Translations under genes and position numbers: made by a program
In this document: positions 1 through 64,000 of the stretch, in pieces
Position numbering within the stretch: position 1 is the stretch's first letter
Layout of the letters: each line of letters opens with the position of its first letter
Assembly: GCF_000964225.1 (NCBI RefSeq)
Contig: NZ_BAMZ01000012.1
Location: 1-64,000, forward strand
DNA length: 64,000 nucleotides
Source of the DNA: Acetobacter syzygii
GTDB lineage: Bacteria > Pseudomonadota > Alphaproteobacteria > Acetobacterales > Acetobacteraceae
Reading direction: 5' to 3'
Notes under the pieces: model-generated
Database searches by the model: none
Told to the model about the DNA's origin: nothing
The model's input: the letters and a program-made list of their open reading frames with translations, nothing else

Positions 1-67
1 GCGTAGCCACAAGGCGCGCCCGCTTTGCTCATGTAAATGGTCTCATTACATGATTGGTTTTTGCTAT

Positions 68-445
68 TTATTTTTTAGAAAGTGTATCTGTTAGAAATTT
101 TTGTAATACAAGAGCATGGTTGCACAGTGGGTTCCGAGCAGCATATAATAATGTGACCTTATGTTGACTTGCGATCTCTATGAGACGAGATAAATCTGCA
201 TTTCCGTGTAATAATTCATGGCGATAATTGATCTGGAATTCATCCCAATGTGCAGGATCATGCGCGAACCAGTGCCTCAATTCCGGACTGGGAGCCACGT
301 TTTTTAGCCAGTAGTCCATCTTTACATCACTTTTATGGAGTCCACGAGGCCATAGTCTATCAACAAGAATGCGAATACCATCTGTAACGTCATATGGATC
401 GTAAACGCGTTTGATCACTATATCTGGTAATTTGGACATCGTCAT
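68..445 (-). CDS. DUF488 (YeaO-like) family protein
   Basis: A 125-aa cytosolic protein with the DUF488/YeaO core: a VYDPYD segment near residue 15, then DG-R-LVDRLWPRG at about 23-36 and a conserved HW-FAHDPAHW-EF block at 58-70. This is close to the usual family length of about 115-125 aa. The biochemical role of the family is not established. The ATG at 445 is preceded by AAAGGGTG, a good ribosome site. There are no signal peptide or membrane segments. It lies downstream of, and on the same strand as, the HPP-family gene, about 100 bases away, so co-transcription is possible but not shown. The family assignment is from sequence recognition; function is unknown. Confidence 0.85.
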   Translation of the reverse strand: MTMSKLPDIVIKRVYDPYDVTDGIRILVDRLWPRGLHKSDVKMDYWLKNVAPSPELRHWFAHDPAHWDEFQINYRHELLHGNADLSRLIEIASQHKVTLLYAARNPLCNHALVLQKFLTDTLSKK

Positions 446-545
446 AATACACCCTTTAATGGATAAAATACGATTGATAATTGATGTGCCCGACTGTGGG
501 AGTTTTTCTCAGAACATCATGATGTTTTATCGAACATAAGATGTA

Positions 546-1190
546 TTATTTATGACTCTTTTTTCTCATGGTTGCAACTTCTTCCGCTAGATTGAGAAGG
601 AGTGTTAGGTCTCGTTCGTCCACATCAAGCGGATCAGGCATTTTTTGGTGAGCTATATGAATATCTTCCCGTGTAAAATGCCCCGTTGATGTGGTTGGTA
701 GAGTGGTTGGGCTGCCAATATGTGGATAACGGTGCCCTGTACAGCGGTGGTAGAGAACTGCCGCACCTGTTAACGCAGCCGCATTGAATGCAACGGGAAA
801 AAATGGAAAAGCAAGACCTGTTATTAAGTCATGGCTTGCTGGATGTAGAAGTGTCGCCATAAGGGCTGTAGCACCGCCGGGCGGATGCAGTGAACGTGTA
901 AGAGACATAACCATAATAGCGAGGCAAACTGATAATCCACATGCAAATGGAAGTGGAATACCAGTGAACAGAGAGACACTCACACCAATTATGGCAGAGA
1001 GCATATTGCCCAGAATGATAGCTCTTGGTGTTGCCAAAGGGCTGGCAGGCACAGCAAACGCAAGAACGGCGGAGGCTCCCATGGGAGCCACAATTGCGAT
1101 GTGATCGAAGTCTAATAACGATGAACCCGTTATATAAACAACAACAATCCCAAACAATGCTCCTACCGCAGCCCGCAGCGAGACTATCAT
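546..1190 (-). CDS. HPP-family integral membrane protein
   Basis: This is a 214-aa membrane protein with at least four hydrophobic segments and the family signature SLHPPGGATAL in the middle. Upstream in-frame TTG codons exist (to 1244), but the ATG at 1190 is preceded by AGAAGG at a good distance, so I prefer it. The HPP fold is a four-helix transmembrane domain. In cyanobacteria a member (NitM) is a chloroplast-type nitrite transporter, and other members are uncharacterised. The C-terminus has a short soluble tail without the CBS pair found in longer relatives. The gene is transcribed divergently from the MocR-type regulator and shares its promoter region, so control by that regulator is plausible. 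A nitrogen-anion transport role is inference only. Confidence 0.85.
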   Translation of the reverse strand: MIVSLRAAVGALFGIVVVYITGSSLLDFDHIAIVAPMGASAVLAFAVPASPLATPRAIILGNMLSAIIGVSVSLFTGIPLPFACGLSVCLAIMVMSLTRSLHPPGGATALMATLLHPASHDLITGLAFPFFPVAFNAAALTGAAVLYHRCTGHRYPHIGSPTTLPTTSTGHFTREDIHIAHQKMPDPLDVDERDLTLLLNLAEEVATMRKKSHK

Positions 1191-1265
1191 AAAGTGCAAC
1201 CTTCTTGTTGGTATATGAGGATGTTTTTGTGTGGCAAAGCTCAATTAGATAGCATTATTCATCCA

Positions 1266-1322
1266 TATTGTATGAAAAAGAATGACACTCTCCACGTGGC
1301 CATAAGATTATTGTATGGTTGC
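1266..1322 (+). promoter_or_regulatory. Candidate MocR operators in the regulator/HPP promoter
   Basis: ATATTGTATG lies at 1266-1275 and TATTGTATGGTTG at 1310-1322, the latter overlapping the regulator start codon. The same 10-mer recurs at 2926-2935 and, inverted, at 3000-3009 in front of the nitrilase cluster. Two direct copies about 44 bases apart resemble the direct-repeat operators of MocR-family autoregulation. The motif is seen directly; binding is inferred. Confidence 0.5.
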
Positions 1323-2763
1323 AATGGCGGGAATATTTAAATTTGTATGGAGACGCCTTGTGCCGCAACGTAATTATCTTGCGCAGTGGAAAGACGAGAT
1401 CAGTCGCAGCCCTAATGCTATTTATCTGACACTGGCGGATTCACTGGCCCTTTCCATTCGGAAAGGAGATTTACAGGAAGGAGATAAACTTCCACCACAG
1501 CGGATTATTGCGGACTATCTTGGCACAAACCTTACGACCGTGACCCGCGCTTTTACCGAGGCCAGACGCCGCGGCCTGATTGATGCTACTGTGGGTCGTG
1601 GTACATTCGTGCGCGTTGGTGCAGGGGAAAGCCATTGGCGGCATACTGGGCCAGCAGTTGTTGACCTGACCATGAACCTGCCGCCCATTCCACAGGATCC
1701 TCCGCTACAGAGACTTATACAGAATGATATAACAACCATTCTAAAGCAACAGGATTTGAACAGCCTTATGTCTTACCGGGTGACTGGTGGCACATTGGAA
1801 GAGCGTCAACTGGGTGCAAAATGGATTGCCCCTGTGATTGGTCAGCGGCGTACTGACGAGGTTCTTGTCTCTCCTGGTACACAAAGTGCGCTGGCTGCGA
1901 TTGTGAGCACACACACCCAACCAGGCGATATTATAGTTACAGACCGCATCGCCTACCCAGGTATTCGTACCATTGCCGCGCAGTTTGGACTTATCCTTGT
2001 CGGTGTAGAGAGTGATGGGGAGGGTATGATACCCGATCAACTCGATCGGATTTGTGCGGAGCACCACCCGCGATTACTTTATTGTATTCCAACCATTCAT
2101 AACCCAACAACAGCGACCATGTCGTTACAACGACGCAAGGATATTCTGGCTGTCGCACACCGGTACCACCTGCATATTGCCGAAGATGACCCCTATAGCC
2201 TGCTTATGGACAACCCTCTGCCAGCCTTGGCTGCTTTAGATCATAGCCGTGTGAGTTATGTGGCAACACTTGCAAAAACACTTAGCCCTGGTCTGCGCAC
2301 CGCGTATGTAGCACTGCCTAATGCAGACATGACACGAAGAGTTGCTGCGGCCATACGAGCGATTGCACTGACCAATGCTGGTTTGCTGAGTGCGCTAACA
2401 GCCCGATGGATGCAGACCGGGCAAGCCCACATAATTTTACAGGCAATTCGGAAGGAGTTACGCCTGCGCCAGGCCATTGCCCGTAAGGTTTTGGGGGAAG
2501 GGCACTGTATGAATGCAGATGGCCCACATGTGTGGTTAAAGCTGCCAGAGTGGTGGGGAAGTGCAGATTTTGTTGCGTATGCACGCAGGCGAGGTCTTGC
2601 GCTGGTTCCAAGTAATGTTTTTACCATCAGTGGCGAACCGCCTCAGCGGGCGAGAATTGCGCTTGGCAGTGCGCCTGATGCGACAAGTCTGGAGGAATCC
2701 CTACAAGGGGTAATGTCGATCTTGCAGCACAAACGTTCACCCGGTTTTGCAGATATTGTGTGA
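1315..2763 (+). CDS. MocR/PdxR-type regulator (GntR HTH fused to aminotransferase)
   Basis: This 482-aa chimera has a GntR winged helix at residues 37-100 (DKLPPQR, LGTNLTTVTRAF, GRGTFV), a linker, and a fold-type I PLP aminotransferase domain from about 130 to the end. PLP-site residues are visible: N263 in HNPT, D291/Y294 in DDPYS and Schiff-base K321 in ATLAKTLSPG. Length is typical of MocR proteins, which sense PLP or an amino-group ligand and both repress their own gene and activate a neighbour. ATG codons at 1315 and 1324 are both possible. It sits between the HPP gene and the nitrilase cluster, and a shared repeat motif links its promoter to that cluster, so it is the likely regulator of both. 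The ligand is unknown. Confidence 0.9.
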   Translation: MVAMAGIFKFVWRRLVPQRNYLAQWKDEISRSPNAIYLTLADSLALSIRKGDLQEGDKLPPQRIIADYLGTNLTTVTRAFTEARRRGLIDATVGRGTFVRVGAGESHWRHTGPAVVDLTMNLPPIPQDPPLQRLIQNDITTILKQQDLNSLMSYRVTGGTLEERQLGAKWIAPVIGQRRTDEVLVSPGTQSALAAIVSTHTQPGDIIVTDRIAYPGIRTIAAQFGLILVGVESDGEGMIPDQLDRICAEHHPRLLYCIPTIHNPTTATMSLQRRKDILAVAHRYHLHIAEDDPYSLLMDNPLPALAALDHSRVSYVATLAKTLSPGLRTAYVALPNADMTRRVAAAIRAIALTNAGLLSALTARWMQTGQAHIILQAIRKELRLRQAIARKVLGEGHCMNADGPHVWLKLPEWWGSADFVAYARRRGLALVPSNVFTISGEPPQRARIALGSAPDATSLEESLQGVMSILQHKRSPGFADIV

Positions 2764-2925
2764 TCAGATTCCAGCGTTTGGAATCGTCTTTGCTCTCTTT
2801 TTTAGCCAGAAGAAAACTCTTGCGGGCAAAACAAAAAGAGTCAGCGTTCACAAAAGCGCGATCTCAAAGTCTTTGCAAAACAGCCAATTATGGGATTTTC
2901 TAGTGATTGTCTGACCTTCATATCG

Positions 2926-3009
2926 ATATTGTATGGTTGTGTTGGTGTAAGATAATGGTTTTGTGAATGTTTTGTTTTTTTTGTACCACTTGAGTTTAGC
3001 ATACAATAT
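2926..3009 (+). promoter_or_regulatory. Candidate operator region of the nitrilase cluster
   Basis: The 336-base gap 2764-3099 separates the MocR-type gene from the cluster. It holds ATATTGTATG at 2926-2935 (extended to ATTGTATGGTTG, identical to 12 bases at 1311-1322) and its reverse complement CATACAATAT at 3000-3009. I see no gene in the gap. The repeated motif marks the likely binding sites of the upstream MocR regulator; this is inferred from the repeat pattern. Confidence 0.5.
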
Positions 3010-3099
3010 TTGGCCTCTCTCTTATCCCATGTCACCTTTGCTTCGGTAACAGATTTACTTCGGCATCAGCCGGAAGCCACAGCACATGGGAGAGATACT

Positions 3100-3582
3100 A
3101 TGCCGGAAGTCACACATGCTCCGCATAAAGATGGCGACTGCTTCGTTAATTATGAAAATAAGGTTTTTGAAGATGTCAAAGCTGAAGCTGGTGAAAAAGC
3201 CCTTATTACCTTCCACACCGTTGCTAACGAAGGTTCCGTTGGATTTGTAAATCTTCTGCAAGCAACACGTTTAATCCGCAAGGGGTTTGAAACATCCGTA
3301 CTGTTGTATGGACCAGGTGTAACTCTGGGAGTGCAGCGTGGTTTTCCGCGTCTTGGTGATGAAGCATTTCCGGGGCATATGAACTGTAACAAACAGATTG
3401 CTAAAATTCTTGAAGAAGGAGGTAAGGTTTACGCCTGTCGTTTTGCACTGCAAGCGCTTTACGGTTATGGCGAACATAATCTGATCCCCGGTATTACACC
3501 AATCAATCCGCAGGACGTGCTGGATATTATCCTGCTTGCACGGCGAGATAACGCATTCATTCTCAATACTTGGACTCTCTAA
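3100..3582 (+). CDS. MSMEG_0572/Sll0783-family nitrogen starvation response protein
   Basis: A 160-aa protein that opens the nitrilase cluster. The sequence matches the Sll0783/MSMEG_0572 family from memory: the segment around [20 protein letters not shown] and [20 protein letters not shown] is characteristic. The pattern suggests a DsrE-like alpha/beta fold (inference). In Synechocystis, Sll0783 is induced by nitrogen starvation and is needed for polyhydroxybutyrate accumulation; its chemistry is unknown. An in-frame TTG start exists at 3010, but the ATG at 3100 directly follows GGGAGAG and gives the normal family length. The next gene starts 24 bases downstream. There is no signal peptide. 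Confidence 0.88.
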
Positions 3583-3606
3583 AATTTAAAGGGGAGGACC
3601 GCCGGT

Positions 3607-4590
3607 ATGTCTCGCATTGTTCGCGCTGCGGCTATTCAAATCAGTCCTGTTTTGGATGATGATGGTCTGGGTACTGCACGAAAAGTCTGTAAGGCTATTT
3701 ATGAAGCCGCTGAAAAAAGTGTGAAGCTGGCGGTTTTTCCTGAAACTTTTGTACCATATTACCCCTATTTTTCCTTTATCCAGCCTGCATTTCGTTTTGG
3801 TGCAGAACATCTCAAACTTTACGAGCGGGCAGTTACTATACCGGGCCCGGTCACAGATATGGTTGCGGAAGCTGCACGAGAGACAGATATGGTTGTTGTG
3901 CTTGGTGTTAACGAGCGCGACTATGGCACGTTGTACAACACGCAAATTATCTTTGATTCTACGGGAGAGATACTTCTCAAGCGTCGCAAAATTACTCCAA
4001 CATACCACGAACGCATGGTTTGGGGGCAGGGTGATGGTTCTGGCCTGACAGTTGTTGAAAGCGCTGCTGGCCGCATTGGGGCGTTGGCCTGCTGGGAGCA
4101 CTACAACCCTCTGGCGCGTTACGCATTGATGACACAGCATGAGGAAATCCACTGTGCGCAGTTCCCTGGCTCTCTTGTAGGCCAGATCTTTGCCGATCAG
4201 ATGGAAGTCACCATTCGTCATCATGCCTTGGAATCTGGCTGTTTTGTTGTGAATGCCACAGGATGGTTGACAGAAGAGCAGATTAAAAAAATTGCATATG
4301 ACCCTGCGCTGGAAGGACCATTACGTGGGGGGTGCTTTACAGCCATTGTCTCGCCCGAAGGTAAATTGTTGGCTACACCGCTGACGGAAGGTGAAGGCAT
4401 GGTCATTGCAGACCTTGATTTTACTCTTATTACCAAGCGCAAACGGATGATGGACTCAGTCGGGCATTATGCACGACCTGAATTATTGAGCCTGCTCCAT
4501 AACCGGCAGCCCGCCATACCTGTGCATTACACGGATGAACCAGAACTGGAATCGCGCATTCGTCCGGTTGTGAGCCGGGGGGAGCCATGA
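3607..4590 (+). CDS. Nit6803-family nitrilase (Nit1C cluster)
   Basis: A 327-aa carbon-nitrogen hydrolase that should convert a nitrile to its carboxylic acid and ammonia. The catalytic triad is visible: E46 in FPETF, K128 in KRRKITPT and nucleophile C162 in [10 protein letters not shown]. Length is normal for a nitrilase. The start ATG at 3607 follows AGGGGAGGA. Gene order and relatedness place it in the Nit6803/NitC group, of which cyanobacterial members accept several nitriles and Pseudomonas members are needed for growth on cyanide through the Nit1C cluster. The stop overlaps the next start (ATGA), so it is translationally coupled to the radical SAM gene. The in vivo nitrile is not known. 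Confidence 0.95.
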
Positions 4591-5693
4591 CTATTCCAAC
4601 ACTTGGCACACTTTCGGGCCGCAAACTTATTACTGACCTGCAGTCTTTTGGTTTGCAAATTGATGAGGGTGCATCTGGTATTTCCCGCAAGGGGGGGGCT
4701 GGCCCTTCTGACCATAAGACAATTACCATTGCTGGCCACACCATTATGGTGCCTGTTTATACTTCTGGTGCGCGTAGCTCTCCTTTTCAGGCGAGCCCGC
4801 CAGATACGAGTGGTGCCAGTATCTTGCTGCGTGATGGCCAAAATCTGGGATTAATCCAGTTTCCTGCTGCCCCGCGTTTTTATGGTCTCAGCACGGCAGA
4901 CGGCGTTCCCTATTGGAAAATTGCGTTGCTGCATGGACGTGATACGTTGGCGACCACAGTGCACCAGACCTGCATCCGTTATGCTGACAGAAGGACATCC
5001 TGCCAGTTTTGCGCAATCGGTCAATCGTTGGAAGCCGACCGTACGATTGCCTACAAAACACCTGCACAGCTTGCTGAAGTTGCCAAAGCTGCAGTCGAGC
5101 TGGATGGCGTGCGAGATATGGTGTTAACAACCGGCACGCCTAATGTGGTTGATAGAGGGGCAGCTGTGCTGACGGCCTCGGCCCAAGCGATCCGTGCCGC
5201 AGTCAAATTACCGCTTCAGGTACAGTGCGAACCACCACGTGATCATGAGTGGTTTGAGCGCCTGCGTGATGCGGGAGCGGACAGTCTGGGAATGCATCTC
5301 GAAGCAGCAACACAAGCCGTGCGTGAAAGGATTATGCCCGGCAAAGCTACAGTCAGTGTTGAGCGTTACATGGCTGCTTTTGCCAGTGCCGTGCCGATAT
5401 TTGGGCGCGGGCAGGTCAATACGTATATTCTTGCCGGTCTGGGGGATAGTGCGCAGGACATTCTTGCCTTGGCAGAACGCCTGATAGTGCTGGGCGTTTA
5501 TCCTTTTGTAGTGCCTTTTGTGCCTATTTCAGGAACACCTTTGGAAAATCATGCCCCTCCTTCATCCGATTTTATGAAATCGGTTCTGGCTCCTCTGGGG
5601 CGGATGCTGCGTGAAGCAAATATGAAGTCTACCGATATACGGGCAGGATGTGGCCGATGTGGAGCCTGCTCCTCGCTCTCGGTCTATGAGTGA
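4587..5693 (+). CDS. MSMEG_0568-family radical SAM protein
   Basis: A 368-aa radical SAM enzyme. The likely [4Fe-4S] ligands are C129, C139 and C142, giving a CX9CX2C spacing ([15 protein letters not shown]) rather than the usual CX3CX2C. A second Cys-rich motif lies at the extreme C-terminus (GCGRCGACS), which could bind an auxiliary cluster. Between them are radical-SAM-like beta-strand motifs such as MVLTTGTPN and [12 protein letters not shown]. Family and cluster position match MSMEG_0568. It starts by ATGA overlap with the nitrilase and ends by overlap with the GNAT gene. The reaction is unknown; radical chemistry on a nitrile- or purine-like intermediate is speculation. Confidence 0.9.
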
Positions 5694-6256
5694 TGCTTAC
5701 AATGTTTGATAGCATACAAAACCGGCTTTTTGCTCCCATGGAATTTGTAGTGGGCATTGCCCGTACACCATGGGAACGCCATGCTTACCATAGGTTGCGT
5801 CAGCAAGTTTTCTGCAACGAACAGCAGATTTTTATGGATGATGATTATGATGAGGTCGATCTGACCGCCATTCCTATCATTGCAACTTGCTACATGGCGG
5901 GAATGCCGGATCAAATTGTAGGTGCAGTGCGTATTCATGAAAGCGTACCCGGTATCTGGCATGGTTCTCGTCTGGCGGTTCATGCCGAACACCGCAAACT
6001 AGGTCGAATTGGAGCCGAGCTTATTCGTATGGCTGTAAGCACAGCTCACGGACTGGGAGCCAGACAGTTCTTTGCGCAAGTGCAGGAACAGAATGTATTG
6101 TTCTTTCGACGCTTGCATTGGAAGAGCCTTGGGGTAACGACCTTGCACGGCTTGCTGCACCACAATATGGAGGCTGATCTTTCCCGCTATCCGGCACATG
6201 GTCGTGACCAGACTTGGTTGCTCCGACCGCAGCCTTGCCCCCGGCAGGTGGCATAA
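5693..6256 (+). CDS. MSMEG_0567-family GNAT N-acetyltransferase
   Basis: A 187-aa GNAT-fold protein. The acetyl-CoA binding region is visible as SRLAVHAEHRKLGRIGAELI (about residues 91-110), the classic RLxVxxxxRxxxxGxxL pattern, followed by a FAQVQEQN-like strand. The family is the N-terminal acetyltransferase that in some bacteria is fused to the AIR-synthase-like protein; here the two are separate but adjacent. ATG at 5693 overlaps the preceding stop (TGATG), and ATG at 5702 is also possible. Its stop overlaps the next ATG (TAATG). The acyl acceptor is unknown. Confidence 0.88.
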   Translation: MLTMFDSIQNRLFAPMEFVVGIARTPWERHAYHRLRQQVFCNEQQIFMDDDYDEVDLTAIPIIATCYMAGMPDQIVGAVRIHESVPGIWHGSRLAVHAEHRKLGRIGAELIRMAVSTAHGLGARQFFAQVQEQNVLFFRRLHWKSLGVTTLHGLLHHNMEADLSRYPAHGRDQTWLLRPQPCPRQVA

Positions 6257-7227
6257 TGACGCGCAAACTGACCTCATTGTTGCGAGCACTCCGGAATAGT
6301 CGTGCTTTTGTAGGAAAGCAGGATATTGCCTATGCTGCGACCATTCTTGGTCAGGCTGGTCAAAAATCCATTCGTCTAGGTGATGATTGCGCGGCCATCC
6401 CGGATGGGGATGGTTATCTTCTGCTGGCCAGTGAAGGATTCCAGGATAGTTTTGTTCGCGCTATGCCCTGGTTTGCAGGATATTGCGGCGTAATGGTCAA
6501 TGTTAGCGATATTGCAGCCATGGGTGGCCGGCCGGTGGCTGTGGTAGATGCGTTGTGGAGCGATACATCAGAGGCGGCGGCAACTATTCTCACAGGCCTT
6601 AACGATGGCGCACAAACCTATAATGTGCCAGTCGTGGGCGGGCACACCAATATACGCAGTAGCCATAATTCACTGTCAGTTGCCATCTTGGGGCGTGCCA
6701 AACGCTTACTGACCAGCTTTGATGCCAAATCGGACGAAATGCTGATTGCTGCCATTGATCTGCGGGGGCATTGGCATGATCCGCATCCATTCTGGGATGC
6801 CAGTTCAAGCCATCGTGGATCTGATGGCAGAAATCGTTTGAGGGCAGACCTCGAAGTGCTGCCAAGTATAGCAGATGATGGATTAAGCCATTCTGCCAAG
6901 GACATTAGCATGGCAGGATTATTGGGTACGGCTCTTATGCTGTCTGAATGTTCTGGCATAGGCATGACCATTGCACTGGAAAACATTCCTCGCCCGGCCA
7001 ATGCGCCAATGGAACGTTGGCTGGCCGCATTTCCCAGTTATGGTTTTTTGCTAACGACTCAGTCTGAAAATGCTGGGGCAATTATGGCGCGGTTTCATGA
7101 GCGTGGCATAGCTGCAGCTATCATTGGTCAATGCAATAGTACACAGCGCCTGACTGTAACATGGGAAGGTGAACAGGAGGTTTTCTGGAATCTCGCAAAC
7201 GTGCCGTTCATGGGGGTGGGGTCTTGA
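6256..7227 (+). CDS. Sll0787-family AIR-synthase-like protein
   Basis: A 323-aa member of the PurM/AIR synthase-related superfamily, ATP-binding proteins that include PurM, PurL, HypE, SelD and ThiL. An N-terminal SIRLGDDCAAIPDGDGYLL motif and VNVSDIAAMGGRPVAVVDAL are typical of the ATP/Mg site, and GLLGTALMLSECSGIGMTI of the C-terminal half. The ATG at 6256 overlaps the GNAT stop; a 14-codon longer TTG start (6214) is in frame but less likely. It presumably phosphorylates or activates an amide, formyl or carboxyl group of the pathway intermediate. The stop overlaps the TTG start of the glycosyltransferase. Confidence 0.88.
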   Translation: MTRKLTSLLRALRNSRAFVGKQDIAYAATILGQAGQKSIRLGDDCAAIPDGDGYLLLASEGFQDSFVRAMPWFAGYCGVMVNVSDIAAMGGRPVAVVDALWSDTSEAAATILTGLNDGAQTYNVPVVGGHTNIRSSHNSLSVAILGRAKRLLTSFDAKSDEMLIAAIDLRGHWHDPHPFWDASSSHRGSDGRNRLRADLEVLPSIADDGLSHSAKDISMAGLLGTALMLSECSGIGMTIALENIPRPANAPMERWLAAFPSYGFLLTTQSENAGAIMARFHERGIAAAIIGQCNSTQRLTVTWEGEQEVFWNLANVPFMGVGS

Positions 7228-8408
7228 GATTCTCCATTGGCATTTTAGTCCATTCGACAAATCCACGTGGAGGCGTTGTGCATGGTATGGCATTGGCCGA
7301 GGCTCTATGTGATGCTGGACATAATGCTACTTTGATCGCTCCCGATATAACGGGGAATGGTTTTTACCGCTTGCCGCGTTGTGCAACCCGCTACATTCCG
7401 GCAAAGCCGGAGGCAGACTTACCCCAATTAGTGGAACGACGTATTGTCGAGATCACAAATGCACTGCGGCATAATGCGCCATTTGATGTGTTGCATGCTC
7501 AGGATCCGATGAGTGCGAATGCATTAGCCAATTTGGTGCAGGAAGGTCGGCTACGAGGGTTTGCCAGAACGGTTCACCATCTGGATTGTTTCTCTCATCC
7601 AGATGTTGCTGCCCGTCAAACACGAGGGTTTATGGCAGCGGCAGAGGTTTTTACTGTAAGTGGACTTTGGCAGGACGCTTTATTTTCCAAATATGGACTT
7701 AAAACATCCGTTGTCGGTAATGGAGTTGATCTGGCAAGATTTTCTCCAAAACCTGAATTCTCTGACCATACGCTTCGTGCACGTTATAATCTACCAGCTA
7801 AAGTGCGCTTTATCCTGTCGGTTGGTGGTGTAGAACGTCGTAAAAATACTCTTTTGTTATTAAAAGCTTTTGAGGTTCTGCATAAGAATTATCCAGATGT
7901 ACATCTTGTTATAGCTGGAGGTGCATCCCTGCTGGATCACTCGGAATATCGTAGGTTGTGCGAAGCGCAGATTCAAAGCAGTAATTTGGCTAAAGCCGTA
8001 ACTATAACAGGTACAGTTGCGGATGATGATATGCCTGCATTCTACCGTCAGGCCTCCGTGCTTGCGTATCCATCACAAACAGAAGGTTTTGGCTTATGTC
8101 CATTAGAGGCATTGGCTTGTGGAACCCCAGTGGTCGTGCCGGATATAGCTCCGTTTACAGAGCATTTCCGCTCCAATGAGGTGTTCTGGTGCCAGCCGGA
8201 ATCTTCGGAAACCCTTGTTTATGCGTTGCGTGAGGCCCTGATTGCCGGTTGTTTAGAGCATTTTCGGGTTAGTGGCCCCGCAACGGCTTGCCGTTTCGAT
8301 TGGCACCGCGTTGCCAGTCGTCACCTCCATGCTTACCAGCGCCTGGCATCATTGCCACCGGCTGCTGGTGCACCTGATTCAGGAGTTTTGCAGCAATGCC
8401 TGAAATGA
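7224..8408 (+). CDS. MSMEG_0565-family GT4 glycosyltransferase
   Basis: A 394-aa GT-B glycosyltransferase of family GT4. The N-terminal acceptor domain begins MRFSIGILVHSTNPRGGVVHGMALAEAL. The donor domain includes FILSVGGVERRKNTLLLLKAF (around 195-215) and the GT4 signature YPSQTEGFGLCPLEALACGTPVV (about 285-307) with the E-x7-E motif. The start is TTG at 7224, overlapping the previous stop; no later ATG would keep the first beta strand. The product of the cluster may therefore be glycosylated, with unknown sugar donor and acceptor. The 3' end overlaps the next gene by 13 bases. Confidence 0.9.
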   Translation: MRFSIGILVHSTNPRGGVVHGMALAEALCDAGHNATLIAPDITGNGFYRLPRCATRYIPAKPEADLPQLVERRIVEITNALRHNAPFDVLHAQDPMSANALANLVQEGRLRGFARTVHHLDCFSHPDVAARQTRGFMAAAEVFTVSGLWQDALFSKYGLKTSVVGNGVDLARFSPKPEFSDHTLRARYNLPAKVRFILSVGGVERRKNTLLLLKAFEVLHKNYPDVHLVIAGGASLLDHSEYRRLCEAQIQSSNLAKAVTITGTVADDDMPAFYRQASVLAYPSQTEGFGLCPLEALACGTPVVVPDIAPFTEHFRSNEVFWCQPESSETLVYALREALIAGCLEHFRVSGPATACRFDWHRVASRHLHAYQRLASLPPAAGAPDSGVLQQCLK

Positions 8409-8683
8409 CATTTCGCGTGCGTTGGCCGGATGGAAAAGAGAGTGACTGTTACTCTCCATCTCTGGTTATACGGGAGCACTTTACACCAGGTCAGACTTAT
8501 TCAGTCAGTGATTTCCTTCAAAAATCTGCGGTTGCACTAACAGAAGCCAGTGAACGTGTTCGTGCACAATATGGCTTTCCATGCAGTCGTGCTCTGGGGC
8601 AGTTGCAGGCCATTCGGCAGACTGGTGCTCAGTTTCATGCTCTTTCTGACGCGAAAGTAAGTATTCTGTCCTTTAAATTTTGA
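8396..8683 (+). CDS. MSMEG_0570-family small protein of the nitrilase cluster
   Basis: A 95-aa protein that starts inside the glycosyltransferase gene (13-base overlap). The N-terminus MPEMTFRVRWPDG and the CYSPSLVI segment mark the MSMEG_0570 family, a small 'nitrogen starvation response' protein found only in this kind of cluster. It has no membrane segment and no catalytic motif I can name. It may be a partner or scaffold for one of the enzymes. Family call is from recognised sequence; role is unknown. Confidence 0.85.
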   Translation: MPEMTFRVRWPDGKESDCYSPSLVIREHFTPGQTYSVSDFLQKSAVALTEASERVRAQYGFPCSRALGQLQAIRQTGAQFHALSDAKVSILSFKF

Positions 8684-8699
8684 AACGAAAAGAACAACC

Positions 8700-9947
8700 A
8701 TGTCACAAAGCGAAAAAAGCATCCCTGTTATAATCGTGGGAGGGGGGCAGGCTGGCTTATCCATGAGCTGGTATCTTTGCCGTGAGCAGGTGGAACATAT
8801 TGTTTTTGAGGCAAAAACAGCCTGTCATTCATGGGAAGATGAAAGGTGGGATAATTTTTGTCTGGTAACACCCAACTGGCAATGCAAACTGCCAGGCCAT
8901 CCTTACAAAGGGAATGATCCGAACGGCTTTATGGTGAAGCAGGAAATTATCGATTACGTGCAGGAATTTGTTACCTCATTTAATCCGCCTTTGCACGAAA
9001 ATACAGTGGTTACCTCAATTACCCGCCATGAAGATGGTGGTTACCGCGTGGTAGCTAACGGAGCACTTTGGCATGCAAAACATGTAGTTATTGCATCAGG
9101 TGCATATCAAGATGCAGTAATCCCCGGTTATGCCAGTGCAATTGATCCCTCCATTTTCCAGATCCATTCACAGGATTACCGCAATGTCTCACAGTTACCT
9201 CAAGGTGCGGTACTGGTTGTGGGGAGCGGGCAATCTGGTGCGCAGATTGTGGAAGATATATTCCTTGAAAAGCGTAAAGTTCACCTTTGCGTTGGATCTG
9301 CACCTCGTGTCTCACGCTTTTATCGTGGTCGCGATGTGGTGGACTGGCTTGCAGATATGAATTTTTATGATCTGACCGTGGACAAACATCCATTACGGGA
9401 TGGTGCGCGTGACAAGACCAACCATTACGTTACAGGTCGTAACGGCGGTCATGACCTCGATTTGAGGTTGTTCGCCAAGGAAGGTGTTGGTCTGCATGGC
9501 ACACTGGAGACAATCCGTGATGAAGTGGCGCATTTTAGGCCAGATTTGAAGGAAAACCTTGATGATGCAGATAAAACCAATGCAGACATCAAAAAATCTA
9601 TTGATGCCTACATTACACGCGAAGGCATTATAGCTCCAACTGAAATGCCGTATGTTCCCATGTGGGAACCAAACGGGAACAATACTCCGCTGGATCTAAA
9701 AGCTGCTGGAATCACGTCAATTATCTGGTGTATCGGTTTTCGTCCCGATTACCGGTGGATTGATGTGCCGGTTTTTAACGGAGCCAATAAGCCTGTCTGG
9801 CATCGGGGAGTAACAGATGCTCCGGGCTTCTACTTTCTGGGCTTGCCATGGTTGCATACATGGGGATCGGGACGGTTTTCTGGTGTGTCCCGTGATGCCG
9901 CATGGCTTACCAGCCAGATCACTGGCAGAAATGTTCCTGTAGCCTGA
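8700..9947 (+). CDS. MSMEG_0569-family flavin-dependent oxidoreductase
   Basis: A 415-aa flavoprotein of the FAD/NAD(P)H monooxygenase-like (FMO/BVMO-related) superfamily. The FAD Rossmann motif is near the N-terminus (IIVGGGQAGLSMSWYL, residues 10-25). The NAD(P)H-binding motif is near 176 (VLVVGSGQSGAQIVEDI). GFRPDYRWI and FYFLGLPWLHTWGSGRFSGV near the end are typical of this group. It is the NitH-type enzyme of Nit1C clusters. It follows the small gene by 16 bases. It probably oxygenates or dehydrogenates the cluster intermediate, on an unknown substrate. Confidence 0.9.
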   Translation: MSQSEKSIPVIIVGGGQAGLSMSWYLCREQVEHIVFEAKTACHSWEDERWDNFCLVTPNWQCKLPGHPYKGNDPNGFMVKQEIIDYVQEFVTSFNPPLHENTVVTSITRHEDGGYRVVANGALWHAKHVVIASGAYQDAVIPGYASAIDPSIFQIHSQDYRNVSQLPQGAVLVVGSGQSGAQIVEDIFLEKRKVHLCVGSAPRVSRFYRGRDVVDWLADMNFYDLTVDKHPLRDGARDKTNHYVTGRNGGHDLDLRLFAKEGVGLHGTLETIRDEVAHFRPDLKENLDDADKTNADIKKSIDAYITREGIIAPTEMPYVPMWEPNGNNTPLDLKAAGITSIIWCIGFRPDYRWIDVPVFNGANKPVWHRGVTDAPGFYFLGLPWLHTWGSGRFSGVSRDAAWLTSQITGRNVPVA

Positions 9948-9961
9948 GCGGAGAAAGACCG

Positions 9962-11734
9962 GTGCTTCCATGGACAACTTACGAGGATATGTACAATGCA
10001 GCTCGACACCAGCCGGAGCAATTCTGGCTGGACGCAGCGCAACGCATAACATGGAAGCGCGAACCAGAAATTGCGAGCAGAAAGCGGGAAGATGGTTGGT
10101 ATGACTGGTTTTCCGGTGCGACGCTTAATACCTGTTACAATGCCGTGGACCGACACGTTGAAAACGAACGTGGTGAACAACCAGCTCTCATCTGGCATTC
10201 CTCTGCGGCTAACGCATGTCAAATTGTTACTTACCGGGAATTGCAGGGCAGGGTGGCCGGATTTGCCGGAGGTTTGCAATCGCTAGGAGTGGAAAAAGGA
10301 GATCGTGTTCTAATTGCCATGCCGACCATGGTGGAAACGGTTATTGCCATGTTGGCTTGTGCACGGATTGGGGCAATACATGTGGTCGTTTTTGCTGGCT
10401 ACGCTGGACCTGAACTTGCGCATAGAATTGATGATGTCACACCTAAGGTTATCATATTCGCAAGTTATTATTTTCAGAATCTAAAGCAGATTTCCTCATT
10501 GCCTGTTTTAAATGCTGCATTGGCGCAAGCGGCACATAAACCTGATGCTTGTATCATTGTACATCGTAGCAAAGACTCTACACCATTTTCCCCTTCCGTG
10601 ACCTACGATTTTCACATGCTGGAGCAATCCTCTCCAGCCACGCCACTTGTGCTCCGTGCGGAAGATCCTCTTTATATTTTGCATACATCGGGAACGACTG
10701 GTAACCCCAAAGGGATTGTGCGCGATAATGGTGGCCATGCTGTAGCAATGGCTTTGTCCATGGAATTAATTTACGGCTGCCAGCCAGGCGATATTTTTTT
10801 TACAACGTCCGATTTAGGCTGGGTTGTCGGGCATTCCTATGGTGTTTACGCCCCTCTGATCAGCGGTTGCACAAGTATCCTTATTGAAGGCGGCGCATCC
10901 CCTTCAACCATTCACGGATTGTGCGATAAGCACAAGGTGCAATGCCTTTTTACAACGCCCACTCAGTTACGACTCATACGGCAGGAAAGTCGCAACCTGT
11001 CACACTTACATTTGGCTTCCCCGGCTAAAGTTTTTGTTGCTGGAGAATATGCAGAACCGACCTTACTGGATTGGGCGCGGTCCTATTTTCAGCGACCTGT
11101 GGTAAATCATTGGTGGCAGACGGAAACAGGATGGAGCATTACTGCTCATTTTTTTGGGTTGCCTGAAGCCGAACCTGCTGCCCTGATGAACGACATAGGA
11201 CGCCCAGCACCGGGATTTGATATGTTTATTGTTCCATCCATACCGGATGAAGAATGCGGCGAGATTCGGCTATCATTACCGTTACCGCCGGGATGCCTGG
11301 CTGGTGTGTGGAAGAATGAAACTAGTCACATCCCAACGTCTTATCTTGATGGGAGAGGTCAACACTATCGGACGTTTGATGAAGGCATGATTGATCAAAG
11401 GTATGCTTTGCATATGTTAGGTCGCTCCGATGATGTTATTAAAGTTTCCGGGCGACGGATTTCTGCTGTGCAGATTGAAAAAATTATTGCTGCACACCCG
11501 ACTGTGGCTGTCTGTGCAGTAATTTCAGTACCAGATGCTTTAAGAGGACATCGGCCTGTTGCATATGTGGTTCCTGTAAATGATATAGAAAATATACCCT
11601 CTTCTCAGGAAATTATTGCTCAAGTCAGCCACGATCTGGGTAAATGGACTGGATTAAGAGAGGTTCATTTTGTAAATTATTTACCAATGACAGTGTCTGG
11701 AAAAATAAAACGGCGAGATTTGTCCATCTGTTAA
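9962..11734 (+). CDS. Acyl-CoA synthetase, PrpE/Acs-like (AMP-binding)
   Basis: A member of the ANL superfamily of about 590 aa, ending the nitrilase cluster. The phosphate-binding loop is ILHTSGTTGNPKG, followed by IVRDNGGHAVAM, a block typical of propionyl-CoA synthetases. WWQTETGWSI, GRSDDVIKVSGRRI and the catalytic lysine in VSGKIKRRDL are all present, so it should be active. I prefer the GTG at 9962, 15 bases after the flavoprotein stop and preceded by GGAGAAAG, which leads into the expected WTTYEDMY. An in-frame ATG at 9902 would overlap the upstream gene by 46 bases. It would activate a small carboxylate, plausibly the acid released by the nitrilase, as CoA thioester or adenylate. Confidence 0.88.
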   Translation: MLPWTTYEDMYNAARHQPEQFWLDAAQRITWKREPEIASRKREDGWYDWFSGATLNTCYNAVDRHVENERGEQPALIWHSSAANACQIVTYRELQGRVAGFAGGLQSLGVEKGDRVLIAMPTMVETVIAMLACARIGAIHVVVFAGYAGPELAHRIDDVTPKVIIFASYYFQNLKQISSLPVLNAALAQAAHKPDACIIVHRSKDSTPFSPSVTYDFHMLEQSSPATPLVLRAEDPLYILHTSGTTGNPKGIVRDNGGHAVAMALSMELIYGCQPGDIFFTTSDLGWVVGHSYGVYAPLISGCTSILIEGGASPSTIHGLCDKHKVQCLFTTPTQLRLIRQESRNLSHLHLASPAKVFVAGEYAEPTLLDWARSYFQRPVVNHWWQTETGWSITAHFFGLPEAEPAALMNDIGRPAPGFDMFIVPSIPDEECGEIRLSLPLPPGCLAGVWKNETSHIPTSYLDGRGQHYRTFDEGMIDQRYALHMLGRSDDVIKVSGRRISAVQIEKIIAAHPTVAVCAVISVPDALRGHRPVAYVVPVNDIENIPSSQEIIAQVSHDLGKWTGLREVHFVNYLPMTVSGKIKRRDLSIC

Positions 11735-11792
11735 TTCATGGAGGTTGGAGAAATATAATTGAATATATAAGGAATATTACAAGAGAAACAGT

Positions 11793-11850
11793 GAGATCCC
11801 GAAGAATGATTTTACGGATATTTCAGACTTTCAGGATCTCTATTTATTAT
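11793..11850. terminator. Weak candidate terminator between the nitrilase cluster and dgdA
   Basis: GAGATCC (11793-11799) pairs with GGATCTC (11834-11840), with further partial pairing inside, followed by TATTTATTATT. It lies in the 119-base gap between two convergent genes. The loop is long, so this is only a candidate. Confidence 0.3.
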
Positions 11851-11853
11851 TGA

Positions 11854-13188
<1,335 letters not shown>

Positions 13189-13270
13189 TCAAACAATCAG
13201 AACGGTATCGCATTGACCATATTCAGTGTAGCGAATATATTTAATTAGAGATATCAATGGAGATGATACC

Positions 13271-14128
13271 TTGGTCGGCACCCTAGACATTGATATTTTA
13301 AGATCTTTTACCGTTATTGCTGATATAGGCTCATTCAGTCGGGCAGCTAGCAGACTTGCAAAAACGCAGTCTGCTCTCAGTATGCAGATAAAGCGGCTTG
13401 AAGAGTTAACCGGTCACACTCTACTGCATCGTGGAGGTCGAGGTGTCACTTTGACTTCTCAAGGCGAAAAGTTGATTGGTTATGCGCGTGATATTTTAAG
13501 AATTCATGATCAGGCTTTCATGGATCTTTCCGGGCGAGGGTTGAGTGGCAGTTTAAAATTTGGTTGTCCGGATGATTATGCCGTCTGTTTTTTACCTCAA
13601 TTAGTGGGGGAGTTTACGCAACTGCATCCTTCGGTATTTATAGAAATTTTTTGTGGGACTACACAGCAACTTCATCAGAAATTGCGGCGAAACGAAATTG
13701 ATCTTGCTTTGGTTTCTGTGGAAGACAAGGCCCGGCAGGATGTGCTGAGAACAGAACACTTGGTGTGGGTCGGCCAGCCACGCTCTCCCATATGGGATAC
13801 TTCCCCTCTTCCTTTGGCGTTGAGTGAAAAAGATACATTTGACCATAAAGCCGCTATTAAAAGCCTAGAGTGTTTGAAGCGTCCTTATCGTCTTGTTTAC
13901 GCGAGTGGATCACTTGCTGGTTTGATTGCTGTCGTCCGATCTGGCCATGCTATTGCTGTTCTTACGAAATGTGCAGTTCCGGAAGATATTCAGGAATTAC
14001 CAAAAGAGGCGGGGTTGCCAGATCTCCCCACGTTAGGAATAACTCTAGCCTTCTCTGAAGGGAATAAAGATCCGCTTGTTGAAAAATTTGCATCTCATAT
14101 AGAGAAAACACTCCCTAATATTATATAA
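13271..14128 (+). CDS. LysR-family regulator, DgdR-like
   Basis: A 285-aa LysR-type regulator with an N-terminal winged HTH (LRSFTVIADIGSFSRAASRLAKTQSALSMQIKRLEE, about 10-45) and a substrate-binding domain in the remainder. The start appears to be TTG at 13271, because no ATG precedes the conserved LDIDILRSF in frame; GGAG lies just upstream. It is divergent from dgdA with a 109-base shared promoter, the arrangement of dgdR-dgdA, and so likely controls that gene in response to its amino-acid substrate. The DgdR identity is inferred from context. Confidence 0.88.
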   Translation: MVGTLDIDILRSFTVIADIGSFSRAASRLAKTQSALSMQIKRLEELTGHTLLHRGGRGVTLTSQGEKLIGYARDILRIHDQAFMDLSGRGLSGSLKFGCPDDYAVCFLPQLVGEFTQLHPSVFIEIFCGTTQQLHQKLRRNEIDLALVSVEDKARQDVLRTEHLVWVGQPRSPIWDTSPLPLALSEKDTFDHKAAIKSLECLKRPYRLVYASGSLAGLIAVVRSGHAIAVLTKCAVPEDIQELPKEAGLPDLPTLGITLAFSEGNKDPLVEKFASHIEKTLPNII

Positions 14129-14132
14129 AAAT

Positions 14133-14160
14133 CAGGCATGGTGTAATAATACCATGCCTG
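14133..14160. terminator. Bidirectional terminator between the LysR gene and catalase
   Basis: CAGGCATGGT (14133-14142) and ACCATGCCTG (14151-14160) form a perfect 10-bp stem with an 8-base loop. On the minus strand it is followed by ATTTTTATATAA, so it should end catalase transcription; the LysR transcript also runs into it. Confidence 0.75.
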
Positions 14161-14187
14161 TCTCATAGAGTATATGACAGATGGAAA

Positions 14188-15654
14188 TTAAGAACGTTTA
14201 GCTAAAACATTCTCCCGAACACGTTGACCTATGGTCTCATCAATGTTTGTCCAATATTCAAATACTCGAGAAAGAACTGGTTCTTCAACGCCCTGCAGAA
14301 TATGACCGACTATATTACTAACTAATCGGTCGCGTGCTGTATCATCCATAACACGATTGATTAACGTGTTTGCCTGACTAAAATCGTCGTCATCAGAACG
14401 TAGTGTATAAGCTGCACGCACAAACTCTCCATCCGCTTCCCATACAGCATTTTCTGGGAAATGTTTGAAATCAGCTACAGGGCCTCCCTTGGAGTTTGGT
14501 ACGTAAACTGGGTCATGTGCATCCTGAATGCGCATTGTACCGCCTTTAATATAACCATGGACAGGACAGCGAGGTGCATTAACCGGAATTTGTTTATAAT
14601 TGACGCCAAGACGAGCCCGATGGGCATCCGCGTAAGCAAATGACCGCCCTAAAAGCATCTTATCGGGCGACAGTCCAGTTCCGGGAACAAAGTTATTCGG
14701 TTCGAATGCAAGTTGCTCGATTTGGGAATGAAAGTCTGTTGGATTGCGATTAAGGGTAAGTTTGCCCACGTCGATGAGTGGGTATTCTTTATGAGGCCAT
14801 ACCTTAGTGAGGTCGAACGGATTGATGCGATATGTCTTGGCATCCTCATAAGGCATGATCTGCATTTTGAGTGTCCAACTGGGGTAATCACCTTGCTTGA
14901 TCGCCAGATATAAATCGCGCCGATGGTAGTCGGCATCAGCGCCAGCAATTTGCCCCGCTTGCTCCTGAGTTAAGCATTGAATGCCTTGATCGGTTTTAAA
15001 ATGATATTTAACCCAGAATTTTTCCCCTTTGGTATTAACCCACATGTAAGTATGGCTGGAAAAACCATCCATATGGCGCCAACTTGCTGGAATACCGCGA
15101 TCCCCCATTAACCAGGTGACCTGATGTGCTGTTTCAGGGCTAAGAGTCCAGAAATCCCACTGCATATCGTTGTCACGCAACCCGTTATCGACACGACGTT
15201 TCTGAGAATGGATGAAATGCTGAAATTTTAATGGATCGCGCACAAAGAAGATCGGTGTATTATTACCGACCATATCAAAATTACCTTGATCTGTATAAAA
15301 TTTTAATGCAAATCCACGCGGGTCTCGCCATGTATCCGGGCTTCCAGCTTCACCAGCCACGGTCGAGAACCGAGCAATAACGTCAGTTTTTGTGCCAGGT
15401 TGAAGAAAATTGGCGCACGTATAACGGCTAACGTCGTGAGTTACCTCAAACACGCCAAAAGCACCGCTACCTTTTGCATGAGGTTGACGATCTGGAATCA
15501 TTTCACGGTTAAATGCGGCCATTTGTTCAATAAGATAATGGTCCTGTAGCAAAATTGGTCCATTAGCACCGACTGTAAGTGAATGTTCGTCATTAGAAAC
15601 AGGAATACCAGATTCTGTGGTGTGTATCTTAGTTTTTGAATCATCAACAGTCAT
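14188..15654 (-). CDS. Catalase (monofunctional, small-subunit clade)
   Basis: A 488-aa heme catalase, the size of small-subunit clade 3 enzymes. Distal heme His is H59 in [10 protein letters not shown], the distal Asn lies in [13 protein letters not shown], and the proximal Tyr is in [14 protein letters not shown]. These are the core residues for 2 H2O2 to O2 plus water. The ATG at 15654 has a GGAGG site eight bases upstream; an in-frame GTG five codons earlier is part of that leader. There is no signal peptide, so it is cytosolic. The promoter region to 15863 is AT-rich and shared with the glutaminase gene, which points the other way. Confidence 0.95.
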
Positions 15655-15863
15655 AATAAGTTCCTCCACATAATGTTTTTGTTGCTGAGATTTAAACGCA
15701 TTAGATACATAGAGTGTTCATCTGAGTTTCATCACTTTTTCGAATCACATATTTTTTACATTTATTGAGTATTTATTATGCAGAACAAAAAAAGAATATC
15801 TTTTATAAATTTTTATTGTCTATTATATCATAATAATTCGAGTATTTTACAAAGGAGAAGGCT

Positions 15864-16925
15864 ATGAAAAAGAAGATATTTTCCAAAATATGTATATTTA
15901 TAGTACTTTTAAATGTCTTGTTTATCTATATTGGGAAAAATGTTTTCGCTCGAGAAAGTTCATCTCAACTATCGTCATCCACTATTCAGGAAACTATTAA
16001 TCAGGCGTATGAAAAATTTAAACCCGTTATGGATGGAGAAAATGCAAGTTACATACCATACTTAAAAAAAGCAGATGGAAAGCTTTATGGAATTTCTATT
16101 GTTACTGTAGATGGTCGAGTATTTAAGGCTGGAGATGCAGAATATAAATTTCCTATAGAATCTATTTCCAAAGTTTTTACCTTGTCTCAAGTGTTATATA
16201 AGAGTGGAGCAGAGTCTGTTCTGCATAAAATTGGTGTTAACGCAACAGGCTTGCCTTTTAATTCTGTTTTGGCAATCGAGCTTAATCAAGACAAAATAAG
16301 CGGTAGCCTACCTCCCGGCAATCCGTTGGTAAACGCAGGAGCAATTGCAACGGCTAGTTTGGTTGCTGGTCAAACATTAGATGCCAAATGGCAGAGCATA
16401 ATTGATACAGCATCTTCTTTTGCAGGCCACACTTTACACATCAATAATGATGTTTATCGATCAGAAATGGACAGTAATCAACACAATCAAGCAATAGCAA
16501 TGCTATTGCAAAGTTATGGACACCTTTACGCAAATCCAACAGAAACAGTCGATCTTTACACACGCGAGTGTTCTTATGATGTTGATGCTGTTGACCTTGC
16601 CACCATGGGTGGAACATTGGCAAATGGAGGCACAAACCCGCGCACACACACAGTTGTGGTCGACCCGGCAACAAGCGCACGTGTGCTGGCTGTTATGGCG
16701 ACTGCGGGATTATATAACACATCTGGAGAATGGCTTTTTAAAGTTGGGTTGCCCGGAAAAAGTGGGGTAGGTGGGGGAATACTTGCCGTTGTTCCTGGGA
16801 AATTTTCTATAGGAGTTTATTCTTCTCGGCTTGATAACGCTGGTAACAGTGTGAGAGGGCAGCAAGCTGTGCAGTTTATATCTGAAGCGTTGAAGGTAAA
16901 TATTTTTTCTTCAGAAGCAAGGTAA
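15864..16925 (+). CDS. glsA: Secreted serine-dependent glutaminase (GlsA family)
   Basis: A 353-aa glutaminase converting glutamine to glutamate and ammonia. Catalytic serine and lysine form an SxxK motif, S100-K103 in IESISKVF, as in beta-lactamase-like glutaminases. NPLVNAGAIAT, YTRECSYDVDAVDLATMGGTLANGGTNP and KSGVGGGILAVVPG are further family blocks. Unlike the E. coli cytosolic enzymes it has a clear Sec signal peptide (lysine-rich start, hydrophobic 10-23, probable cleavage near 29), so it probably acts in the periplasm. The 5' part is noticeably AT-rich. Start ATG at 15864 follows AAAGGAGAAGG. Periplasmic ammonia release may help acid resistance or nitrogen supply (inference). Confidence 0.93.
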   Translation: MKKKIFSKICIFIVLLNVLFIYIGKNVFARESSSQLSSSTIQETINQAYEKFKPVMDGENASYIPYLKKADGKLYGISIVTVDGRVFKAGDAEYKFPIESISKVFTLSQVLYKSGAESVLHKIGVNATGLPFNSVLAIELNQDKISGSLPPGNPLVNAGAIATASLVAGQTLDAKWQSIIDTASSFAGHTLHINNDVYRSEMDSNQHNQAIAMLLQSYGHLYANPTETVDLYTRECSYDVDAVDLATMGGTLANGGTNPRTHTVVVDPATSARVLAVMATAGLYNTSGEWLFKVGLPGKSGVGGGILAVVPGKFSIGVYSSRLDNAGNSVRGQQAVQFISEALKVNIFSSEAR

Positions 16926-16952
16926 TATAATCTAATTTTTACAGATTAAATC

Positions 16953-17057
16953 TTACTGCATCATTTAATGAGTTTACAATTGAGTGATGCGGTAAAAATA
17001 AAATATTTTAGAATTCTGAAACGCTAGCCAACTAGATGCTGGTATGTAGTTGGCTAG
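16953..17057 (+). terminator. Two tandem hairpins after glsA
   Basis: TTACTGCATCA (16953-16963) pairs with TGATGCGGTAA (16985-16995) with one mismatch. CTAGCCAACTA (17024-17034) pairs perfectly with TAGTTGGCTAG (17047-17057). Neither is followed by a T-run on the plus strand, so they are stem-loops of possible termination or mRNA-stabilising function. Confidence 0.45.
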
Positions 17058-17148
17058 AATAAACAGAATAGTATCATAAACATCTCGTTGTATTTGTGGA
17101 GAATCTCTAGATCATAGTTGTAAAATTCATAGGCGAGTTTTTAAAAAT

Positions 17149-17177
17149 ACAGCCACCGATCTGCAATCCGTGGCTGT
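17149..17177 (-). terminator. Intrinsic terminator of the ABC-F gene
   Basis: On the minus strand ACAGCCAC and GTGGCTGT form an 8-bp stem, followed by ATTTTTAAAAA. It lies about 40 bases after the ABC-F stop codon. Confidence 0.75.
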
Positions 17178-17215
17178 GCATTATGCTTTCTATTTGATTG
17201 AGGAAGAAGACGTAT

Positions 17216-18838
17216 TTATTCGTGCAACCCTGGCGCTTCTCGTCCGGTCCGAGCGACATACTCAGTATAACCACCATCATAACGATGCAGACCTTGTGGT
17301 GTGAGTTCCAGAACACGGTTGGATAATGCAGCCAGAAAGTGTCGATCGTGAGAAACAAACAGCATTGTACCATCGTAGTCTGCTAATGCGGAGATCAGCA
17401 TTTCCTTAGTGGCAATATCCAAATGGTTGGTTGGTTCGTCCAACACCAAAAAATTAGGGGGATCAAACAACATTAATGCCATAACAAGACGTGCTTTTTC
17501 TCCTCCGGATAAAACCTGGCAGTTTTTATCAACATCATCTCCAGAAAAGCCAAATCCGCCAGCAAGTGAGCGTAAAGCTCCTTGACCCGCAAGTGGGAAA
17601 GTATCGGTCAATGTTTCAAATACAGTGCGATCACCATCCAACAAATCCATGGCATGCTGGGCAAAGTAGCCCATTTTAACACTGCCTCCCAAGGTTACGG
17701 TTCCTGCATCCGGTTGGATGGAGCCTGTAACCAATTTGAGGAGTGTTGATTTACCTGCGCCATTAACACCAAGAACACAGCATCGTTCCTGGCGCCTGAT
17801 CAGAAGATCGAGCCCTTGATAAATGATTCGGTTCCCGTAATTTTTATCTACGCCTCGCAGATTAACCACAGCATCTCCCGATCGGGGAGCCTGCGGGAAT
17901 GTGAAAGAAAGAGCCTGTCGGCGTTTGGGAGGTTCAACCCGATCTATCTTATCCAGTTTTTTAACGCGACTTTGCACCTGCGCAGCATGGGAAGCACGCG
18001 CTTTAAATCGTTCAATAAATGCGACTTCCTTGGCCAGCATAGCTTGTTGTCGGTCAAATTGAGCCTGCTGATGTTTTTCATTCAGAGCACGTTGCTGTTC
18101 ATAGAATTCATAATCACCAGTAAAACTGGTCAGACTGCCGCCGTCAATTTCAATAACTTTATTAATAATCCGGTTCATAAAAGCGCGGTCATGGGAGGTC
18201 ATGAGCAATGCGCCATCATAACCTGCCAGGAACTGTTCAAGCCAGATCAAACTTTCCAGATCCAGGTGGTTGCTTGGTTCATCAAGCAACATCACATCAG
18301 GTTTCATCAACAGAATACGGGCTAGCGCAACACGCATTTTCCAGCCACCGGACAGCCGCCCTACATCGCCGTCCATCATTTCCTGACTAAACCCCAAACC
18401 GTGCAGTACCTCACGTGCGCGTCCATCCAGTGCATATCCGCCCAATTCTTCAAAACGGGCCTGCACTTCGCCAAACTGCTCTAGTATGGCATCCAGTTCA
18501 TTCAATCGCTCTGGATCAGCCATTGCGGATTCAAGCTTGGCCAGTTCTGCGCCAACTTCAGCCACTGGACCAGCGCCGTCCATGACCTCCGCGACAGCGC
18601 TGCGACCTGCCATTTCCCCGACATCCTGATTAAAAAAGCCGATCGTTATCCCTCGGTCAGTTAAAACAAGACCTTCATCTGGTTCTTCCTGCCCAGTGAT
18701 CAAACGGAACAACGTGGTTTTACCTGCACCATTCGGTCCGACTAATCCAATTTTTTCACCCTTTTGTAAGGCCGCAGATGCCTCGATAAAGATCACACGG
18801 TGACCATTATATTTGCTGATATTGTCGAGACGGATCAT
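17216..18838 (-). CDS. ABC-F family ATPase
   Basis: A 540-aa ABC-F protein with two ATPase domains and no membrane segments. Domain 1 has GLVGPNGAGKTT, LSGGWKMRVALARILL and LLDEPSNHLD; domain 2 has VLGVNGAGKSTLLKL, LSGGEKARLVMALML and VLDEPTNHLD. A charged linker (around 240-320, rich in K/R/Q) lies between them. ABC-F proteins act on the ribosome in translation or in relief from stalling and antibiotics; length and motifs resemble the YbiT/Uup/EttA housekeeping groups. The start at 18838 (MIRLDN) gives normal length, and an upstream GTG or ATG would add a non-conserved extension. The exact subfamily cannot be fixed by eye. Confidence 0.93.
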   Translation of the reverse strand: MIRLDNISKYNGHRVIFIEASAALQKGEKIGLVGPNGAGKTTLFRLITGQEEPDEGLVLTDRGITIGFFNQDVGEMAGRSAVAEVMDGAGPVAEVGAELAKLESAMADPERLNELDAILEQFGEVQARFEELGGYALDGRAREVLHGLGFSQEMMDGDVGRLSGGWKMRVALARILLMKPDVMLLDEPSNHLDLESLIWLEQFLAGYDGALLMTSHDRAFMNRIINKVIEIDGGSLTSFTGDYEFYEQQRALNEKHQQAQFDRQQAMLAKEVAFIERFKARASHAAQVQSRVKKLDKIDRVEPPKRRQALSFTFPQAPRSGDAVVNLRGVDKNYGNRIIYQGLDLLIRRQERCCVLGVNGAGKSTLLKLVTGSIQPDAGTVTLGGSVKMGYFAQHAMDLLDGDRTVFETLTDTFPLAGQGALRSLAGGFGFSGDDVDKNCQVLSGGEKARLVMALMLFDPPNFLVLDEPTNHLDIATKEMLISALADYDGTMLFVSHDRHFLAALSNRVLELTPQGLHRYDGGYTEYVARTGREAPGLHE

Positions 18839-18967
18839 GGAACCTCGGGAAAACATATCGGAGAAAAGACGAACAGCCTTATTGCGCACCATCAGTCGTT
18901 CGTAAACTACTGCAGACGGCACACAATAAAGCTGCGGGAGATTGGAAGCCGCTGAAGAGGATCAAAA

Positions 18968-18988
18968 TTCTGCCCCCAAGTGGCAGAA
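18968..18988 (-). terminator. Terminator of the DyP-encapsulin operon
   Basis: TTCTGCC and GGCAGAA form a 7-bp stem. On the minus strand it is followed by TTTTGATC. It lies about 70 bases after the encapsulin stop. Confidence 0.55.
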
Positions 18989-19057
18989 GCCGTTTTGGGG
19001 GGAGCTGGCAGAGCTATATGCCTCTTCAACAATAAATCAGATTAAACTGCCAGATAC

Positions 19058-19870
19058 TTACGATTTGGTGGCAATATTCTCAAGAGTTACCGTGGCTTCG
19101 CTCGTTAGAACCCGGAACACAAAGCTTTCCTGTAGATAAAGTTCAACAGTTTCTGCCGTGTGATTTAGATAGCCAATGGATATATCCTGACCGATATCGA
19201 GAACAAAATCTCCACCGCGCATAGAAACAACAAAAGCACCTTCGAGTGCTGGAGCCCAGATAATCTTACCGTCAATCATACTTTCAATATGCTTGCACAC
19301 TGGGTATCCATCATCGTCTCCGCTGCTGACAGCCAGATGGGCCTGCGCACCCAGCACTACGGAGTAAGGACCGTTAACACCTGCCAGACGCAATGCGTTA
19401 AGAGCTTCAGCAATGGCGTGTGGGTAATCTTTAGCTTGTGCTGGCAATTTAAGATGCGGGTTGGATGTGCCTTTGCGCATACCGCAAATACCCGCAGATT
19501 CAAAACCATCGAATATGGCGTGATCTTCGGCAAACGCAATTTTCTTTGCTGCATCTTTGACTGTCTGCCAGTCGGAATCAAGGGCGCCACGCTCTACTGC
19601 GTCAATTTCTTCGCGTGATAACGTAAAGGGAACCCGCAATTCTACCAATGGCAGGACTTCACGCTGCATAGCCAGCACGCCGTTATCTGATGCAGCAATT
19701 TTTTTACCACGTCCTGTGCCAACGCCAGCAAAGCTGGTGCCTTTGGGTTCTGGTGTATCAACCACGCGACGACCAGCAAGATGGCGGCGAATGGTGCGGG
19801 AAGCTTCTTCCTCAATTTGAACCCATGCTTCAGCAGAAATAGGGGCGAGGTGTTTATGCAGATTGTTCAT
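19058..19870 (-). CDS. Encapsulin shell protein (family 1, linocin M18-like)
   Basis: A 270-aa encapsulin with the HK97 phage capsid fold. Sixty copies normally assemble into a shell of about 24 nm. Recognised blocks are NNLHKHLAPISAEAW at the N-terminus, an AGRRVVD segment, REEIDAVERGA, IFDGFESAGICGM near residue 130 and LYLQESFVFRVL near the C-terminus. ATG at 19870 is separated by one base from the DyP stop (TGA-T-ATG), so the two are strictly co-translated. The cargo is clearly the upstream DyP peroxidase, whose C-terminus carries a targeting peptide. There is no flavin or ferritin-type cargo nearby. The compartment is expected to confine peroxidase chemistry in the cytosol. Confidence 0.95.
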   Translation of the reverse strand: MNNLHKHLAPISAEAWVQIEEEASRTIRRHLAGRRVVDTPEPKGTSFAGVGTGRGKKIAASDNGVLAMQREVLPLVELRVPFTLSREEIDAVERGALDSDWQTVKDAAKKIAFAEDHAIFDGFESAGICGMRKGTSNPHLKLPAQAKDYPHAIAEALNALRLAGVNGPYSVVLGAQAHLAVSSGDDDGYPVCKHIESMIDGKIIWAPALEGAFVVSMRGGDFVLDIGQDISIGYLNHTAETVELYLQESFVFRVLTSEATVTLENIATKS

Positions 19871-19871
19871 A

Positions 19872-20894
19872 TCAAACGTCCTTATATTTGAGTGATCCAA
19901 TGCCGAGAGAACCATCTTCTGGTTCGTTTGATTGCAAAGGGGAAGGTGGGGGAGAGTCGTTTAATGTGGCCATATCTGGCGCACTATCAAGGAATTCAGC
20001 CGTTGGGATAAAATAGAGCGAGCCAGTAACAGCAGTACTTACGTCCAAGATCCTATCGTAATTACCCGGCGGCTTACCAATAAACATATTCTGGAGCATT
20101 TGCTCTATACGAGACGGAGAGCGGGCATAACCAATAAAGTAAGTGCCAAACTCTCCCTTACCTATAGTGCCAAAAGGCATGTTTTCACGCACAATCTGAA
20201 GCTGTTCGCCGTTTTCTTCAATATTGGTGAGTACATTATGTGCGTAGCTCGGCTTTGCCGCTTCAGGTAATTCTATATCCGAGACCTTTTTGCGACCAAT
20301 AATATGTTCCTGCACTTCGGTCGGAATGGCATCCCATTTTTTTAAGTCATGTAAATACTTTTGAACAATCACATAACTCCCGCCTGCAAAGGAAGGATCT
20401 TCGTCGCCGATCACCGTCGCATTCATGGCTACCTGACCAGATGGGTTTTCGGTGCCATCTACAAAGCCAAGCAGGTCGCGGGCATCGAAATATTTAAATC
20501 CATGTACTTCGTCCACAACATGCGCGGCTCCTTCAAGCCGCCCTACAAGCGCTGTTGCGAGTTCAAAGCAAAGGTCCATTTGCGTTGCCCGGATATGGAA
20601 TAGCAAATCACCCGCAGTAGATGGAGCGTGGTGAACACCATTAATCTCAGGGAATGGATGAAGATCTTTGGGCCGAGGCATACCAAAAATCTGGTCCCAT
20701 GCCTTGGAGCCAATACCTGTTATGCAACTAAGCTGACCATCTGATACCCGAAAACCAACACCTCGAACAAGGGAAGATATATCGCCAAACAGGTCCAGAA
20801 CTTGCGGAGTAAAAGAGGGGTCATCACTCAGACTCAACACAAGGAATACAGCGGCCTGTGTCAGTTTTGGATCAACAAGTTGTGGTGTAGACAA
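19872..20894 (-). CDS. Encapsulated DyP-type heme peroxidase
   Basis: A 340-aa dye-decolourising peroxidase of the DypB type. The GFVDGTEN motif (143-150) supplies the distal Asp D146; H219 is the likely proximal heme ligand and R236 the distal Arg. The D-to-H spacing of 73 residues equals that of Rhodococcus DypB as I recall it. After the catalytic domain comes a Pro/Ser-rich linker (about 305-325) and then DGSLGIGSLK (327-336), the canonical encapsulin cargo-loading peptide. It uses H2O2 to oxidise unknown substrates inside the encapsulin shell. It is the first gene of a two-gene operon. Confidence 0.96.
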   Translation of the reverse strand: MSTPQLVDPKLTQAAVFLVLSLSDDPSFTPQVLDLFGDISSLVRGVGFRVSDGQLSCITGIGSKAWDQIFGMPRPKDLHPFPEINGVHHAPSTAGDLLFHIRATQMDLCFELATALVGRLEGAAHVVDEVHGFKYFDARDLLGFVDGTENPSGQVAMNATVIGDEDPSFAGGSYVIVQKYLHDLKKWDAIPTEVQEHIIGRKKVSDIELPEAAKPSYAHNVLTNIEENGEQLQIVRENMPFGTIGKGEFGTYFIGYARSPSRIEQMLQNMFIGKPPGNYDRILDVSTAVTGSLYFIPTAEFLDSAPDMATLNDSPPPSPLQSNEPEDGSLGIGSLKYKDV

Positions 20895-21170
20895 CGGACT
20901 TAAGCTCCCGGCAATGACGCACTGGACAATAATGCTCTACCATAAGCCCATGTTCGGTCATGACAAGGTGTGATGTTGGAGAGGCCTCATGCCAGCATAA
21001 TGAGTAAGGTCGTTATAACTCCCCCTCTTTCTCTGGCGCTTTTCAGGAACACATTAATCAGCGTACACAGATGCGAATCGCTCTCAAAAAAATATTTGAA
21101 GGAGCATAGGCAGGAAAGTCCTACCTTAAGCATTGCACATAAAATGCGCATACCATTTTTTGCGTGCAAA

Positions 21171-21218
21171 ACACTATATATGGTGCAATTGTTTTAATTG
21201 ATACACAATATGACCGAT
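21171..21218 (+). promoter_or_regulatory. Tandem NrdR-like boxes upstream of nrdJ
   Basis: ACACTATATATGGTGC (21171-21186) closely fits the NrdR palindrome, and ACACAATATGACCGAT (21203-21218) fits its left half. They start 32 bases apart, the three-helical-turn spacing typical of paired NrdR boxes, and sit 47-94 bases before the nrdJ ATG. The rest of the 370-base divergent gap 20895-21264 shows no gene and no B12-box that I can recognise. Confidence 0.65.
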
Positions 21219-21264
21219 ATTCCTTCTATCTGCTGATGGGGTAACAACATGATGGAGCCAGAGC

Positions 21265-23676
21265 ATGGGTAGGCAATTTCCACCAGTTAGCATACTGGCT
21301 AAGCGCCAGACTGTTGCCCGGTACCCGTTTGAAGGAGCCTTCGGCACACAGCCACTTAAGGCGCGTTCGCTTGACCGTGGCATGGGGGAGGCTGTTGGAC
21401 GGCGAACAGTTTTTCGTCCTTCAGATCATGAAGATTTTGGGAAAGTTGCGAACCGTGTTGCCGCAGGAAACACGGCATTGCTCCCCAATGTAGATGACCG
21501 GGAAACGACACAACTGCGCAATGCTATTGCAACCGGTGCTTTGTTAACATCTGGGCGTCACCTGCAGCATGGAGATCCATCGCAGCCTGAGCGAAACATG
21601 GAAGTGTTTACCAACTGTGCGACGGCTATCTGCTCCTTTGCCAAATTTTACCTTCTTCTTAATGGATCTGGCGTAGGACGAGCTTATGATGATGAATTAT
21701 GCATTATAGACTGGGCACAAGCACCCAATTTGCATTTTGTTCTGGATAATACACATCCCGATTACCCGCATGATCGGTCCAGTCTGCTGCGCTTTGGATT
21801 GGAAATGCAGATTGTGCCCTGGAATACAACGCTGGCCACGTTTGATGTGACAATGGCTACGCAGGTCGAGCAGTTTTTAAACAATGTTGTCTTACCTGAA
21901 AAACCAAATCGGCCAGAAATTATTGTTCACGAGATTGAAGATAGTAGGGAAGGGTGGGCCAAGGCGGTTGAAACAATAGAATCCATGGCTTTTGAAGGAA
22001 GTTCTGAGCGCGCTCTTGTTTTGGACTTTAGTCGCATACGTTGCGCAGGTAGCCCTATTGCTGGAATGCAGGGACGCCCGGCTTCGGGACCTATTTCTCT
22101 TTTGCGGGGGTTATTGAATATCCGCACACATGTGATTGAACCAGCAAAGCGTAAGCAGATGCCTCGTTGGGAGCAGGCGTTACGGGTTGACCACTATCTG
22201 TCTGTAGAAGTGCAGGTAGGGGGCGCAAGGCGTGCAGCACGTATGGCTACTAAATCCTGGCAGGATGTAGACGTTTTGTTGTTTATTCGGAGCAAAGAAG
22301 AAGGGGGACTGTGGACCGCCAACCATTCTGTCATGGTTGATCAGCAGTTCTGGCAGTTTGTTAACAATCCAAGCATAGAAACACCTTTGGCAGACCATGC
22401 AAGAACAGTTTTTGCAGAAGCAACACGCTGCGCATGGATTAATGGCGAGCCCGGCTTTATTAATGGTGACAAGTTAGAGGATAGCCGCATAGGCAGTGCT
22501 CGGCGCAAGCCTGTGTATCAGGATGGACGGGATTTTCGCTCCAAGCGTTATCAGGCAAGTCTGGCATCAAAATTACTGGCGGAACTAGCTGCTTGCGCTG
22601 CCAAGGCGCGTTTTCCGGTTACAACCAATCCTTGTGGAGAAATTACGCTCCATGTTACGGGAGGATACTGCGTTATTGGAGATTTTGCGCCGTTATTGGC
22701 ATGCCCTCTCCCATTAAATGAAGTTATTCCCGGTCAGTTAACGCATGATCATGCCGCGGTGTGGGACGCCCGTATCCGGGATTCCGTACGGCTTGGTGTG
22801 CGCTTTTTGTTGCGTGCCAATGGAATGGATGCTTTGTACGCACAGGAAGTTGCGCGGACTAATCGTATTGGTATTGGCCCCACGGGTCTGCATGAATGGG
22901 CTTGGTTACGTTTTGGGTTAACTTTTACGGACTTACTGGACGAACAACGCTCTGTTCATTTTTGGCAAGCTGTCAGCGAGTTATCTCGTATTGCTAAGAC
23001 CGAAGCGAATGCCTACGCACAAGAAATAGGGGCGACACAACCTATTACAGTCACCACAATAAAACCTGCGGGTACCACTTCCAAACTGTTCGGATTGACC
23101 GAAGGAGCACATTTGCCTGCCAGACGCCAATATCTGCGTTGGGTTCAGTTTAAAGGCGCAAGGTCCGAAAGTGGTGGGTGGGAAGTTGGCACAGACCCTT
23201 TGCTACCCAGTTATGAACGTAAGGGATATCCTGTAAAATCCTTACGGAGTTTTCCTGGAATGAGCATTGTTGGTTTTCCAACGGTACCACTTATTCAACG
23301 TCTTGGTACGGGAGACCGTATTGTAACCGCGCCTGAAGCAACGCCAGAAGAGCAGTATTGCTGGCTTGGTTTGCTGGAAAAATACTGGATTGGAACCGAG
23401 CAGGGGAACCAGGTTTCTTACACCCTTAAGATATACACTGATCGTTATGAATTAGAAAATTTTCGGGCTATTGTAGCCTGCCATCAACCCAATGTGCGGT
23501 GTTGTGCTGTTTTACCCAGTCGCTCAGATGCTGAGCTTGGATATGAATATCTACCAGAAGAGGAAATCTCTGCTGGTAGATTTGCCGCCATTACAGCCAA
23601 TATTAAAGACGATAATGTGCCTGAGGTTGTGGACTGGGCTCACCTGCAATGTGCAAGTGGTGTCTGCCCAGTTTAA
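21265..23676 (+). CDS. nrdJ: Class II (adenosylcobalamin-dependent) ribonucleotide reductase, monomeric type
   Basis: An 803-aa reductase that makes deoxyribonucleotides using adenosylcobalamin as radical source and so works with or without oxygen. The thiyl-radical motif NPCGE places C457 and E459 at the active site. C118 in TNCATAIC and C469 in GGYCVIGDF are the probable active-site disulfide pair. C796 and C801 in the C-terminal CASGVCPV form the reductant-relay pair, with the same five-residue spacing as in the Lactobacillus leichmannii enzyme. TTIKPAGTTSKLFGLTEGAH matches the phosphate-binding region. Length resembles monomeric rather than dimeric class II enzymes. No nrdAB or nrdDG is in the window. 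Two NrdR-like boxes upstream suggest repression when dNTP or ATP signals are high. Confidence 0.92.
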   Translation: MGRQFPPVSILAKRQTVARYPFEGAFGTQPLKARSLDRGMGEAVGRRTVFRPSDHEDFGKVANRVAAGNTALLPNVDDRETTQLRNAIATGALLTSGRHLQHGDPSQPERNMEVFTNCATAICSFAKFYLLLNGSGVGRAYDDELCIIDWAQAPNLHFVLDNTHPDYPHDRSSLLRFGLEMQIVPWNTTLATFDVTMATQVEQFLNNVVLPEKPNRPEIIVHEIEDSREGWAKAVETIESMAFEGSSERALVLDFSRIRCAGSPIAGMQGRPASGPISLLRGLLNIRTHVIEPAKRKQMPRWEQALRVDHYLSVEVQVGGARRAARMATKSWQDVDVLLFIRSKEEGGLWTANHSVMVDQQFWQFVNNPSIETPLADHARTVFAEATRCAWINGEPGFINGDKLEDSRIGSARRKPVYQDGRDFRSKRYQASLASKLLAELAACAAKARFPVTTNPCGEITLHVTGGYCVIGDFAPLLACPLPLNEVIPGQLTHDHAAVWDARIRDSVRLGVRFLLRANGMDALYAQEVARTNRIGIGPTGLHEWAWLRFGLTFTDLLDEQRSVHFWQAVSELSRIAKTEANAYAQEIGATQPITVTTIKPAGTTSKLFGLTEGAHLPARRQYLRWVQFKGARSESGGWEVGTDPLLPSYERKGYPVKSLRSFPGMSIVGFPTVPLIQRLGTGDRIVTAPEATPEEQYCWLGLLEKYWIGTEQGNQVSYTLKIYTDRYELENFRAIVACHQPNVRCCAVLPSRSDAELGYEYLPEEEISAGRFAAITANIKDDNVPEVVDWAHLQCASGVCPV

Positions 23677-23695
23677 TATCTAATCTCAAGCTGGG

Positions 23696-24196
23696 TTAAG
23701 CGGCATTGCCTGCACGGCGGAAGCGAATAATGCTACGTGACAGGCGACCCGCTGCCCAATTTGGCATTTTGCGCCATGGTGTTACAACATCTGCATATTG
23801 CCCGTTTATTATAACGGTTCTCCGTTGCTCCGTACCAACCCACTCTGGAGCCCATGCGGTTTGCACGCTGGTAATCCACTGATCGCCTTCAACACGATAG
23901 CGCCCAATATAAGCGACAAGTGTTTTCATTAATTGGGCTCGATCTGCATCAGTGGTGGCTGCGAGACGATTACTACCTTCCAGATTAAATGCCACCCAAC
24001 CATCGGGAGTAAAAACCACTCGTCCACGTGGTGCTGGTCCCATAGGATTAATAAAAGCCCCGGTTTCTTTTTCTTCCACCTTGTAGGACACAAGCTCCCA
24101 TGTGCCGATAAGGCTCTGTCTTAGAGCTTCATCTCTGTGGGGGGCCGGGGCATCGTAATCATCCATAATCCGTGGGGCGACTGCTTGGACTGGCAT
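23696..24196 (-). CDS. Lipocalin-like domain protein
   Basis: A 166-aa protein with the lipocalin-like fold (PF13924 type): LIGTWELVSYKVE near residue 30, then GRVVFTPDGWVAFNLEG, VAYIGRYRVEGDQWITSVQTAWAPEW and a final LSRSIIRFRR. Members are small beta-barrel proteins, mostly of unknown function and sometimes linked to ligand binding. There is no signal peptide. It ends 19 bases from the nrdJ stop (convergent) and is divergent from a LysR gene, which may regulate it. Its ligand is unknown. Confidence 0.82.
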   Translation of the reverse strand: MPVQAVAPRIMDDYDAPAPHRDEALRQSLIGTWELVSYKVEEKETGAFINPMGPAPRGRVVFTPDGWVAFNLEGSNRLAATTDADRAQLMKTLVAYIGRYRVEGDQWITSVQTAWAPEWVGTEQRRTVIINGQYADVVTPWRKMPNWAAGRLSRSIIRFRRAGNAA

Positions 24197-24393
24197 TGTC
24201 TCATTCCGTTTCAGGTTTGTAGCATCTGCCGTATTGCCGACAGGTCCGCAAAGGAGAGTGTTGCGCTTTCATCTTGAGCTGTTAGGCGGAACATGCCGTT
24301 CATTTCACATCTTCGGTAGTGACAATTAAGGAAAAATAATATTACGCTGGACGCAAAGGTGACGCATGGAAAACCGAAGGAGAGGCATTTGTC

Positions 24394-25305
24394 ATGGCGT
24401 ATGATGAGACGGGAGATTTACGTTTTTTCATCAGTCTGGTCGATGCGGGGAGTCTTTCAGCCGGTGCACGCAGTCTGGGCACATCACCTGCCGCAGCCTC
24501 TCGGAGGTTAGCCAGGTTGGAGAGCCGGCTGGGTAGTACGCTCGTTATCCGCAATACACGGCATTTTGGATTAAGTGAGACTGGCCGACTTTATTACGAA
24601 CGCGCTTTAACAATTGTTGCTGAAATAGATCAACTGGAAGAAGAAATTTCTTCAAGCACTAATGCACCAAGGGGCACTTTAAGCATTGGCGCACCAGTAG
24701 AGCTTGGCCGTAGGCAGATTGCGCCTTTTATTGAAGCTTTTAGTGCCCGGCATCCTCGCTTGATGATCAATCTGGCTCTGGCACCCGAGGGTAATTATGA
24801 TTTTAACGATTATCTGGATGTGGTGCTCAGACTTGGCTTGCCAGAAACGCCCGGTGCCGTTGTTACCCGGCTTGCATCCACCATGCGGGTTTTGTGTGCT
24901 TCCCCAGCGTATATTGCCCGGAGATCCTTGCCATTGCACCCCCGTGATATTGCAAAACATGACTGCTTATGTTTACGCAAAAACAAAACAATGGCGCTTT
25001 TAAACAAGTGGGTTATCGGGAACGAGACGGAAACTGATGTGGTAATGGTAGAACCACGCTTATCCACAACCAATGCGGAAATTATTCACGATTGGGCTTT
25101 GTCCGGTCAGGGTATTGCTTATAAACTATTATGCGATGTTTATCAGGATCTTGAAGATGGCAAGTTAGTCCGTATTCTGCCGAATTTACAGGGTGAAAAA
25201 ATCGATTTGTATGCTGTTTTGCCAACACGGCAACATACCCGCGCCAGTGTTCGGGCATTTTTGAATGATCTTAGGCCTTACATCCGCACTGCAGGATTTT
25301 TATAA
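24394..25305 (+). CDS. LysR-family transcriptional regulator
   Basis: A 303-aa LysR regulator with an N-terminal HTH (LRFFISLVDAGSLSAGARSLGTSPAAASRRLARLESRLG), followed by the effector-binding domain with RGTLSIGAP near residue 88. ATG at 24394 follows GGAGAGG. It belongs to the large AaeR/DsdC-like group in which the first helix reads FF-LV-AGSLSAAAR. Divergent from the lipocalin-like gene with a 197-base gap, so that gene is the most likely target. The effector is unknown. Confidence 0.9.
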   Translation: MAYDETGDLRFFISLVDAGSLSAGARSLGTSPAAASRRLARLESRLGSTLVIRNTRHFGLSETGRLYYERALTIVAEIDQLEEEISSSTNAPRGTLSIGAPVELGRRQIAPFIEAFSARHPRLMINLALAPEGNYDFNDYLDVVLRLGLPETPGAVVTRLASTMRVLCASPAYIARRSLPLHPRDIAKHDCLCLRKNKTMALLNKWVIGNETETDVVMVEPRLSTTNAEIIHDWALSGQGIAYKLLCDVYQDLEDGKLVRILPNLQGEKIDLYAVLPTRQHTRASVRAFLNDLRPYIRTAGFL

Positions 25306-25316
25306 TTTTCAAAAAA

Positions 25317-26240
25317 TTATTGTGTAAATGGGCCTAAAACCTGACGAGAAACACGAAAAAGAGTTTCGCGTAGCCAACGATGTACCGGGTCAGTGTCCCG
25401 GCGTGGGTGCCATGCCTGAAAAGCATTGATAAAAGGCAGCGGTAAGGGAAACTCAAATGCCGCCAACCCTAACGCTGTCATGGAAATATGATCGATAACA
25501 ATGCTAGGCAATGGCAAAATAAGGTCGGAATCTTTCACGCTTTCTACCATGCAATGGTAATTGGGTACAACCATGGCAATCCGCCGTGTAAGCCCATACT
25601 GGTTGCGTAAAACCCAGTCTATTGGCCCTTGCGCACGGCCTCTGCGAGAGACACTGATATAATCGTATTGCACCATTGTTTGGGGCGTAATAGGGGCTGC
25701 CAGAATAGGGTGATCTTTGCGCACAACGCCTTGCATCTGGTCACGGAAGAGGGTCTGACGCCTGATTTCAGGCTTCATAACATCTGTTGCACCGATATAA
25801 AGGTCAACAAGACCGTGGCGTAACGGGTCCGATGCAGGATCGTCAATTTCCGGTGCCCAGACAAGCTCGCAGCGCGGACATTCTTTTTTAAGCGCTTGCA
25901 AAAGCGGAAGAGCTAAAGAGGCCACGACCAGATCATTCGCCCGAATTGTAAAAGTCGGGGCCATATTGACCAGATTAGCAAGAGCGCGTGTTTCTATCAG
26001 GCTATCTGCGGCACGAACGAGCTCCTGTACCCGATCCAGAATACCTGCGGCAAAAGCCGAAGCACTCATACGACGACCAGATTGCACCAAAATAGGATCA
26101 GCAAATGCTACGCGCAGTTTGGCCAAATGGCGGCTCATGGCTGGTTCACTCACCTTAAGCCGCCTTGCTGCCCGCGAAACGCTCTCCTCCTCAATAAGCA
26201 CCTGAAGATAGCGTAACAGATCTAGATCATAACCTTGCAT
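25317..26240 (-). CDS. LysR-family regulator, probable regulator of the efflux operon
   Basis: A 307-aa LysR regulator. The HTH spans about residues 4-50 (LLRYLQVLIEEESVSRAARRLKVSEPAMSRHLAKLR, a NodD/NahR-like pattern) and DPILVQSGRRMSAS follows. The ATG at 26240 gives the normal domain start; upstream codons to 26366 add 42 non-conserved residues and run into the neighbouring promoter. It is divergent from the MFS-HlyD-OMF efflux operon with a gap of about 110 bases, the classic arrangement for a LysR activator of a drug or aromatic-acid efflux system. Its stop lies 12 bases from the preceding convergent LysR gene. Confidence 0.9.
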   Translation of the reverse strand: MQGYDLDLLRYLQVLIEEESVSRAARRLKVSEPAMSRHLAKLRVAFADPILVQSGRRMSASAFAAGILDRVQELVRAADSLIETRALANLVNMAPTFTIRANDLVVASLALPLLQALKKECPRCELVWAPEIDDPASDPLRHGLVDLYIGATDVMKPEIRRQTLFRDQMQGVVRKDHPILAAPITPQTMVQYDYISVSRRGRAQGPIDWVLRNQYGLTRRIAMVVPNYHCMVESVKDSDLILPLPSIVIDHISMTALGLAAFEFPLPLPFINAFQAWHPRRDTDPVHRWLRETLFRVSRQVLGPFTQ

Positions 26241-26359
26241 GGTTGCAAAAATAGACTTTATCAAGCGCAGATACCACCATTTATCATTCCTAAAAGTGGA
26301 ATCGTTGCTTACGGTGAATGAGGGTTGTCTGCTTATCTTCGATCGTGAACATGCGGGGT

Positions 26360-27997
26360 ATGACAAATGCAGCCTCCGCTTCTGTGCCGGGTGAACCAGT
26401 TATTCATGCTTCACCTCCACGGCCCTCCTATATTCCCCCATTTGGTTTGCGCACTGTTGTTGGTTGCCTGGGCATGTTGCTTGCCGTGCATGTTGCCGGT
26501 TTTAACGAGCATGTGACTGAGATTGGCCTGTCGGACATTCGTGGGGCCATGCACATTGGTCATGATGAAGGGACGTGGGTCATTGCGATTTATGAGGCTT
26601 TTAATATAGCTGCCATGGCTTTTACGCCATGGTTCTACATGACGTTCTCTATCTACCGTTTCTCAATTTTCATGACGGCGATGTTGGCCTTATTGTCCAT
26701 CCCGGCTCCCTTTATGCCCGATGTTACATCGCTTTGTATTTTAAGAGCTTTTCAAGGATTGGCCGGAGGTTGCCTGCCGCCAGTACTGATGACGGTCATG
26801 CTCAAATACCTCCCTCCCCAAATTCGCGTATTTGGTATTGGTGGCTATGCTATGAGCGCAACTTTTGGCCCTAACCTTGGCTTGCCGCTGGAGGCATTCT
26901 GGTTCGAGCATGTAGGCTGGCATTGGTTGTACTGGGAGATCATTCCCACAGCAGCGCTCGCCATTGCCATGATGTCCTATGGTTTACCACGCGATCCCAT
27001 GTATTTTGAGCGGTTTAAAAAATTCAACTGGTTTGGCATCCTGGTGGGGCTACCGGCCATCTGTTCGCTGGTTATTGTTCTCTATCAAGGGGATAGGCTG
27101 GATTGGTTCCGCTCTTCCACCATCACAAACCTGACTTTCTGGGGAGGTGCAGCCTTTATTGTTTTTGTAATCAACGAGGCTTTCCATCCCAGTCCGTATT
27201 TTAAAATTCAATACTGGACGTCACGCAATATTCAGGCAGCCCTGCTATCATTGGTCGGTATTTTGGCTATCTGTTCAATCATGAGTGAAATACCGGCAAC
27301 TTATCTGGAAGTCGTGCGAGGCTATAGGCCTATCCAGACTGCACCTGTGTCACTTGTTGTTGCTTTGCCCCAGCTTATTATGCTGCCTTTGATTGCCAGC
27401 ATTTGCAATAATCCTAAAGTTGACTGCCGTCTTGTATTGGCTGGTGGAATGCTATGCCTTGCCGGAGCGGCATGGTTGGGCACATGGCTTACTGTAGACT
27501 GGGTCAGAGATAATTTTTACTTAATCCAATTGCTTCAGGTTTTTGGCCAGCCCATGACCGTTATTCCCACACTTATGCTGGCCACAATGGCTATGGGCCC
27601 TGCAGATGGTCCGTTTATTTCCGGTATGGTGAATATGCTTAAAGGCCTGGCCAATGCGGTTGCTTTTGCCTTGTTCTCAGCCGTAAGCCGCCGACGGGAG
27701 CAGTATCATTCCACCATGCTACTTGATCATCACGGAACACATCAGCTGGCGTTGCAGGGGATGGGTAATCCCATTGACCAGCAACTTGCCGGTTTATCGC
27801 CCGATGCTGCGCATACAGCATGGAATGGACTTCAGGTTTTCCATACCTATCTGCATGAACAATCTCTCGTTCTTGCATTAACCGATATCTACTATGTGCT
27901 GATCTGGGTTTGCTTTGGTTATGCCGCCATGAATCTTGTTTTGCCGCATCGAGTATATCCCCCTCGCGCACCGTCCCCTAACATTCCTGCCCGCTAA
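26360..27997 (+). CDS. MFS efflux transporter, DHA2 (EmrB/QacA-like)
   Basis: An inner-membrane drug:H+ antiporter of about 545 aa with some 14 hydrophobic segments, as in the DHA2 family. Recognisable parts are the DIRGAMHIGHDEGTWVIAIYEAF first loop and LRAFQGLAGGCLPPVLMTVML, the motif C/antiporter-like region. The start is uncertain: ATG at 26318, 26351 and 26360 are in frame, and I take 26360, which follows GCGGGG and leads into the normal cytosolic tail. It is followed 15 bases later by the HlyD-type adaptor and then by an outer-membrane factor, so the three form an EmrAB-TolC-like pump. The substrate is unknown. Confidence 0.9.
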   Translation: MTNAASASVPGEPVIHASPPRPSYIPPFGLRTVVGCLGMLLAVHVAGFNEHVTEIGLSDIRGAMHIGHDEGTWVIAIYEAFNIAAMAFTPWFYMTFSIYRFSIFMTAMLALLSIPAPFMPDVTSLCILRAFQGLAGGCLPPVLMTVMLKYLPPQIRVFGIGGYAMSATFGPNLGLPLEAFWFEHVGWHWLYWEIIPTAALAIAMMSYGLPRDPMYFERFKKFNWFGILVGLPAICSLVIVLYQGDRLDWFRSSTITNLTFWGGAAFIVFVINEAFHPSPYFKIQYWTSRNIQAALLSLVGILAICSIMSEIPATYLEVVRGYRPIQTAPVSLVVALPQLIMLPLIASICNNPKVDCRLVLAGGMLCLAGAAWLGTWLTVDWVRDNFYLIQLLQVFGQPMTVIPTLMLATMAMGPADGPFISGMVNMLKGLANAVAFALFSAVSRRREQYHSTMLLDHHGTHQLALQGMGNPIDQQLAGLSPDAAHTAWNGLQVFHTYLHEQSLVLALTDIYYVLIWVCFGYAAMNLVLPHRVYPPRAPSPNIPAR

Positions 27998-28012
27998 CCC
28001 GGAACGATAAAT

Positions 28013-29089
28013 ATGATTTACAAAAAACCATTACTTTATGCCGGATGTGTTGCTGGCGTGCTCGTCCTGATTGCATGGGGTGGCACACGTTTGGTGAATG
28101 GAGATGGTATAAACCAATATACCAATGATGCCTATGTTACAGCAGACTTTACTATTGTAGCTCCCAAGGTTTCTGGGCGCATAGACCGCGTTATCGCACA
28201 GGATAACGAACGTGTTCATGCAGGAGAAGAACTGGCTCATATAGAAGATGATGATTACCGCGCAGCTTTGGATATTGCCAAAGGAAATGAACTTGCAGCG
28301 CAGGGAGATGTTGCAAATCTTAAAGCAGAACTGAACCGGCAAAATGCTCTGATTGCTCAGGCTCGTGCTGTTGTTCTGGCTGATCAGGCCGAACTGCTTT
28401 TTGCCCAGCAGAATACGACCCGTTATCGCAATCTTTCCTTAGGTGGGGCAGGGACGATAGAGCAGAAACAATCCTCCGAAGCACACGAAAAAGAGGCAAA
28501 AGCAGCTATTGCCCGTGACGAAGCCGGGGTCGATTCTGCCGTTCGAAAGGTTTCTGTACTCATGGCTCAACTGGAACGCGCCAAAGGTGTGCTGCTTCAT
28601 GCGCAGGGAAATGCCAGACAGGCGGAACTTAATCTGTCGTATTGCTCCATTCCTGCTCCGGTGGAGGGTATTGTGGGTGAGCGTGGTGTGCGTGTTGGTG
28701 CATACGTGCATCCAGGCACAGGTATTCTGGCCGTTGTGCCAATACAGGCAGCTTATGTGCTTGCCAACTTTCAGGAAACGCAACTTACCAAAGTACAATC
28801 TGGCCAGCGTGCAACAGTCTGGGTGGATACTTTTCCCGACCATCCGCTTAAAGCTCATGTAGATTCAGTTGCGCCTGCTACTGGAGTTGCTTTTGCCCCC
28901 ATTCAGCCAGATAATGCCACCGGCAACTTTACCAAAGTTGTGCAACGTATTCCGGTTAAACTGACGCTTGATGCAAACCAACCTCTGGCATCCAAAGTAC
29001 GCGTAGGCATGTCCGTAGAAGTCAATATTGATACGGGCTCCCAACCGGAAGGGCCGCACGCCAATGATACACGCTATATTTGGCAATAA
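28013..29089 (+). CDS. HlyD/EmrA-family membrane fusion protein
   Basis: A 358-aa periplasmic adaptor anchored by one N-terminal transmembrane segment (LLYAGCVAGVLVLIAWGG). After it come a lipoyl/barrel-sandwich half (YVTADFTIVAPKVSGRIDRVIAQDNERVHAGEELAHIEDDDY), a coiled-coil hairpin (about 90-205, rich in A/E/Q/K), the second lipoyl half (LNLSYCSIPAPVEGIVGERGVRVGAYV) and a beta-barrel domain. It bridges the MFS pump and the outer-membrane channel encoded on either side. The stop lies 4 bases before the OMF start. Confidence 0.93.
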   Translation: MIYKKPLLYAGCVAGVLVLIAWGGTRLVNGDGINQYTNDAYVTADFTIVAPKVSGRIDRVIAQDNERVHAGEELAHIEDDDYRAALDIAKGNELAAQGDVANLKAELNRQNALIAQARAVVLADQAELLFAQQNTTRYRNLSLGGAGTIEQKQSSEAHEKEAKAAIARDEAGVDSAVRKVSVLMAQLERAKGVLLHAQGNARQAELNLSYCSIPAPVEGIVGERGVRVGAYVHPGTGILAVVPIQAAYVLANFQETQLTKVQSGQRATVWVDTFPDHPLKAHVDSVAPATGVAFAPIQPDNATGNFTKVVQRIPVKLTLDANQPLASKVRVGMSVEVNIDTGSQPEGPHANDTRYIWQ

Positions 29090-29093
29090 CGGC

Positions 29094-30617
29094 ATGAAAC
29101 ACTCTCTCCTCATCAGCTTTTCACTCCTTGCCTTAAGTGCTTGCACTGTCGGGCCGGACTTCCAACAGCCACACGTCCAAGCACCGGTGGCATGGCGTAA
29201 CACGCTGCCATCGGCTCAAAGCCGCACCACCACAGCTTCAACCAATCCTGATTGGTGGACTCTGTTCAATGATCCGGTGTTGACCCGGCTGGAACAAGCC
29301 GTCGCTGCATCTAATCTCGACCTGCAAACAGCAAGTTTACGCTTGATGCAAAGCCGGGCTGAGCGCCGGATAGCCAGCGCAGCCCAACTGCCCCACGTAG
29401 AGGCCAATGCCTCTTACGCACGTGAACGCGCGAGCAGTAACGGTATTCTTGGCTTAATGGGGAGTATGGAGCAGGCAGGAGCAGGCAGCATTGCAAACGG
29501 CACACAAGGGTTTGGTCCTGCCGCCTTGCCGGGCAGTGTTGGTAATCCATCGTTTAATTTGCCGCAATATGGCATGAATGCTTCGTGGGAAGTGGATTTA
29601 TGGGGACATGTACGCAGGCAGGTAGAAGCGGCCACTGCAGCAGTGCAGGCGACCGAAGAATTCCGGCGCGACATTCTCGTCTCACTTATGGCCGAAACTG
29701 CCCAAACTTACATAGATTTACGCGCCATACAGGCTCAGACACGCATTCTGGAGCAGAATATCAATCTTGCCCAGAATAGCATGAACTTAACAACAATGCG
29801 GTTTGAGCAAGGAACCGCAACCCGGTTAGATGTAGCGGAAGCCACTGGACAGTTACATTTATTTGAATCTCGGCTAGCCCCCCTACAGGCGCAGGCAACG
29901 CATTTACTGAACAGTCTGAGCTTTCTGGTCGCGCGCGCACCAGGGGCGTTGGATACCGAATTGGGACAACCACGAGATATTCCGCTTGTGCCAACTATTG
30001 TACCCGTGGGGCTACCATCGGAACTTGCCCAGCGTAGACCAGATATTCGTATGGCAGCAGATCGGCTCCATGCTGCTACAGCGAGCATTGGCGTAGCCAT
30101 AGCTGACTTTTTTCCGCGTATTACACTCTCTGGTAGTTTGGATGTTCAGGCGTTGCAGTTTAGTGGGCTGGGCTCATGGGCATCTCGTCAATACGGATTT
30201 GGTCCCACCGCTACATTGCCTATTTTTGAAGGGGGGCGCCTTACAGGACAATTGCACCTGCGTAAGGCGCAACAGCAAGAGGCATCCGTAGCGTTCCAAC
30301 GCACCGTGCTGAAAGCATGGCAGGAAATTGACGATGCCATGGCTGACTTTACCGCCGCCCAGAAGAGGCGTGATGCGTTGGCATTAGCCGTCCAAGCGAA
30401 TGAAACTGCCTTAACAGTTGCCAAAGTGCAATATAAACAAGGTGCCTCGGATTTTTTGAACGTTCTGACGACACAAAATAGTTTGCTTCTGTCTCAAAGT
30501 GCCTTGGTCGAGGCGACTGCACGTGTAGCAGGGGCTGTTACCCACCTTTACCGTGCTGTTGGTGGGGGGTGGGAAAAATTATACTCTGATACCCAAAACA
30601 GCAAACAGCATGTGTGA
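29094..30617 (+). CDS. NodT/OprM-family outer-membrane efflux lipoprotein
   Basis: A 507-aa outer-membrane factor. It begins with a lipoprotein signal (MKHSLLISFSLLALSACTVGPDF; lipobox LSAC, lipidated Cys at residue 17) and contains two TolC-like repeats with long helical segments, including QYGMNASWEVDLWG and the second-repeat GPTATLPIFEGGRL. The ATG at 29094 puts the signal peptide at the N-terminus; an upstream TTG at 29028 would bury it and overlap the adaptor gene. It is the outer-membrane exit duct of the efflux pump encoded just upstream. Confidence 0.94.
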   Translation: MKHSLLISFSLLALSACTVGPDFQQPHVQAPVAWRNTLPSAQSRTTTASTNPDWWTLFNDPVLTRLEQAVAASNLDLQTASLRLMQSRAERRIASAAQLPHVEANASYARERASSNGILGLMGSMEQAGAGSIANGTQGFGPAALPGSVGNPSFNLPQYGMNASWEVDLWGHVRRQVEAATAAVQATEEFRRDILVSLMAETAQTYIDLRAIQAQTRILEQNINLAQNSMNLTTMRFEQGTATRLDVAEATGQLHLFESRLAPLQAQATHLLNSLSFLVARAPGALDTELGQPRDIPLVPTIVPVGLPSELAQRRPDIRMAADRLHAATASIGVAIADFFPRITLSGSLDVQALQFSGLGSWASRQYGFGPTATLPIFEGGRLTGQLHLRKAQQQEASVAFQRTVLKAWQEIDDAMADFTAAQKRRDALALAVQANETALTVAKVQYKQGASDFLNVLTTQNSLLLSQSALVEATARVAGAVTHLYRAVGGGWEKLYSDTQNSKQHV

Positions 30618-30626
30618 GAATATTCC

Positions 30627-31355
30627 ATGATAATCAGACGGGCCAATAACCTCGGTAAAGCACATTCCGATACACTGACACTACGCTGCCATTTTGCGTT
30701 CGCAGACTATCAGGACTCTGAGTATGTGCATGAAGGACGGTTAAGAGCAATCAATCTGGGGTCTATGCGGCCCAACAGTAGCTATCGTCTTGGTCCTGAA
30801 AAAAATCTGGATATTGTAACGTGGCTGCAAACCGGCACGTTGTGGACAAAAGCCGATAATTTCTCTTCTAACCACCTCTATTCGGGTGGTCTTCAACTCA
30901 TTAATGCTGGCACTGGTGTGTGCGATATGGAATGGCATTCGGGGGCGGATGGAGCATCATTTATACAATTCTGGTTTATGGCAGATACTGAAGGTGGTTT
31001 ACCAGAGCAGGAAATACGGGCAGCTTTTCCCAAGCCAGAAGATGGCAGTTTTCGTATTATCGCGTCTGGTTTTCCTGAGGATGATCCAGAAGAGCTTGGT
31101 ATTATAGAAGACAATGCGCCTGTAAAGCTCAGTGCACGAAGTCGCCTTTTGTATGCGGATATTCCTGCCGGAGAAGGTGCGGCTTACCAAACGACGCCAG
31201 ATCGTGACCTGTATATAGTGGTTGTTTCAGGAGAAATGATACTTAATGGAGAAAATCTGTCATGTGGGGATGGTGTGATGCTTCCACAGACCCAAAATGT
31301 GACCATAATAGCAAATTGTGAAACTGTTATTCTTCTTTGTGATGTTTCTGTATGA
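30627..31355 (+). CDS. Pirin-family (YhhW-like) bicupin lacking the usual metal ligands
   Basis: A 242-aa two-domain cupin of the pirin/quercetinase type, with block order LRAINLGSMRPNSSY, NLDIVTWLQTGTLWTKADNF, LQLINAGTGVCDMEW and a C-terminal GVMLPQTQNVTI. In functional pirins the metal sits on H-x-H and H-x-E. Here the aligned positions read G-x-E (in LGPEKN) and D-x-E (in CDMEW), so two or three histidines are missing. The protein is therefore either non-metal, uses other ligands, or is a sensor. It starts 9 bases after the efflux lipoprotein gene, so it is the fourth gene of the operon. Confidence 0.82.
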   Translation: MIIRRANNLGKAHSDTLTLRCHFAFADYQDSEYVHEGRLRAINLGSMRPNSSYRLGPEKNLDIVTWLQTGTLWTKADNFSSNHLYSGGLQLINAGTGVCDMEWHSGADGASFIQFWFMADTEGGLPEQEIRAAFPKPEDGSFRIIASGFPEDDPEELGIIEDNAPVKLSARSRLLYADIPAGEGAAYQTTPDRDLYIVVVSGEMILNGENLSCGDGVMLPQTQNVTIIANCETVILLCDVSV

Positions 31356-31414
31356 ACTTTACTGATCGTCGAGATTCAATATTTCTGATTTTGAAGAGGC
31401 CGCTGCGTGTAAAA

Positions 31415-33163
31415 TTACCCAGTATAATATAATGGATGAATAGCCTTCCAATCTTCATGACTATCCTGTTGTCTTGGCAAGGCGCGAGCGCTCCCAAAGA
31501 GCATTGTTTCCTCCAGATCAAAGTCATGAATTAACTGACGTTCAGCCTCGTCGCTCACCATTCCTTCCAGTCTCATACGTGTCAAAGCTTTGCGCTTGGT
31601 GCGTAACAAGTGCAGGCGTAAGGCAGCTTCAAACCGTCTTTTCACCAAAGCCGTATCGCATTGTGTGGTCGCATTTGCTTGCAAATCTCCATTCTTGAGA
31701 TTTTCTATTGGAGTATTTTCCAGTAATTGCAACCGAAAACGGTATTCAGCCATTATGGCGGCCGTAACCTCTGCTCGCTGTTGTGCGGTATTTTCATCAA
31801 TTTGTTTGACTGCAAGAGCTGATTGTCGTTCTATTTCTGAAATTGCATCTAAAGTAAGAAGGTAACGAATATCGTCAGTTTCTTTTTCTACAATGCTTGC
31901 ACTTTCATGGCTTAAGTAACGGCTGAAGATAGGAAGAAAAATTGTGCCGAATAAAATGGAGGCAATAATAACACCTGCGGCAAAGGTAATCAATAAGTCA
32001 CGCATAGGAAATTCTGGTATATTCCCTTCTGCCATGGGAAGGGACATAATACCTGCAAGTGTAATAGCACCGCGCACACCACCCACAGTCATGGCTGCGG
32101 TTTCTATTATTGAAACATTATGGTGCGATGTTTTACGAATTTTCGCAATCATATTTTTCCCATACCCCAATAACAATATCCATATCATGCGTAAAAAGAG
32201 TAAAACGCATGTTAATAATATAATGGTACCAAGCAAAGACCATGTGCTGTCTCCCGCAGCATTGGCAATTCTGACACCTTGCCTTGCAATATCGGGCAGT
32301 TGCAGGCCCAAGAGTAAAAAGACCAGACCGTTAAAAAGAAAAGTAATCATCTCCCAAACTGCACTACCACGTAAACGAGTAGCCGTTTGGGCAGAACCAA
32401 ATACACGGTTTTGATTCAAGCTAAGGCCTGCACCAACAGATGCCAGTATGCCAGAAACATGTAAATGTTCAGCCAGCAAATAAGCTGCAAATGGAAGCAA
32501 AGTCATGAGTGTAATTTGAGTTGTGGGCTCATTAAAACCATGCCGTGATACAATACGATTGGCAAAATTAAATAAAATAGCCAGGAGAATACCAATAAAA
32601 ACTCCGCTTAATGCGACCACTACAAACCCCCAGGAAGCTTGTGTGACGGAAAATGTGCCAGTTAAAGTCGCAGCTACAGCAAATTTAAAACAAACAAGGC
32701 CAGAGGCATCATTCAGTAAAGCCTCTCCTTGCAGAATATGTAAAAAGCGCCTGGGAACATGCTCTTCATACACCATACTGGTGACGGCCACAGCATCTGT
32801 GGGAGAAAGAATGGCTGCAAGAGCAAATGCCGCGGCAAATGGTAAGGTGGGGAATAGGCAGTGAACAAAATAGCCCCCGGCCAGAGTGCTAAATACTACC
32901 AGTCCAACAGCCAAAAGCAAAATGGTCCAGCGTAATTGCCGGAAATCCCTTAACGGGATTAAATAAGCCTCTGAAAACAAAAGAGGTGGAATAAAAAGTA
33001 AAAGAAATGTCTCTGGATCAAAGGCGATATTAAGACCAAGAAAGGAGGAGGCAATACCACAAGCAATTAACAGTAATGGTAAGGGAATAGATAAAATTTT
33101 AGCAATAGGGCCAGAAATGGCGGTAATAAGCAAAAGGGCAAGAACAACAATTGTAACGTGCAT
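31415..33163 (-). CDS. CPA1-family Na+/H+ antiporter
   Basis: A 582-aa integral membrane antiporter with about 12 hydrophobic helices followed by a cytosolic tail of about 180 residues (rich in R, E and Q). Family landmarks are FIPPLLFSEAYLIPLRDFR, the ion-binding region ALAAILSPTDAVAVTSM (with the ND-like LNDASGLVCFKFA) and GGVRGAITLAGIMSLP. It exchanges Na+ (or K+) for H+ and should help control cytosolic pH. The gene stands alone, convergent with the pirin gene. The 340-base region 33164-33503 lies upstream. Confidence 0.92.
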   Translation of the reverse strand: MHVTIVVLALLLITAISGPIAKILSIPLPLLLIACGIASSFLGLNIAFDPETFLLLFIPPLLFSEAYLIPLRDFRQLRWTILLLAVGLVVFSTLAGGYFVHCLFPTLPFAAAFALAAILSPTDAVAVTSMVYEEHVPRRFLHILQGEALLNDASGLVCFKFAVAATLTGTFSVTQASWGFVVVALSGVFIGILLAILFNFANRIVSRHGFNEPTTQITLMTLLPFAAYLLAEHLHVSGILASVGAGLSLNQNRVFGSAQTATRLRGSAVWEMITFLFNGLVFLLLGLQLPDIARQGVRIANAAGDSTWSLLGTIILLTCVLLFLRMIWILLLGYGKNMIAKIRKTSHHNVSIIETAAMTVGGVRGAITLAGIMSLPMAEGNIPEFPMRDLLITFAAGVIIASILFGTIFLPIFSRYLSHESASIVEKETDDIRYLLTLDAISEIERQSALAVKQIDENTAQQRAEVTAAIMAEYRFRLQLLENTPIENLKNGDLQANATTQCDTALVKRRFEAALRLHLLRTKRKALTRMRLEGMVSDEAERQLIHDFDLEETMLFGSARALPRQQDSHEDWKAIHPLYYTG

Positions 33164-33503
33164 TACTCGATCTGCCCTTTGGTATTAATGGATGGAAAAT
33201 AATACCTAATAACTTCAAATCCATGCACGAGTTCCTGATTTTATTGTATTATTCAGAATAAATTTAATCATGATGATAAGAAACTCACAATATGATAAAA
33301 ACGTTTATCATATTTCGTTATTGGTAAGTGCTCTCGTAGAACATTACACGATGTGAAGTGCTCGTTTTATGGGTTCTGGCGCAGAATGGAGCAATGATCT
33401 AGGGTACCTTAGTGTTTAAGAATTAAGCAGCCAACTCCCTGATTCCTCGGAGAACGAAGGTTGGGATTGGTCATTATTTTCGTCTGGAATAAGGATACGC
33501 ACA
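33164..33503. other. Divergent intergenic region with a perfect 11-bp palindrome
   Basis: This 340-base gap separates the antiporter and sodC genes. It contains AATATGATAAA (33289-33299) and TTTATCATATT (33304-33314), a perfect inverted repeat with a 4-base spacer, and a shorter TTATTC-A-GAATAA palindrome around 33251. Either may be a regulator site or a hairpin. I see no gene here. Confidence 0.4.
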
Positions 33504-34037
33504 GTGGTTAAACGCCATCTTAAACAATTTGCACTCCTCACATTCGGCTTAGCCTTAATGCCATCTTTGGCCCATGCCGCCGATACGGCCAGTGGTAATC
33601 TAATCGGCACAGATGGTGCATCACATGGCACAATCAAGGTAACAGAGGCACCTAAAGGTGTGCTGCTACGGGTAGAAGCAAAAGGCCTAACCCCTGGGTG
33701 GCATGGCATGCACTTCCACGATAAAGGCAGTTGTGAAACCCCAAAGTTTACCAGTGCAGGTCCTCATATCCATGCGGAAACACCCGTCGTTCATGGTTTA
33801 TTGAACTCAAACGCAAATGATGCAGGCGATTTGCCCAACATATTTGTTGGCGCAGACGGCACAGTGACAGTAGAGTTGTACTCACCATTGGTCAGACTTA
33901 AAGAGGGGGCGGATCATCCTGCACTTTTGGATGCTGATGGCTCTGCTCTGGTTATTCACGCACATGCAGACGATTATCAAAGTCAACCAATTGGTGGGGC
34001 CGGTGACCGCGTTGCCTGCGCTGTGCTCAAACCATAA
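33504..34037 (+). CDS. sodC: Periplasmic Cu/Zn superoxide dismutase
   Basis: A 177-aa precursor. A Sec signal peptide of about 25 residues ends in AHA-A, so the mature enzyme is periplasmic. Copper and zinc ligands are visible in GMHFHDKGSC, the following AGPHIHAE-H segment and VIHAHADDY; GDLPNIFV and GAGDRVACAVL are conserved. The Cys of the first motif and the C-terminal Cys form the structural disulfide. The start is GTG at 33504 after AAGGAT. It removes superoxide arising outside the cytosol, consistent with the periplasmic oxidase-rich physiology of acetic acid bacteria. Confidence 0.95.
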   Translation: MVKRHLKQFALLTFGLALMPSLAHAADTASGNLIGTDGASHGTIKVTEAPKGVLLRVEAKGLTPGWHGMHFHDKGSCETPKFTSAGPHIHAETPVVHGLLNSNANDAGDLPNIFVGADGTVTVELYSPLVRLKEGADHPALLDADGSALVIHAHADDYQSQPIGGAGDRVACAVLKP

Positions 34038-34067
34038 TTACATTTGATAATCTGATCATTTTTAAGC

Positions 34068-34111
34068 ACCTGCCCTGCATGATGAAGGGCAGGTACCTGA
34101 AGAATTTTTTT
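34068..34111 (+). terminator. Intrinsic terminator of sodC
   Basis: ACCTGCCCT (34068-34076) and AGGGCAGGT (34086-34094) form a 9-bp stem with a 9-base loop, followed by a short spacer and seven T residues (34105-34111). Confidence 0.75.
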
Positions 34112-34258
34112 GGAGCATGTGAGACGAAACAAGAGGAGGAGAGAGATAGAAAATGCAAATATATTCGAATATTACAGCCCAGCAGGTTGTGTGATATCGG
34201 GTCGTGCGGCATGAAGAGCTACAAAACTTGAACGTTATTGGATAGTAGGTCTTCATTC

Positions 34259-35278
34259 ATGTCTGAACATACTCCTATTGGCCTTGGCCATGAAGCGAGA
34301 ACGATAACAGCACTTACCCATTCGGGTAACTTTCATGCTGACGAAACATTGGGCTACGTAGTGCTGCATTATGCACTTGCTCCAATGGGAGATTTACGCG
34401 CCCGCATATTAGATGGTGCGTCAGATGACTGTTTAAAATTCCAGCGTTCGCGGGATCCTGCGCACATTCAGAGTGCAGACATTGCGTTCGATGTGGGCGG
34501 AATTTATGATTCGTCCAATGGGCGTTATGACCACCATATGAAGAACAAGCCTCTGCGTGAAGATGGCACTCCTTACAGTGCAGCAGGTCTTTTATGGAAA
34601 GATTATGGCAAAGCTGCCGTGCGTAACCTTGTTAGAACACAAGTTGATGATGAGACGATCAACGCAATCTGGCTAAGCATCGACAAATCTTTGATCGTCC
34701 CGATTGACATGGATGATAATGGTATTGCCAAAATGGGCAAGCTATCCTTAGCAGACATTGTTTCCGCCTGTAGCCCCCCGTGGGATACCGCTGAATTGCA
34801 TGGTCCAGAAGAAGCCAAAAGACGTGAAACTCTTGGTTTTGCCAATGCTGCAACAGCGGTAGCTTCTCATCTGGTGAATACAGTCGATCGTGTTCGTGCG
34901 AGCTTAAAAGCAACGGATCGCGTTCTGGCTGCTTATAAACAAGCAGAAGATAAACGTATCCTTCTTATGGATACAGGGATGCCAACAGAAAAAGTCATTT
35001 TTGAACATGATCTTCCTGTTGTATATGTTGTTTCGCCGACTGGCAGCGGTCAGTGGAATGTTAAAGCTGTTCCGCCCGAACGAGGGGCATTTGGCCAACG
35101 TGTGTCTCTACCTGAGGCTTGGGCAGGCTTAGATACTCAAGCACTCGCAACCGCCTCTGGTGTGCCAGATGCCGTATTTGCGCATCCAGCACGTTTTATT
35201 TGTGGTGCGGCAAGTAAGGATGGAGCGTTAATGATGGCAAAACGAGCACTAGAAATTGATGCAGTTTTACAAAAATAA
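34259..35278 (+). CDS. MYG1-family (UPF0160) protein, predicted phosphoesterase/nuclease
   Basis: A 339-aa protein of the MYG1 family, with motif THSGNFHADETLGYVVL near the N-terminus and FDVGGIYDSSNGRYDHHM (DHH-like metal site) near residue 80. SPPWD and a C-terminal RFICGA are also conserved. Eukaryotic MYG1 is a 3'-5' RNA exonuclease, and the bacterial relatives are presumed metal-dependent phosphoesterases. ATG at 34259 is preferred over a TTG at 34238. The protein is cytosolic. It is a single-gene unit with no obvious partner. Confidence 0.88.
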   Translation: MSEHTPIGLGHEARTITALTHSGNFHADETLGYVVLHYALAPMGDLRARILDGASDDCLKFQRSRDPAHIQSADIAFDVGGIYDSSNGRYDHHMKNKPLREDGTPYSAAGLLWKDYGKAAVRNLVRTQVDDETINAIWLSIDKSLIVPIDMDDNGIAKMGKLSLADIVSACSPPWDTAELHGPEEAKRRETLGFANAATAVASHLVNTVDRVRASLKATDRVLAAYKQAEDKRILLMDTGMPTEKVIFEHDLPVVYVVSPTGSGQWNVKAVPPERGAFGQRVSLPEAWAGLDTQALATASGVPDAVFAHPARFICGAASKDGALMMAKRALEIDAVLQK

Positions 35279-35731
35279 TTAAGAAACTTGGTCTGCCTTT
35301 ATGTGATTAAGTGTTGATTTTTATTATCAACAAACCACTTTAATGCAGACCAATATTTTATAAATTATTTACACCCCCTTTCTTCAAAAAATTATTTTAA
35401 TTTCTTGGGTATTTTTCTGTTTTATGGAAATATAAAGTGATTTAATTTACATAATTTATTTTAAAAATTTATAATTTGAAGATATCACATCAAAAAAAAT
35501 AAAAATGTACTTTTAAAATACAAAATTAGAGTAATTTTATTTTTATATTAAGTAAATCACCTCACCCATCCTCTAGGGAGAGTGCAGTCATTTTACTCAC
35601 CCTGCATTAATAACATTAAAAAATAGTGATATAAAAAACGAAGAATGCTCCAATTATATGATTGACGGTCGTGAAAATATGGGTGATACAAAATCAGACG
35701 TTAAAAACGTTACACACAAGGAGCAGACTTA
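35279..35731. other. AT-rich intergenic region with a long inverted repeat
   Basis: No gene is apparent in this 453-base, strongly AT-rich gap. An imperfect inverted repeat spans 35288-35353: TTGGTCTGC on the left pairs with GCAGACCAA on the right, and most of the bases between can also pair, forming a hairpin of about 28 bp with mismatches. It may be the MYG1 terminator or a small mobile hairpin. The region also holds the likely promoter of the sulfate operon. Confidence 0.4.
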
Positions 35732-35794
35732 ATGCAAACCCTATTGGACCGAATGTGTCGGTTTGTTCGATGTTGTAAAGAAAATAAAGCCTAG
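35732..35794 (+). CDS. 20-aa cysteine-containing leader peptide (uORF)
   Basis: This small ORF encodes 20 residues with cysteines at 9, 14 and 15 and four basic residues around them. It has an excellent AAGGAGCAGACTTA ribosome site, and the same AAGGAGCAGACTT stretch precedes the sulfate-binding-protein gene at 37965. It is the first ORF of a sulfate-acquisition operon. Short ORFs rich in cysteine codons ahead of sulfur genes act as cysteine-responsive attenuators in other bacteria (reported in mycobacteria). By analogy, ribosome stalling at the UGU/UGC codons when Cys-tRNA is scarce may change the fold of the hairpin downstream. The role is inferred; existence is supported by ribosome site and context only. 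Confidence 0.55.
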   Translation: MQTLLDRMCRFVRCCKENKA

Positions 35795-35819
35795 TATCTG
35801 GCCAGTGGGTTGTATTGAC

Positions 35820-35843
35820 CTTCTGGGCAGTTAATCCCAGAAG
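35820..35843 (+). promoter_or_regulatory. Hairpin sequestering the next ribosome binding site
   Basis: CTTCTGGG (35820-35827) pairs perfectly with CCCAGAAG (35836-35843) across an 8-base loop. The right arm runs into the AGAAGGA ribosome site of the ORF at 35853. The stem lies 26 bases after the leader-peptide stop, the geometry expected for translational attenuation. Confidence 0.5.
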
Positions 35844-35852
35844 GATAGAGTC

Positions 35853-36062
35853 ATGTTTGAATCGCGCATTATTGAAATCAATGGTACTTTTGTTGGTACT
35901 ATTATTCTTGAAGAAGACCGTCAGACCCGTCGTTTTTATGCGACTCATGAAAGTGTACAGAGCTTGCATAACAAACGCTATCCAAGCGGGCAGGACTTGC
36001 GGACCTCAGTAATCCGTAAGTTCAAAACAACCTCTGCGCAGTATAATATTGGTGTTTCTTAA
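35853..36062 (+). CDS. Small protein of the sulfate operon, unknown function
   Basis: A 69-aa soluble protein that I do not recognise. It begins MFESRIIEINGTFVGTII, which has a beta-strand pattern, and ends in a basic segment with RKFKTTSAQYNIGVS. There is no signal peptide. The ATG at 35853 has an AAGGATAG ribosome site that is partly enclosed in a hairpin. The next gene, a porin, starts about 200 bases downstream. Its position between a cysteine-rich leader and the porin/sulfate-binding protein suggests a role in sulfur limitation, for example as a regulator, but nothing in its sequence proves this. Confidence 0.7.
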   Translation: MFESRIIEINGTFVGTIILEEDRQTRRFYATHESVQSLHNKRYPSGQDLRTSVIRKFKTTSAQYNIGVS

Positions 36063-36260
36063 TACACAATTACAGCACAAAAATTCTCTAAATATCATTT
36101 GTTGTGCATTACGTTATTTTTCTGCAATGATTATCCCCTGTAATTAAGGTTGAGTGATGATGTGTTTATCAGATCTGCAGTAATTTATGCCCGAAACAAG
36201 AGAAATCTGTTTTGTGGAATGAAAACATATCAAATTAAAAGCTTATTTTTGGGGGATCTT

Positions 36261-37937
36261 ATGGCGGTATCTGTTCGGGCAAGCGTTCTGTTAACAACAA
36301 CGGTTTCTAGCCTTTTATTTCCATATGTGGCAAATGCAGCCTCTTCTGATGCCGAAAATGCAGCATTACGTCGTGAAATAGCTGCAATGCACAGAGAAAT
36401 GATGGGGGAGATTCATCGCCTCCAGGCTCGAGTAGATAAATACGAACATGCGACTGCATTGCAGGGCCATAAAATCGCCCACTCACGCCGGACTCTGACA
36501 ACTGCTGGCGCGGATGAACCACAGCCAATTTTTGGCGAGCAAAATATTGCTCCAATTAACCATGGTCCTCGTAGTGTCAATGATAGTCGCATTGCATTGC
36601 CTGAAGGACCAGCTCAATCATGGAGTTCGTTCAAAGCAGCTAGCGCAAAAGATGAAAATGTTGACATCGGTGGTATTAAAATCGGTTTTCCAAAAGGTCG
36701 GCCGACCATATCATCCGACGATAAAGCTTATGCTTTTTCCATTGGACTCTTAGCCCAAGAAGACTTTGGCGGCTTTATGGGAGTAGGGCAGCGCGGCAGC
36801 GAAAGCGCCGGAAATTTTAATAAATTCACGCAAAATGCACGTCGTTTACGTCTTTATCTTTCATGGCGTTATAAAGACTGGGTTGTTAATGTAACACCAG
36901 ATTTTGGTAGCAGCAGTGTTGATGGAACCGTTGGTTTGTTCGAAGCAAACCTGAACTACACTGGCCTGCATAACACCACATTAACAGTGGGCTATTTTCA
37001 ACCTCGCATGGAAGAAGATAGTGCTGAGCGTTCTGGTGCATTTGAGTTTTTGGAACGTCCAACTATTGTTGATCTTGTGCGCAATATCGCTGGTGGTGTT
37101 GCACGCTTTAGTATTGGTGGTGAGCATTACGAAAAAAGATGGCTTGTTGCCGGGTATTTTACCGGGCAAAAATTTGGTGACCGTAATTCATCTACCAATC
37201 CTGTAACCGATAGCCAGACTGGCGGCGTATTCCGCGCCACTGGGCGTCCTTATGTTTCTAAAGACATTGATGTGCATGTTGGTGTTGGTGCAACAGCAGC
37301 ATTCAAAGTTAATCAAACATCAAATGGTCGCTCTTATACGTTTAGTGATAATGTAGAAGTCCCTCTAGGCGAAACAAAGCTGTTAACGTCAGGAGCATTA
37401 AATAATATTTCTCAAATATGGGCTGCTGGTCCTCAATTTGGGTTCCGTTACAAAAAATTCCTGCTTAAAGGGGAATATTACCATGTTGGTGTTCAGCATA
37501 ATAATGCTGCCACCACTGCAAATTTACCGTCTCTTAATTTTGATGGCTGGTACGTTGCCGCCAACTATACGCTCATTGGTCACGGACGTGGCTATAACGA
37601 AAAAATTGGTGCATTCACTACTCCTGGCGTTGAATATGACTTTGATCCTGCAAAAGGCCACTGGGGGGCTTTGGAAATTAGTGGTCGGTGGAGCGTAACG
37701 GATCTTCGCACTTCTGGAGCGACAATTAAGAGCGGTAGCTTGATTCAAGCTGATGGTGAAACTGGGGGAAACAAACAAACAGTCTGGCAAGGTGGGCTTA
37801 ACTGGTATCCCAACCAGCATATTAAAATTATGCTGGATTACACACACTTCAGTGTTTCAAGCGCACGTGGGGTAAGCACAGATTTGTTGGGTCGGAATGG
37901 TAATGCTGTCGTCGGGCGCGTGCAGGCAGCTTTCTAA
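36261..37937 (+). CDS. OprO/OprP-type outer-membrane porin
   Basis: A 558-aa porin precursor. A signal peptide (VSVRASVLLTTTVSSLLFPYVANA) is followed by a short coiled coil (AENAALRREIAAMHREMMGEIHRLQARV) and then a beta-barrel. The barrel is rich in alternating aromatic/polar strands such as RRLRLYLSWRYKDWVVNVTPDF and TLTVGYFQPRMEEDSAER, and ends in FVGR-like VVGRVQAAF with a terminal Phe. The ATG at 36261 follows GGGGGA. The family includes anion-selective porins induced by phosphate starvation; adjacency to a sulfate-binding protein suggests sulfate or sulfonate passage here. Confidence 0.88.
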   Translation: MAVSVRASVLLTTTVSSLLFPYVANAASSDAENAALRREIAAMHREMMGEIHRLQARVDKYEHATALQGHKIAHSRRTLTTAGADEPQPIFGEQNIAPINHGPRSVNDSRIALPEGPAQSWSSFKAASAKDENVDIGGIKIGFPKGRPTISSDDKAYAFSIGLLAQEDFGGFMGVGQRGSESAGNFNKFTQNARRLRLYLSWRYKDWVVNVTPDFGSSSVDGTVGLFEANLNYTGLHNTTLTVGYFQPRMEEDSAERSGAFEFLERPTIVDLVRNIAGGVARFSIGGEHYEKRWLVAGYFTGQKFGDRNSSTNPVTDSQTGGVFRATGRPYVSKDIDVHVGVGATAAFKVNQTSNGRSYTFSDNVEVPLGETKLLTSGALNNISQIWAAGPQFGFRYKKFLLKGEYYHVGVQHNNAATTANLPSLNFDGWYVAANYTLIGHGRGYNEKIGAFTTPGVEYDFDPAKGHWGALEISGRWSVTDLRTSGATIKSGSLIQADGETGGNKQTVWQGGLNWYPNQHIKIMLDYTHFSVSSARGVSTDLLGRNGNAVVGRVQAAF

Positions 37938-37964
37938 TTTGCTTAATTATTAAGGAGCAGACTT

Positions 37965-38999
37965 ATGAAACAGGAAAAATTTTCTAATATCCGTCGTGCC
38001 GTTCTCAAAGCGACAGCGGTATTAAGTGTTTCTCTTCTTGCCGGGCTACAAACATCGGCAAGTTATGCTGCATCTTATCATCTTCTCAATGTTTCTTATG
38101 ACCCAACACGCGAACTTTACGCAGATGTTAATAAAGCATTTGCTGCTGAGTGGCACAAAGAACACCCGGATGATACTGTAAGTGTTAAATCCGCCCATGG
38201 TGGTTCAGGTGCACAGGCTCGCTCCGTGCTTGAAGGCGCACCAGCAGATGTTGTAACACTTGGACTAGCTTACGATATTGACCTGCTTGCTCAGCATGGA
38301 CTGATTGCCGCAGACTGGCAAAGCAGGCTACCACATAATGCAACCCCCTACACCAGCACCATTGTTTTTCTGGTCCGTAAAGGGAACCCCAAAAACATTC
38401 ATGACTGGCCGGATTTGATCCGTGACGGCGTACAGGTCGTCACACCCAACCCCAAAACATCTGGTGGTGCACGGTGGAACTATCTGGCAGCGTGGGGGTG
38501 GGCTCTTCATCAAAAGGGTGGTACGCCAGAAACCGCAAAAGCATATCTTAAAAACCTGTTCAAGCATGTACCTGTTCTGGATACGGGGGCTCGAGGTGCT
38601 ACAAATAGTTTTGTGCAGCGTAATCTGGGTGACGTGCTTCTGGCATGGGAAGATGAGGCTCTTCTGGCAACCAAGGATATTGGCCCGGATCAGTTCGAAA
38701 TTGTTGTGCCATCGCAGACAATCCTAGCAGAGCCTCCTGCATCTTTAGTAGATAAAAATGTTAAAGCACACGGCACAGAAACAGTAGCCAAAGCATATCT
38801 GGACTTCTTATTTACTCCAGAAGGGCAGAAAATTGGCGCAAAACACTATTTCCGCCCTGTGGATCCAGCTATTTTGGAAGAAAATAAAGCCCTTTTCCCT
38901 CAAGTTGATACCTTCGATATTAAGAGTTTGGGGGGCTGGACCAAGCTGCAGAAAGAACATTTTTCTGACGGTGGTATTTTCGATAGTTTGTATAAGTAA
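37965..38999 (+). CDS. sbp: Periplasmic sulfate-binding protein
   Basis: A 344-aa ABC-type solute-binding protein with a Sec signal peptide of about 35 residues (cleavage near SYA-A). Sulfate-binding signatures are visible: LLNVSYDPTRELY, HGGSGAQARSVLEG, ADVVTLGLAYDID and PKTSGGARWNYLAAWGWAL. Substrate is sulfate or thiosulfate. The ATG has an AAGGAGCAGACTT ribosome site 4 bases away. The permease and ATPase genes (cysT/W/A) that normally accompany it are not next to it: the downstream gene is convergent after a terminator. It therefore presumably works with a transporter encoded elsewhere. Confidence 0.94.
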   Translation: MKQEKFSNIRRAVLKATAVLSVSLLAGLQTSASYAASYHLLNVSYDPTRELYADVNKAFAAEWHKEHPDDTVSVKSAHGGSGAQARSVLEGAPADVVTLGLAYDIDLLAQHGLIAADWQSRLPHNATPYTSTIVFLVRKGNPKNIHDWPDLIRDGVQVVTPNPKTSGGARWNYLAAWGWALHQKGGTPETAKAYLKNLFKHVPVLDTGARGATNSFVQRNLGDVLLAWEDEALLATKDIGPDQFEIVVPSQTILAEPPASLVDKNVKAHGTETVAKAYLDFLFTPEGQKIGAKHYFRPVDPAILEENKALFPQVDTFDIKSLGGWTKLQKEHFSDGGIFDSLYK

Positions 39000-39009
39000 T
39001 TTTTTCTTT

Positions 39010-39041
39010 ATGCGCAGAACTTTACCGTGCTGCGCATTTTT
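39010..39041 (+). terminator. Intrinsic terminator of the sulfate operon
   Basis: ATGCGCAG (39010-39017) and CTGCGCAT (39030-39037) form a perfect 8-bp stem, followed by five T residues. It is 11 bases after the sulfate-binding-protein stop. Confidence 0.8.
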
Positions 39042-39045
39042 AATT

Positions 39046-40332
39046 CTATTCAGAATCAAGAACAGTAAAAGCAAAAGATGTAGGGGTGCCAATTGGCACA
39101 AAATTCCAAGTAAAATCAAGCGCACCAGTATCCGTATTTACGCGGAAAGATGTAATGCAATCACTCCGTTGGTTGGCAATAAATACAAATTTACCGGATG
39201 GATCAAAACTAAGCGCACGACCATAATCCGCACGCTCCCAGACCTCATCAAACAAAGTTATTGATCCATCCTCATTCACTTTAAAGCAGGCAATAGCGTT
39301 ACCTAACCTATTAGTGACATAAAGAAATTTTCCGGTGGGATGAAGAATAATCTCAGCAGCCAGTGTGCTTCCCCGGAAATGAGCCGTGACGGTAGAAGCT
39401 GTCTGTTTAACCTGCATGGCACCAGTTTGAGTGTCGTAATCAGCAACGACAACACGTGAATCCTGTTCACCCAAAATATAAATAACTTTTCCATCATGAC
39501 TAAAACAGAAATGACGCGGTGCAGAACCCGGCTCCATTGTAAGCCATGGTTGTTCAGCGGGTTTTAGGGTTCCGGTTCCCATATCAAATGACCAGACATA
39601 AACTCGGTCTAATCCTGCATCACACGCCAGCACAAACTTTCCACTGACATCAGTTTGAATCATATGAACATGTGCGCCAGAATGGTCGCTTACTGCGTAA
39701 TTGCCAGGAGGGTTATCTTTGGCCCGTTCAGGCATTTTAGGCCCGGTATTATGCACAAGATCGGTTAATAAACCTAAGCTACCATCTGGTTGTATCTGTA
39801 GAACAGCTGCACTTCCACCGGTATAATTAGCGACAAACAAATATTTCCCGGAGGGATGAACACTTAAATGCGCAGGATCTGCCCCACCACTGCTGACGAT
39901 ATTCAGTGAGGTCAAAACACCAGTGCGGCGATCAATCCTAAAAGCCGTTACTGCTCCAGTGTGTCCACCTCCAAAATCACTCACTTCATTCACTGTGTAT
40001 AAGCAGTTCTGATCGGGCGATATAGCTAAAAATGATGGATTGTCAGCCGGAGTAGTATGTCCAAGCTGGGTTAAAATGCCACTTTGGGGATTCATTTCAA
40101 AAAGAGTAATTCCCTTTGCATTGCTCTCAGCTGGGCCAGAGCGTGTATATCCGCCTACATAACACAAAATACGTGGCCCAGATTTTTTGGCAGCTTTTTC
40201 CGGGGTTGCTTTTGGCAATGCAGCCTTGGGAATAGGGGTGGGGGGAGGTGCAGAATCTGCCCAAGCAGACTTAATGGTGGATGAAAAACCTATCCCCACA
40301 AGAGTAAACCCGAAAAAACGTCGGTTGATCAT
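39046..40332 (-). CDS. Lactonase-family beta-propeller protein (exported)
   Basis: A protein of about 428 aa with the 6-phosphogluconolactonase-type seven-bladed propeller (PF10282). Repeated blade motifs are evident: FLAISPDQNCLYTVNE, HLSVHPSGKYLFVANYTGGSAAV, FVLACDAGLDRVYVW, FCFSHDGKVIYILGEQDS and FDPSGKFVFIANQRSD. The N-terminus MINRRFFGFTLVGIG resembles a twin-arginine or Sec signal, and a Pro/Ala-rich segment follows it. I take ATG at 40332; ATG codons upstream (to 40392) are possible. It could hydrolyse sugar lactones made by periplasmic dehydrogenases, which would fit this organism, but the substrate is unproven. Confidence 0.85.
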   Translation of the reverse strand: MINRRFFGFTLVGIGFSSTIKSAWADSAPPPTPIPKAALPKATPEKAAKKSGPRILCYVGGYTRSGPAESNAKGITLFEMNPQSGILTQLGHTTPADNPSFLAISPDQNCLYTVNEVSDFGGGHTGAVTAFRIDRRTGVLTSLNIVSSGGADPAHLSVHPSGKYLFVANYTGGSAAVLQIQPDGSLGLLTDLVHNTGPKMPERAKDNPPGNYAVSDHSGAHVHMIQTDVSGKFVLACDAGLDRVYVWSFDMGTGTLKPAEQPWLTMEPGSAPRHFCFSHDGKVIYILGEQDSRVVVADYDTQTGAMQVKQTASTVTAHFRGSTLAAEIILHPTGKFLYVTNRLGNAIACFKVNEDGSITLFDEVWERADYGRALSFDPSGKFVFIANQRSDCITSFRVNTDTGALDFTWNFVPIGTPTSFAFTVLDSE

Positions 40333-40429
40333 ATTTTTCTTGTTTGTCATTTGTTTTTGCATCGAAGATTGATAGCTGGTGCCAATGTGCATTTACATGC
40401 AAATATAACCCATATTCCAGACTTTGTAT

Positions 40430-41023
40430 TTATTTTTGCGTTTTACTGGCGTTCCATTTTTTCAAAAACTCTAATGTTCTTGTAACATGCTGTTCCGGAT
40501 CAGAGCCGGTATAACTCAGTAAAATTTTTCCATCCCGCGAAATAACATAAGATGTACGCTCGGATAAAAGCGCATGATTCTGAGCGTTAACAGAGTGGTA
40601 TAGTATTGCCGTGAACGTGCCCGGGTCAGCTAAAACAGCGAATTTCCCCCGACATTCAGTTTTTGAGAACTCCGTAACTCTATCCGTATTCCCGGCTGTT
40701 ACACCCACAAGAGTTGCCCCTTCAGCTTCGATCTGTTTTGCCGCATCGGCAAAGGCATGGGCTTCCTGCGTACAGCCAGGTGTAAATGCCGCAGGAAAAA
40801 AATACAGAACAACCGGCCCTTTTGAGAGAGTTGATTTGAGAGAAAATGTAACGGGTTTACCATCAAGCGCACCTTGAAGAGTAAAATCCGGAGCATTTGC
40901 ACCTTGAATAAGGGCTGCCTGAGCAGGTGCAGGAAGTGAATGTAGAGCTACCAATGGTAAAACAAACACAGAAGATAAAGATAAAAACTGTAGATTGAAT
41001 ATATTTTTAATATGCTTTTTCAT
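40430..41023 (-). CDS. Periplasmic peroxiredoxin (AhpC/TSA, BCP-like)
   Basis: A 197-aa exported peroxiredoxin. A Sec signal peptide (hydrophobic 11-30) ends with PAQAA near 36. The peroxidatic cysteine is C84 in AAFTPGCTQEAHAF (TxxC motif with T81); C124 is a candidate resolving cysteine. The conserved VVLYFFP strand precedes it. It reduces peroxides in the periplasm, together with SodC elsewhere in the window. ATG at 41023 has a GGGAGATC ribosome site. It is probably transcribed separately from the lactonase (37-base gap, same strand), though co-transcription is possible. Confidence 0.9.
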   Translation of the reverse strand: MKKHIKNIFNLQFLSLSSVFVLPLVALHSLPAPAQAALIQGANAPDFTLQGALDGKPVTFSLKSTLSKGPVVLYFFPAAFTPGCTQEAHAFADAAKQIEAEGATLVGVTAGNTDRVTEFSKTECRGKFAVLADPGTFTAILYHSVNAQNHALLSERTSYVISRDGKILLSYTGSDPEQHVTRTLEFLKKWNASKTQK

Positions 41024-41087
41024 AATGATCTCCCTGAGTAAACATCATAGATTCAAACCTTACATGGTCGATCATGTTTGATCAAAA

Positions 41088-42104
41088 TCAGTTTTGCTCT
41101 TGAAAATATGAATGGTTCATATGGTATTCAGGCTGCATTGGTGCCGGCCAGAATGTTGCGGCAATGGCGTTTTGCAAATCCCTGAGCTGGATTTGTATCC
41201 AATTCATATAATCATGTAATCCGCGAATAATAATTTCTTCTGCTGTTTGGTCCAGTAAGCTCGCTCTTAATTCTGTTACACACTCCAGAAGAGGAGAACA
41301 GCGCTGACGCAAATTATCGTGTGATGCCAAAAGAGTCAGTGTTTCATCGATCTGCCGTAAATTTGTGCTGAGAGAACGGGGAAAACCATCATTTTTAAGT
41401 AAAAACCCAACAATATTGGCAGGCGATAATGTAACAGGACGCAAGCGCCTGAAAGCATGATAGGCCGCGGCCGAACGAAGCACGGATGTCCATTGAGTTA
41501 TATCAATTTCAGATCCGGGTATTTCCGATTGTGGTAGTAGCATATGGTAACGGATATCAATCAGTCTTGTAATCTGATCACTCCGTTCAAGAGCTTTACC
41601 CAGCCGATAAAAAAGCCATGCCTGATCGTGGTATAATGTGCCTTCGGCAATACCAAAGTGTGTTTGGCAGTCCTGCCGAACGCGTGTGCAGAGTTCAGCC
41701 AGATTATGTGCGCTCATGTCCTCATTTTTAAGATTGAGCAAATTGCGGGAAAAAACATTAAGCTGCGTCCAAAGTTCAATAGACACCAAAGGCCGCACAG
41801 CTCGTGCATTTTCACGCACAGCCTGAGCGAGTGAAACCAAGGAAGCGGGGTTACGGGTTTCCGTAACATAAAACGGAACAATTGCAGCGTGATTTACTGC
41901 ATTATGAAGCTGTGTAAATAAATGTTCATCTGTATTGATAGCCAGAATAGAATCCCACGCAGTCTGTCCGTCAGCATTTCTTACAAAAGTTTCTGTCACT
42001 TCCAGAAGGCGTGCCAGATTTTCCATGCGCTCCATCTGGCGGGCAAGCCACATCATGCATTCTGCATAGCGGGAGAGAAGGGGTGTTGGGGAAACAATCA
42101 TCAT
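41088..42104 (-). CDS. Alpha-E domain protein (DUF403)
   Basis: A 338-aa all-helical protein of the alpha-E family (DUF403), marked by LLSRYAECMMWLARQMERMENLARLLEVTE at the N-terminus (usually YWLGRY-ER-E-A R). The start overlaps the ATP-grasp stop (ATGATGA), so it is translated with that protein. Alpha-E and circularly permuted ATP-grasp proteins occur together throughout proteobacteria with transglutaminase-like proteins, and have been proposed to make or cut peptide-like amide bonds; the product is unknown. It is the second gene of a two-gene minus-strand operon. Confidence 0.9.
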   Translation of the reverse strand: MMIVSPTPLLSRYAECMMWLARQMERMENLARLLEVTETFVRNADGQTAWDSILAINTDEHLFTQLHNAVNHAAIVPFYVTETRNPASLVSLAQAVRENARAVRPLVSIELWTQLNVFSRNLLNLKNEDMSAHNLAELCTRVRQDCQTHFGIAEGTLYHDQAWLFYRLGKALERSDQITRLIDIRYHMLLPQSEIPGSEIDITQWTSVLRSAAAYHAFRRLRPVTLSPANIVGFLLKNDGFPRSLSTNLRQIDETLTLLASHDNLRQRCSPLLECVTELRASLLDQTAEEIIIRGLHDYMNWIQIQLRDLQNAIAATFWPAPMQPEYHMNHSYFQEQN

Positions 42105-43573
42105 GATGCCATAACCCACGTATCTTTTGAACCGCCACCTTGAGACGAGTTAACAACCAGAGAGCCTTTACGCAGCGCAACGCGAGACAATCCTCCTGGA
42201 AGCACCCATACTGAGCGCCCGGTTACAGCAAAAGGTCTGAGGTCCACATGCCTTGCTTCCACAGAATTCCCGCAAAGTGTCGGGGTAACAGAAAGACCGA
42301 TAGTCGGCTGGCTAATATAGTTCTTCGGGTTCTGCTGTAATTTTTGACTGAATTCGTCCAGTTCTGCCCGCGTTGCCTGTGGCCCGATAAGGAGTCCATA
42401 GCCTCCTGATTCACCAACAGGCTTAACAACCAGTTTATTCAGGTTTGCCAAAGTATAGGCCAAGCCTTCCGGTTCTGCGCAGATATGTGTTTCCACGCTT
42501 TCCAGAATTGGATCCTCGTTCAGATAATAGCGAATAATGCGAGGCATATAGGCGTAAACGGCTTTATCGTCCGCAACGCCGGTCCCTAAGGCATTGGCAA
42601 GAGTAACATTCCCTTGCCGATATGCTTCTACCAGCCCCGGCACTCCAAGCAGACTGTTGGGATTGAAGACTAATGGATCTAAAAAATCATCATTGAGGCG
42701 GCGATAGATGGAGTGTACAGGTCTCGGGCCCATTACCGTACGCATGAACACACGATGATTGTCCACGAAAAGATCTTTGCCTTCTACAAGAGGAATGCCC
42801 ATCTCTCTGGATAAAAAAACATGCTCAAAATAAGCAGAATTGTAAATACCAGGGGAGAGAAGAACAACCTGAGGGTCCGCCACTCCATCGGGGGCAACCT
42901 CGCACAAAACCTGATGCAACCGAGGTCCGTAATTTTCCACAGATCTAATGGGTAGCCCGGACGCCAGATCTGGCATGAGTCTGAGCATCATATGCCTGTT
43001 TTCTATAACGTAAGACACGCCAGAAGGCGTACGTGCATTATCTTCCAGAACCAAAAAACGTCCCTGCTGATCGCGAATAAGGTCTGTGCCATTAATATGA
43101 ACATAAACCCCACCAGGTACCGACAGTCCTATCATAGCCTGACAATAGTTGGGATTGGTCAGCACAAGCTCGGATGGCACCACTCCATCTTTGAGAATAT
43201 GTTGCTCATGGTAAATATCGTGTAAAAAAAGATTAATTGCCTGTATTCGCTGCTCAACACCACGTTCAATATGTTTCCATTCTTCTGCTGTAATAATGCG
43301 AGGAATGGCATCAAAAGGTAAAATTCGATCAATCGCCTCTTTATCTGTGTAAACTGTAAAAGTAATGCCCATTCTGTAGAGTTGCGCTTCCGCTGAAGCG
43401 GTTCTGGTTTTTAACTCTTCAATGGACAATGCAGACAGACGTTCTTTTACACAATTTATAATCGGTGGAACCGATGCGTTGCGGTTCATCAACTCACAAA
43501 AAAAATCAGGCGTGTCGTAATTATCCAGCAATCCGCGCATTAAAGGAGAGGCTAGGTGTTGAGCATTGATCAT
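42101..43573 (-). CDS. Circularly permuted ATP-grasp type 2 protein (DUF404/DUF407)
   Basis: A 490-aa predicted ATP-grasp amide-bond ligase. Recognised blocks are ITAEEWKHIERGVEQRIQAINLFLHDIY, IDLIR-like GTDLIRDQQGRFLVLEDNARTPSGVSY, LSPGIYNSAYFEHVFLSREMGIPLVEG and KPVGESGGYGLLIG, the usual ATP-binding and catalytic segments of the family. The ATG at 43573 has a GGGAGGC site. It is coupled to the alpha-E gene by a 4-base overlap. On the other side of a 269-base divergent region lie the transglutaminase and Mx metallopeptidase genes, a conserved genomic grouping. Confidence 0.92.
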   Translation of the reverse strand: MINAQHLASPLMRGLLDNYDTPDFFCELMNRNASVPPIINCVKERLSALSIEELKTRTASAEAQLYRMGITFTVYTDKEAIDRILPFDAIPRIITAEEWKHIERGVEQRIQAINLFLHDIYHEQHILKDGVVPSELVLTNPNYCQAMIGLSVPGGVYVHINGTDLIRDQQGRFLVLEDNARTPSGVSYVIENRHMMLRLMPDLASGLPIRSVENYGPRLHQVLCEVAPDGVADPQVVLLSPGIYNSAYFEHVFLSREMGIPLVEGKDLFVDNHRVFMRTVMGPRPVHSIYRRLNDDFLDPLVFNPNSLLGVPGLVEAYRQGNVTLANALGTGVADDKAVYAYMPRIIRYYLNEDPILESVETHICAEPEGLAYTLANLNKLVVKPVGESGGYGLLIGPQATRAELDEFSQKLQQNPKNYISQPTIGLSVTPTLCGNSVEARHVDLRPFAVTGRSVWVLPGGLSRVALRKGSLVVNSSQGGGSKDTWVMAS

Positions 43574-43842
43574 TAAGGCCTCCCATCTCTGGCGGACCGG
43601 ACCTTAATCTCAAGGTAGTCCTGCACGCCAAAACCGTTTCGAATTCGTATTAACGGAGCAGGATTTCCCGCATTTGCCAAGCACAAAATATGCATTGACA
43701 CGCTAGTGTAAACAAACTGGCAAAGGCCCTTGCGCCTGCCACATACAATGCTATGATCCTACGCTAAATTATTGTTCTGATATGACAACAGACAGAACTG
43801 GAACATTGCGTAGGGTCGCAAAAAAGCAGGGTCATATTTTTG

Positions 43843-44682
43843 ATGAGTTCACATGTAACACTTTTGCATAAGACCTGCTACCGTTACGACCGACCAGTGA
43901 CCATGGGACCGCAAACAATACGCCTGCGGCCAATTGAAGGTGGACGCACACCGATTGAATCCTACGGATTGCAAATTAATCCAACAGGATTCCATTTAAA
44001 ATGGGAGCGTGATTTATACGGCAATAATGTTGCCTGTGTTGGTTTTCTTAATCAACTCACACATTTTGATATCGAAGTATCACTGGTTGCAGACATCGCT
44101 TTTTATGACCCTTTGCTTCAAAGCATTCAAATGGCTGGTCAGGAAGATATATGCCTCGATTTTTTTGCAATGCCAGCTTGTTGCGGCCAAGAAGTTAAAG
44201 ACTTTTTAGCTAAATACGTCATTAAAGATGATGGTAATTGTCTTGGTCATTTAATGGCTCTCAACAGAGGTATTGCCAAACAAATTCGTTACCAGCGCAG
44301 GTTGGAACCTGGTGTATGGTCTCCAGAAGAAACATTACGCAATGGGGCAGGGTCCTGCCGGGATAGTGCATGGCTTCTTGTTAATCTGGCTCGCTATATG
44401 GGACATGCCGCCCGATTTGTGTCCGGCTATCTTATTCAGAATGCCATAACTGCCGATGGAACAGAAGTGCTGACAGCAGACCTTCATGCATGGGCTCAAA
44501 TTTTTATACCCGAACGCGGCTGGTTAGGGTTTGATACAACATCTGGCCTTTTAACGGCAGGAAGCCACATTCCGTTGGCTGTGGCTGTCAAACCGGAAAA
44601 CGCTGCTCCGGTTTCTGGTCTACTGGATTGTTGTGAGGCAACATTTGATGTTTCCATGCATGTTGAACGTTTGTTTACCTGA
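43843..44682 (+). CDS. Transglutaminase-like protein of the alpha-E/ATP-grasp cluster
   Basis: A 279-aa transglutaminase/protease-like protein. The N-terminal beta domain (LLHKTCYRYDRPVTMGPQTIRLRP) precedes the papain-like domain with the triad C172 (GAGSCRDSA), H215 (LHAWAQIF) and D231 (GFDTTSG). The start is ATG at 43843; a TTG one codon earlier also fits. It lacks a signal peptide. It is the cytosolic transglutaminase-like partner of the divergent ATP-grasp/alpha-E operon, where it is thought to cut or join amide bonds of the same unknown peptide. The following gene starts 42 bases later. Confidence 0.9.
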   Translation: MSSHVTLLHKTCYRYDRPVTMGPQTIRLRPIEGGRTPIESYGLQINPTGFHLKWERDLYGNNVACVGFLNQLTHFDIEVSLVADIAFYDPLLQSIQMAGQEDICLDFFAMPACCGQEVKDFLAKYVIKDDGNCLGHLMALNRGIAKQIRYQRRLEPGVWSPEETLRNGAGSCRDSAWLLVNLARYMGHAARFVSGYLIQNAITADGTEVLTADLHAWAQIFIPERGWLGFDTTSGLLTAGSHIPLAVAVKPENAAPVSGLLDCCEATFDVSMHVERLFT

Positions 44683-44724
44683 ATTGCACGGCATTAACAT
44701 CTGCCTGCAAAAAGGAAATGCAGG

Positions 44725-45798
44725 ATGAAGCGCTTTGCCTGCCAGTCTTGTGAACAGCCTCTTTTTTTTGAAAATACTCATTGCGATCAATGCTATGCTG
44801 TTTTGGGGTATATGCCCGAAACAGCTACACTAGCTGCCATGCAGCCACAGGATAGTGGATTATGGAAGACAGTTCATGACTGTCATGACCAGCCTCGCGC
44901 TTTTTGCGCCAATCATAATTATAATGTGTGTAACTGGCTTCTTGCCCCCTTTCAGCATAATGGCGGTTTTTGTTTTGCGTGCCAGTTTAATAGAGTTATT
45001 CCCAACCTTAATATACCGGGCAATATGGATCGCTGGCGTAAATTAGAAGTTGCAAAACACCGTCTTTTTTACACGATTCTACGGTTAAAACTCCCGATTA
45101 AGAACAGGTTGCAAGATCCGCAGAACGGACTGGCATTCGATTTTTTGGATGATCCGGTCGACGGCTCTCTTCCGATCATGACCGGGCATAATAATGGTAT
45201 TATAACCATTGCGACCAAAGAAGCTGATGATGCGCATAGAGAACGTATGCGCGTAGAAATGGGGGAATATTACCGCACCCTTCTAGGGCATTTCAGGCAT
45301 GAAATTGGCCATTATTACTGGAATGTTCTCATTCGGGATGGTGGACATCTGGAGGAATGTCGTACCATATTTGGAGATGACCGTGCCGATTACGCGTTAG
45401 CCTTAAAAAAACATTATGCCCGCGTACCATCCGGTAATTGGCATGAGGATTACGTAAGTCTCTACGCAATGTCTCATCCATGGGAAGATTTTGCAGAAAC
45501 ATGGGCGCATTATTTTCATATTGTTTCCACCTTAGAAACGGCCTTGTCTTACGATATGACCATTGGTCCCGTGGCAGACGGGCAAGCTTTGCTCACGCAT
45601 AAAAGCGATCCTTATTTACATATGCCATTTGACCAGATTATTTCCGCATGGATGCCTTTAACTTATGCAGTTAACAGCCTGAACCGATCCATGGGTTTGG
45701 CAGACTTTTATCCTTTTGTTCTTACAGCGGGCGTGCGCGCCAAACTCCGTTTTGTGCATAATATTGTAAGAAACATGCAGCAGACCTACGCAGCATAA
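44725..45798 (+). CDS. Putative zinc-binding metallopeptidase (Peptidase_Mx type)
   Basis: A 357-aa predicted metallopeptidase. The N-terminus carries two zinc-ribbon knuckles (CQSCEQP at 6-9 and CDQC at 20-23) and a second Cys cluster near residues 61-86 (CANH, C, CFAC). The catalytic helix is H192-E-x-x-H196 in RHEIGHYYW, and an ETWAHYFH segment supplies a probable third ligand. The protein is cytosolic and follows the transglutaminase gene. This family regularly accompanies alpha-E/ATP-grasp genes, which suggests that it processes the same product. Substrate unknown. Confidence 0.85.
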   Translation: MKRFACQSCEQPLFFENTHCDQCYAVLGYMPETATLAAMQPQDSGLWKTVHDCHDQPRAFCANHNYNVCNWLLAPFQHNGGFCFACQFNRVIPNLNIPGNMDRWRKLEVAKHRLFYTILRLKLPIKNRLQDPQNGLAFDFLDDPVDGSLPIMTGHNNGIITIATKEADDAHRERMRVEMGEYYRTLLGHFRHEIGHYYWNVLIRDGGHLEECRTIFGDDRADYALALKKHYARVPSGNWHEDYVSLYAMSHPWEDFAETWAHYFHIVSTLETALSYDMTIGPVADGQALLTHKSDPYLHMPFDQIISAWMPLTYAVNSLNRSMGLADFYPFVLTAGVRAKLRFVHNIVRNMQQTYAA

Positions 45799-45805
45799 TT
45801 AACTT

Positions 45806-47497
45806 TTATTTAAGCTGAATTTGGGAAAATAAAATTTCATCATTTAGTGTTGTTACAATATTTTTTGCTCGTCTGGAGAGCAACACGACCCTTTGTGTTT
45901 GAGAAAGAGGGACTAGGGGCGCTTGCACCATAATTTCTCTGTCGACCTTAGCCCATGCCTGATTGCTGGCTACGCGGTCGGTTAACGCAAGCATTGCGGC
46001 TTTATCCATCAACTGATCAATATGTGGGTCACAAAAACCAGAATAGTTAGGCGAATTGTCTGAGTTGGGATGAAAAGTTTGACACGAAAATAACGTCCGC
46101 AAAAAACTGGATGCTGAAGGATAATCTGCATTCCATCCAGTCAATGCGATCTGAACATGATTTTGCGTATTCTGGATATACGTAAAAGCAATCGCTGGAC
46201 TTACGCTGCGCACTGTTGCTTTGAACCCCAGAATTTCTAAAGTATTGCGTATATCCTCTGCTGTGGCACTGCCATGCTGTTCCGATGGAACAATAATCGT
46301 AACCTTGTGCCCCGCCATTCCGCTTTCTTCTACCAGATGGCGTGCAGCTTGCATGTCTGGCCTTACCCAACTGATGGCTGGATGAGTAGGGGAGGCTCCA
46401 AAAGTATAAAAACAGAAAGGCTCGTACCCCGGTGTCCCTTTCGGTAAAATCTGACATGATGGAGAAGCGACTGCTGATCCACCACGGTAGATGATCATGG
46501 CATGCCGGTTAACAGCGTAATTCAGTGCCTGTCGCACTTTAAGGGATGTAAAGGGGGGTTCATGCACATTCAGTGTAGCGTAGTAGAATAGTAAAGGCGT
46601 ATAAATGCGCACCTGATCGGCGTAACGGCTCCCTACTTCTCCGAGCCTATCCAGTGGAACATTTTCATACATCCAGTCTGCCTGGCCATTCTCCACAGCG
46701 GTCACTGCTGCTTCAGAATCCAAACCAAAAGAAATGTGCACTTCATCAGGCATCGCCGCAGGCTGTGCATTGTGTGACCATTCCTGAAAATAGGGATTGC
46801 GTTCCAACTTTAACACAGTAGTTGGGTCATACTCTGCAATGCGGTAAGGTCCTGTTCCCGCAATAGGGCTATTGCCCATATCCCGTGCTGGCGTATCGGC
46901 TGGCAAAATAACAGAATGTATCCACGCTAGACGGTCCAAGAACTCCGGATCTGGTTCAGTCAGGTGGAAAACAATCTGCCGAATTTGAGGGTGTGTTTCT
47001 ATCCCACCAGCTAGCGTGCAGGTTGCCGGGAGTTCCAGACATGCCTGTGCCCCCACAAGGGCACCATAATAAGGCCCGGCCGTTGGGCTGCCCACTTTAA
47101 ACAGGCGGCGGAAAGATGCAGCCACATCTTCCACTGTTACTGGCGCACCATTAGAAAAATGTAATCCCTCACGTAAAGTCAGACGATACGTTCTCCCTCC
47201 ATCTTCAGGGGTGGGAACCGCCTCTGCCAGATTGGCAATAACCGGTTGGGCAGCCAGCCCTGCAAACTTAGGGTACGTTAGCAATGTATCGTACACTGGT
47301 GTTTCAACCATTTTAGTCAACGCAACATAAGATATCTGCGGGTCTAAAGTGCCTGCATCACTTTGTGCCAGAATACGTAATGTGCCCCCGGCATGATCGT
47401 TCGGCTGGCTGCCAGTCGCCCATGCTGGGGGTACAATGCTAATTCCAAGGCTCAGAACGCCTAATGCCGTCAATAAGCAGAATATCCGGTGTCTCAT
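45806..47497 (-). CDS. Peptide/dipeptide ABC transporter substrate-binding protein
   Basis: A 563-aa periplasmic solute-binding protein (SBP_bac_5 family), preceded by a signal peptide (hydrophobic MRHRIFCLLTALGVLSLGI, cleavage near WATG). Family blocks are GTLRILAQSDAGTLDPQISY, GLHFSNGAPVTVEDVAASFRRL, DTPARDMGNSPIAGTGPYRIAEYD and VRQALNYAVNRHAMI. It binds oligopeptides or similar solutes. The ATG at 47497 is preferred to an upstream TTG at 47533. No permease or ATPase gene lies adjacent, so it is an orphan binding protein. It is convergent with the Mx peptidase gene, with 7 bases between. Confidence 0.92.
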   Translation of the reverse strand: MRHRIFCLLTALGVLSLGISIVPPAWATGSQPNDHAGGTLRILAQSDAGTLDPQISYVALTKMVETPVYDTLLTYPKFAGLAAQPVIANLAEAVPTPEDGGRTYRLTLREGLHFSNGAPVTVEDVAASFRRLFKVGSPTAGPYYGALVGAQACLELPATCTLAGGIETHPQIRQIVFHLTEPDPEFLDRLAWIHSVILPADTPARDMGNSPIAGTGPYRIAEYDPTTVLKLERNPYFQEWSHNAQPAAMPDEVHISFGLDSEAAVTAVENGQADWMYENVPLDRLGEVGSRYADQVRIYTPLLFYYATLNVHEPPFTSLKVRQALNYAVNRHAMIIYRGGSAVASPSCQILPKGTPGYEPFCFYTFGASPTHPAISWVRPDMQAARHLVEESGMAGHKVTIIVPSEQHGSATAEDIRNTLEILGFKATVRSVSPAIAFTYIQNTQNHVQIALTGWNADYPSASSFLRTLFSCQTFHPNSDNSPNYSGFCDPHIDQLMDKAAMLALTDRVASNQAWAKVDREIMVQAPLVPLSQTQRVVLLSRRAKNIVTTLNDEILFSQIQLK

Positions 47498-47727
47498 ACA
47501 GTAAACTATGGCGTGCTTTATCTCCGCATTCAAATTGGAAATTGGCGCAGGCAGGGTAAATGCGGCAGCCCCCCAAATTTGTGCGCGGGTCCTGAATATT
47601 CTGCTGATTATCCCTTAGCGCCAGAAACATTCCATATTTAAACATGCGACCTGTCACAAAACAGTCACACCCTATGACTTTTTTTGCGCGTAAACTTACC
47701 TCACACACTCAGCGTAGGAGGCGGGCA

Positions 47728-47940
47728 ATGTATGTTCATCAGGTCGCACAAACTACTCAAGCAGATGCCTCAAACCGCTGGCGTGAGGCTGTTAGAGAAC
47801 GGTGGCGCGTTACCCTGTTAAGTGCATGGGAGCGGGATAGCGCACAAAACGTTGATGCGACAGAAGAGAAACCTCAGGCTTTTGTGTTTCTGCGCCCCAA
47901 AGTCCGCCTGTCTCGCAATCCTCTGCGGTGCAAATCATAA
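47728..47940 (+). CDS. Small basic protein, unknown function
   Basis: A 70-aa protein that I do not recognise. It starts MYVHQVAQTTQADASNRWREAV and is rich in Arg and Trp, ending RLSRNPLRCKS. The ATG at 47728 directly follows AGGAGGCGGGCA, a strong ribosome site, which argues that it is real. A longer in-frame start (47644) lacks such support. There is no signal peptide or membrane segment. It sits upstream of guaB, from which it is separated by 242 bases that contain short inverted repeats (AGGTC-GGGT-GACCT, GGGTTAACCC). Confidence 0.6.
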   Translation: MYVHQVAQTTQADASNRWREAVRERWRVTLLSAWERDSAQNVDATEEKPQAFVFLRPKVRLSRNPLRCKS

Positions 47941-48161
47941 TTTTATAGTAAGATGGCGACGAAAATTACAAACCATTGCAACTCCCCGTGCCCCAAGGAG
48001 TATGGTGCAATGCACGGCAAAAAACACTTTAATTTTTAAAACTATGGTAAATAATGGCCTTGGGCGCTTGCGTTTACCCGGGCAAAGTCATAAGAGGAAG
48101 CGCCAAAGGTCGGGTGACCTGCGGCAATGCTTTGCTTCTGGGTTAACCCACCACGTTGTAA

Positions 48162-49661
<1,500 letters not shown>

Positions 49662-49670
49662 TCTGTTTTT

Positions 49671-50969
49671 ATGACACCTACTGCCAGACTTGCCGCCAGC
49701 ATTGACCTGCTGACGGCTATGGAGGCGGCACCACGCAAACCTGCGGATGCCGTTGCCAACAGCTTTTTCAGAGAAAGACGCTATATTGGCGGCGGCGACC
49801 GGCGTGCCATTTCCGGTCTCGTGTGGGACATCATGCGCAACTGGCGCCGACTTGGGTGGTGGCTGGAGCAGAATGGAAGTGCTGCCAGCCCTCGAATGCT
49901 GGCGGGTGCCCAATTGGTTTTCGACCGTACCCCCATGGAAAAACTGTCGTCCATTTATGGTGGTGGCCGCTTTGCGGCAGGTGCCCTAAGCGAGCATGAG
50001 CAAAATGTTCTAACAGCTTTAGTGGGTAAAGAGCTGGATAGTGCAGATATGCCCCGCGCTGTTCAACTGGAGGTACCTGACTGGCTGCTGCCAAAACTGG
50101 AAGAAACATTTGGTTCTGATCTGGAAGCCGAAATAAAGGCGATGGCAGAACCTGCATCTTTGGATCTGCGCATTAACATGCTCCGGACCACCCGCTCGGA
50201 AGCCATGCACGCCTTGGCGCGTGAAGGATTACATGCGGAGGAAACAAAGCTTTCACCTTGGGGATTACGGCTGGAAGGCCGCCAGCCAGTGACTGCCAGC
50301 AAGCCATTCAGGGATGGTCTGGTCGAAATTCAGGATGAAGGCAGCCAGCTTGTGGCGGCAATGGCTGGTGTTGAACCAAGTATGCGCGTTCTGGATTATT
50401 GCGCAGGAGCCGGAGGGAAAACACTGGCACTTGCTATGATGATGGAGAACAAAGGGCATATTGTAGCCTGCGATGTCTCTGTTGTCCGCTTGGAAGGTGC
50501 CGTTAAAAGATTGCGCCGGGCAGGGGTGCATAATGTAGAACGCCACCTACTGACAGAAGGAGACAAATGGGCCAAGCGTCGCGCAGCTTCTTTTGACCGG
50601 GTGTTGGTCGATGCTCCATGTAGTGGTACAGGCACATGGCGGCGAAACCCGGATGCACGCTTCCGCACAACTCAGCTTGATCTGGAGGAGTTGTTGGTCA
50701 AACAGGCAGTTATTATGGATAGAGCCGCAGCGCTGGTTAAGCCCGGTGGACGCATGATCTACGCAACCTGCTCCTTGCTCAAGGCAGAGAATGCAGGACA
50801 GGTAGAGCTATTTTTATCCCGTCACCCTGACTTTAAACTTGTGTCTTCCAACTCTCCTGTTTTGCCAGAAGGCTTGAGAGAAAAAAGCATGATCAGCCTG
50901 ACGCCCGCCAAAGATGAGACAGATGGCTTTTTTGCTGCTGTTTTGGAGCGATTTTCCCCTGAAGGCTGA
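49671..50969 (+). CDS. RsmB/NOP family RNA m5C methyltransferase
   Basis: A 432-aa cytosolic methyltransferase of the Sun/RsmB family, which makes m5C in 16S rRNA (C967 in E. coli). An N-terminal NusB-like helical region (about 1-130) precedes the catalytic domain. SAM-binding motif I is VLDYCAGAGGKTLALA, motif IV LVDAPCSGTGTWRRNPD and motif VI IYATCSLLKAENAGQV, with the two catalytic cysteines in DAPC and ATCS. ATG at 49671 lies 9 bases after guaB stop, so the two form an operon. The precise target site is not proven. Confidence 0.93.
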   Translation: MTPTARLAASIDLLTAMEAAPRKPADAVANSFFRERRYIGGGDRRAISGLVWDIMRNWRRLGWWLEQNGSAASPRMLAGAQLVFDRTPMEKLSSIYGGGRFAAGALSEHEQNVLTALVGKELDSADMPRAVQLEVPDWLLPKLEETFGSDLEAEIKAMAEPASLDLRINMLRTTRSEAMHALAREGLHAEETKLSPWGLRLEGRQPVTASKPFRDGLVEIQDEGSQLVAAMAGVEPSMRVLDYCAGAGGKTLALAMMMENKGHIVACDVSVVRLEGAVKRLRRAGVHNVERHLLTEGDKWAKRRAASFDRVLVDAPCSGTGTWRRNPDARFRTTQLDLEELLVKQAVIMDRAAALVKPGGRMIYATCSLLKAENAGQVELFLSRHPDFKLVSSNSPVLPEGLREKSMISLTPAKDETDGFFAAVLERFSPEG

Positions 50970-51104
50970 GCGCTCTCAACAGCAAGAGTCATTTTAAAAC
51001 GTCTATTTTAAGGTCTATCTTGTCGGTTTGATGTATAATTGCCATGCCTTCGTGTTTCATGCATGGCAGGATATGGATCACATTTGACCAAAAGATAGGC
51101 CTTT

Positions 51105-52943
51105 ATGACCGATAGTGTAATTCTATTTGTCTTTTTTGTGCTGGGCGGCAGTATGCTTGCGCAATGGACGGCATGGCGCTTCAGGCTGCCCGCTATTGTG
51201 CTTCTGTTCTCTCTTGGATTGTTATACGGACCTGTGTTGCAGGTCATGCATCCATCGGAAATGATTGGCTCTGCCTTCCATCCCATGGTCTCGCTAGCTG
51301 TTGCGCTGATTGTGTTTGAAGGTGGCTTGGCCCTCGACTTCCGACAATTAAAGGAAGCCGGGGAGGGGGTTTTACGCTTAACTCTGGTCGCTCTTCCCAT
51401 CAATTTTCTGTTGGGTAGCCTTGCCGCTCATTTCATTGGAGGCATGGGGTGGGGGCCCGCTTTTTTGTTTGGGTCCATTGTTGTGGTAACCGGCCCTACT
51501 GTGGTGCTGCCACTTTTACGCCATGCCAAACTTAAACCACGTATTGCTGCTTTTTTACGATGGGAAGCCATTCTTAACGACCCAGTGGGTGCAATTTTAG
51601 CAACTTTGGTGCTCGAAGTGCTGCTAATGCGACCAGGGGAGGGATCTGGTACGGTTTTTGCTGCCATTGTACCTCATATGCTGGCCAGCGCAGCATTGAT
51701 GATCGGGTTTGGCATTGGCACTGCGTGGTGCGTCAGATGGCTGTGCGTACGTGATCTGTTGCCAGACGTTATGAAATTGCCGCTGTTCATTACTCTGGCT
51801 CTCATGCTGTACGTTATGGGTACGCTAAGCATGGATGGTGCCGGCCTTATTGCCTCTACCGTATTTGGCATGGGACTTGCCAATTTGCGTATTCCCGGAA
51901 TGGGGGAGCTTCAGCGCATGAAAGAAGCTCTGGTTGTTCTCATAGTATCTGTTCTGTTCGTACTTTTAGCAGCTGACTTACAGCGGCATGAGTTAACCAG
52001 TATCTCATGGGCTATCGCCGGGTTAACCTTGGCTGTTTTGTTTTTGGTTCGTCCTTTGGGAATATGGCTGGCAACCATCGGCTCCAGCCTTAGCTGGGCA
52101 GAACGTTTTTTTGTCGGCTGGATTGCACCTCGTGGCATTGTGGCAGCTGCCGTTGCCGGAATCGCAGGCGTGCGTTTGCAAGATGCAGGCTACCCCGGCG
52201 CAGGGTTGGTCATGCCCGCCGTTTTTGCCGTCATTGCATCGACTATGATTTTACACGGGTTTTCTCTGATCCCTCTGGGCCGCAAGCTGCATCTGACTCT
52301 GTCCAATCAGCCTGCATTGGCCATTGTGGGGGCAAGCAACTGGTCTAGCCAACTGGCACAGATTGTGCACGCGGTCGGCACTCCGGTGTTGCTGGTAGAC
52401 AGTTCTGCCCGAGATTTGGCAAATGCACAAAAAGCAGGGGTTCCTGTTTTGTGCACAGAAGTTCTTTCCGAGGAAGGAGCAGAAAGTCTGGAGGAACGCC
52501 CTGCAGACTACCTGATCGCGGCCACACCAGATGCAATTTATAATGGACTGGTCTGTGCCCATTTGGCGCCTCATTTTGGTCACCAGCGCGTTTATCAGGT
52601 CAGCCCCGGCATAGCCCGCCTTGACCAGTATCGTGGCCTCAGCCGTGAGGCACGCGGCAAACTGTTAGGTCAACCAGGGTGGAACTTCACCCTTTTGGAA
52701 ACACTGGTCGCTCAGGGATGGCGCTTTGTTGCAAAAGACATAACGGAAGAAAACAAAGACCGCCTTTTGCAGGAAAACAGCGACTTTCTGATTTTTTTAA
52801 TCATTCAGAAAGGAGCATCCATCACTGTTGTTTCTCTGGAAGAAGATGCATCCCCCCCCTTCTGGGCTGGTCTTGTGGCAATAGGTCTGATGCCTCCCTT
52901 ACCGAGCCATGCTGAATCTCAGGATGGTACTTCGTCATCATGA
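51105..52943 (+). CDS. CPA1/2-type cation:proton antiporter with C-terminal Rossmann/TrkA domain
   Basis: A 612-aa membrane antiporter. About 12 hydrophobic segments (to residue about 390) include LFGSIVVVTGPTVVLPLLRHAKL and LNDPVGAILATLVLEVLL with the ND-type ion site, and VGWIAPRGIVAAAVAGIAG. The cytosolic C-terminus (about 405-530) has a nucleotide-binding TrkA-like fold (LAIVGASNWSSQLAQI, LLVDSSARDLANAQKAGV). It resembles YcgO/NhaP2-type K+/H+ antiporters. Its 3' end overlaps the transpeptidase gene by 25 bases (convergent). A hairpin TGCCATGC/GCATGGCA at 51040-51068 lies upstream. Confidence 0.9.
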   Translation: MTDSVILFVFFVLGGSMLAQWTAWRFRLPAIVLLFSLGLLYGPVLQVMHPSEMIGSAFHPMVSLAVALIVFEGGLALDFRQLKEAGEGVLRLTLVALPINFLLGSLAAHFIGGMGWGPAFLFGSIVVVTGPTVVLPLLRHAKLKPRIAAFLRWEAILNDPVGAILATLVLEVLLMRPGEGSGTVFAAIVPHMLASAALMIGFGIGTAWCVRWLCVRDLLPDVMKLPLFITLALMLYVMGTLSMDGAGLIASTVFGMGLANLRIPGMGELQRMKEALVVLIVSVLFVLLAADLQRHELTSISWAIAGLTLAVLFLVRPLGIWLATIGSSLSWAERFFVGWIAPRGIVAAAVAGIAGVRLQDAGYPGAGLVMPAVFAVIASTMILHGFSLIPLGRKLHLTLSNQPALAIVGASNWSSQLAQIVHAVGTPVLLVDSSARDLANAQKAGVPVLCTEVLSEEGAESLEERPADYLIAATPDAIYNGLVCAHLAPHFGHQRVYQVSPGIARLDQYRGLSREARGKLLGQPGWNFTLLETLVAQGWRFVAKDITEENKDRLLQENSDFLIFLIIQKGASITVVSLEEDASPPFWAGLVAIGLMPPLPSHAESQDGTSSS

Positions 52944-53467
52944 ATAGTTATACTCGTTGCGCCCGATGCAAGAACTAACCGTAAATCTTGCTCGGTTAAG
53001 GCTACGCAGCCTTCTGTAGGTGTATGGTCCGGTCGCTGCAAGTGCATGAAAATGGCCGAACCACAACCCGGTTTCGCAGGCGCATCATTGTAACCAATTA
53101 CAACAATTATATTATAAAGGTCATCTTCCCTCCATAAGGCTTCATGTCGCGCTGGGTGAGGCCTAGTGATGAACTGGTTGTAGAGCGGGGCCCTCGGGTC
53201 ATCGCACCAACCATCGAGTGGGCGTAGCGGCTCCATGGGCAAAATACTTGCAGGGGGCATTACGCGGTCGGCTCGATAATACACTTTTCTGAGAGTATAT
53301 TGGCCAACAGGGGTACACATATCCCCCTCCCGTTTATGCCGTGTCATACCATTTTTACCGATAACAGCGGTCATTATTGTTTGCCCGCAATGCAGTTTTG
53401 CGTAGCTGCTACTGTCCGCTATGGGCCACACATGTATGATCATTTTTAACATCCTGCCTCTTTTCAT
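52919..53467 (-). CDS. L,D-transpeptidase (YkuD) family protein
   Basis: A 182-aa YkuD-domain protein. Around HLQRPDHTPTEGCVAL (about 150-166) it carries the conserved HX14-17[ST]xGC motif with nucleophilic Cys, although the usual SHGC reads TEGC here. YTLRKVYYRAD and INPTxP-like regions complete the fold. It could crosslink peptidoglycan or attach proteins to it, or belong to a non-canonical branch. No signal peptide is evident, which is unusual for a periplasmic enzyme; the start may be further upstream or the protein may be exported otherwise. Overlaps the antiporter 3' end. Confidence 0.85.
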   Translation of the reverse strand: MKRGRMLKMIIHVWPIADSSSYAKLHCGQTIMTAVIGKNGMTRHKREGDMCTPVGQYTLRKVYYRADRVMPPASILPMEPLRPLDGWCDDPRAPLYNQFITRPHPARHEALWREDDLYNIIVVIGYNDAPAKPGCGSAIFMHLQRPDHTPTEGCVALTEQDLRLVLASGATSITIHDDEVPS

Positions 53468-53589
53468 GGCCTGCCATGCGGCTCACGTATCATGTCGGTT
53501 CTTACGTTGCGTGAAGATTCGTGGCACGGTAGCAAAAGAATAGGTCAGGCAGCCATTTACTGAAGGCTGACACAAGGAGATGGAACCAC

Positions 53590-54297
53590 ATGACGGGTGC
53601 ACGCCCCATTTTGGTTGTTGACGACGATCAGGTCATCCGCCGCGCTTTAACAGAGCAGTTGCAGGTTGATGGCGAATTTCTGGTTCTGGAAGCCGCGACA
53701 CTTGCAGAAGCTCGTGAAAAAATGAAGGGGCCGGATGCCCGGTGTGATGCCATCCTGCTCGATGTAACATTGCCAGATGGTGATGGACGGGACTTTTGCG
53801 CAGAACTCCGTAAGGAGGGGCTACGTATGCCTGTCATCATGCTGACAGGTTCTGACGATGAAGCAGATATTGTGCGCGGCCTAGATGCTGGTGCCAACGA
53901 TTATGTTGCCAAACCCTTCCGTATTGCTGAACTTCTGGCGCGGCTACGAGCACAACTTCGGCTGTTTGAAAATAGCGAAGACGCGGTCTTTTCAATTGGG
54001 CCATATACCTTCCGCCCTTCCGCCAAACTCCTGCTGGAACCAGTCAAGAACCGCCGTATCCGTCTGACGGAAAAAGAAACCGCCATTCTAAAGTTCCTCT
54101 ACCGTGCGGGTACACGCCCTGTGCCACGGCAGGTTCTCCTGAATGAGGTCTGGGGATATAATGCGGCGGTTACGACTCATACGCTGGAAACACATATTTA
54201 CCGCCTCCGGCAAAAAATTGAACCAGATCCGGCTCATGCTTCTCTACTGGTAACAGAAGGGGGCGGTTATAGGCTTAACCCTGAAGTTATGGCCTGA
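53590..54297 (+). CDS. OmpR/PhoB-type response regulator
   Basis: A 235-aa two-component regulator. The receiver domain (about 5-115) has acidic residues in VVDDDQ, the phosphoacceptor Asp in ILLDVTLPDGDG, a Thr in MLTGSDD and the Lys in VAKPF. The C-terminal winged helix (about 140-230) includes RLTEKETAILKFL, LLNEVWGYNAAVTTHTLETHIYRLRQKIEPD and GGGYRLNP. The gene has no histidine kinase next to it, so it is an orphan or is paired with a kinase elsewhere. It begins 123 bases after the divergent transpeptidase, and its ATG has an AAGGAGATG site. Confidence 0.93.
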   Translation: MTGARPILVVDDDQVIRRALTEQLQVDGEFLVLEAATLAEAREKMKGPDARCDAILLDVTLPDGDGRDFCAELRKEGLRMPVIMLTGSDDEADIVRGLDAGANDYVAKPFRIAELLARLRAQLRLFENSEDAVFSIGPYTFRPSAKLLLEPVKNRRIRLTEKETAILKFLYRAGTRPVPRQVLLNEVWGYNAAVTTHTLETHIYRLRQKIEPDPAHASLLVTEGGGYRLNPEVMA

Positions 54298-54314
54298 ATC
54301 CCAACCATAGTCCT

Positions 54315-54361
54315 CTCTCCTGCTGTGTCGCATCATATTATATGGCAACAAAGCAGGAGAG
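54315..54361. terminator. Hairpin between the response regulator and DUF1275 genes
   Basis: CTCTCCTGCT (54315-54324) and AGCAGGAGAG (54352-54361) are a perfect 10-bp inverted repeat with a 27-base loop, between two convergent genes. There is no strong T-run, so it is a candidate bidirectional terminator. Confidence 0.5.
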
Positions 54362-54387
54362 CATATACAATACCAATTATCGTGATC

Positions 54388-55119
54388 TCAATTTTTCCTA
54401 GAAAACCATGCTGTCGCGTTAGTAATTGAACCCAAGATTGCGCTACCTGCCAATAAACTGGCGGTTATAAGAAAAAAATAAGTTGGTCGGTCATGGTAAA
54501 CAAACGCGCCAATTACACCACCGACCACAAAACTGCCGATAATCTGTAAATGTAACCACAGACGCTGTTTGATGGAGTAGCGATGTTCGTTGCTTACATT
54601 GTATCGCCATGAATCGAGTAAATCAGCAATTTCTATTCCGAGATCGGTCATCATACCGGTAATATGTGTGGTTCTTACAACCGACCCCGATATCCGAGTA
54701 ACAGTGGCATTCTGTAAGCCCATAAGAAAAGCAAGAGTGAGTGCAGGAAAAAAACTAGCTTGATCAAATCCTCTAATCGCATTGACCAGCCCCATAAGCG
54801 CCAATAAACCGGCTTCCAACAAAATACTAAAGACGTACTTTGCGGGCCAACGCTGCCTGTGACCGATATTGACCAAAATGGTGCATATAACGGCCCCCAG
54901 CACAAAGCTTCCCCCCAATTCTAATGCGCGCAGCCCTTCCTGCAGTGCTCCTTTTTGTAAATTAAGAGCCAAAGCTGAAGCGTTGCCAGTCATATTGGCA
55001 CAATAGTACCCAAATTCCATAAAACCCGCGACATTTATAGCCCCGGCGATCATAGCCAATGAACTGCCAAGCCTGCGGTTCATAACGAAATTACGTTTTT
55101 CCAGCTCCTGAAAGAGCAT
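54388..55119 (-). CDS. DUF1275 (YoaK) family membrane protein
   Basis: A 243-aa membrane protein with about six hydrophobic segments and the YoaK-family pattern: AMIAGAINVAGFMEFGYYCANMTGNASALALNLQKG, then LMGLQNATVTRISGSVVRTTHITGMMTDLGIEIADLL. The GNTxx and TTHxTGxxTDLG segments are the family's most conserved parts. The transported substrate or function is unknown. It stands alone on the minus strand; a tRNA-Val gene lies upstream. Confidence 0.9.
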   Translation of the reverse strand: MLFQELEKRNFVMNRRLGSSLAMIAGAINVAGFMEFGYYCANMTGNASALALNLQKGALQEGLRALELGGSFVLGAVICTILVNIGHRQRWPAKYVFSILLEAGLLALMGLVNAIRGFDQASFFPALTLAFLMGLQNATVTRISGSVVRTTHITGMMTDLGIEIADLLDSWRYNVSNEHRYSIKQRLWLHLQIIGSFVVGGVIGAFVYHDRPTYFFLITASLLAGSAILGSITNATAWFSRKN

Positions 55120-55241
55120 CGTTTCTCCCAGTTCATTCCTTCAGTAAACTCTGACTGCAAAAATATTGATTTTTTTGACTTTAATAGCAAATCCTCTCTT
55201 GCCAAAATGTACAGGATAGATGTATCTACCCCTCACAAACC

Positions 55242-55316
55242 GGGTGCGTAGCTCAGCGGTAGAGCATCGCCTTCACACGGCGGGGGTCACAGGTTCAATC
55301 CCTGTCGCACCCACCA
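55242..55316 (+). tRNA. tRNA-Val (anticodon CAC)
   Basis: The acceptor stem GGGTGCG pairs with CGCACCC; the D-arm GCTC...GAGC, the T-arm CACAGGTTCAATCCCTGT and an encoded CCA end are complete. The anticodon loop TTCACAC gives CAC. The 75-base cloverleaf is intact. Confidence 0.97.
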
Positions 55317-55420
55317 CGGTTTGCCCCAGTTTTCTGCGGGTTACAGAAAACAATCCACAAAATAATAAGCAACCTATCGGTCCATATCGAGCCATATTAA
55401 ACCACATTAATCCGTGCCAT

Positions 55421-55577
55421 TTTTTGATTGACTTTAAGTGCTGGGTTCTCATTATGTTTCCGTCTGGGAGGAAAGCAAATGAATGCCCGCTATGCGGGAG
55501 ATCGCACAACTAGTTTTGCCAGCCCGGCATCCAATGCCGTTGAAGGACCGATTGATCTTTCCAGACTCTGGACCTAA
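55421..55577 (+). repeat. Direct repeat copy A (about 155 bp) carrying a truncated ORF
   Basis: The stretch is repeated imperfectly at 56624-56777. It contains an ORF (55479-55577, 32 aa) starting after GGGAGGAAAGC that reads MNARYAGDRTTSFASP and ends SRLWT with a TAA at the junction with an IS remnant. The ending GPIDLSRLWT is reminiscent of Hpt-domain proteins, so it may be the beginning of a disrupted gene. This identity is a guess. Confidence 0.5.
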
Positions 55578-55586
55578 GGTCAGGAC

Positions 55587-55866
55587 TCATTCTTTAAGAT
55601 AGAAGATGAAGCTTGCTGCGATGTGGATTGCGGACATGAATGTATGAGCGCAGCGATCGCATCGTGTTGCCACCTGTCGCCGGTGACCTTTCTTCGGTTT
55701 CGTCGGGGAGAGCTAGCAGCTGCGCGCCTACATCTTTGAAGTTACTGACCCGCTGTCAGATACAGACGAACAGACCGAGACTGACCATCACACACATGTG
55801 CTTTTAAGTTCAGGCCATCTTTTGTCCATCCGATATGGCGGTGGTCATACAATAGTCTCCGCCCAA
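55587..55866 (-). pseudogene. Degenerate IS5-family transposase remnant
   Basis: Reading the minus strand backward from the stop at 55587-55589 gives a typical IS5-family C-terminus (RRQVATRCDRCAHTFMSAIHIAASFIF). Further upstream, in shifted frames, come SNFKDVGAQLLALPD and GWTKDGLNLKAH, which match internal segments of these DDE transposases. Frame changes and an internal deletion, together with the missing N-terminus, show that it is inactive. The junction with the neighbouring ORF falls at CTAA, compatible with a YTAR insertion site. A second decayed copy of the same end lies at 56541-56604. Confidence 0.75.
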
Positions 55867-56001
55867 TCCGCAATGTGCCTATATCTCATGTAGAGATGAG
55901 CATTGGGAGACCATATCGAAGCACTCGAAAGTGAATTCCCTTCTAGAACCGCCTCTTGATTTTCAACAATTGCCGTCTCATAATAGAAAAGAGTATCATA
56001 T

Positions 56002-56409
56002 ATGAGGTTTTCAACTATGAAAATTAGTGGCTATACAAACATCACATATGATCTACCTGACAACGGTTCCAGAGCTAAAAATACCCCATCTCTTGCTCTG
56101 GATTTTAGTAACATGACCCCTCAGGAAATGGAATCTGCAAGAATAGAATTGGGGAATGAAGGAAAAATCTCCCTCCATCAAAGTACAGAAATGGCTTTAA
56201 TGGATGGTTATGCGCTTATAGGTGTTAATGGTGGAAAACAGGTTGCTGGATCAACAAATATGTATTCAATGATTGATTCACTTCTGGATTATGCAGAAAA
56301 ATATAGCACTATCAATGCCAAAGATAACATTGATTCTCTCAAAGCTCTGAGAGAAACTCTTGAGCAAAATGATGTGAATTACTCTCAGAATCGGTCTATA
56401 GTTGTATAA
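56002..56409 (+). CDS. Orphan 135-aa protein, unknown function
   Basis: I do not recognise this protein. It starts with MRFSTMKISGYTNITYDLPDN, and a second ATG (56017) begins MKISGY. A hydrophilic, probably helical C-terminal half includes MIDSLLDYAEKYS and DSLKALRETLEQND. There is no signal peptide or membrane segment. It lies in an AT-rich island between two tRNA genes and two IS remnants, and its codon use is AT-richer than its neighbours, which suggests acquired DNA. Coding status rests on the intact 408-base frame only; the ribosome site is weak. Confidence 0.5.
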   Translation: MRFSTMKISGYTNITYDLPDNGSRAKNTPSLALDFSNMTPQEMESARIELGNEGKISLHQSTEMALMDGYALIGVNGGKQVAGSTNMYSMIDSLLDYAEKYSTINAKDNIDSLKALRETLEQNDVNYSQNRSIVV

Positions 56410-56540
56410 ATTGTGGCAGACAGCAGGATTATCCGCTAAAAAACTTTCCAAACATTAAATGATTATCATATTTATTTTAAAATAATTTGTGGATATATTT
56501 AAAAATACAAACATTCCAAATGACGAGTTCAAAAAATCTC

Positions 56541-56604
56541 TAGGCTCAGGGCACATCCTTTAAGACAAAAGATGAAGGTATGAGCGCATCGGTCATATCG
56601 GGCC
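56541..56604 (-). pseudogene. Second decayed IS5-family end
   Basis: The stretch CAGGGCACATCCTTTAAGAC and the following bases align with the transposase 3' end at 55581-55650 (CAGGACTCATTCTTTAAGAT), with a deletion of about 30 bases before GTATGAGCGCA. It is in the same orientation as the first copy and too short to code. Confidence 0.6.
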
Positions 56605-56623
56605 GTGCAAAGTTCGTACACCC

Positions 56624-56777
56624 TTTTTTAAATTGATTTTGAGTGCTGCGTTCTCATTATGTTTCTGTTGGGAGCAAATGAATGCACACTATGCGGGAAA
56701 TCGCATAACTGGCTTTGCCAGCCCGGTATCCGATGCAGTTGAGGGGGGCGATTGATCTTTCCCAGCCTCCGAACCTG
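56624..56777 (+). repeat. Direct repeat copy B with frame-shifted short ORF
   Basis: An imperfect copy of 55421-55577. Its ORF (56678-56755, 25 aa) begins MNAHYAGNRITGFASP, but a single-base insertion in a GGGGGG run moves it out of frame and it stops early. The rest of the gap 56410-56918 shows no gene. Confidence 0.55.
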
Positions 56778-56918
56778 AAAAACTCCAGCGGCCGTGTTCA
56801 AGGCTTTCCAGAGTATCTCTTGGTTTTCCTTACCGTATATGGCTTTTCAGAAAGCATGATTGCGTGTAAGATAGATGTCTGACGCTTTCTTCATAATAGT
56901 AGAATGCTCAATTAGTGT

Positions 56919-56995
56919 GCGCTGGTAGCTCAGTTGGTTAGAGCGGGCCGCTCATAACGGCTTGGTCGCGGGTTCAAGTCCTGCCCGGCGCACCA
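56919..56995 (+). tRNA. tRNA with CAT anticodon (probably tRNA-Ile2, possibly elongator Met)
   Basis: A 77-base cloverleaf: acceptor GCGCTGG/CCGGCGC, D-arm GCTC...GAGC, anticodon stem GGCCG/CGGCT, loop CTCATAA (anticodon CAT), T-arm GCGGG/CCTGC and encoded CCA. The anticodon arm followed by TGGTCGC resembles the E. coli tRNA-Ile2 that is modified to lysidine, so Ile2 is the better guess; CAT alone cannot separate it from Met. Confidence 0.95.
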
Positions 56996-57281
56996 TTTTC
57001 CCCTTAATCATTAAAACGAATGAGACACTCACTATGACGACGAGCTGATTCGGCTTGTCGCCTAGATATTGGTCCGTGTCGTTTCCATTCCCACGCCATC
57101 TGTCTCATATCTGAAACAGGTTAGGTTTTTTGCTACAAACATATGTGAGAAAGCTTGTTTCAACTGTGGCAATTTCTGGGTGGTTCCTGTTCATCAGACA
57201 AAATTGGCTATGGGCAGAGTGTGCTTTACCAGTCTTACGCAATGTTCTGGCCGACTGAACACATTCAGAGAGAAACACAAC

Positions 57282-59738
57282 ATGCGAGAGAGCAATAAGA
57301 GGTTATTTTCAATTATAACCTCAGCCTTACTGGCTCTTATCGGGCTTTTCCTGTTTTTTGGAGGGGCAGAGCTGCTCATCCTTGGAGGATCCTGGTTCTA
57401 TATTCTGGCTGGCGGTGTTATGCTCGCCGCAGCTTTTAGCGGCTTCAAAAACCCCAAACTGGCTTCCCGCCTGTATGCGGCCCTACTGCTGGTAGCGACT
57501 CTTTGGTCACTGCTGGAAGTCGGGTTTAATATATGGGGGCTGGAAGTCCGTCTGTTTACACTGATCGGCCTTGGTGCATGGCTCCTGCTGCCATGGGTCT
57601 GGCGGACAGGTGCCGACTGGCTGACAGACAAGCGTGAGGTATTGGGTGCCGTTGCTGTTTCCACTCTAGTTGTGGTGGCCAGCTGCTTTGCATCCTATTC
57701 CATCAATGGCACAGTCCCGGAAGCGCGTATGGCCGCACAGGGCCAGAGCGACGCAACATCTAACGGAGTAGCCGATGCAGACTGGTCTGCTTACGGGCGC
57801 ACTGTTGGAGGAGATCGATACTCTCCGGTTGGTCAGATCACACCAGCGAACATCAGCCACCTCAAGCGTGCATGGATGACCCGTACAGGCGACGTGCAAC
57901 AAGATGGGGAAGGGACTGTTGCTGGTCCGGATCAGGGGCATGAGTTCAATTTGGAACTGACCCCGATCAAAGTAGGTGACACGCTGTACATGTGCACACC
58001 GCACAGCTGGGTCATGGCGGTAGATGCCCTGACGGGTAAGGTCAAATGGAAATTTGATTCTAAACCGGCAACGGCTGACCTGGATAAAAACGTCTATCTA
58101 GCTTGCCGGGGCGTGTCTTACTACCACATCCCTGATGAAATCCAGACAAGCTGCCGTAACCGCATTTACTCCCCGGTTGCAGATGTACGGATGGTCGCTG
58201 TGAATGCAGAAACCGGCCAGCCTTGCGATGACTTTGGTGATCACGGCTTTATCTCGCTGCGGGATTATCTGGGGCATGTCCCCCACGGCTTCCACTTTGT
58301 TACATCACCGCCAATGGTGGCAAAAAATCGTCTGATTACTGGTGGCTGGATCTTTGATAATCAGGCCAACTTTGAGCCATCTGGTGCCATACGTGCATTC
58401 AATGCCACCACCGGTGCGATTGAATGGGCATGGGACGTTGGGCACAACCCCGAAACATGGAAACCCGGCCCGAACGATGAACTGACGCGTGACACGCCCA
58501 ACGCTTGGGGTGTTTACACGGCAGACCTTGACCTTGGTCTGGTTTATATTCCAACTGGTAACTCTCCGCCGGACAACTGGGGTGGCTCACGCCGTCCGTT
58601 TGATGATGCATCTTCGAGTGCGACCGTCGCTCTCGATATTGAAACCGGTGAACGCCGCTGGATTTACCAGACAGTGCACCACGACCTGTGGGACATGGAT
58701 ATTCCGTCTGGCCCATCCATGGTTGATCTGCCGGGCCCGAACGGGGAAAATATTCCGGCTCTTGTGCAGAGCACCAAACGCGGCGAGTTTTTTGTTCTTG
58801 ACCGTCGCACCGGTGAACCTGTTCCGGGTTATCCTGTGGCAGAAAAACCTGTACCAACGGCAGGTCACGCGCCGGATGACCGTGTGTCTCCCACACAGCC
58901 TTACCCCACGGCCATGCCTTCCCTTACGCCGCCTGATCTGAAAGAAGCGGATATGTGGGGTGCAACGCTACTGGACCAGATGATCTGCCGCATCCAGTAT
59001 CGTCAATCAGCTTATGAGGGACAGTTTACACCACCACATGTTGGCAAAACGACCATTGTCTATCCCGCTTTCTATGGCGTTGTAGACTGGCAGGGTATTA
59101 CCATTGATCCGCAGCGTAAGCTCCTGCTGGCCAATGCAAGCTACTTGCCATTCCGCATCCGTCTGGAAAAACGCCAGACATTGGAAGCTCCAGGAACACT
59201 GCCCAAATGGGATGGTAAAGGTGAAGAACCGGCAGCCAAAGGTGATGCCCTCTCGGTCTCTCCTGATTACGGCACGCCATATATTGCCTACACCAACCCT
59301 TGGCTGAATCCGCTGCAGATCCCTTGCAAAGGACCAGTATGGGGCACGCTGACTGCAATCGATCTTGTGAGCAAAAAAATCGTGTGGCAGCACCCAGTTG
59401 GAACAACCCGCGATACAGGGCCTTTCCGGACCCACAACAACCTGCCTCTGCCTACGGGTATGTATAATATTGGCGGGAACATTGTGACCAAGGGTGGTGT
59501 TGTGTTCATGGGCGCGACTGCGGACGATTATCTGCGTGGCTTTGACCTTGCTACCGGTAAAGTCATCTGGAGCGACCGTCTGCCAGCTGGTGGTCAGGCC
59601 ACCCCGATGTCCTACGAAGCCGGTGGTAAACAATATGTTGTGATGGCCGCTGGTGGTCACGGGGGCCTTGGCACCCGAAGCGGTGATTACATCATTGCTT
59701 ACACGCTTGATGGCACACAGGGCTCCAAAGCCCAGTAA
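57282..59738 (+). CDS. Membrane-bound PQQ-dependent dehydrogenase (glucose/quinate/shikimate family)
   Basis: An 818-aa quinoprotein that oxidises a sugar or cyclic alcohol in the periplasm and passes electrons to ubiquinone. Five N-terminal hydrophobic helices (about 10-145, e.g. ALIGLFLFFGGAELLILGGSWFYI) anchor it. The rest is an eight-bladed PQQ propeller with SAYGRTVGGDRYSPVGQI, YLACRGVSYY, TVHHDLWDMDIPSGP and a final LPAGGQATPMSYEAGGKQYVV. Length matches E. coli Gcd (796 aa). The ATG at 57282 precedes the first helix directly; longer upstream frames are not supported. Which substrate, glucose (gcd) or quinate (quiA), cannot be decided by eye. Adjacent OMP gene 59809 resembles the partner porin seen with quinoproteins. 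Confidence 0.93.
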   Translation: MRESNKRLFSIITSALLALIGLFLFFGGAELLILGGSWFYILAGGVMLAAAFSGFKNPKLASRLYAALLLVATLWSLLEVGFNIWGLEVRLFTLIGLGAWLLLPWVWRTGADWLTDKREVLGAVAVSTLVVVASCFASYSINGTVPEARMAAQGQSDATSNGVADADWSAYGRTVGGDRYSPVGQITPANISHLKRAWMTRTGDVQQDGEGTVAGPDQGHEFNLELTPIKVGDTLYMCTPHSWVMAVDALTGKVKWKFDSKPATADLDKNVYLACRGVSYYHIPDEIQTSCRNRIYSPVADVRMVAVNAETGQPCDDFGDHGFISLRDYLGHVPHGFHFVTSPPMVAKNRLITGGWIFDNQANFEPSGAIRAFNATTGAIEWAWDVGHNPETWKPGPNDELTRDTPNAWGVYTADLDLGLVYIPTGNSPPDNWGGSRRPFDDASSSATVALDIETGERRWIYQTVHHDLWDMDIPSGPSMVDLPGPNGENIPALVQSTKRGEFFVLDRRTGEPVPGYPVAEKPVPTAGHAPDDRVSPTQPYPTAMPSLTPPDLKEADMWGATLLDQMICRIQYRQSAYEGQFTPPHVGKTTIVYPAFYGVVDWQGITIDPQRKLLLANASYLPFRIRLEKRQTLEAPGTLPKWDGKGEEPAAKGDALSVSPDYGTPYIAYTNPWLNPLQIPCKGPVWGTLTAIDLVSKKIVWQHPVGTTRDTGPFRTHNNLPLPTGMYNIGGNIVTKGGVVFMGATADDYLRGFDLATGKVIWSDRLPAGGQATPMSYEAGGKQYVVMAAGGHGGLGTRSGDYIIAYTLDGTQGSKAQ

Positions 59739-59752
59739 CTGTGTATTCCATG

Positions 59753-59781
59753 TGGGGCTCCTGATTTATTCTGGAGCCCCA
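59753..59781 (+). terminator. Hairpin terminator after the PQQ dehydrogenase
   Basis: TGGGGCTCC (59753-59761) and GGAGCCCCA (59773-59781) form a perfect 9-bp stem, followed by TTACTTT. It may attenuate read-through into the outer-membrane gene, which starts 28 bases on. Confidence 0.7.
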
Positions 59782-59808
59782 TTACTTTCATATACGGAAA
59801 TCCGTCTG

Positions 59809-60699
59809 ATGCATCTGACAGAAAAGCCAGAGCGGCTGCGCTCTCTGCTTCGCCTCGTCATACCTGGTGTGGTTCTGGTTTATGCGTCCTCGGCCCATGC
59901 GGCTGATGTAACGCTCGGCATTATTGGACCGCACGAGTATGATTTGCCGGTTGATTTTAAACCATTCAACGTACTGGTACAGTATGGTGATGGAAATGCC
60001 GCTGGCAGCACATATAATAGCCTAGGCCAACGTCAGGCCCGGGGTGGTAGCCATACATGGGCGGGCATGACCAAATATGTGCATTTCCGTAGCTTCGAGG
60101 CCATTCCACACGTTGGGTTTGCATTCGAACTCATCCAGTCGGAAAGCTATACTCTGGCTAATGGTACGGATTACGGTGGTTTGGGGCCAACTATTGTTGG
60201 ACCAGCGGCATGGTTTAAGCCCAATGCACATAGCACTTTGGGCATACAGACATTTATGCAAACACCTGTAGGTACACGTGATGCCACGTCCCCTCAATAC
60301 TGGTCCAATATATCCAGTATTATTTTTGACTACGAATGGGATCACTTTAGTTTTGATGGTGATCTTGGTACAGTTGTTGGTTCTACCAAACATGTAAAAG
60401 GCCAGCACAGCTATTCGCCCGGAGTGGTTTTTTATTCCAATTTGCGATTTAGCTGGAAAGCGACCAAAAAGCTGGAGCCATTTTTGGCACTTGACTGGCA
60501 GAATGTGACTGGCACTTATGATAATACCACCAAGCGTTACCTGGATGATTCAAATAGTAGGGAAACCACTCTCGGGCTTGGACTTATGTACAATGTTTCT
60601 CAGCATATTTCTATTACAGGGCGTTACTCTCATTCGCTTGAAGCGCGCAATACGCCAGAAACAAACGCCTACTACGTAAAATTTGTCTATCTGTGGTAA
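59809..60699 (+). CDS. Outer-membrane transporter-like beta-barrel protein
   Basis: A 296-aa precursor with a signal peptide (about 1-31, ending SSAHA) and a beta-barrel of 10-12 strands, ending in VKFVYLW with aromatic C-terminus. Strand motifs such as FGFAFELIQSES-type and GLGPTIVGPAAWFKPNAHSTLGIQTFMQTP resemble the MetA-pathway (Phenol_MetA_deg) outer-membrane family. Starts at ATG 59809. It lies directly downstream of the PQQ dehydrogenase, behind a terminator-like hairpin, so it may import the dehydrogenase substrate or export its product. Confidence 0.85.
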   Translation: MHLTEKPERLRSLLRLVIPGVVLVYASSAHAADVTLGIIGPHEYDLPVDFKPFNVLVQYGDGNAAGSTYNSLGQRQARGGSHTWAGMTKYVHFRSFEAIPHVGFAFELIQSESYTLANGTDYGGLGPTIVGPAAWFKPNAHSTLGIQTFMQTPVGTRDATSPQYWSNISSIIFDYEWDHFSFDGDLGTVVGSTKHVKGQHSYSPGVVFYSNLRFSWKATKKLEPFLALDWQNVTGTYDNTTKRYLDDSNSRETTLGLGLMYNVSQHISITGRYSHSLEARNTPETNAYYVKFVYLW

Positions 60700-60720
60700 A
60701 CAGAACTGCATAAAAGAGTT

Positions 60721-60739
60721 ATTATTCTTTCAGAATAAT
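60721..60739 (+). terminator. Terminator after the outer-membrane gene
   Basis: ATTATTCT and AGAATAAT form a perfect 8-bp stem with a TTC loop. It is followed by an AT-rich run with TTTTC and TTTTG. Confidence 0.6.
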
Positions 60740-60882
60740 ATAAAATTTTCTTTAAATTTTGTTGTGATATGCAGTATCATAGCAGCCAAACTCCAACCTC
60801 ATAGCTTGTTATCAAGCGAAAAAGGATAAAAACGGGTTAATTGGTGAAACACTGCATGAATGGCAACTGGAGTAGGGGCGAT

Positions 60883-61824
60883 ATGGCAGAGGACGATATT
60901 CTGCCACGTCCGATCGACCAAAATACTCCGACAACAAGCGACGTACGCATCCAACAATCTTGGGAGCGCTGTGCTTCTGCCTATAATATGGACCCCGCAC
61001 AGGGGTGGATAGCCGATGTATTATCGGGCGCAGAATTCCGGCAGGCAAGTGGCCGTTCGGCCTTACTCCTTAAATCTGCTATGGGAGAAATGCGTCGCCT
61101 TTTTGATCTCGTGCAGGGTATGGGCTTGATGGTGCTTCTCGCCGACCCAGATGCTACAATTTTAGCCCGTTGCGCGGATGAAACCCATTTATCAGTCTGC
61201 CGTCGGTTACATTTGCGAAAAGGAGCCATCTGGCATGAATCCGCTGCTGGCACGAATGGTGTCGGCACATGCGTAAAAGAAAAATGTCCTATATTCTTGG
61301 GTCAGGGCGAACACTGGCGTTTCTGCTTTTCGTTACTAGCAAGCTATGCTGCTCCAGTTTTTGATGCCCAAGGGCGTGTGGCTGGAGCACTGAACTTAGC
61401 GGCTTTTAGTGGCAATACAACCAAACCGTATGCTGCATTAGTTATGGAAACCCTACTCCAATCCGGCAGGCGCATAGAAGAGCAACTCTTTCGTGCCCAT
61501 TATGCGGGGCATAAAATTTTAACCTTAGGTCCTGCGGAGGGATGTTCCTCTCCCTTGGTTGCTTTGAATACCGACGGGGAAGTCACTGGGGCAACGCACT
61601 CCAGTCGGATGTTAATGGGCTGGACGGATGACATGATCAAAGATCATCCCAATCTTTTAACAGAACTGGAATCTGGAACAGAAATAAGTTTGCAAAAAGC
61701 AGAAGAAAGCGTTGTTCGTTCTGTATTAGCGACCAGTCATGGTAACGTCGCTGCCACGGCCCGCAGCTTGGGTATTAGCCGCGCAACGCTCTATCGTAAG
61801 ATGAAAGCTCTTAATATTCAGTAA
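60883..61824 (+). CDS. AcoR-like regulator: GAF domain and Fis HTH, no AAA+ domain
   Basis: A 313-aa transcription regulator. The N-terminal part resembles AcoR (QQSWERCASAYNMDP, then a GAF domain about 60-190 with IWHESAAGTNGVGTCV and YAAPVFDAQGRVAGALNLA). The C-terminus ends in a Fis-type HTH (HGNVAATARSLGISRATLYRKMKAL). The sigma54-activating AAA+ domain that normally lies between them is missing; instead a weak PAS-like stretch (VALNTDGEVTGATH) is present. It may thus regulate sigma70 promoters. The start ATG at 60883 follows GGAGTAGGGG. Effector and target are unknown; the adjacent PQQ dehydrogenase operon is the nearest candidate. Confidence 0.88.
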   Translation: MAEDDILPRPIDQNTPTTSDVRIQQSWERCASAYNMDPAQGWIADVLSGAEFRQASGRSALLLKSAMGEMRRLFDLVQGMGLMVLLADPDATILARCADETHLSVCRRLHLRKGAIWHESAAGTNGVGTCVKEKCPIFLGQGEHWRFCFSLLASYAAPVFDAQGRVAGALNLAAFSGNTTKPYAALVMETLLQSGRRIEEQLFRAHYAGHKILTLGPAEGCSSPLVALNTDGEVTGATHSSRMLMGWTDDMIKDHPNLLTELESGTEISLQKAEESVVRSVLATSHGNVAATARSLGISRATLYRKMKALNIQ

Positions 61825-61899
61825 AATCAATCAAACGCTTAACACCCGATATGTATTTGACTTACGGATAAGCTCTCTGAAAAATCGTAATACAACTCA

Positions 61900-62457
61900 T
61901 TATGGTTGACTACGCATGGCTACAGGGAAATCAAATACAACAGCTTGCGCAATATATGCACCGGCAAAATGTTTAAACGCATCATGTGCGGGGTCAAAGT
62001 ATCGTATGTCAGTTACAATCGGACGACCCACATAAAAATTACGATCTCCTTCAGAAGCAAATGTAACCAGATAACCTTGCTCTAAACCAATATCTGCATT
62101 TTCGCCGCTTATTTGAGGTCCAGTTTCCAGCGAGAGAATAACCTTTTTCCCATCCATCCGATGTGAAAGCTCGGCCAGCTCCATAAATCGTTTTGTAACC
62201 TCAAAACGTTCCGCTCGTGTAGTCTGTGGTTTAAAGCGGAACATAACCATGTGCCGGATTGTGCCGGGCTTAAAGTCAGGTGCAGTAAAACGCACCTGAC
62301 CAACCCTACGCATCTCTGCTTGCACTTGCTGCGCGGCTAAATCCAAAGGAGCAGCCAAAACGCTCGCCTTTATGCACAAGGAACTTGTTGCATAAAGGCC
62401 CGCACAAAACATCCCGAGAATTAATTTATATTGCATAATTTTGCTCAATAAAAACAT
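61900..62457 (-). CDS. Exported Dabb (stress-responsive A/B barrel) protein
   Basis: A 185-aa protein with an N-terminal signal peptide (hydrophobic YKLILGMFCAGLYATSSLC) and a Dabb/ferredoxin-like alpha-beta domain from about residue 65: RHMVMFRFKP, LSLETGPQISGENADIGLEQGYLVTFASEGD, and AYIAQAVVFDFP. Cytosolic Dabb proteins function in aromatic polyketide or stress processes; exported ones are uncharacterised. It ends 27 bases before, and lies downstream of, the aldo/keto reductase gene on the same strand, so the two may be co-transcribed. Confidence 0.85.
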   Translation of the reverse strand: MFLLSKIMQYKLILGMFCAGLYATSSLCIKASVLAAPLDLAAQQVQAEMRRVGQVRFTAPDFKPGTIRHMVMFRFKPQTTRAERFEVTKRFMELAELSHRMDGKKVILSLETGPQISGENADIGLEQGYLVTFASEGDRNFYVGRPIVTDIRYFDPAHDAFKHFAGAYIAQAVVFDFPVAMRSQP

Positions 62458-62483
62458 CAATAGGGCAGGCGGCTTAACTACAG

Positions 62484-63530
62484 TCAGGGGGCTGGGTTTG
62501 AGTGAATCTGATGAATGGCATTTATTTGTGTTTCCAACTCAGATGTAATGGGCAGATCCAACGACCCCAGAAGAGTTTTAAGCTGAGTTATGCTTGTCGC
62601 TCCAATAATATTTGACGTAACAAATGCTCGGCTCGTAACAAACGCAACGGCCAGTTGAATGGGGTTGATCCCTTCGCGCTGAGCAAGCGCGTGATATGCA
62701 ATAATGGCCTCATCGACCCCCGGCTTCTCATAACGTTGAGCGCGATTGAAAAGAGTAGTACGTGCACCAGCTGGCCTGGCACCATTTAGGTATTTCCCGG
62801 TCAGGTAGCCTTGTGCCAACGGCGAATACGCCAGCAACCCTACACGCTCCTGCATGGCCATTTCGGCCAGACCAATTTCAAACGTCCGATTTATCAAGTT
62901 ATATGCGTTCTGAATGGAAGCAACACGAGGTAGTCCGGTTTTGGAAGCCGTTAGAAAACTGGCTACTCCCCATGCCGTTTCATTTGAAAGTCCGACATGG
63001 CGAATTTTCCCTTCGCAAACAAGGTCTCCCAACACTCCTAATGTTTCCTCAACAGATATGGATTCATCTGATGGCAAATCTTTAAACGTGGTGCCACCGT
63101 CCCCAAACAAAGGAACTCTTCGGTCTGGCCAATGCAGTTGATATAGATCTATATAATCTGTTCCAAGCCGACGTAGCGAACCTTCCAAGGCATAGCGGAT
63201 CTGCCTAGGACTCAGGCGCGCCTGCTCTTCCTCAGGTCTAAGCCATGGAAATGAGGAACGCCCGGCAACTTTGCTGGCAATAATCAGTTTATCTCGACCA
63301 CCGCGTTCTTTTAACCAGTTTCCAATAATGCTCTCTGTTGCACCATATGTTTCTGCTCGAGGAGGAATGGCATAAAGTTCTGCGGTATCAATAAAATTAA
63401 TACCATGGTCCACAGCCGTATCGAGCTGCGCATGTCCTTCAGCTTGTGTATTCTGCTGACCAAACGTCATTGTGCCAAGGCAGAGTTCACTCACCATAAT
63501 GCCTGTACGGCCAAGTTCACGCTTATCCAT
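62484..63530 (-). CDS. NADP(H)-dependent aldo/keto reductase (Tas-like)
   Basis: A 348-aa TIM-barrel reductase. The catalytic tetrad is D48 and Y53 in FIDTAELYAIPP, K87 in IASKVAG and H133 in LYQLHWPDR. The C-terminal coenzyme-binding segment (VTSNIIGATS) is present. Length and the ETYGATESIIGNWL segment match the Tas/AKR11-12 group. It should reduce aldehydes or ketones with NADPH, though the substrate is unknown. The ATG at 63530 starts the conserved MDKRELGRTG; an upstream frame to 63572 adds nothing conserved. It is followed by the Dabb gene. Confidence 0.93.
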   Translation of the reverse strand: MDKRELGRTGIMVSELCLGTMTFGQQNTQAEGHAQLDTAVDHGINFIDTAELYAIPPRAETYGATESIIGNWLKERGGRDKLIIASKVAGRSSFPWLRPEEEQARLSPRQIRYALEGSLRRLGTDYIDLYQLHWPDRRVPLFGDGGTTFKDLPSDESISVEETLGVLGDLVCEGKIRHVGLSNETAWGVASFLTASKTGLPRVASIQNAYNLINRTFEIGLAEMAMQERVGLLAYSPLAQGYLTGKYLNGARPAGARTTLFNRAQRYEKPGVDEAIIAYHALAQREGINPIQLAVAFVTSRAFVTSNIIGATSITQLKTLLGSLDLPITSELETQINAIHQIHSNPAP

Positions 63531-63726
63531 TATTATGTGCCCGCTACGTTTATATATAAACCAATATTCCACTTACAATGGAATAAAAACATATTCCAAA
63601 CAACACGAAAACATTCTAAAATGTAAAACATATGTAATATGATAGTGAAAAATTAAATCATCCGTTGAAATTGTAAAATAACTTCCTATTTTATCTGTGG
63701 AATTCTAAAATTTTTTGGAGGACAAT

Positions 63727-64000
63727 ATGCTCACACTTAAAGATATTGCTCGTGAGGTCTCTTCCGTTCATTTACCTAATTATAATCCTTTAAATATTCA
63801 AAAAGGAATTGTGCATTTTGGTGTGGGTAACTTCTTTCGTGCACATGAAGCTTTGTATATTGAAAACATCCTTAAAAAAGAACCAACATGGGGTATTGTG
63901 GGTGTTGGCCTCACAAACGGTGAGCATTCGATTCAAAAAGCAGCCATGTTCAAAGCGCAAGATTGTCTTTACTCGTTAACCGAATGTGCACCAACAGGCG
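63727..64000 (+). CDS. Mannitol dehydrogenase family protein (5' part only)
   Basis: The first 91 codons of a polyol dehydrogenase run off the right edge. The ATG at 63727 follows GGAGGAC. The start MLTLKDIAREVSSVHLPNY is followed by the Rossmann-type GIVHFGVGNFFRAHEALYIE and WGIVGVGL, characteristic of the long-chain mannitol 2-dehydrogenase / fructuronate reductase family (NAD(P)-dependent interconversion of mannitol or arabitol-like polyols with ketoses). Which polyol it uses cannot be told from this fragment. Confidence 0.9.
   Translation, partial: MLTLKDIAREVSSVHLPNYNPLNIQKGIVHFGVGNFFRAHEALYIENILKKEPTWGIVGVGLTNGEHSIQKAAMFKAQDCLYSLTECAPTG

Follow-up and report, generated by a model that had tools for sequence, protein, structure and literature searches.

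A PrpE-like acyl-CoA ligase as a proposed acyl-donor supply gene at the end of a Nit1C cluster in Acetobacter syzygii

Introduction

The Nit1C cluster (nitBCDEFGH), described in 2005, has been reported from proteobacteria, cyanobacteria and mycobacteria and is known in Pseudomonas, Synechocystis, Burkholderia and others (PMC1199592 and PMC11049912, in the parts available). The only Nit1C function with mutant evidence that we found is cyanide/nitrile assimilation in Pseudomonas (excerpts of PMC8567248 and PMC11049912). In the window, the whole stretch of 64,000 nucleotides of Acetobacter syzygii analyzed here, such a cluster is followed by an acyl-CoA ligase gene. An earlier note on this DNA had described a complete nine-gene unit with no full pathway assigned, and had proposed that it makes a small glycosylated nitrogen compound. 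In agreement with its first statement, the literature searched, most subscription papers being outside its scope, gave neither a Nit1C product nor a full pathway, and yielded no paper on Pnap_2097, on Nit1C with an acetyl-CoA synthetase, or joining nitrilase, Acetobacter, cyanide and propionyl-CoA.

Results

Gene content and boundaries of the cluster

Nine consecutive plus-strand genes lie at positions 3100-11734 in the order given below, all intact, with no internal stops and with gaps of -13 to +24 bases between neighbours, which bears out the succession and close spacing seen in the earlier note. Eight of them exceed the curated NCBIfam cut-offs for Nit1C cluster families and the ninth is an AMP-forming (AMP-binding) acyl-CoA ligase, so the gene identities given in that note hold. 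Its assignment of the core to the conserved Nit1C set is likewise correct, all seven core families standing side by side on one strand.

1315..2763, + strand: MocR-type regulator, GntR DNA-binding domain fused to aminotransferase-like domain (Pfam GntR, Aminotran_1_2)
2907..2935, + strand: putative operator, direct repeat TTGTCTG-15-TTGTATG, starts 22 bases apart
3000..3006, + strand: putative operator, inverted box CATACAA, 71 bases past the start of the second direct repeat
3100..3582, + strand: NitB, MSMEG_0572-Sll0783 family, 160 aa (TIGR04044, 273 bits, cut-off 110)
3607..4590, + strand: NitC, Nit6803-type nitrilase, presumed candidate catalytic Cys162 (TIGR04048, 570 bits, cut-off 503)
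4587..5693, + strand: NitD, radical SAM enzyme (TIGR04043, 582 bits, cut-off 304)
5693..6256, + strand: NitE, GNAT acyltransferase (TIGR04045, 218 bits, cut-off 68)
6256..7227, + strand: NitF, AIR-synthase-like, PurM/ThiL/SelD superfamily (TIGR04049, 425 bits, cut-off 321)
7224..8408, + strand: GT4 glycosyltransferase, MSMEG_0565 family, optional cluster member (TIGR04047, 411 bits, cut-off 260)
8396..8683, + strand: NitG, MSMEG_0570 family, 95 aa (TIGR04042, 131 bits, cut-off 80)
8700..9947, + strand: NitH, MSMEG_0569 flavin-dependent oxidoreductase (TIGR04046, 655 bits, cut-off 498)
9962..11734, + strand: AMP-forming acyl-CoA ligase, PrpE-like clade (domains, tree, pocket residues)

The starts of nitB (3100) and of the ligase gene (GTG at 9962, not 9902) were set by comparison with annotated relatives, and with the latter start the ligase and flavoprotein genes do not overlap. 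The window shares with known Nit1C clusters the seven core genes and the order B-C-D-E-F-(GT4)-G-H, and adds to them the GT4 gene, known from Burkholderia, and the PrpE-like ligase. The MocR-type regulator is encoded on the same strand, 336 bases ahead of the cluster, and of 134 loci at least 128 have a MocR gene next to the cluster (divergent in 85, codirectional in 43). For these reasons we count ten genes in the unit; the nine genes of the earlier note are real, and its claim of completeness missed this tenth. A promoter and terminator scan gave no excess over shuffles (14 vs 14.3; 12 vs 10.6), and the G+C content of the cluster (0.493, against 0.469 for the remaining window) is not decisive for a recent transfer.

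A MocR-type regulator and repeat boxes ahead of nitB

The regulator has the GntR and aminotransferase-like Pfam domains that define MocR proteins. Its best NCBIfam match, and nearest named subfamily, is EhuR, which has the same two domains; however, the score of 363 bits is below the cut-off of 480. The Pseudomonas Nit1C cluster has the sigma-54-dependent NitA, whereas the window has this MocR-type regulator on the same strand as the cluster. The repeat boxes stand ahead of the first gene of the cluster, and the TTGTCTG-15-TTGTATG pattern has one match in the window against 0.02 expected. Among 47 ligase-bearing loci, counting the window, 22 showed the repeat pair at 22-base spacing, against none of 200 mononucleotide shuffles; the commonest spacing to the inverted box in this set was 71 bases (29 pairs).

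The core proteins

NitC belongs to the Nit6803 equivalog type of nitrilases (TIGR04048), and we take Cys162 to be its candidate catalytic residue. In NitD, Cys129, Cys139 and Cys142 and the C-terminal triad Cys355, Cys358 and Cys361 were invariant in all nine aligned sequences, window included; a sulfur-insertion role was considered for this protein, with the cysteine invariance in these nine sequences as its sole basis, and was not retained. NitE has a Pfam GNAT match and a sub-threshold FeeM match, and NitF has the Pfam domains AIRS and AIRS_C; the radical SAM, GNAT and AIR-synthase-like genes are present in nearly all loci. NCBIfam names suggest a fusion of the GNAT and AIR-synthase-like domains in actinobacteria.

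The AlphaFold2 model of NitB had a mean pLDDT of 64 and was set aside, and a profile search of the PDB with NitB returned nothing convincing (an antibody light chain at E 0.018, a DsrE/DsrF-like chain at E 0.78). The model of MSMEG_0570 was confident (pLDDT 93); its predicted fold gave no PDB fold match at E<=0.001 and its sequence no PDB match below E 0.39. Ser20, Ser22 and Cys63 of this small protein are invariant.

The ligase belongs to a PrpE-like clade

The last gene encodes a protein with ACAS_N, AMP-binding and C-terminal domains (Pfam), which reaches neither the PrpE equivalog cut-off (477 of 827 bits, TIGR02316) nor the combination of cut-off (439 of 725 bits) and Val386 expected of Acs. 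Both this ligase and a different one found at the Klebsiella cluster scored higher with PrpE than with Acs models, and the best PDB sequence match of the window ligase was 5gxd (466 bits; Acs chains at most 293). On a tree of 13 nit ligases together with PrpE, Acs and other rows, the nit ligases formed a single clade (support 100/100), nested in a 23-row clade with several annotated propionyl-CoA synthetases (100/99). Canonical PrpE and Acs formed two other clades, PrpE being nearer to the nit ligases by path; the nit ligases did not fall within canonical PrpE on this tree and stand as a third clade, and the Klebsiella ligase grouped with canonical PrpE (100/96) on a long branch. The window ligase is therefore a member of a wider PrpE-like group, outside the Acs clade and among annotated propionyl-CoA synthetases. 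It resembles PrpE in domain layout, Ala386, Trp414 and a score above the Acs models, but differs from it in the shortfall in bits, in an identity of 37% to E. coli PrpE and in its separate clade.

Positions 386, 414 and 609 (Acs numbering) are presumably functional sites in the ligase. Position 386 was Ala in 13/13 nit ligases and in the Klebsiella ligase, and Ala in 13 of the 14 other non-Acs rows (Gly in the remaining one); in the Acs clade, 11 of 12 rows have Val there. All 13 nit ligases retain Trp414 and Lys609 beside Ala386, the pattern taken here for the wider PrpE-like group; the second Acs-like protein of the window's genome likewise has Ala386. From these residues and the tree, the predicted substrate of the ligase is propionate or some other C3 acid.

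Other bacteria carry other enzymes in the same slot

The slot 3' of the flavoprotein gene was compared in 123 distinct loci that have the flavoprotein and at least 8.5 kb past the radical SAM gene. It held the ligase in 40 loci, an LnmK-like acyltransferase/decarboxylase alone in 18, an LnmK-like protein with a methylmalonyl-CoA mutase in nine, a Klebsiella-type ligase in one and neither in 55, and two kinds were never found together. When the neighbouring open reading frames 3' on the same strand were clustered, only the ligase, LnmK-like, mutase and cydA families exceeded seven loci. Family scores were obtained for one LnmK-like protein and one mutase, both of locus L035: the former reached 301 bits with TIGR04099 (cut-off 125) and 271 with the LnmK model TIGR04098 (cut-off 100), the latter 955 with the methylmalonyl-CoA mutase equivalog (cut-off 876). 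The LnmK family with Pnap_2097 (TIGR04098, TIGR04099) shares with the ligase the slot and a predicted delivery of propionyl groups, but it is unrelated in family and differs in reaction (methylmalonyl-CoA decarboxylation). LnmK is named as a methylmalonyl-CoA:ACP enzyme, and no carrier protein was recognised at the cluster.

At the genome level, a methylmalonyl-CoA mutase was found in 0/8 ligase-bearing and 4/5 LnmK-bearing genomes; G053 has the LnmK-like gene and no mutase. In the phylum sample, LnmK-like proteins above 280 bits occurred in 3/16 Nit1C-positive vs 0/382 Nit1C-negative genomes, counts which assume that both searches drew the same 398 genomes, and two weak matches (131-132 bits, cut-off 125) occurred in Nit1C-negative ones. 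An LnmK-like gene was not found in the window's own genome. The zero overlap between ligase and LnmK-like genes (hypergeometric 4.5e-6) was dropped as a strong statistic: over the cluster tree the ligase label switches about two times only, which makes the figure an overstatement.

Within the Acetobacteraceae, 42 of the 50 Nit1C-bearing genomes with enough context (53 over the cut-off, minus two with too little context, minus G039) carry the ligase gene after the cluster, and the arrangement is therefore not due to chance. The earlier note had asked whether the ligase is always present: it is not, the other eight genomes having an LnmK-like gene (one) or neither (seven). A dedicated supply is not needed everywhere, because 55 of the 123 loci contain none of these genes, and in two of the Acetobacteraceae genomes of this kind (G251, G086) neither a PrpE-type ligase above 647 bits nor a mutase was found; in G999 and G816, two more Nit1C genomes of the same kind, the mutase is missing as well. 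Since the occupants of the slot could all yield a propionyl (C3) thioester, the slot is proposed to serve as an acyl-donor supply, whose user is probably the N-acyltransferase of the cluster.

Discussion

Our preferred reading, to which we give a probability of about 40%, is that the locus is Nit1C under a MocR-type regulator, enlarged by a glycosyltransferase for tailoring and by a gene devoted to acyl-CoA supply. The MocR protein would sense an amino compound via PLP and switch the operon from the boxes at 2907-3006. The PrpE-like ligase would make the CoA thioester of propionate or of a very similar short acid, with an acyl chain length that we infer. The GNAT enzyme would then be the thioester user and acylate an amine, after which the AIR-synthase-like protein may activate the amide so formed using ATP. 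The radical SAM enzyme, the flavoprotein and the nitrilase would act on the same scaffold, freeing ammonia under nitrogen shortage. Points that count against this reading are the few changes of the ligase label on the cluster tree, the position of the nit ligases outside canonical PrpE, the loci and genomes that carry no supply gene or no mutase, Ala386 in a second Acs-like protein of this genome, and an LnmK-type chemistry that involves a carrier protein of which none was recognised.

A possible competitor, which we rank second, is that the cluster assimilates cyanide or nitriles: the nitrilase would free ammonia and a short acid, the ligase would activate the acid for burning or use, and the remaining genes would serve uptake, sensing or repair. 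According to the available parts of PMC8567248 and PMC11049912, Pseudomonas requires NitC to use cyanide and to grow fully on 3-cyanoalanine, and excerpts of PMC9716671 and PMC10119275 give a nitrile/cyanide reading for cyanobacteria. The cyanide/nitrile link that the earlier note had named is compatible with our analysis. The ligase could accept propionate derived from propionitrile, and of 146 distinct loci 11 have cydA-type oxidase genes next to the cluster, arranged in three ways, the cyanide-insensitive oxidase being of the bd type. However, seven of these 11 loci are arranged alike, perhaps through common inheritance; in the window no cydAB lies by the cluster, and the single cydB match of the genome is on another contig. 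Assimilation would also leave the radical SAM, GNAT and AIR-synthase-like genes without a role, and LnmK-like decarboxylases would produce a propionyl thioester, not consume an acid. The view of the earlier note that the ligase argues for more than simple nitrile breakdown stands, and the other acyl-thioester-making enzymes found in this slot elsewhere make a CoA-dependent acylation step likely. Its small glycosylated product, made and exported or stored with ligase and glycosyltransferase at the centre, appears unlikely. The GT4 gene accompanies the ligase in 40/40 ligase-bearing loci and overlaps both its neighbours in the window, but it is missing from 6/9 loci with LnmK-like protein and mutase, 2/18 with LnmK-like protein alone, the 1/1 Klebsiella locus and 17/55 with neither (26/123 overall), and therefore cannot be central to a shared pathway; glycosylation is at most a tailoring step. 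Moreover, the accessible part of PMC1199592 already reports GT4 as an insertion in Burkholderia and Rubrivivax.

More doubtful still is a passenger role for the ligase, as a scavenger of acetate and propionate in general that is useful in acid-rich habitats and became fixed beside Nit1C once or twice. The two or so changes on the cluster tree would fit such an origin, as would a lower identity to the Acetobacter and Komagataeibacter plasmid copies (70-73%) than that of the radical SAM core gene (89-92%). Another PrpE-type ligase (at least 647 bits) was found elsewhere in the genome in 0/6 ligase-bearing and 6/9 other genomes, a contrast that also favours the preferred reading; in G060, which has no other ligase match at this threshold, the ligase may therefore serve general acid activation. 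Against a passenger, the ligase starts (first start codon) 7-17 bases after the flavoprotein gene in 25/40 loci and overlaps it in 13, the two remaining loci having 94 and 2154 bases. It is also retained on both plasmids and chromosomes, and the Klebsiella plasmid holds its different PrpE-like ligase at the same place. Klebsiella plasmids make up 373 of the 516 plasmid records matched by the radical SAM gene.

Beyond the preferred reading of a dedicated acyl-CoA supply, a bolder joint proposal would make Nit1C an acyl-amide pathway whose nitrilase acts on a self-made nitrile; taken as a whole, we hold it to be improbable. A C3 acyl-CoA would come from the PrpE-like ligase, from the LnmK-like protein with or without the mutase, or from general metabolism, and the GNAT enzyme would put the C3 acyl group on an amine. 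By an ATP-dependent reaction of the PurM/HypE kind, the AIR-synthase-like protein would cyclise the amide or turn it into a nitrile by dehydration. MSMEG_0570 might supply the missing partner or carrier for an LnmK-type enzyme, and the ability to grow on cyanide would follow incidentally from the range of the nitrilase.

The Nit1C cluster itself is known; what this locus adds is a last gene for a PrpE-like ligase, in a place where unrelated genes seemingly do the same job elsewhere. If the slot supplies a C3 acyl donor, it would give a handle on the acyl-CoA used by the GNAT enzyme, on the isotope label to choose and on the metabolite to be sought. The available part of PMC11049912 proposes predicting cyanide use from the cluster in Pseudomonas genomes, and a C3 acyl donor from this slot would advise caution against such prediction from the cluster alone.

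Gene content of the cluster and its regulator

The nitrilase cluster that an earlier note had read as nine genes proved to be real: all open reading frames are intact, gaps between neighbouring genes never exceed 24 bases and overlaps never exceed 13, and eight of the nine score above the curated cut-offs of the NCBIfam models for Nit1C families and the associated glycosyltransferase. The ninth gene encodes an AMP-forming acyl-CoA ligase, whose GTG start at 9962 was judged from annotated relatives. The restriction of the unit to nine genes did not hold, as a MocR-type regulator gene is a tenth member.

Features of the unit in the window
1315-2763, MocR-type regulator, tenth gene of the unit
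3100-11734 (+), Nit1C cluster, nine genes
9962-11734 (+), PrpE-like acyl-CoA ligase, last gene of the nine

A MocR-type gene adjoins the cluster in at least 128 of the 134 distinct loci that extend far enough upstream (85 divergent, 43 codirectional), and two of the six remaining loci carry a sigma-54 regulator, like the Pseudomonas Nit1C. Regulators of the MocR type are known to bind PLP as well as amino compounds, a hint that the effector may be an amine. In the stretch that separates the regulator from the first gene, TTGTCTG and TTGTATG start 22 bases apart, and an inverted CATACAA follows 71 bases after the start of TTGTATG. This direct pair (one match in the window against 0.02 expected) recurred in 22 of the 47 loci with the ligase, and 200 mononucleotide shuffles gave no case of it. 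Another box, TTGA[TA][CTA]GCA, occurred in 58 of 95 loci lacking the ligase, against 0.46 in shuffles, and was not found upstream of the 47 ligase-bearing loci. The putative regulator site thus seems, from these motifs, to have changed between lineages; since the compared sequences are related, part of the box conservation may reflect common descent.

Two further proteins of the cluster showed conserved motifs. The radical SAM protein (4587-5693) has, besides its Cx9Cx2C motif, a C-terminal CxxCxxC triad, invariant in 9/9 aligned sequences and possibly binding a second iron-sulfur cluster. In the MSMEG_0570 family protein (8396-8683), WPD, YSPS and Cys63 are invariant among 47 aligned sequences; its structure, predicted with high confidence (pLDDT 93), gave no fold match in the PDB at E≤0.001.

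Occupants of the 3' slot

We compared the place following the flavoprotein gene across 188 loci plus the window, which reduce to 146 distinct loci 8 kb or longer; the named part of this sample, made up of the 80 best among 524 confirmed relatives, is biased to close kin. Of 123 loci in which the slot was judged, 40 held the ligase, 18 an LnmK-like gene alone, nine an LnmK-like gene with a methylmalonyl-CoA mutase, one a Klebsiella ligase and 55 neither, assignments made by phmmer with single reference proteins, which may miss distant LnmK-like genes. Two kinds of slot gene never occurred together (0/123). On the cluster tree, built from radical SAM and nitrilase in 122 rows, two changes suffice for the ligase, and the non-overlap therefore counts few independent ligase events; the LnmK-like genes require 12, of which well-supported branches demand nine or more.

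At locus L035, the LnmK-like protein scored 301 bits for Pnap_2097 and 271 bits for the LnmK model, and the mutase 955 bits (cut-off 876). One tyrosine is invariant in 14/14 LnmK-like proteins and lies, in a very weak alignment stretch (0.3 bits), opposite an LnmK tyrosine that we take to be catalytic. One paper reports that lnmKLM installs a propionyl-derived branch in leinamycin-type clusters (PMC9396626).

Whether other Acetobacteraceae share the gene order and always keep the ligase had also been asked: the arrangement is common but not universal, the ligase being present in 42 of 50 Nit1C-bearing genomes with context. An LnmK-like gene was found in one of 52 searched Nit1C genomes of the family (G053). 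Three relatives in its genus (G179, G217, G249) hold the ligase and no LnmK-like gene, and its whole cluster belongs to another lineage than theirs.

Affinities of the ligase

In an unrooted tree of 40 rows, the 13 nit ligases entered formed one clade (100/100) within a 23-row clade (100/99) that also holds plasmid and genomic proteins, several annotated as propionyl-CoA synthetase. Canonical PrpE and Acs formed two further separate clades, and which two of the three are sisters is left open by the lack of a root. The nit ligases are nearer PrpE than Acs by tree path, and the window's ligase scored 521 and 477 bits with PrpE models versus 449 and 439 bits with Acs models. The Klebsiella ligase sits on a long branch that joins canonical PrpE (100/96), which makes a separate recruitment probable though not certain.

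Three sites, chosen and interpreted on the basis of Acs structural work, were compared. At position 386, the Klebsiella ligase and 13/13 nit ligases have Ala, and 11 of 12 rows of the Acs clade have Val; the remaining row is one of two Acs-like proteins encoded by the window's own genome, and Acs chain 2p2b also has Ala there. Trp414 and Lys609 are retained. The best PDB match was 5gxd (466 bits; Acs chains at most 293), an entry named as a ligase and presumably an acrylate-CoA ligase.

Possible acyl supply elsewhere in the genomes

No other ligase reached 647 bits in the PrpE model in any of six ligase-bearing genomes, whereas six of nine genomes without the nit ligase have one that does. Methylmalonyl-CoA mutase was found in 0/8 ligase-bearing genomes, 0/12 Acetobacteraceae overall and four of five LnmK-bearing genomes. 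This pattern is consistent with a supply gene that accompanies the cluster into cells lacking another route to the donor, but family membership is confounded here with gene content. A dedicated supply gene is an option, not a rule, since besides the loci with neither gene, 13 of 16 Nit1C-positive phylum-sample genomes gave no LnmK-like match at E 1e-20 in the whole genome, and G251 and G086, Acetobacteraceae with neither slot gene, showed no visible C3 supply.

Genomic setting and spread

The window lies on contig C83 of the Acetobacteraceae genome G000, and its cluster copy looks chromosomal by its surroundings (IMP dehydrogenase, tRNAs, PQQ dehydrogenase). Four kb past the cluster, a glutaminase A gene (15864-16925; 440 bits, cut-off 395; low G+C, 0.398) encodes another ammonia-releasing enzyme. 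At 21265-23676, an 803-aa protein matches adenosylcobalamin-dependent ribonucleotide reductase weakly (157 bits against a cut-off of 340); it may be a class II enzyme that has diverged strongly, or a related protein with a different role.

The radical SAM marker exceeded its cut-off in 53/397 sampled genomes of the family, 10/385 of the class sample and 16/398 of the phylum sample, a patchy distribution; within the genus, it did so in 10 of 14 listed genomes (own genome included throughout). Plasmid copies also occur in Acetobacter and Komagataeibacter. The radical SAM gene matched 516 of 72,556 plasmid records (373 from Klebsiella), 28 of them below 60% identity; of these 28, at least one (23.5%) seems to be a different radical SAM protein. 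The AIR-synthase-like and glycosyltransferase genes each appear split in two in L181 and in a plasmid copy from Acetobacter oryzoeni (L036, about 13667-15800), with no annotated CDS over the pieces in the plasmid; a second A. oryzoeni plasmid also matches the cluster.

Of the 146 distinct loci, 11 have a cydA-type (bd oxidase) gene near the cluster. Three layouts occur: 3' of the cluster in Komagataeibacter and Acetobacter (seven loci), 5' divergent in Gluconacetobacter (three) and 5' codirectional in Methylorubrum aminovorans (one).

cydA-type loci
L032 (19422-22013), L036, L069, L077, L078, L097, L153, L155, L170, L212, L215

Each of the 12 Acetobacteraceae genomes searched has between one and three copies of cydB, so adjacency by chance should seldom occur; the seven 3' loci may represent one inherited arrangement.

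Relation to known functions of Nit1C

In Pseudomonas, cyanide assimilation and full growth on 3-cyanoalanine require NitC (PMC8567248, PMC11049912), and the nitrile reading recurs in the Synechocystis, Antarctic and picocyanobacterial studies. For Mycobacterium smegmatis, one study lists cluster genes among those changing on nitrogen starvation and reports GlnR binding upstream of msmeg_0572 (PMC4222082). Nit1C is a known cluster, on which the window's copy is a variation. Neither a product of the cluster nor an interchangeable acyl-supply slot was described in the searched literature, which left out most subscription journals. What is new and testable is this proposed slot and the prediction that its genes would supply a propionyl (C3) thioester as acyl donor, probably for the cluster's N-acyltransferase.
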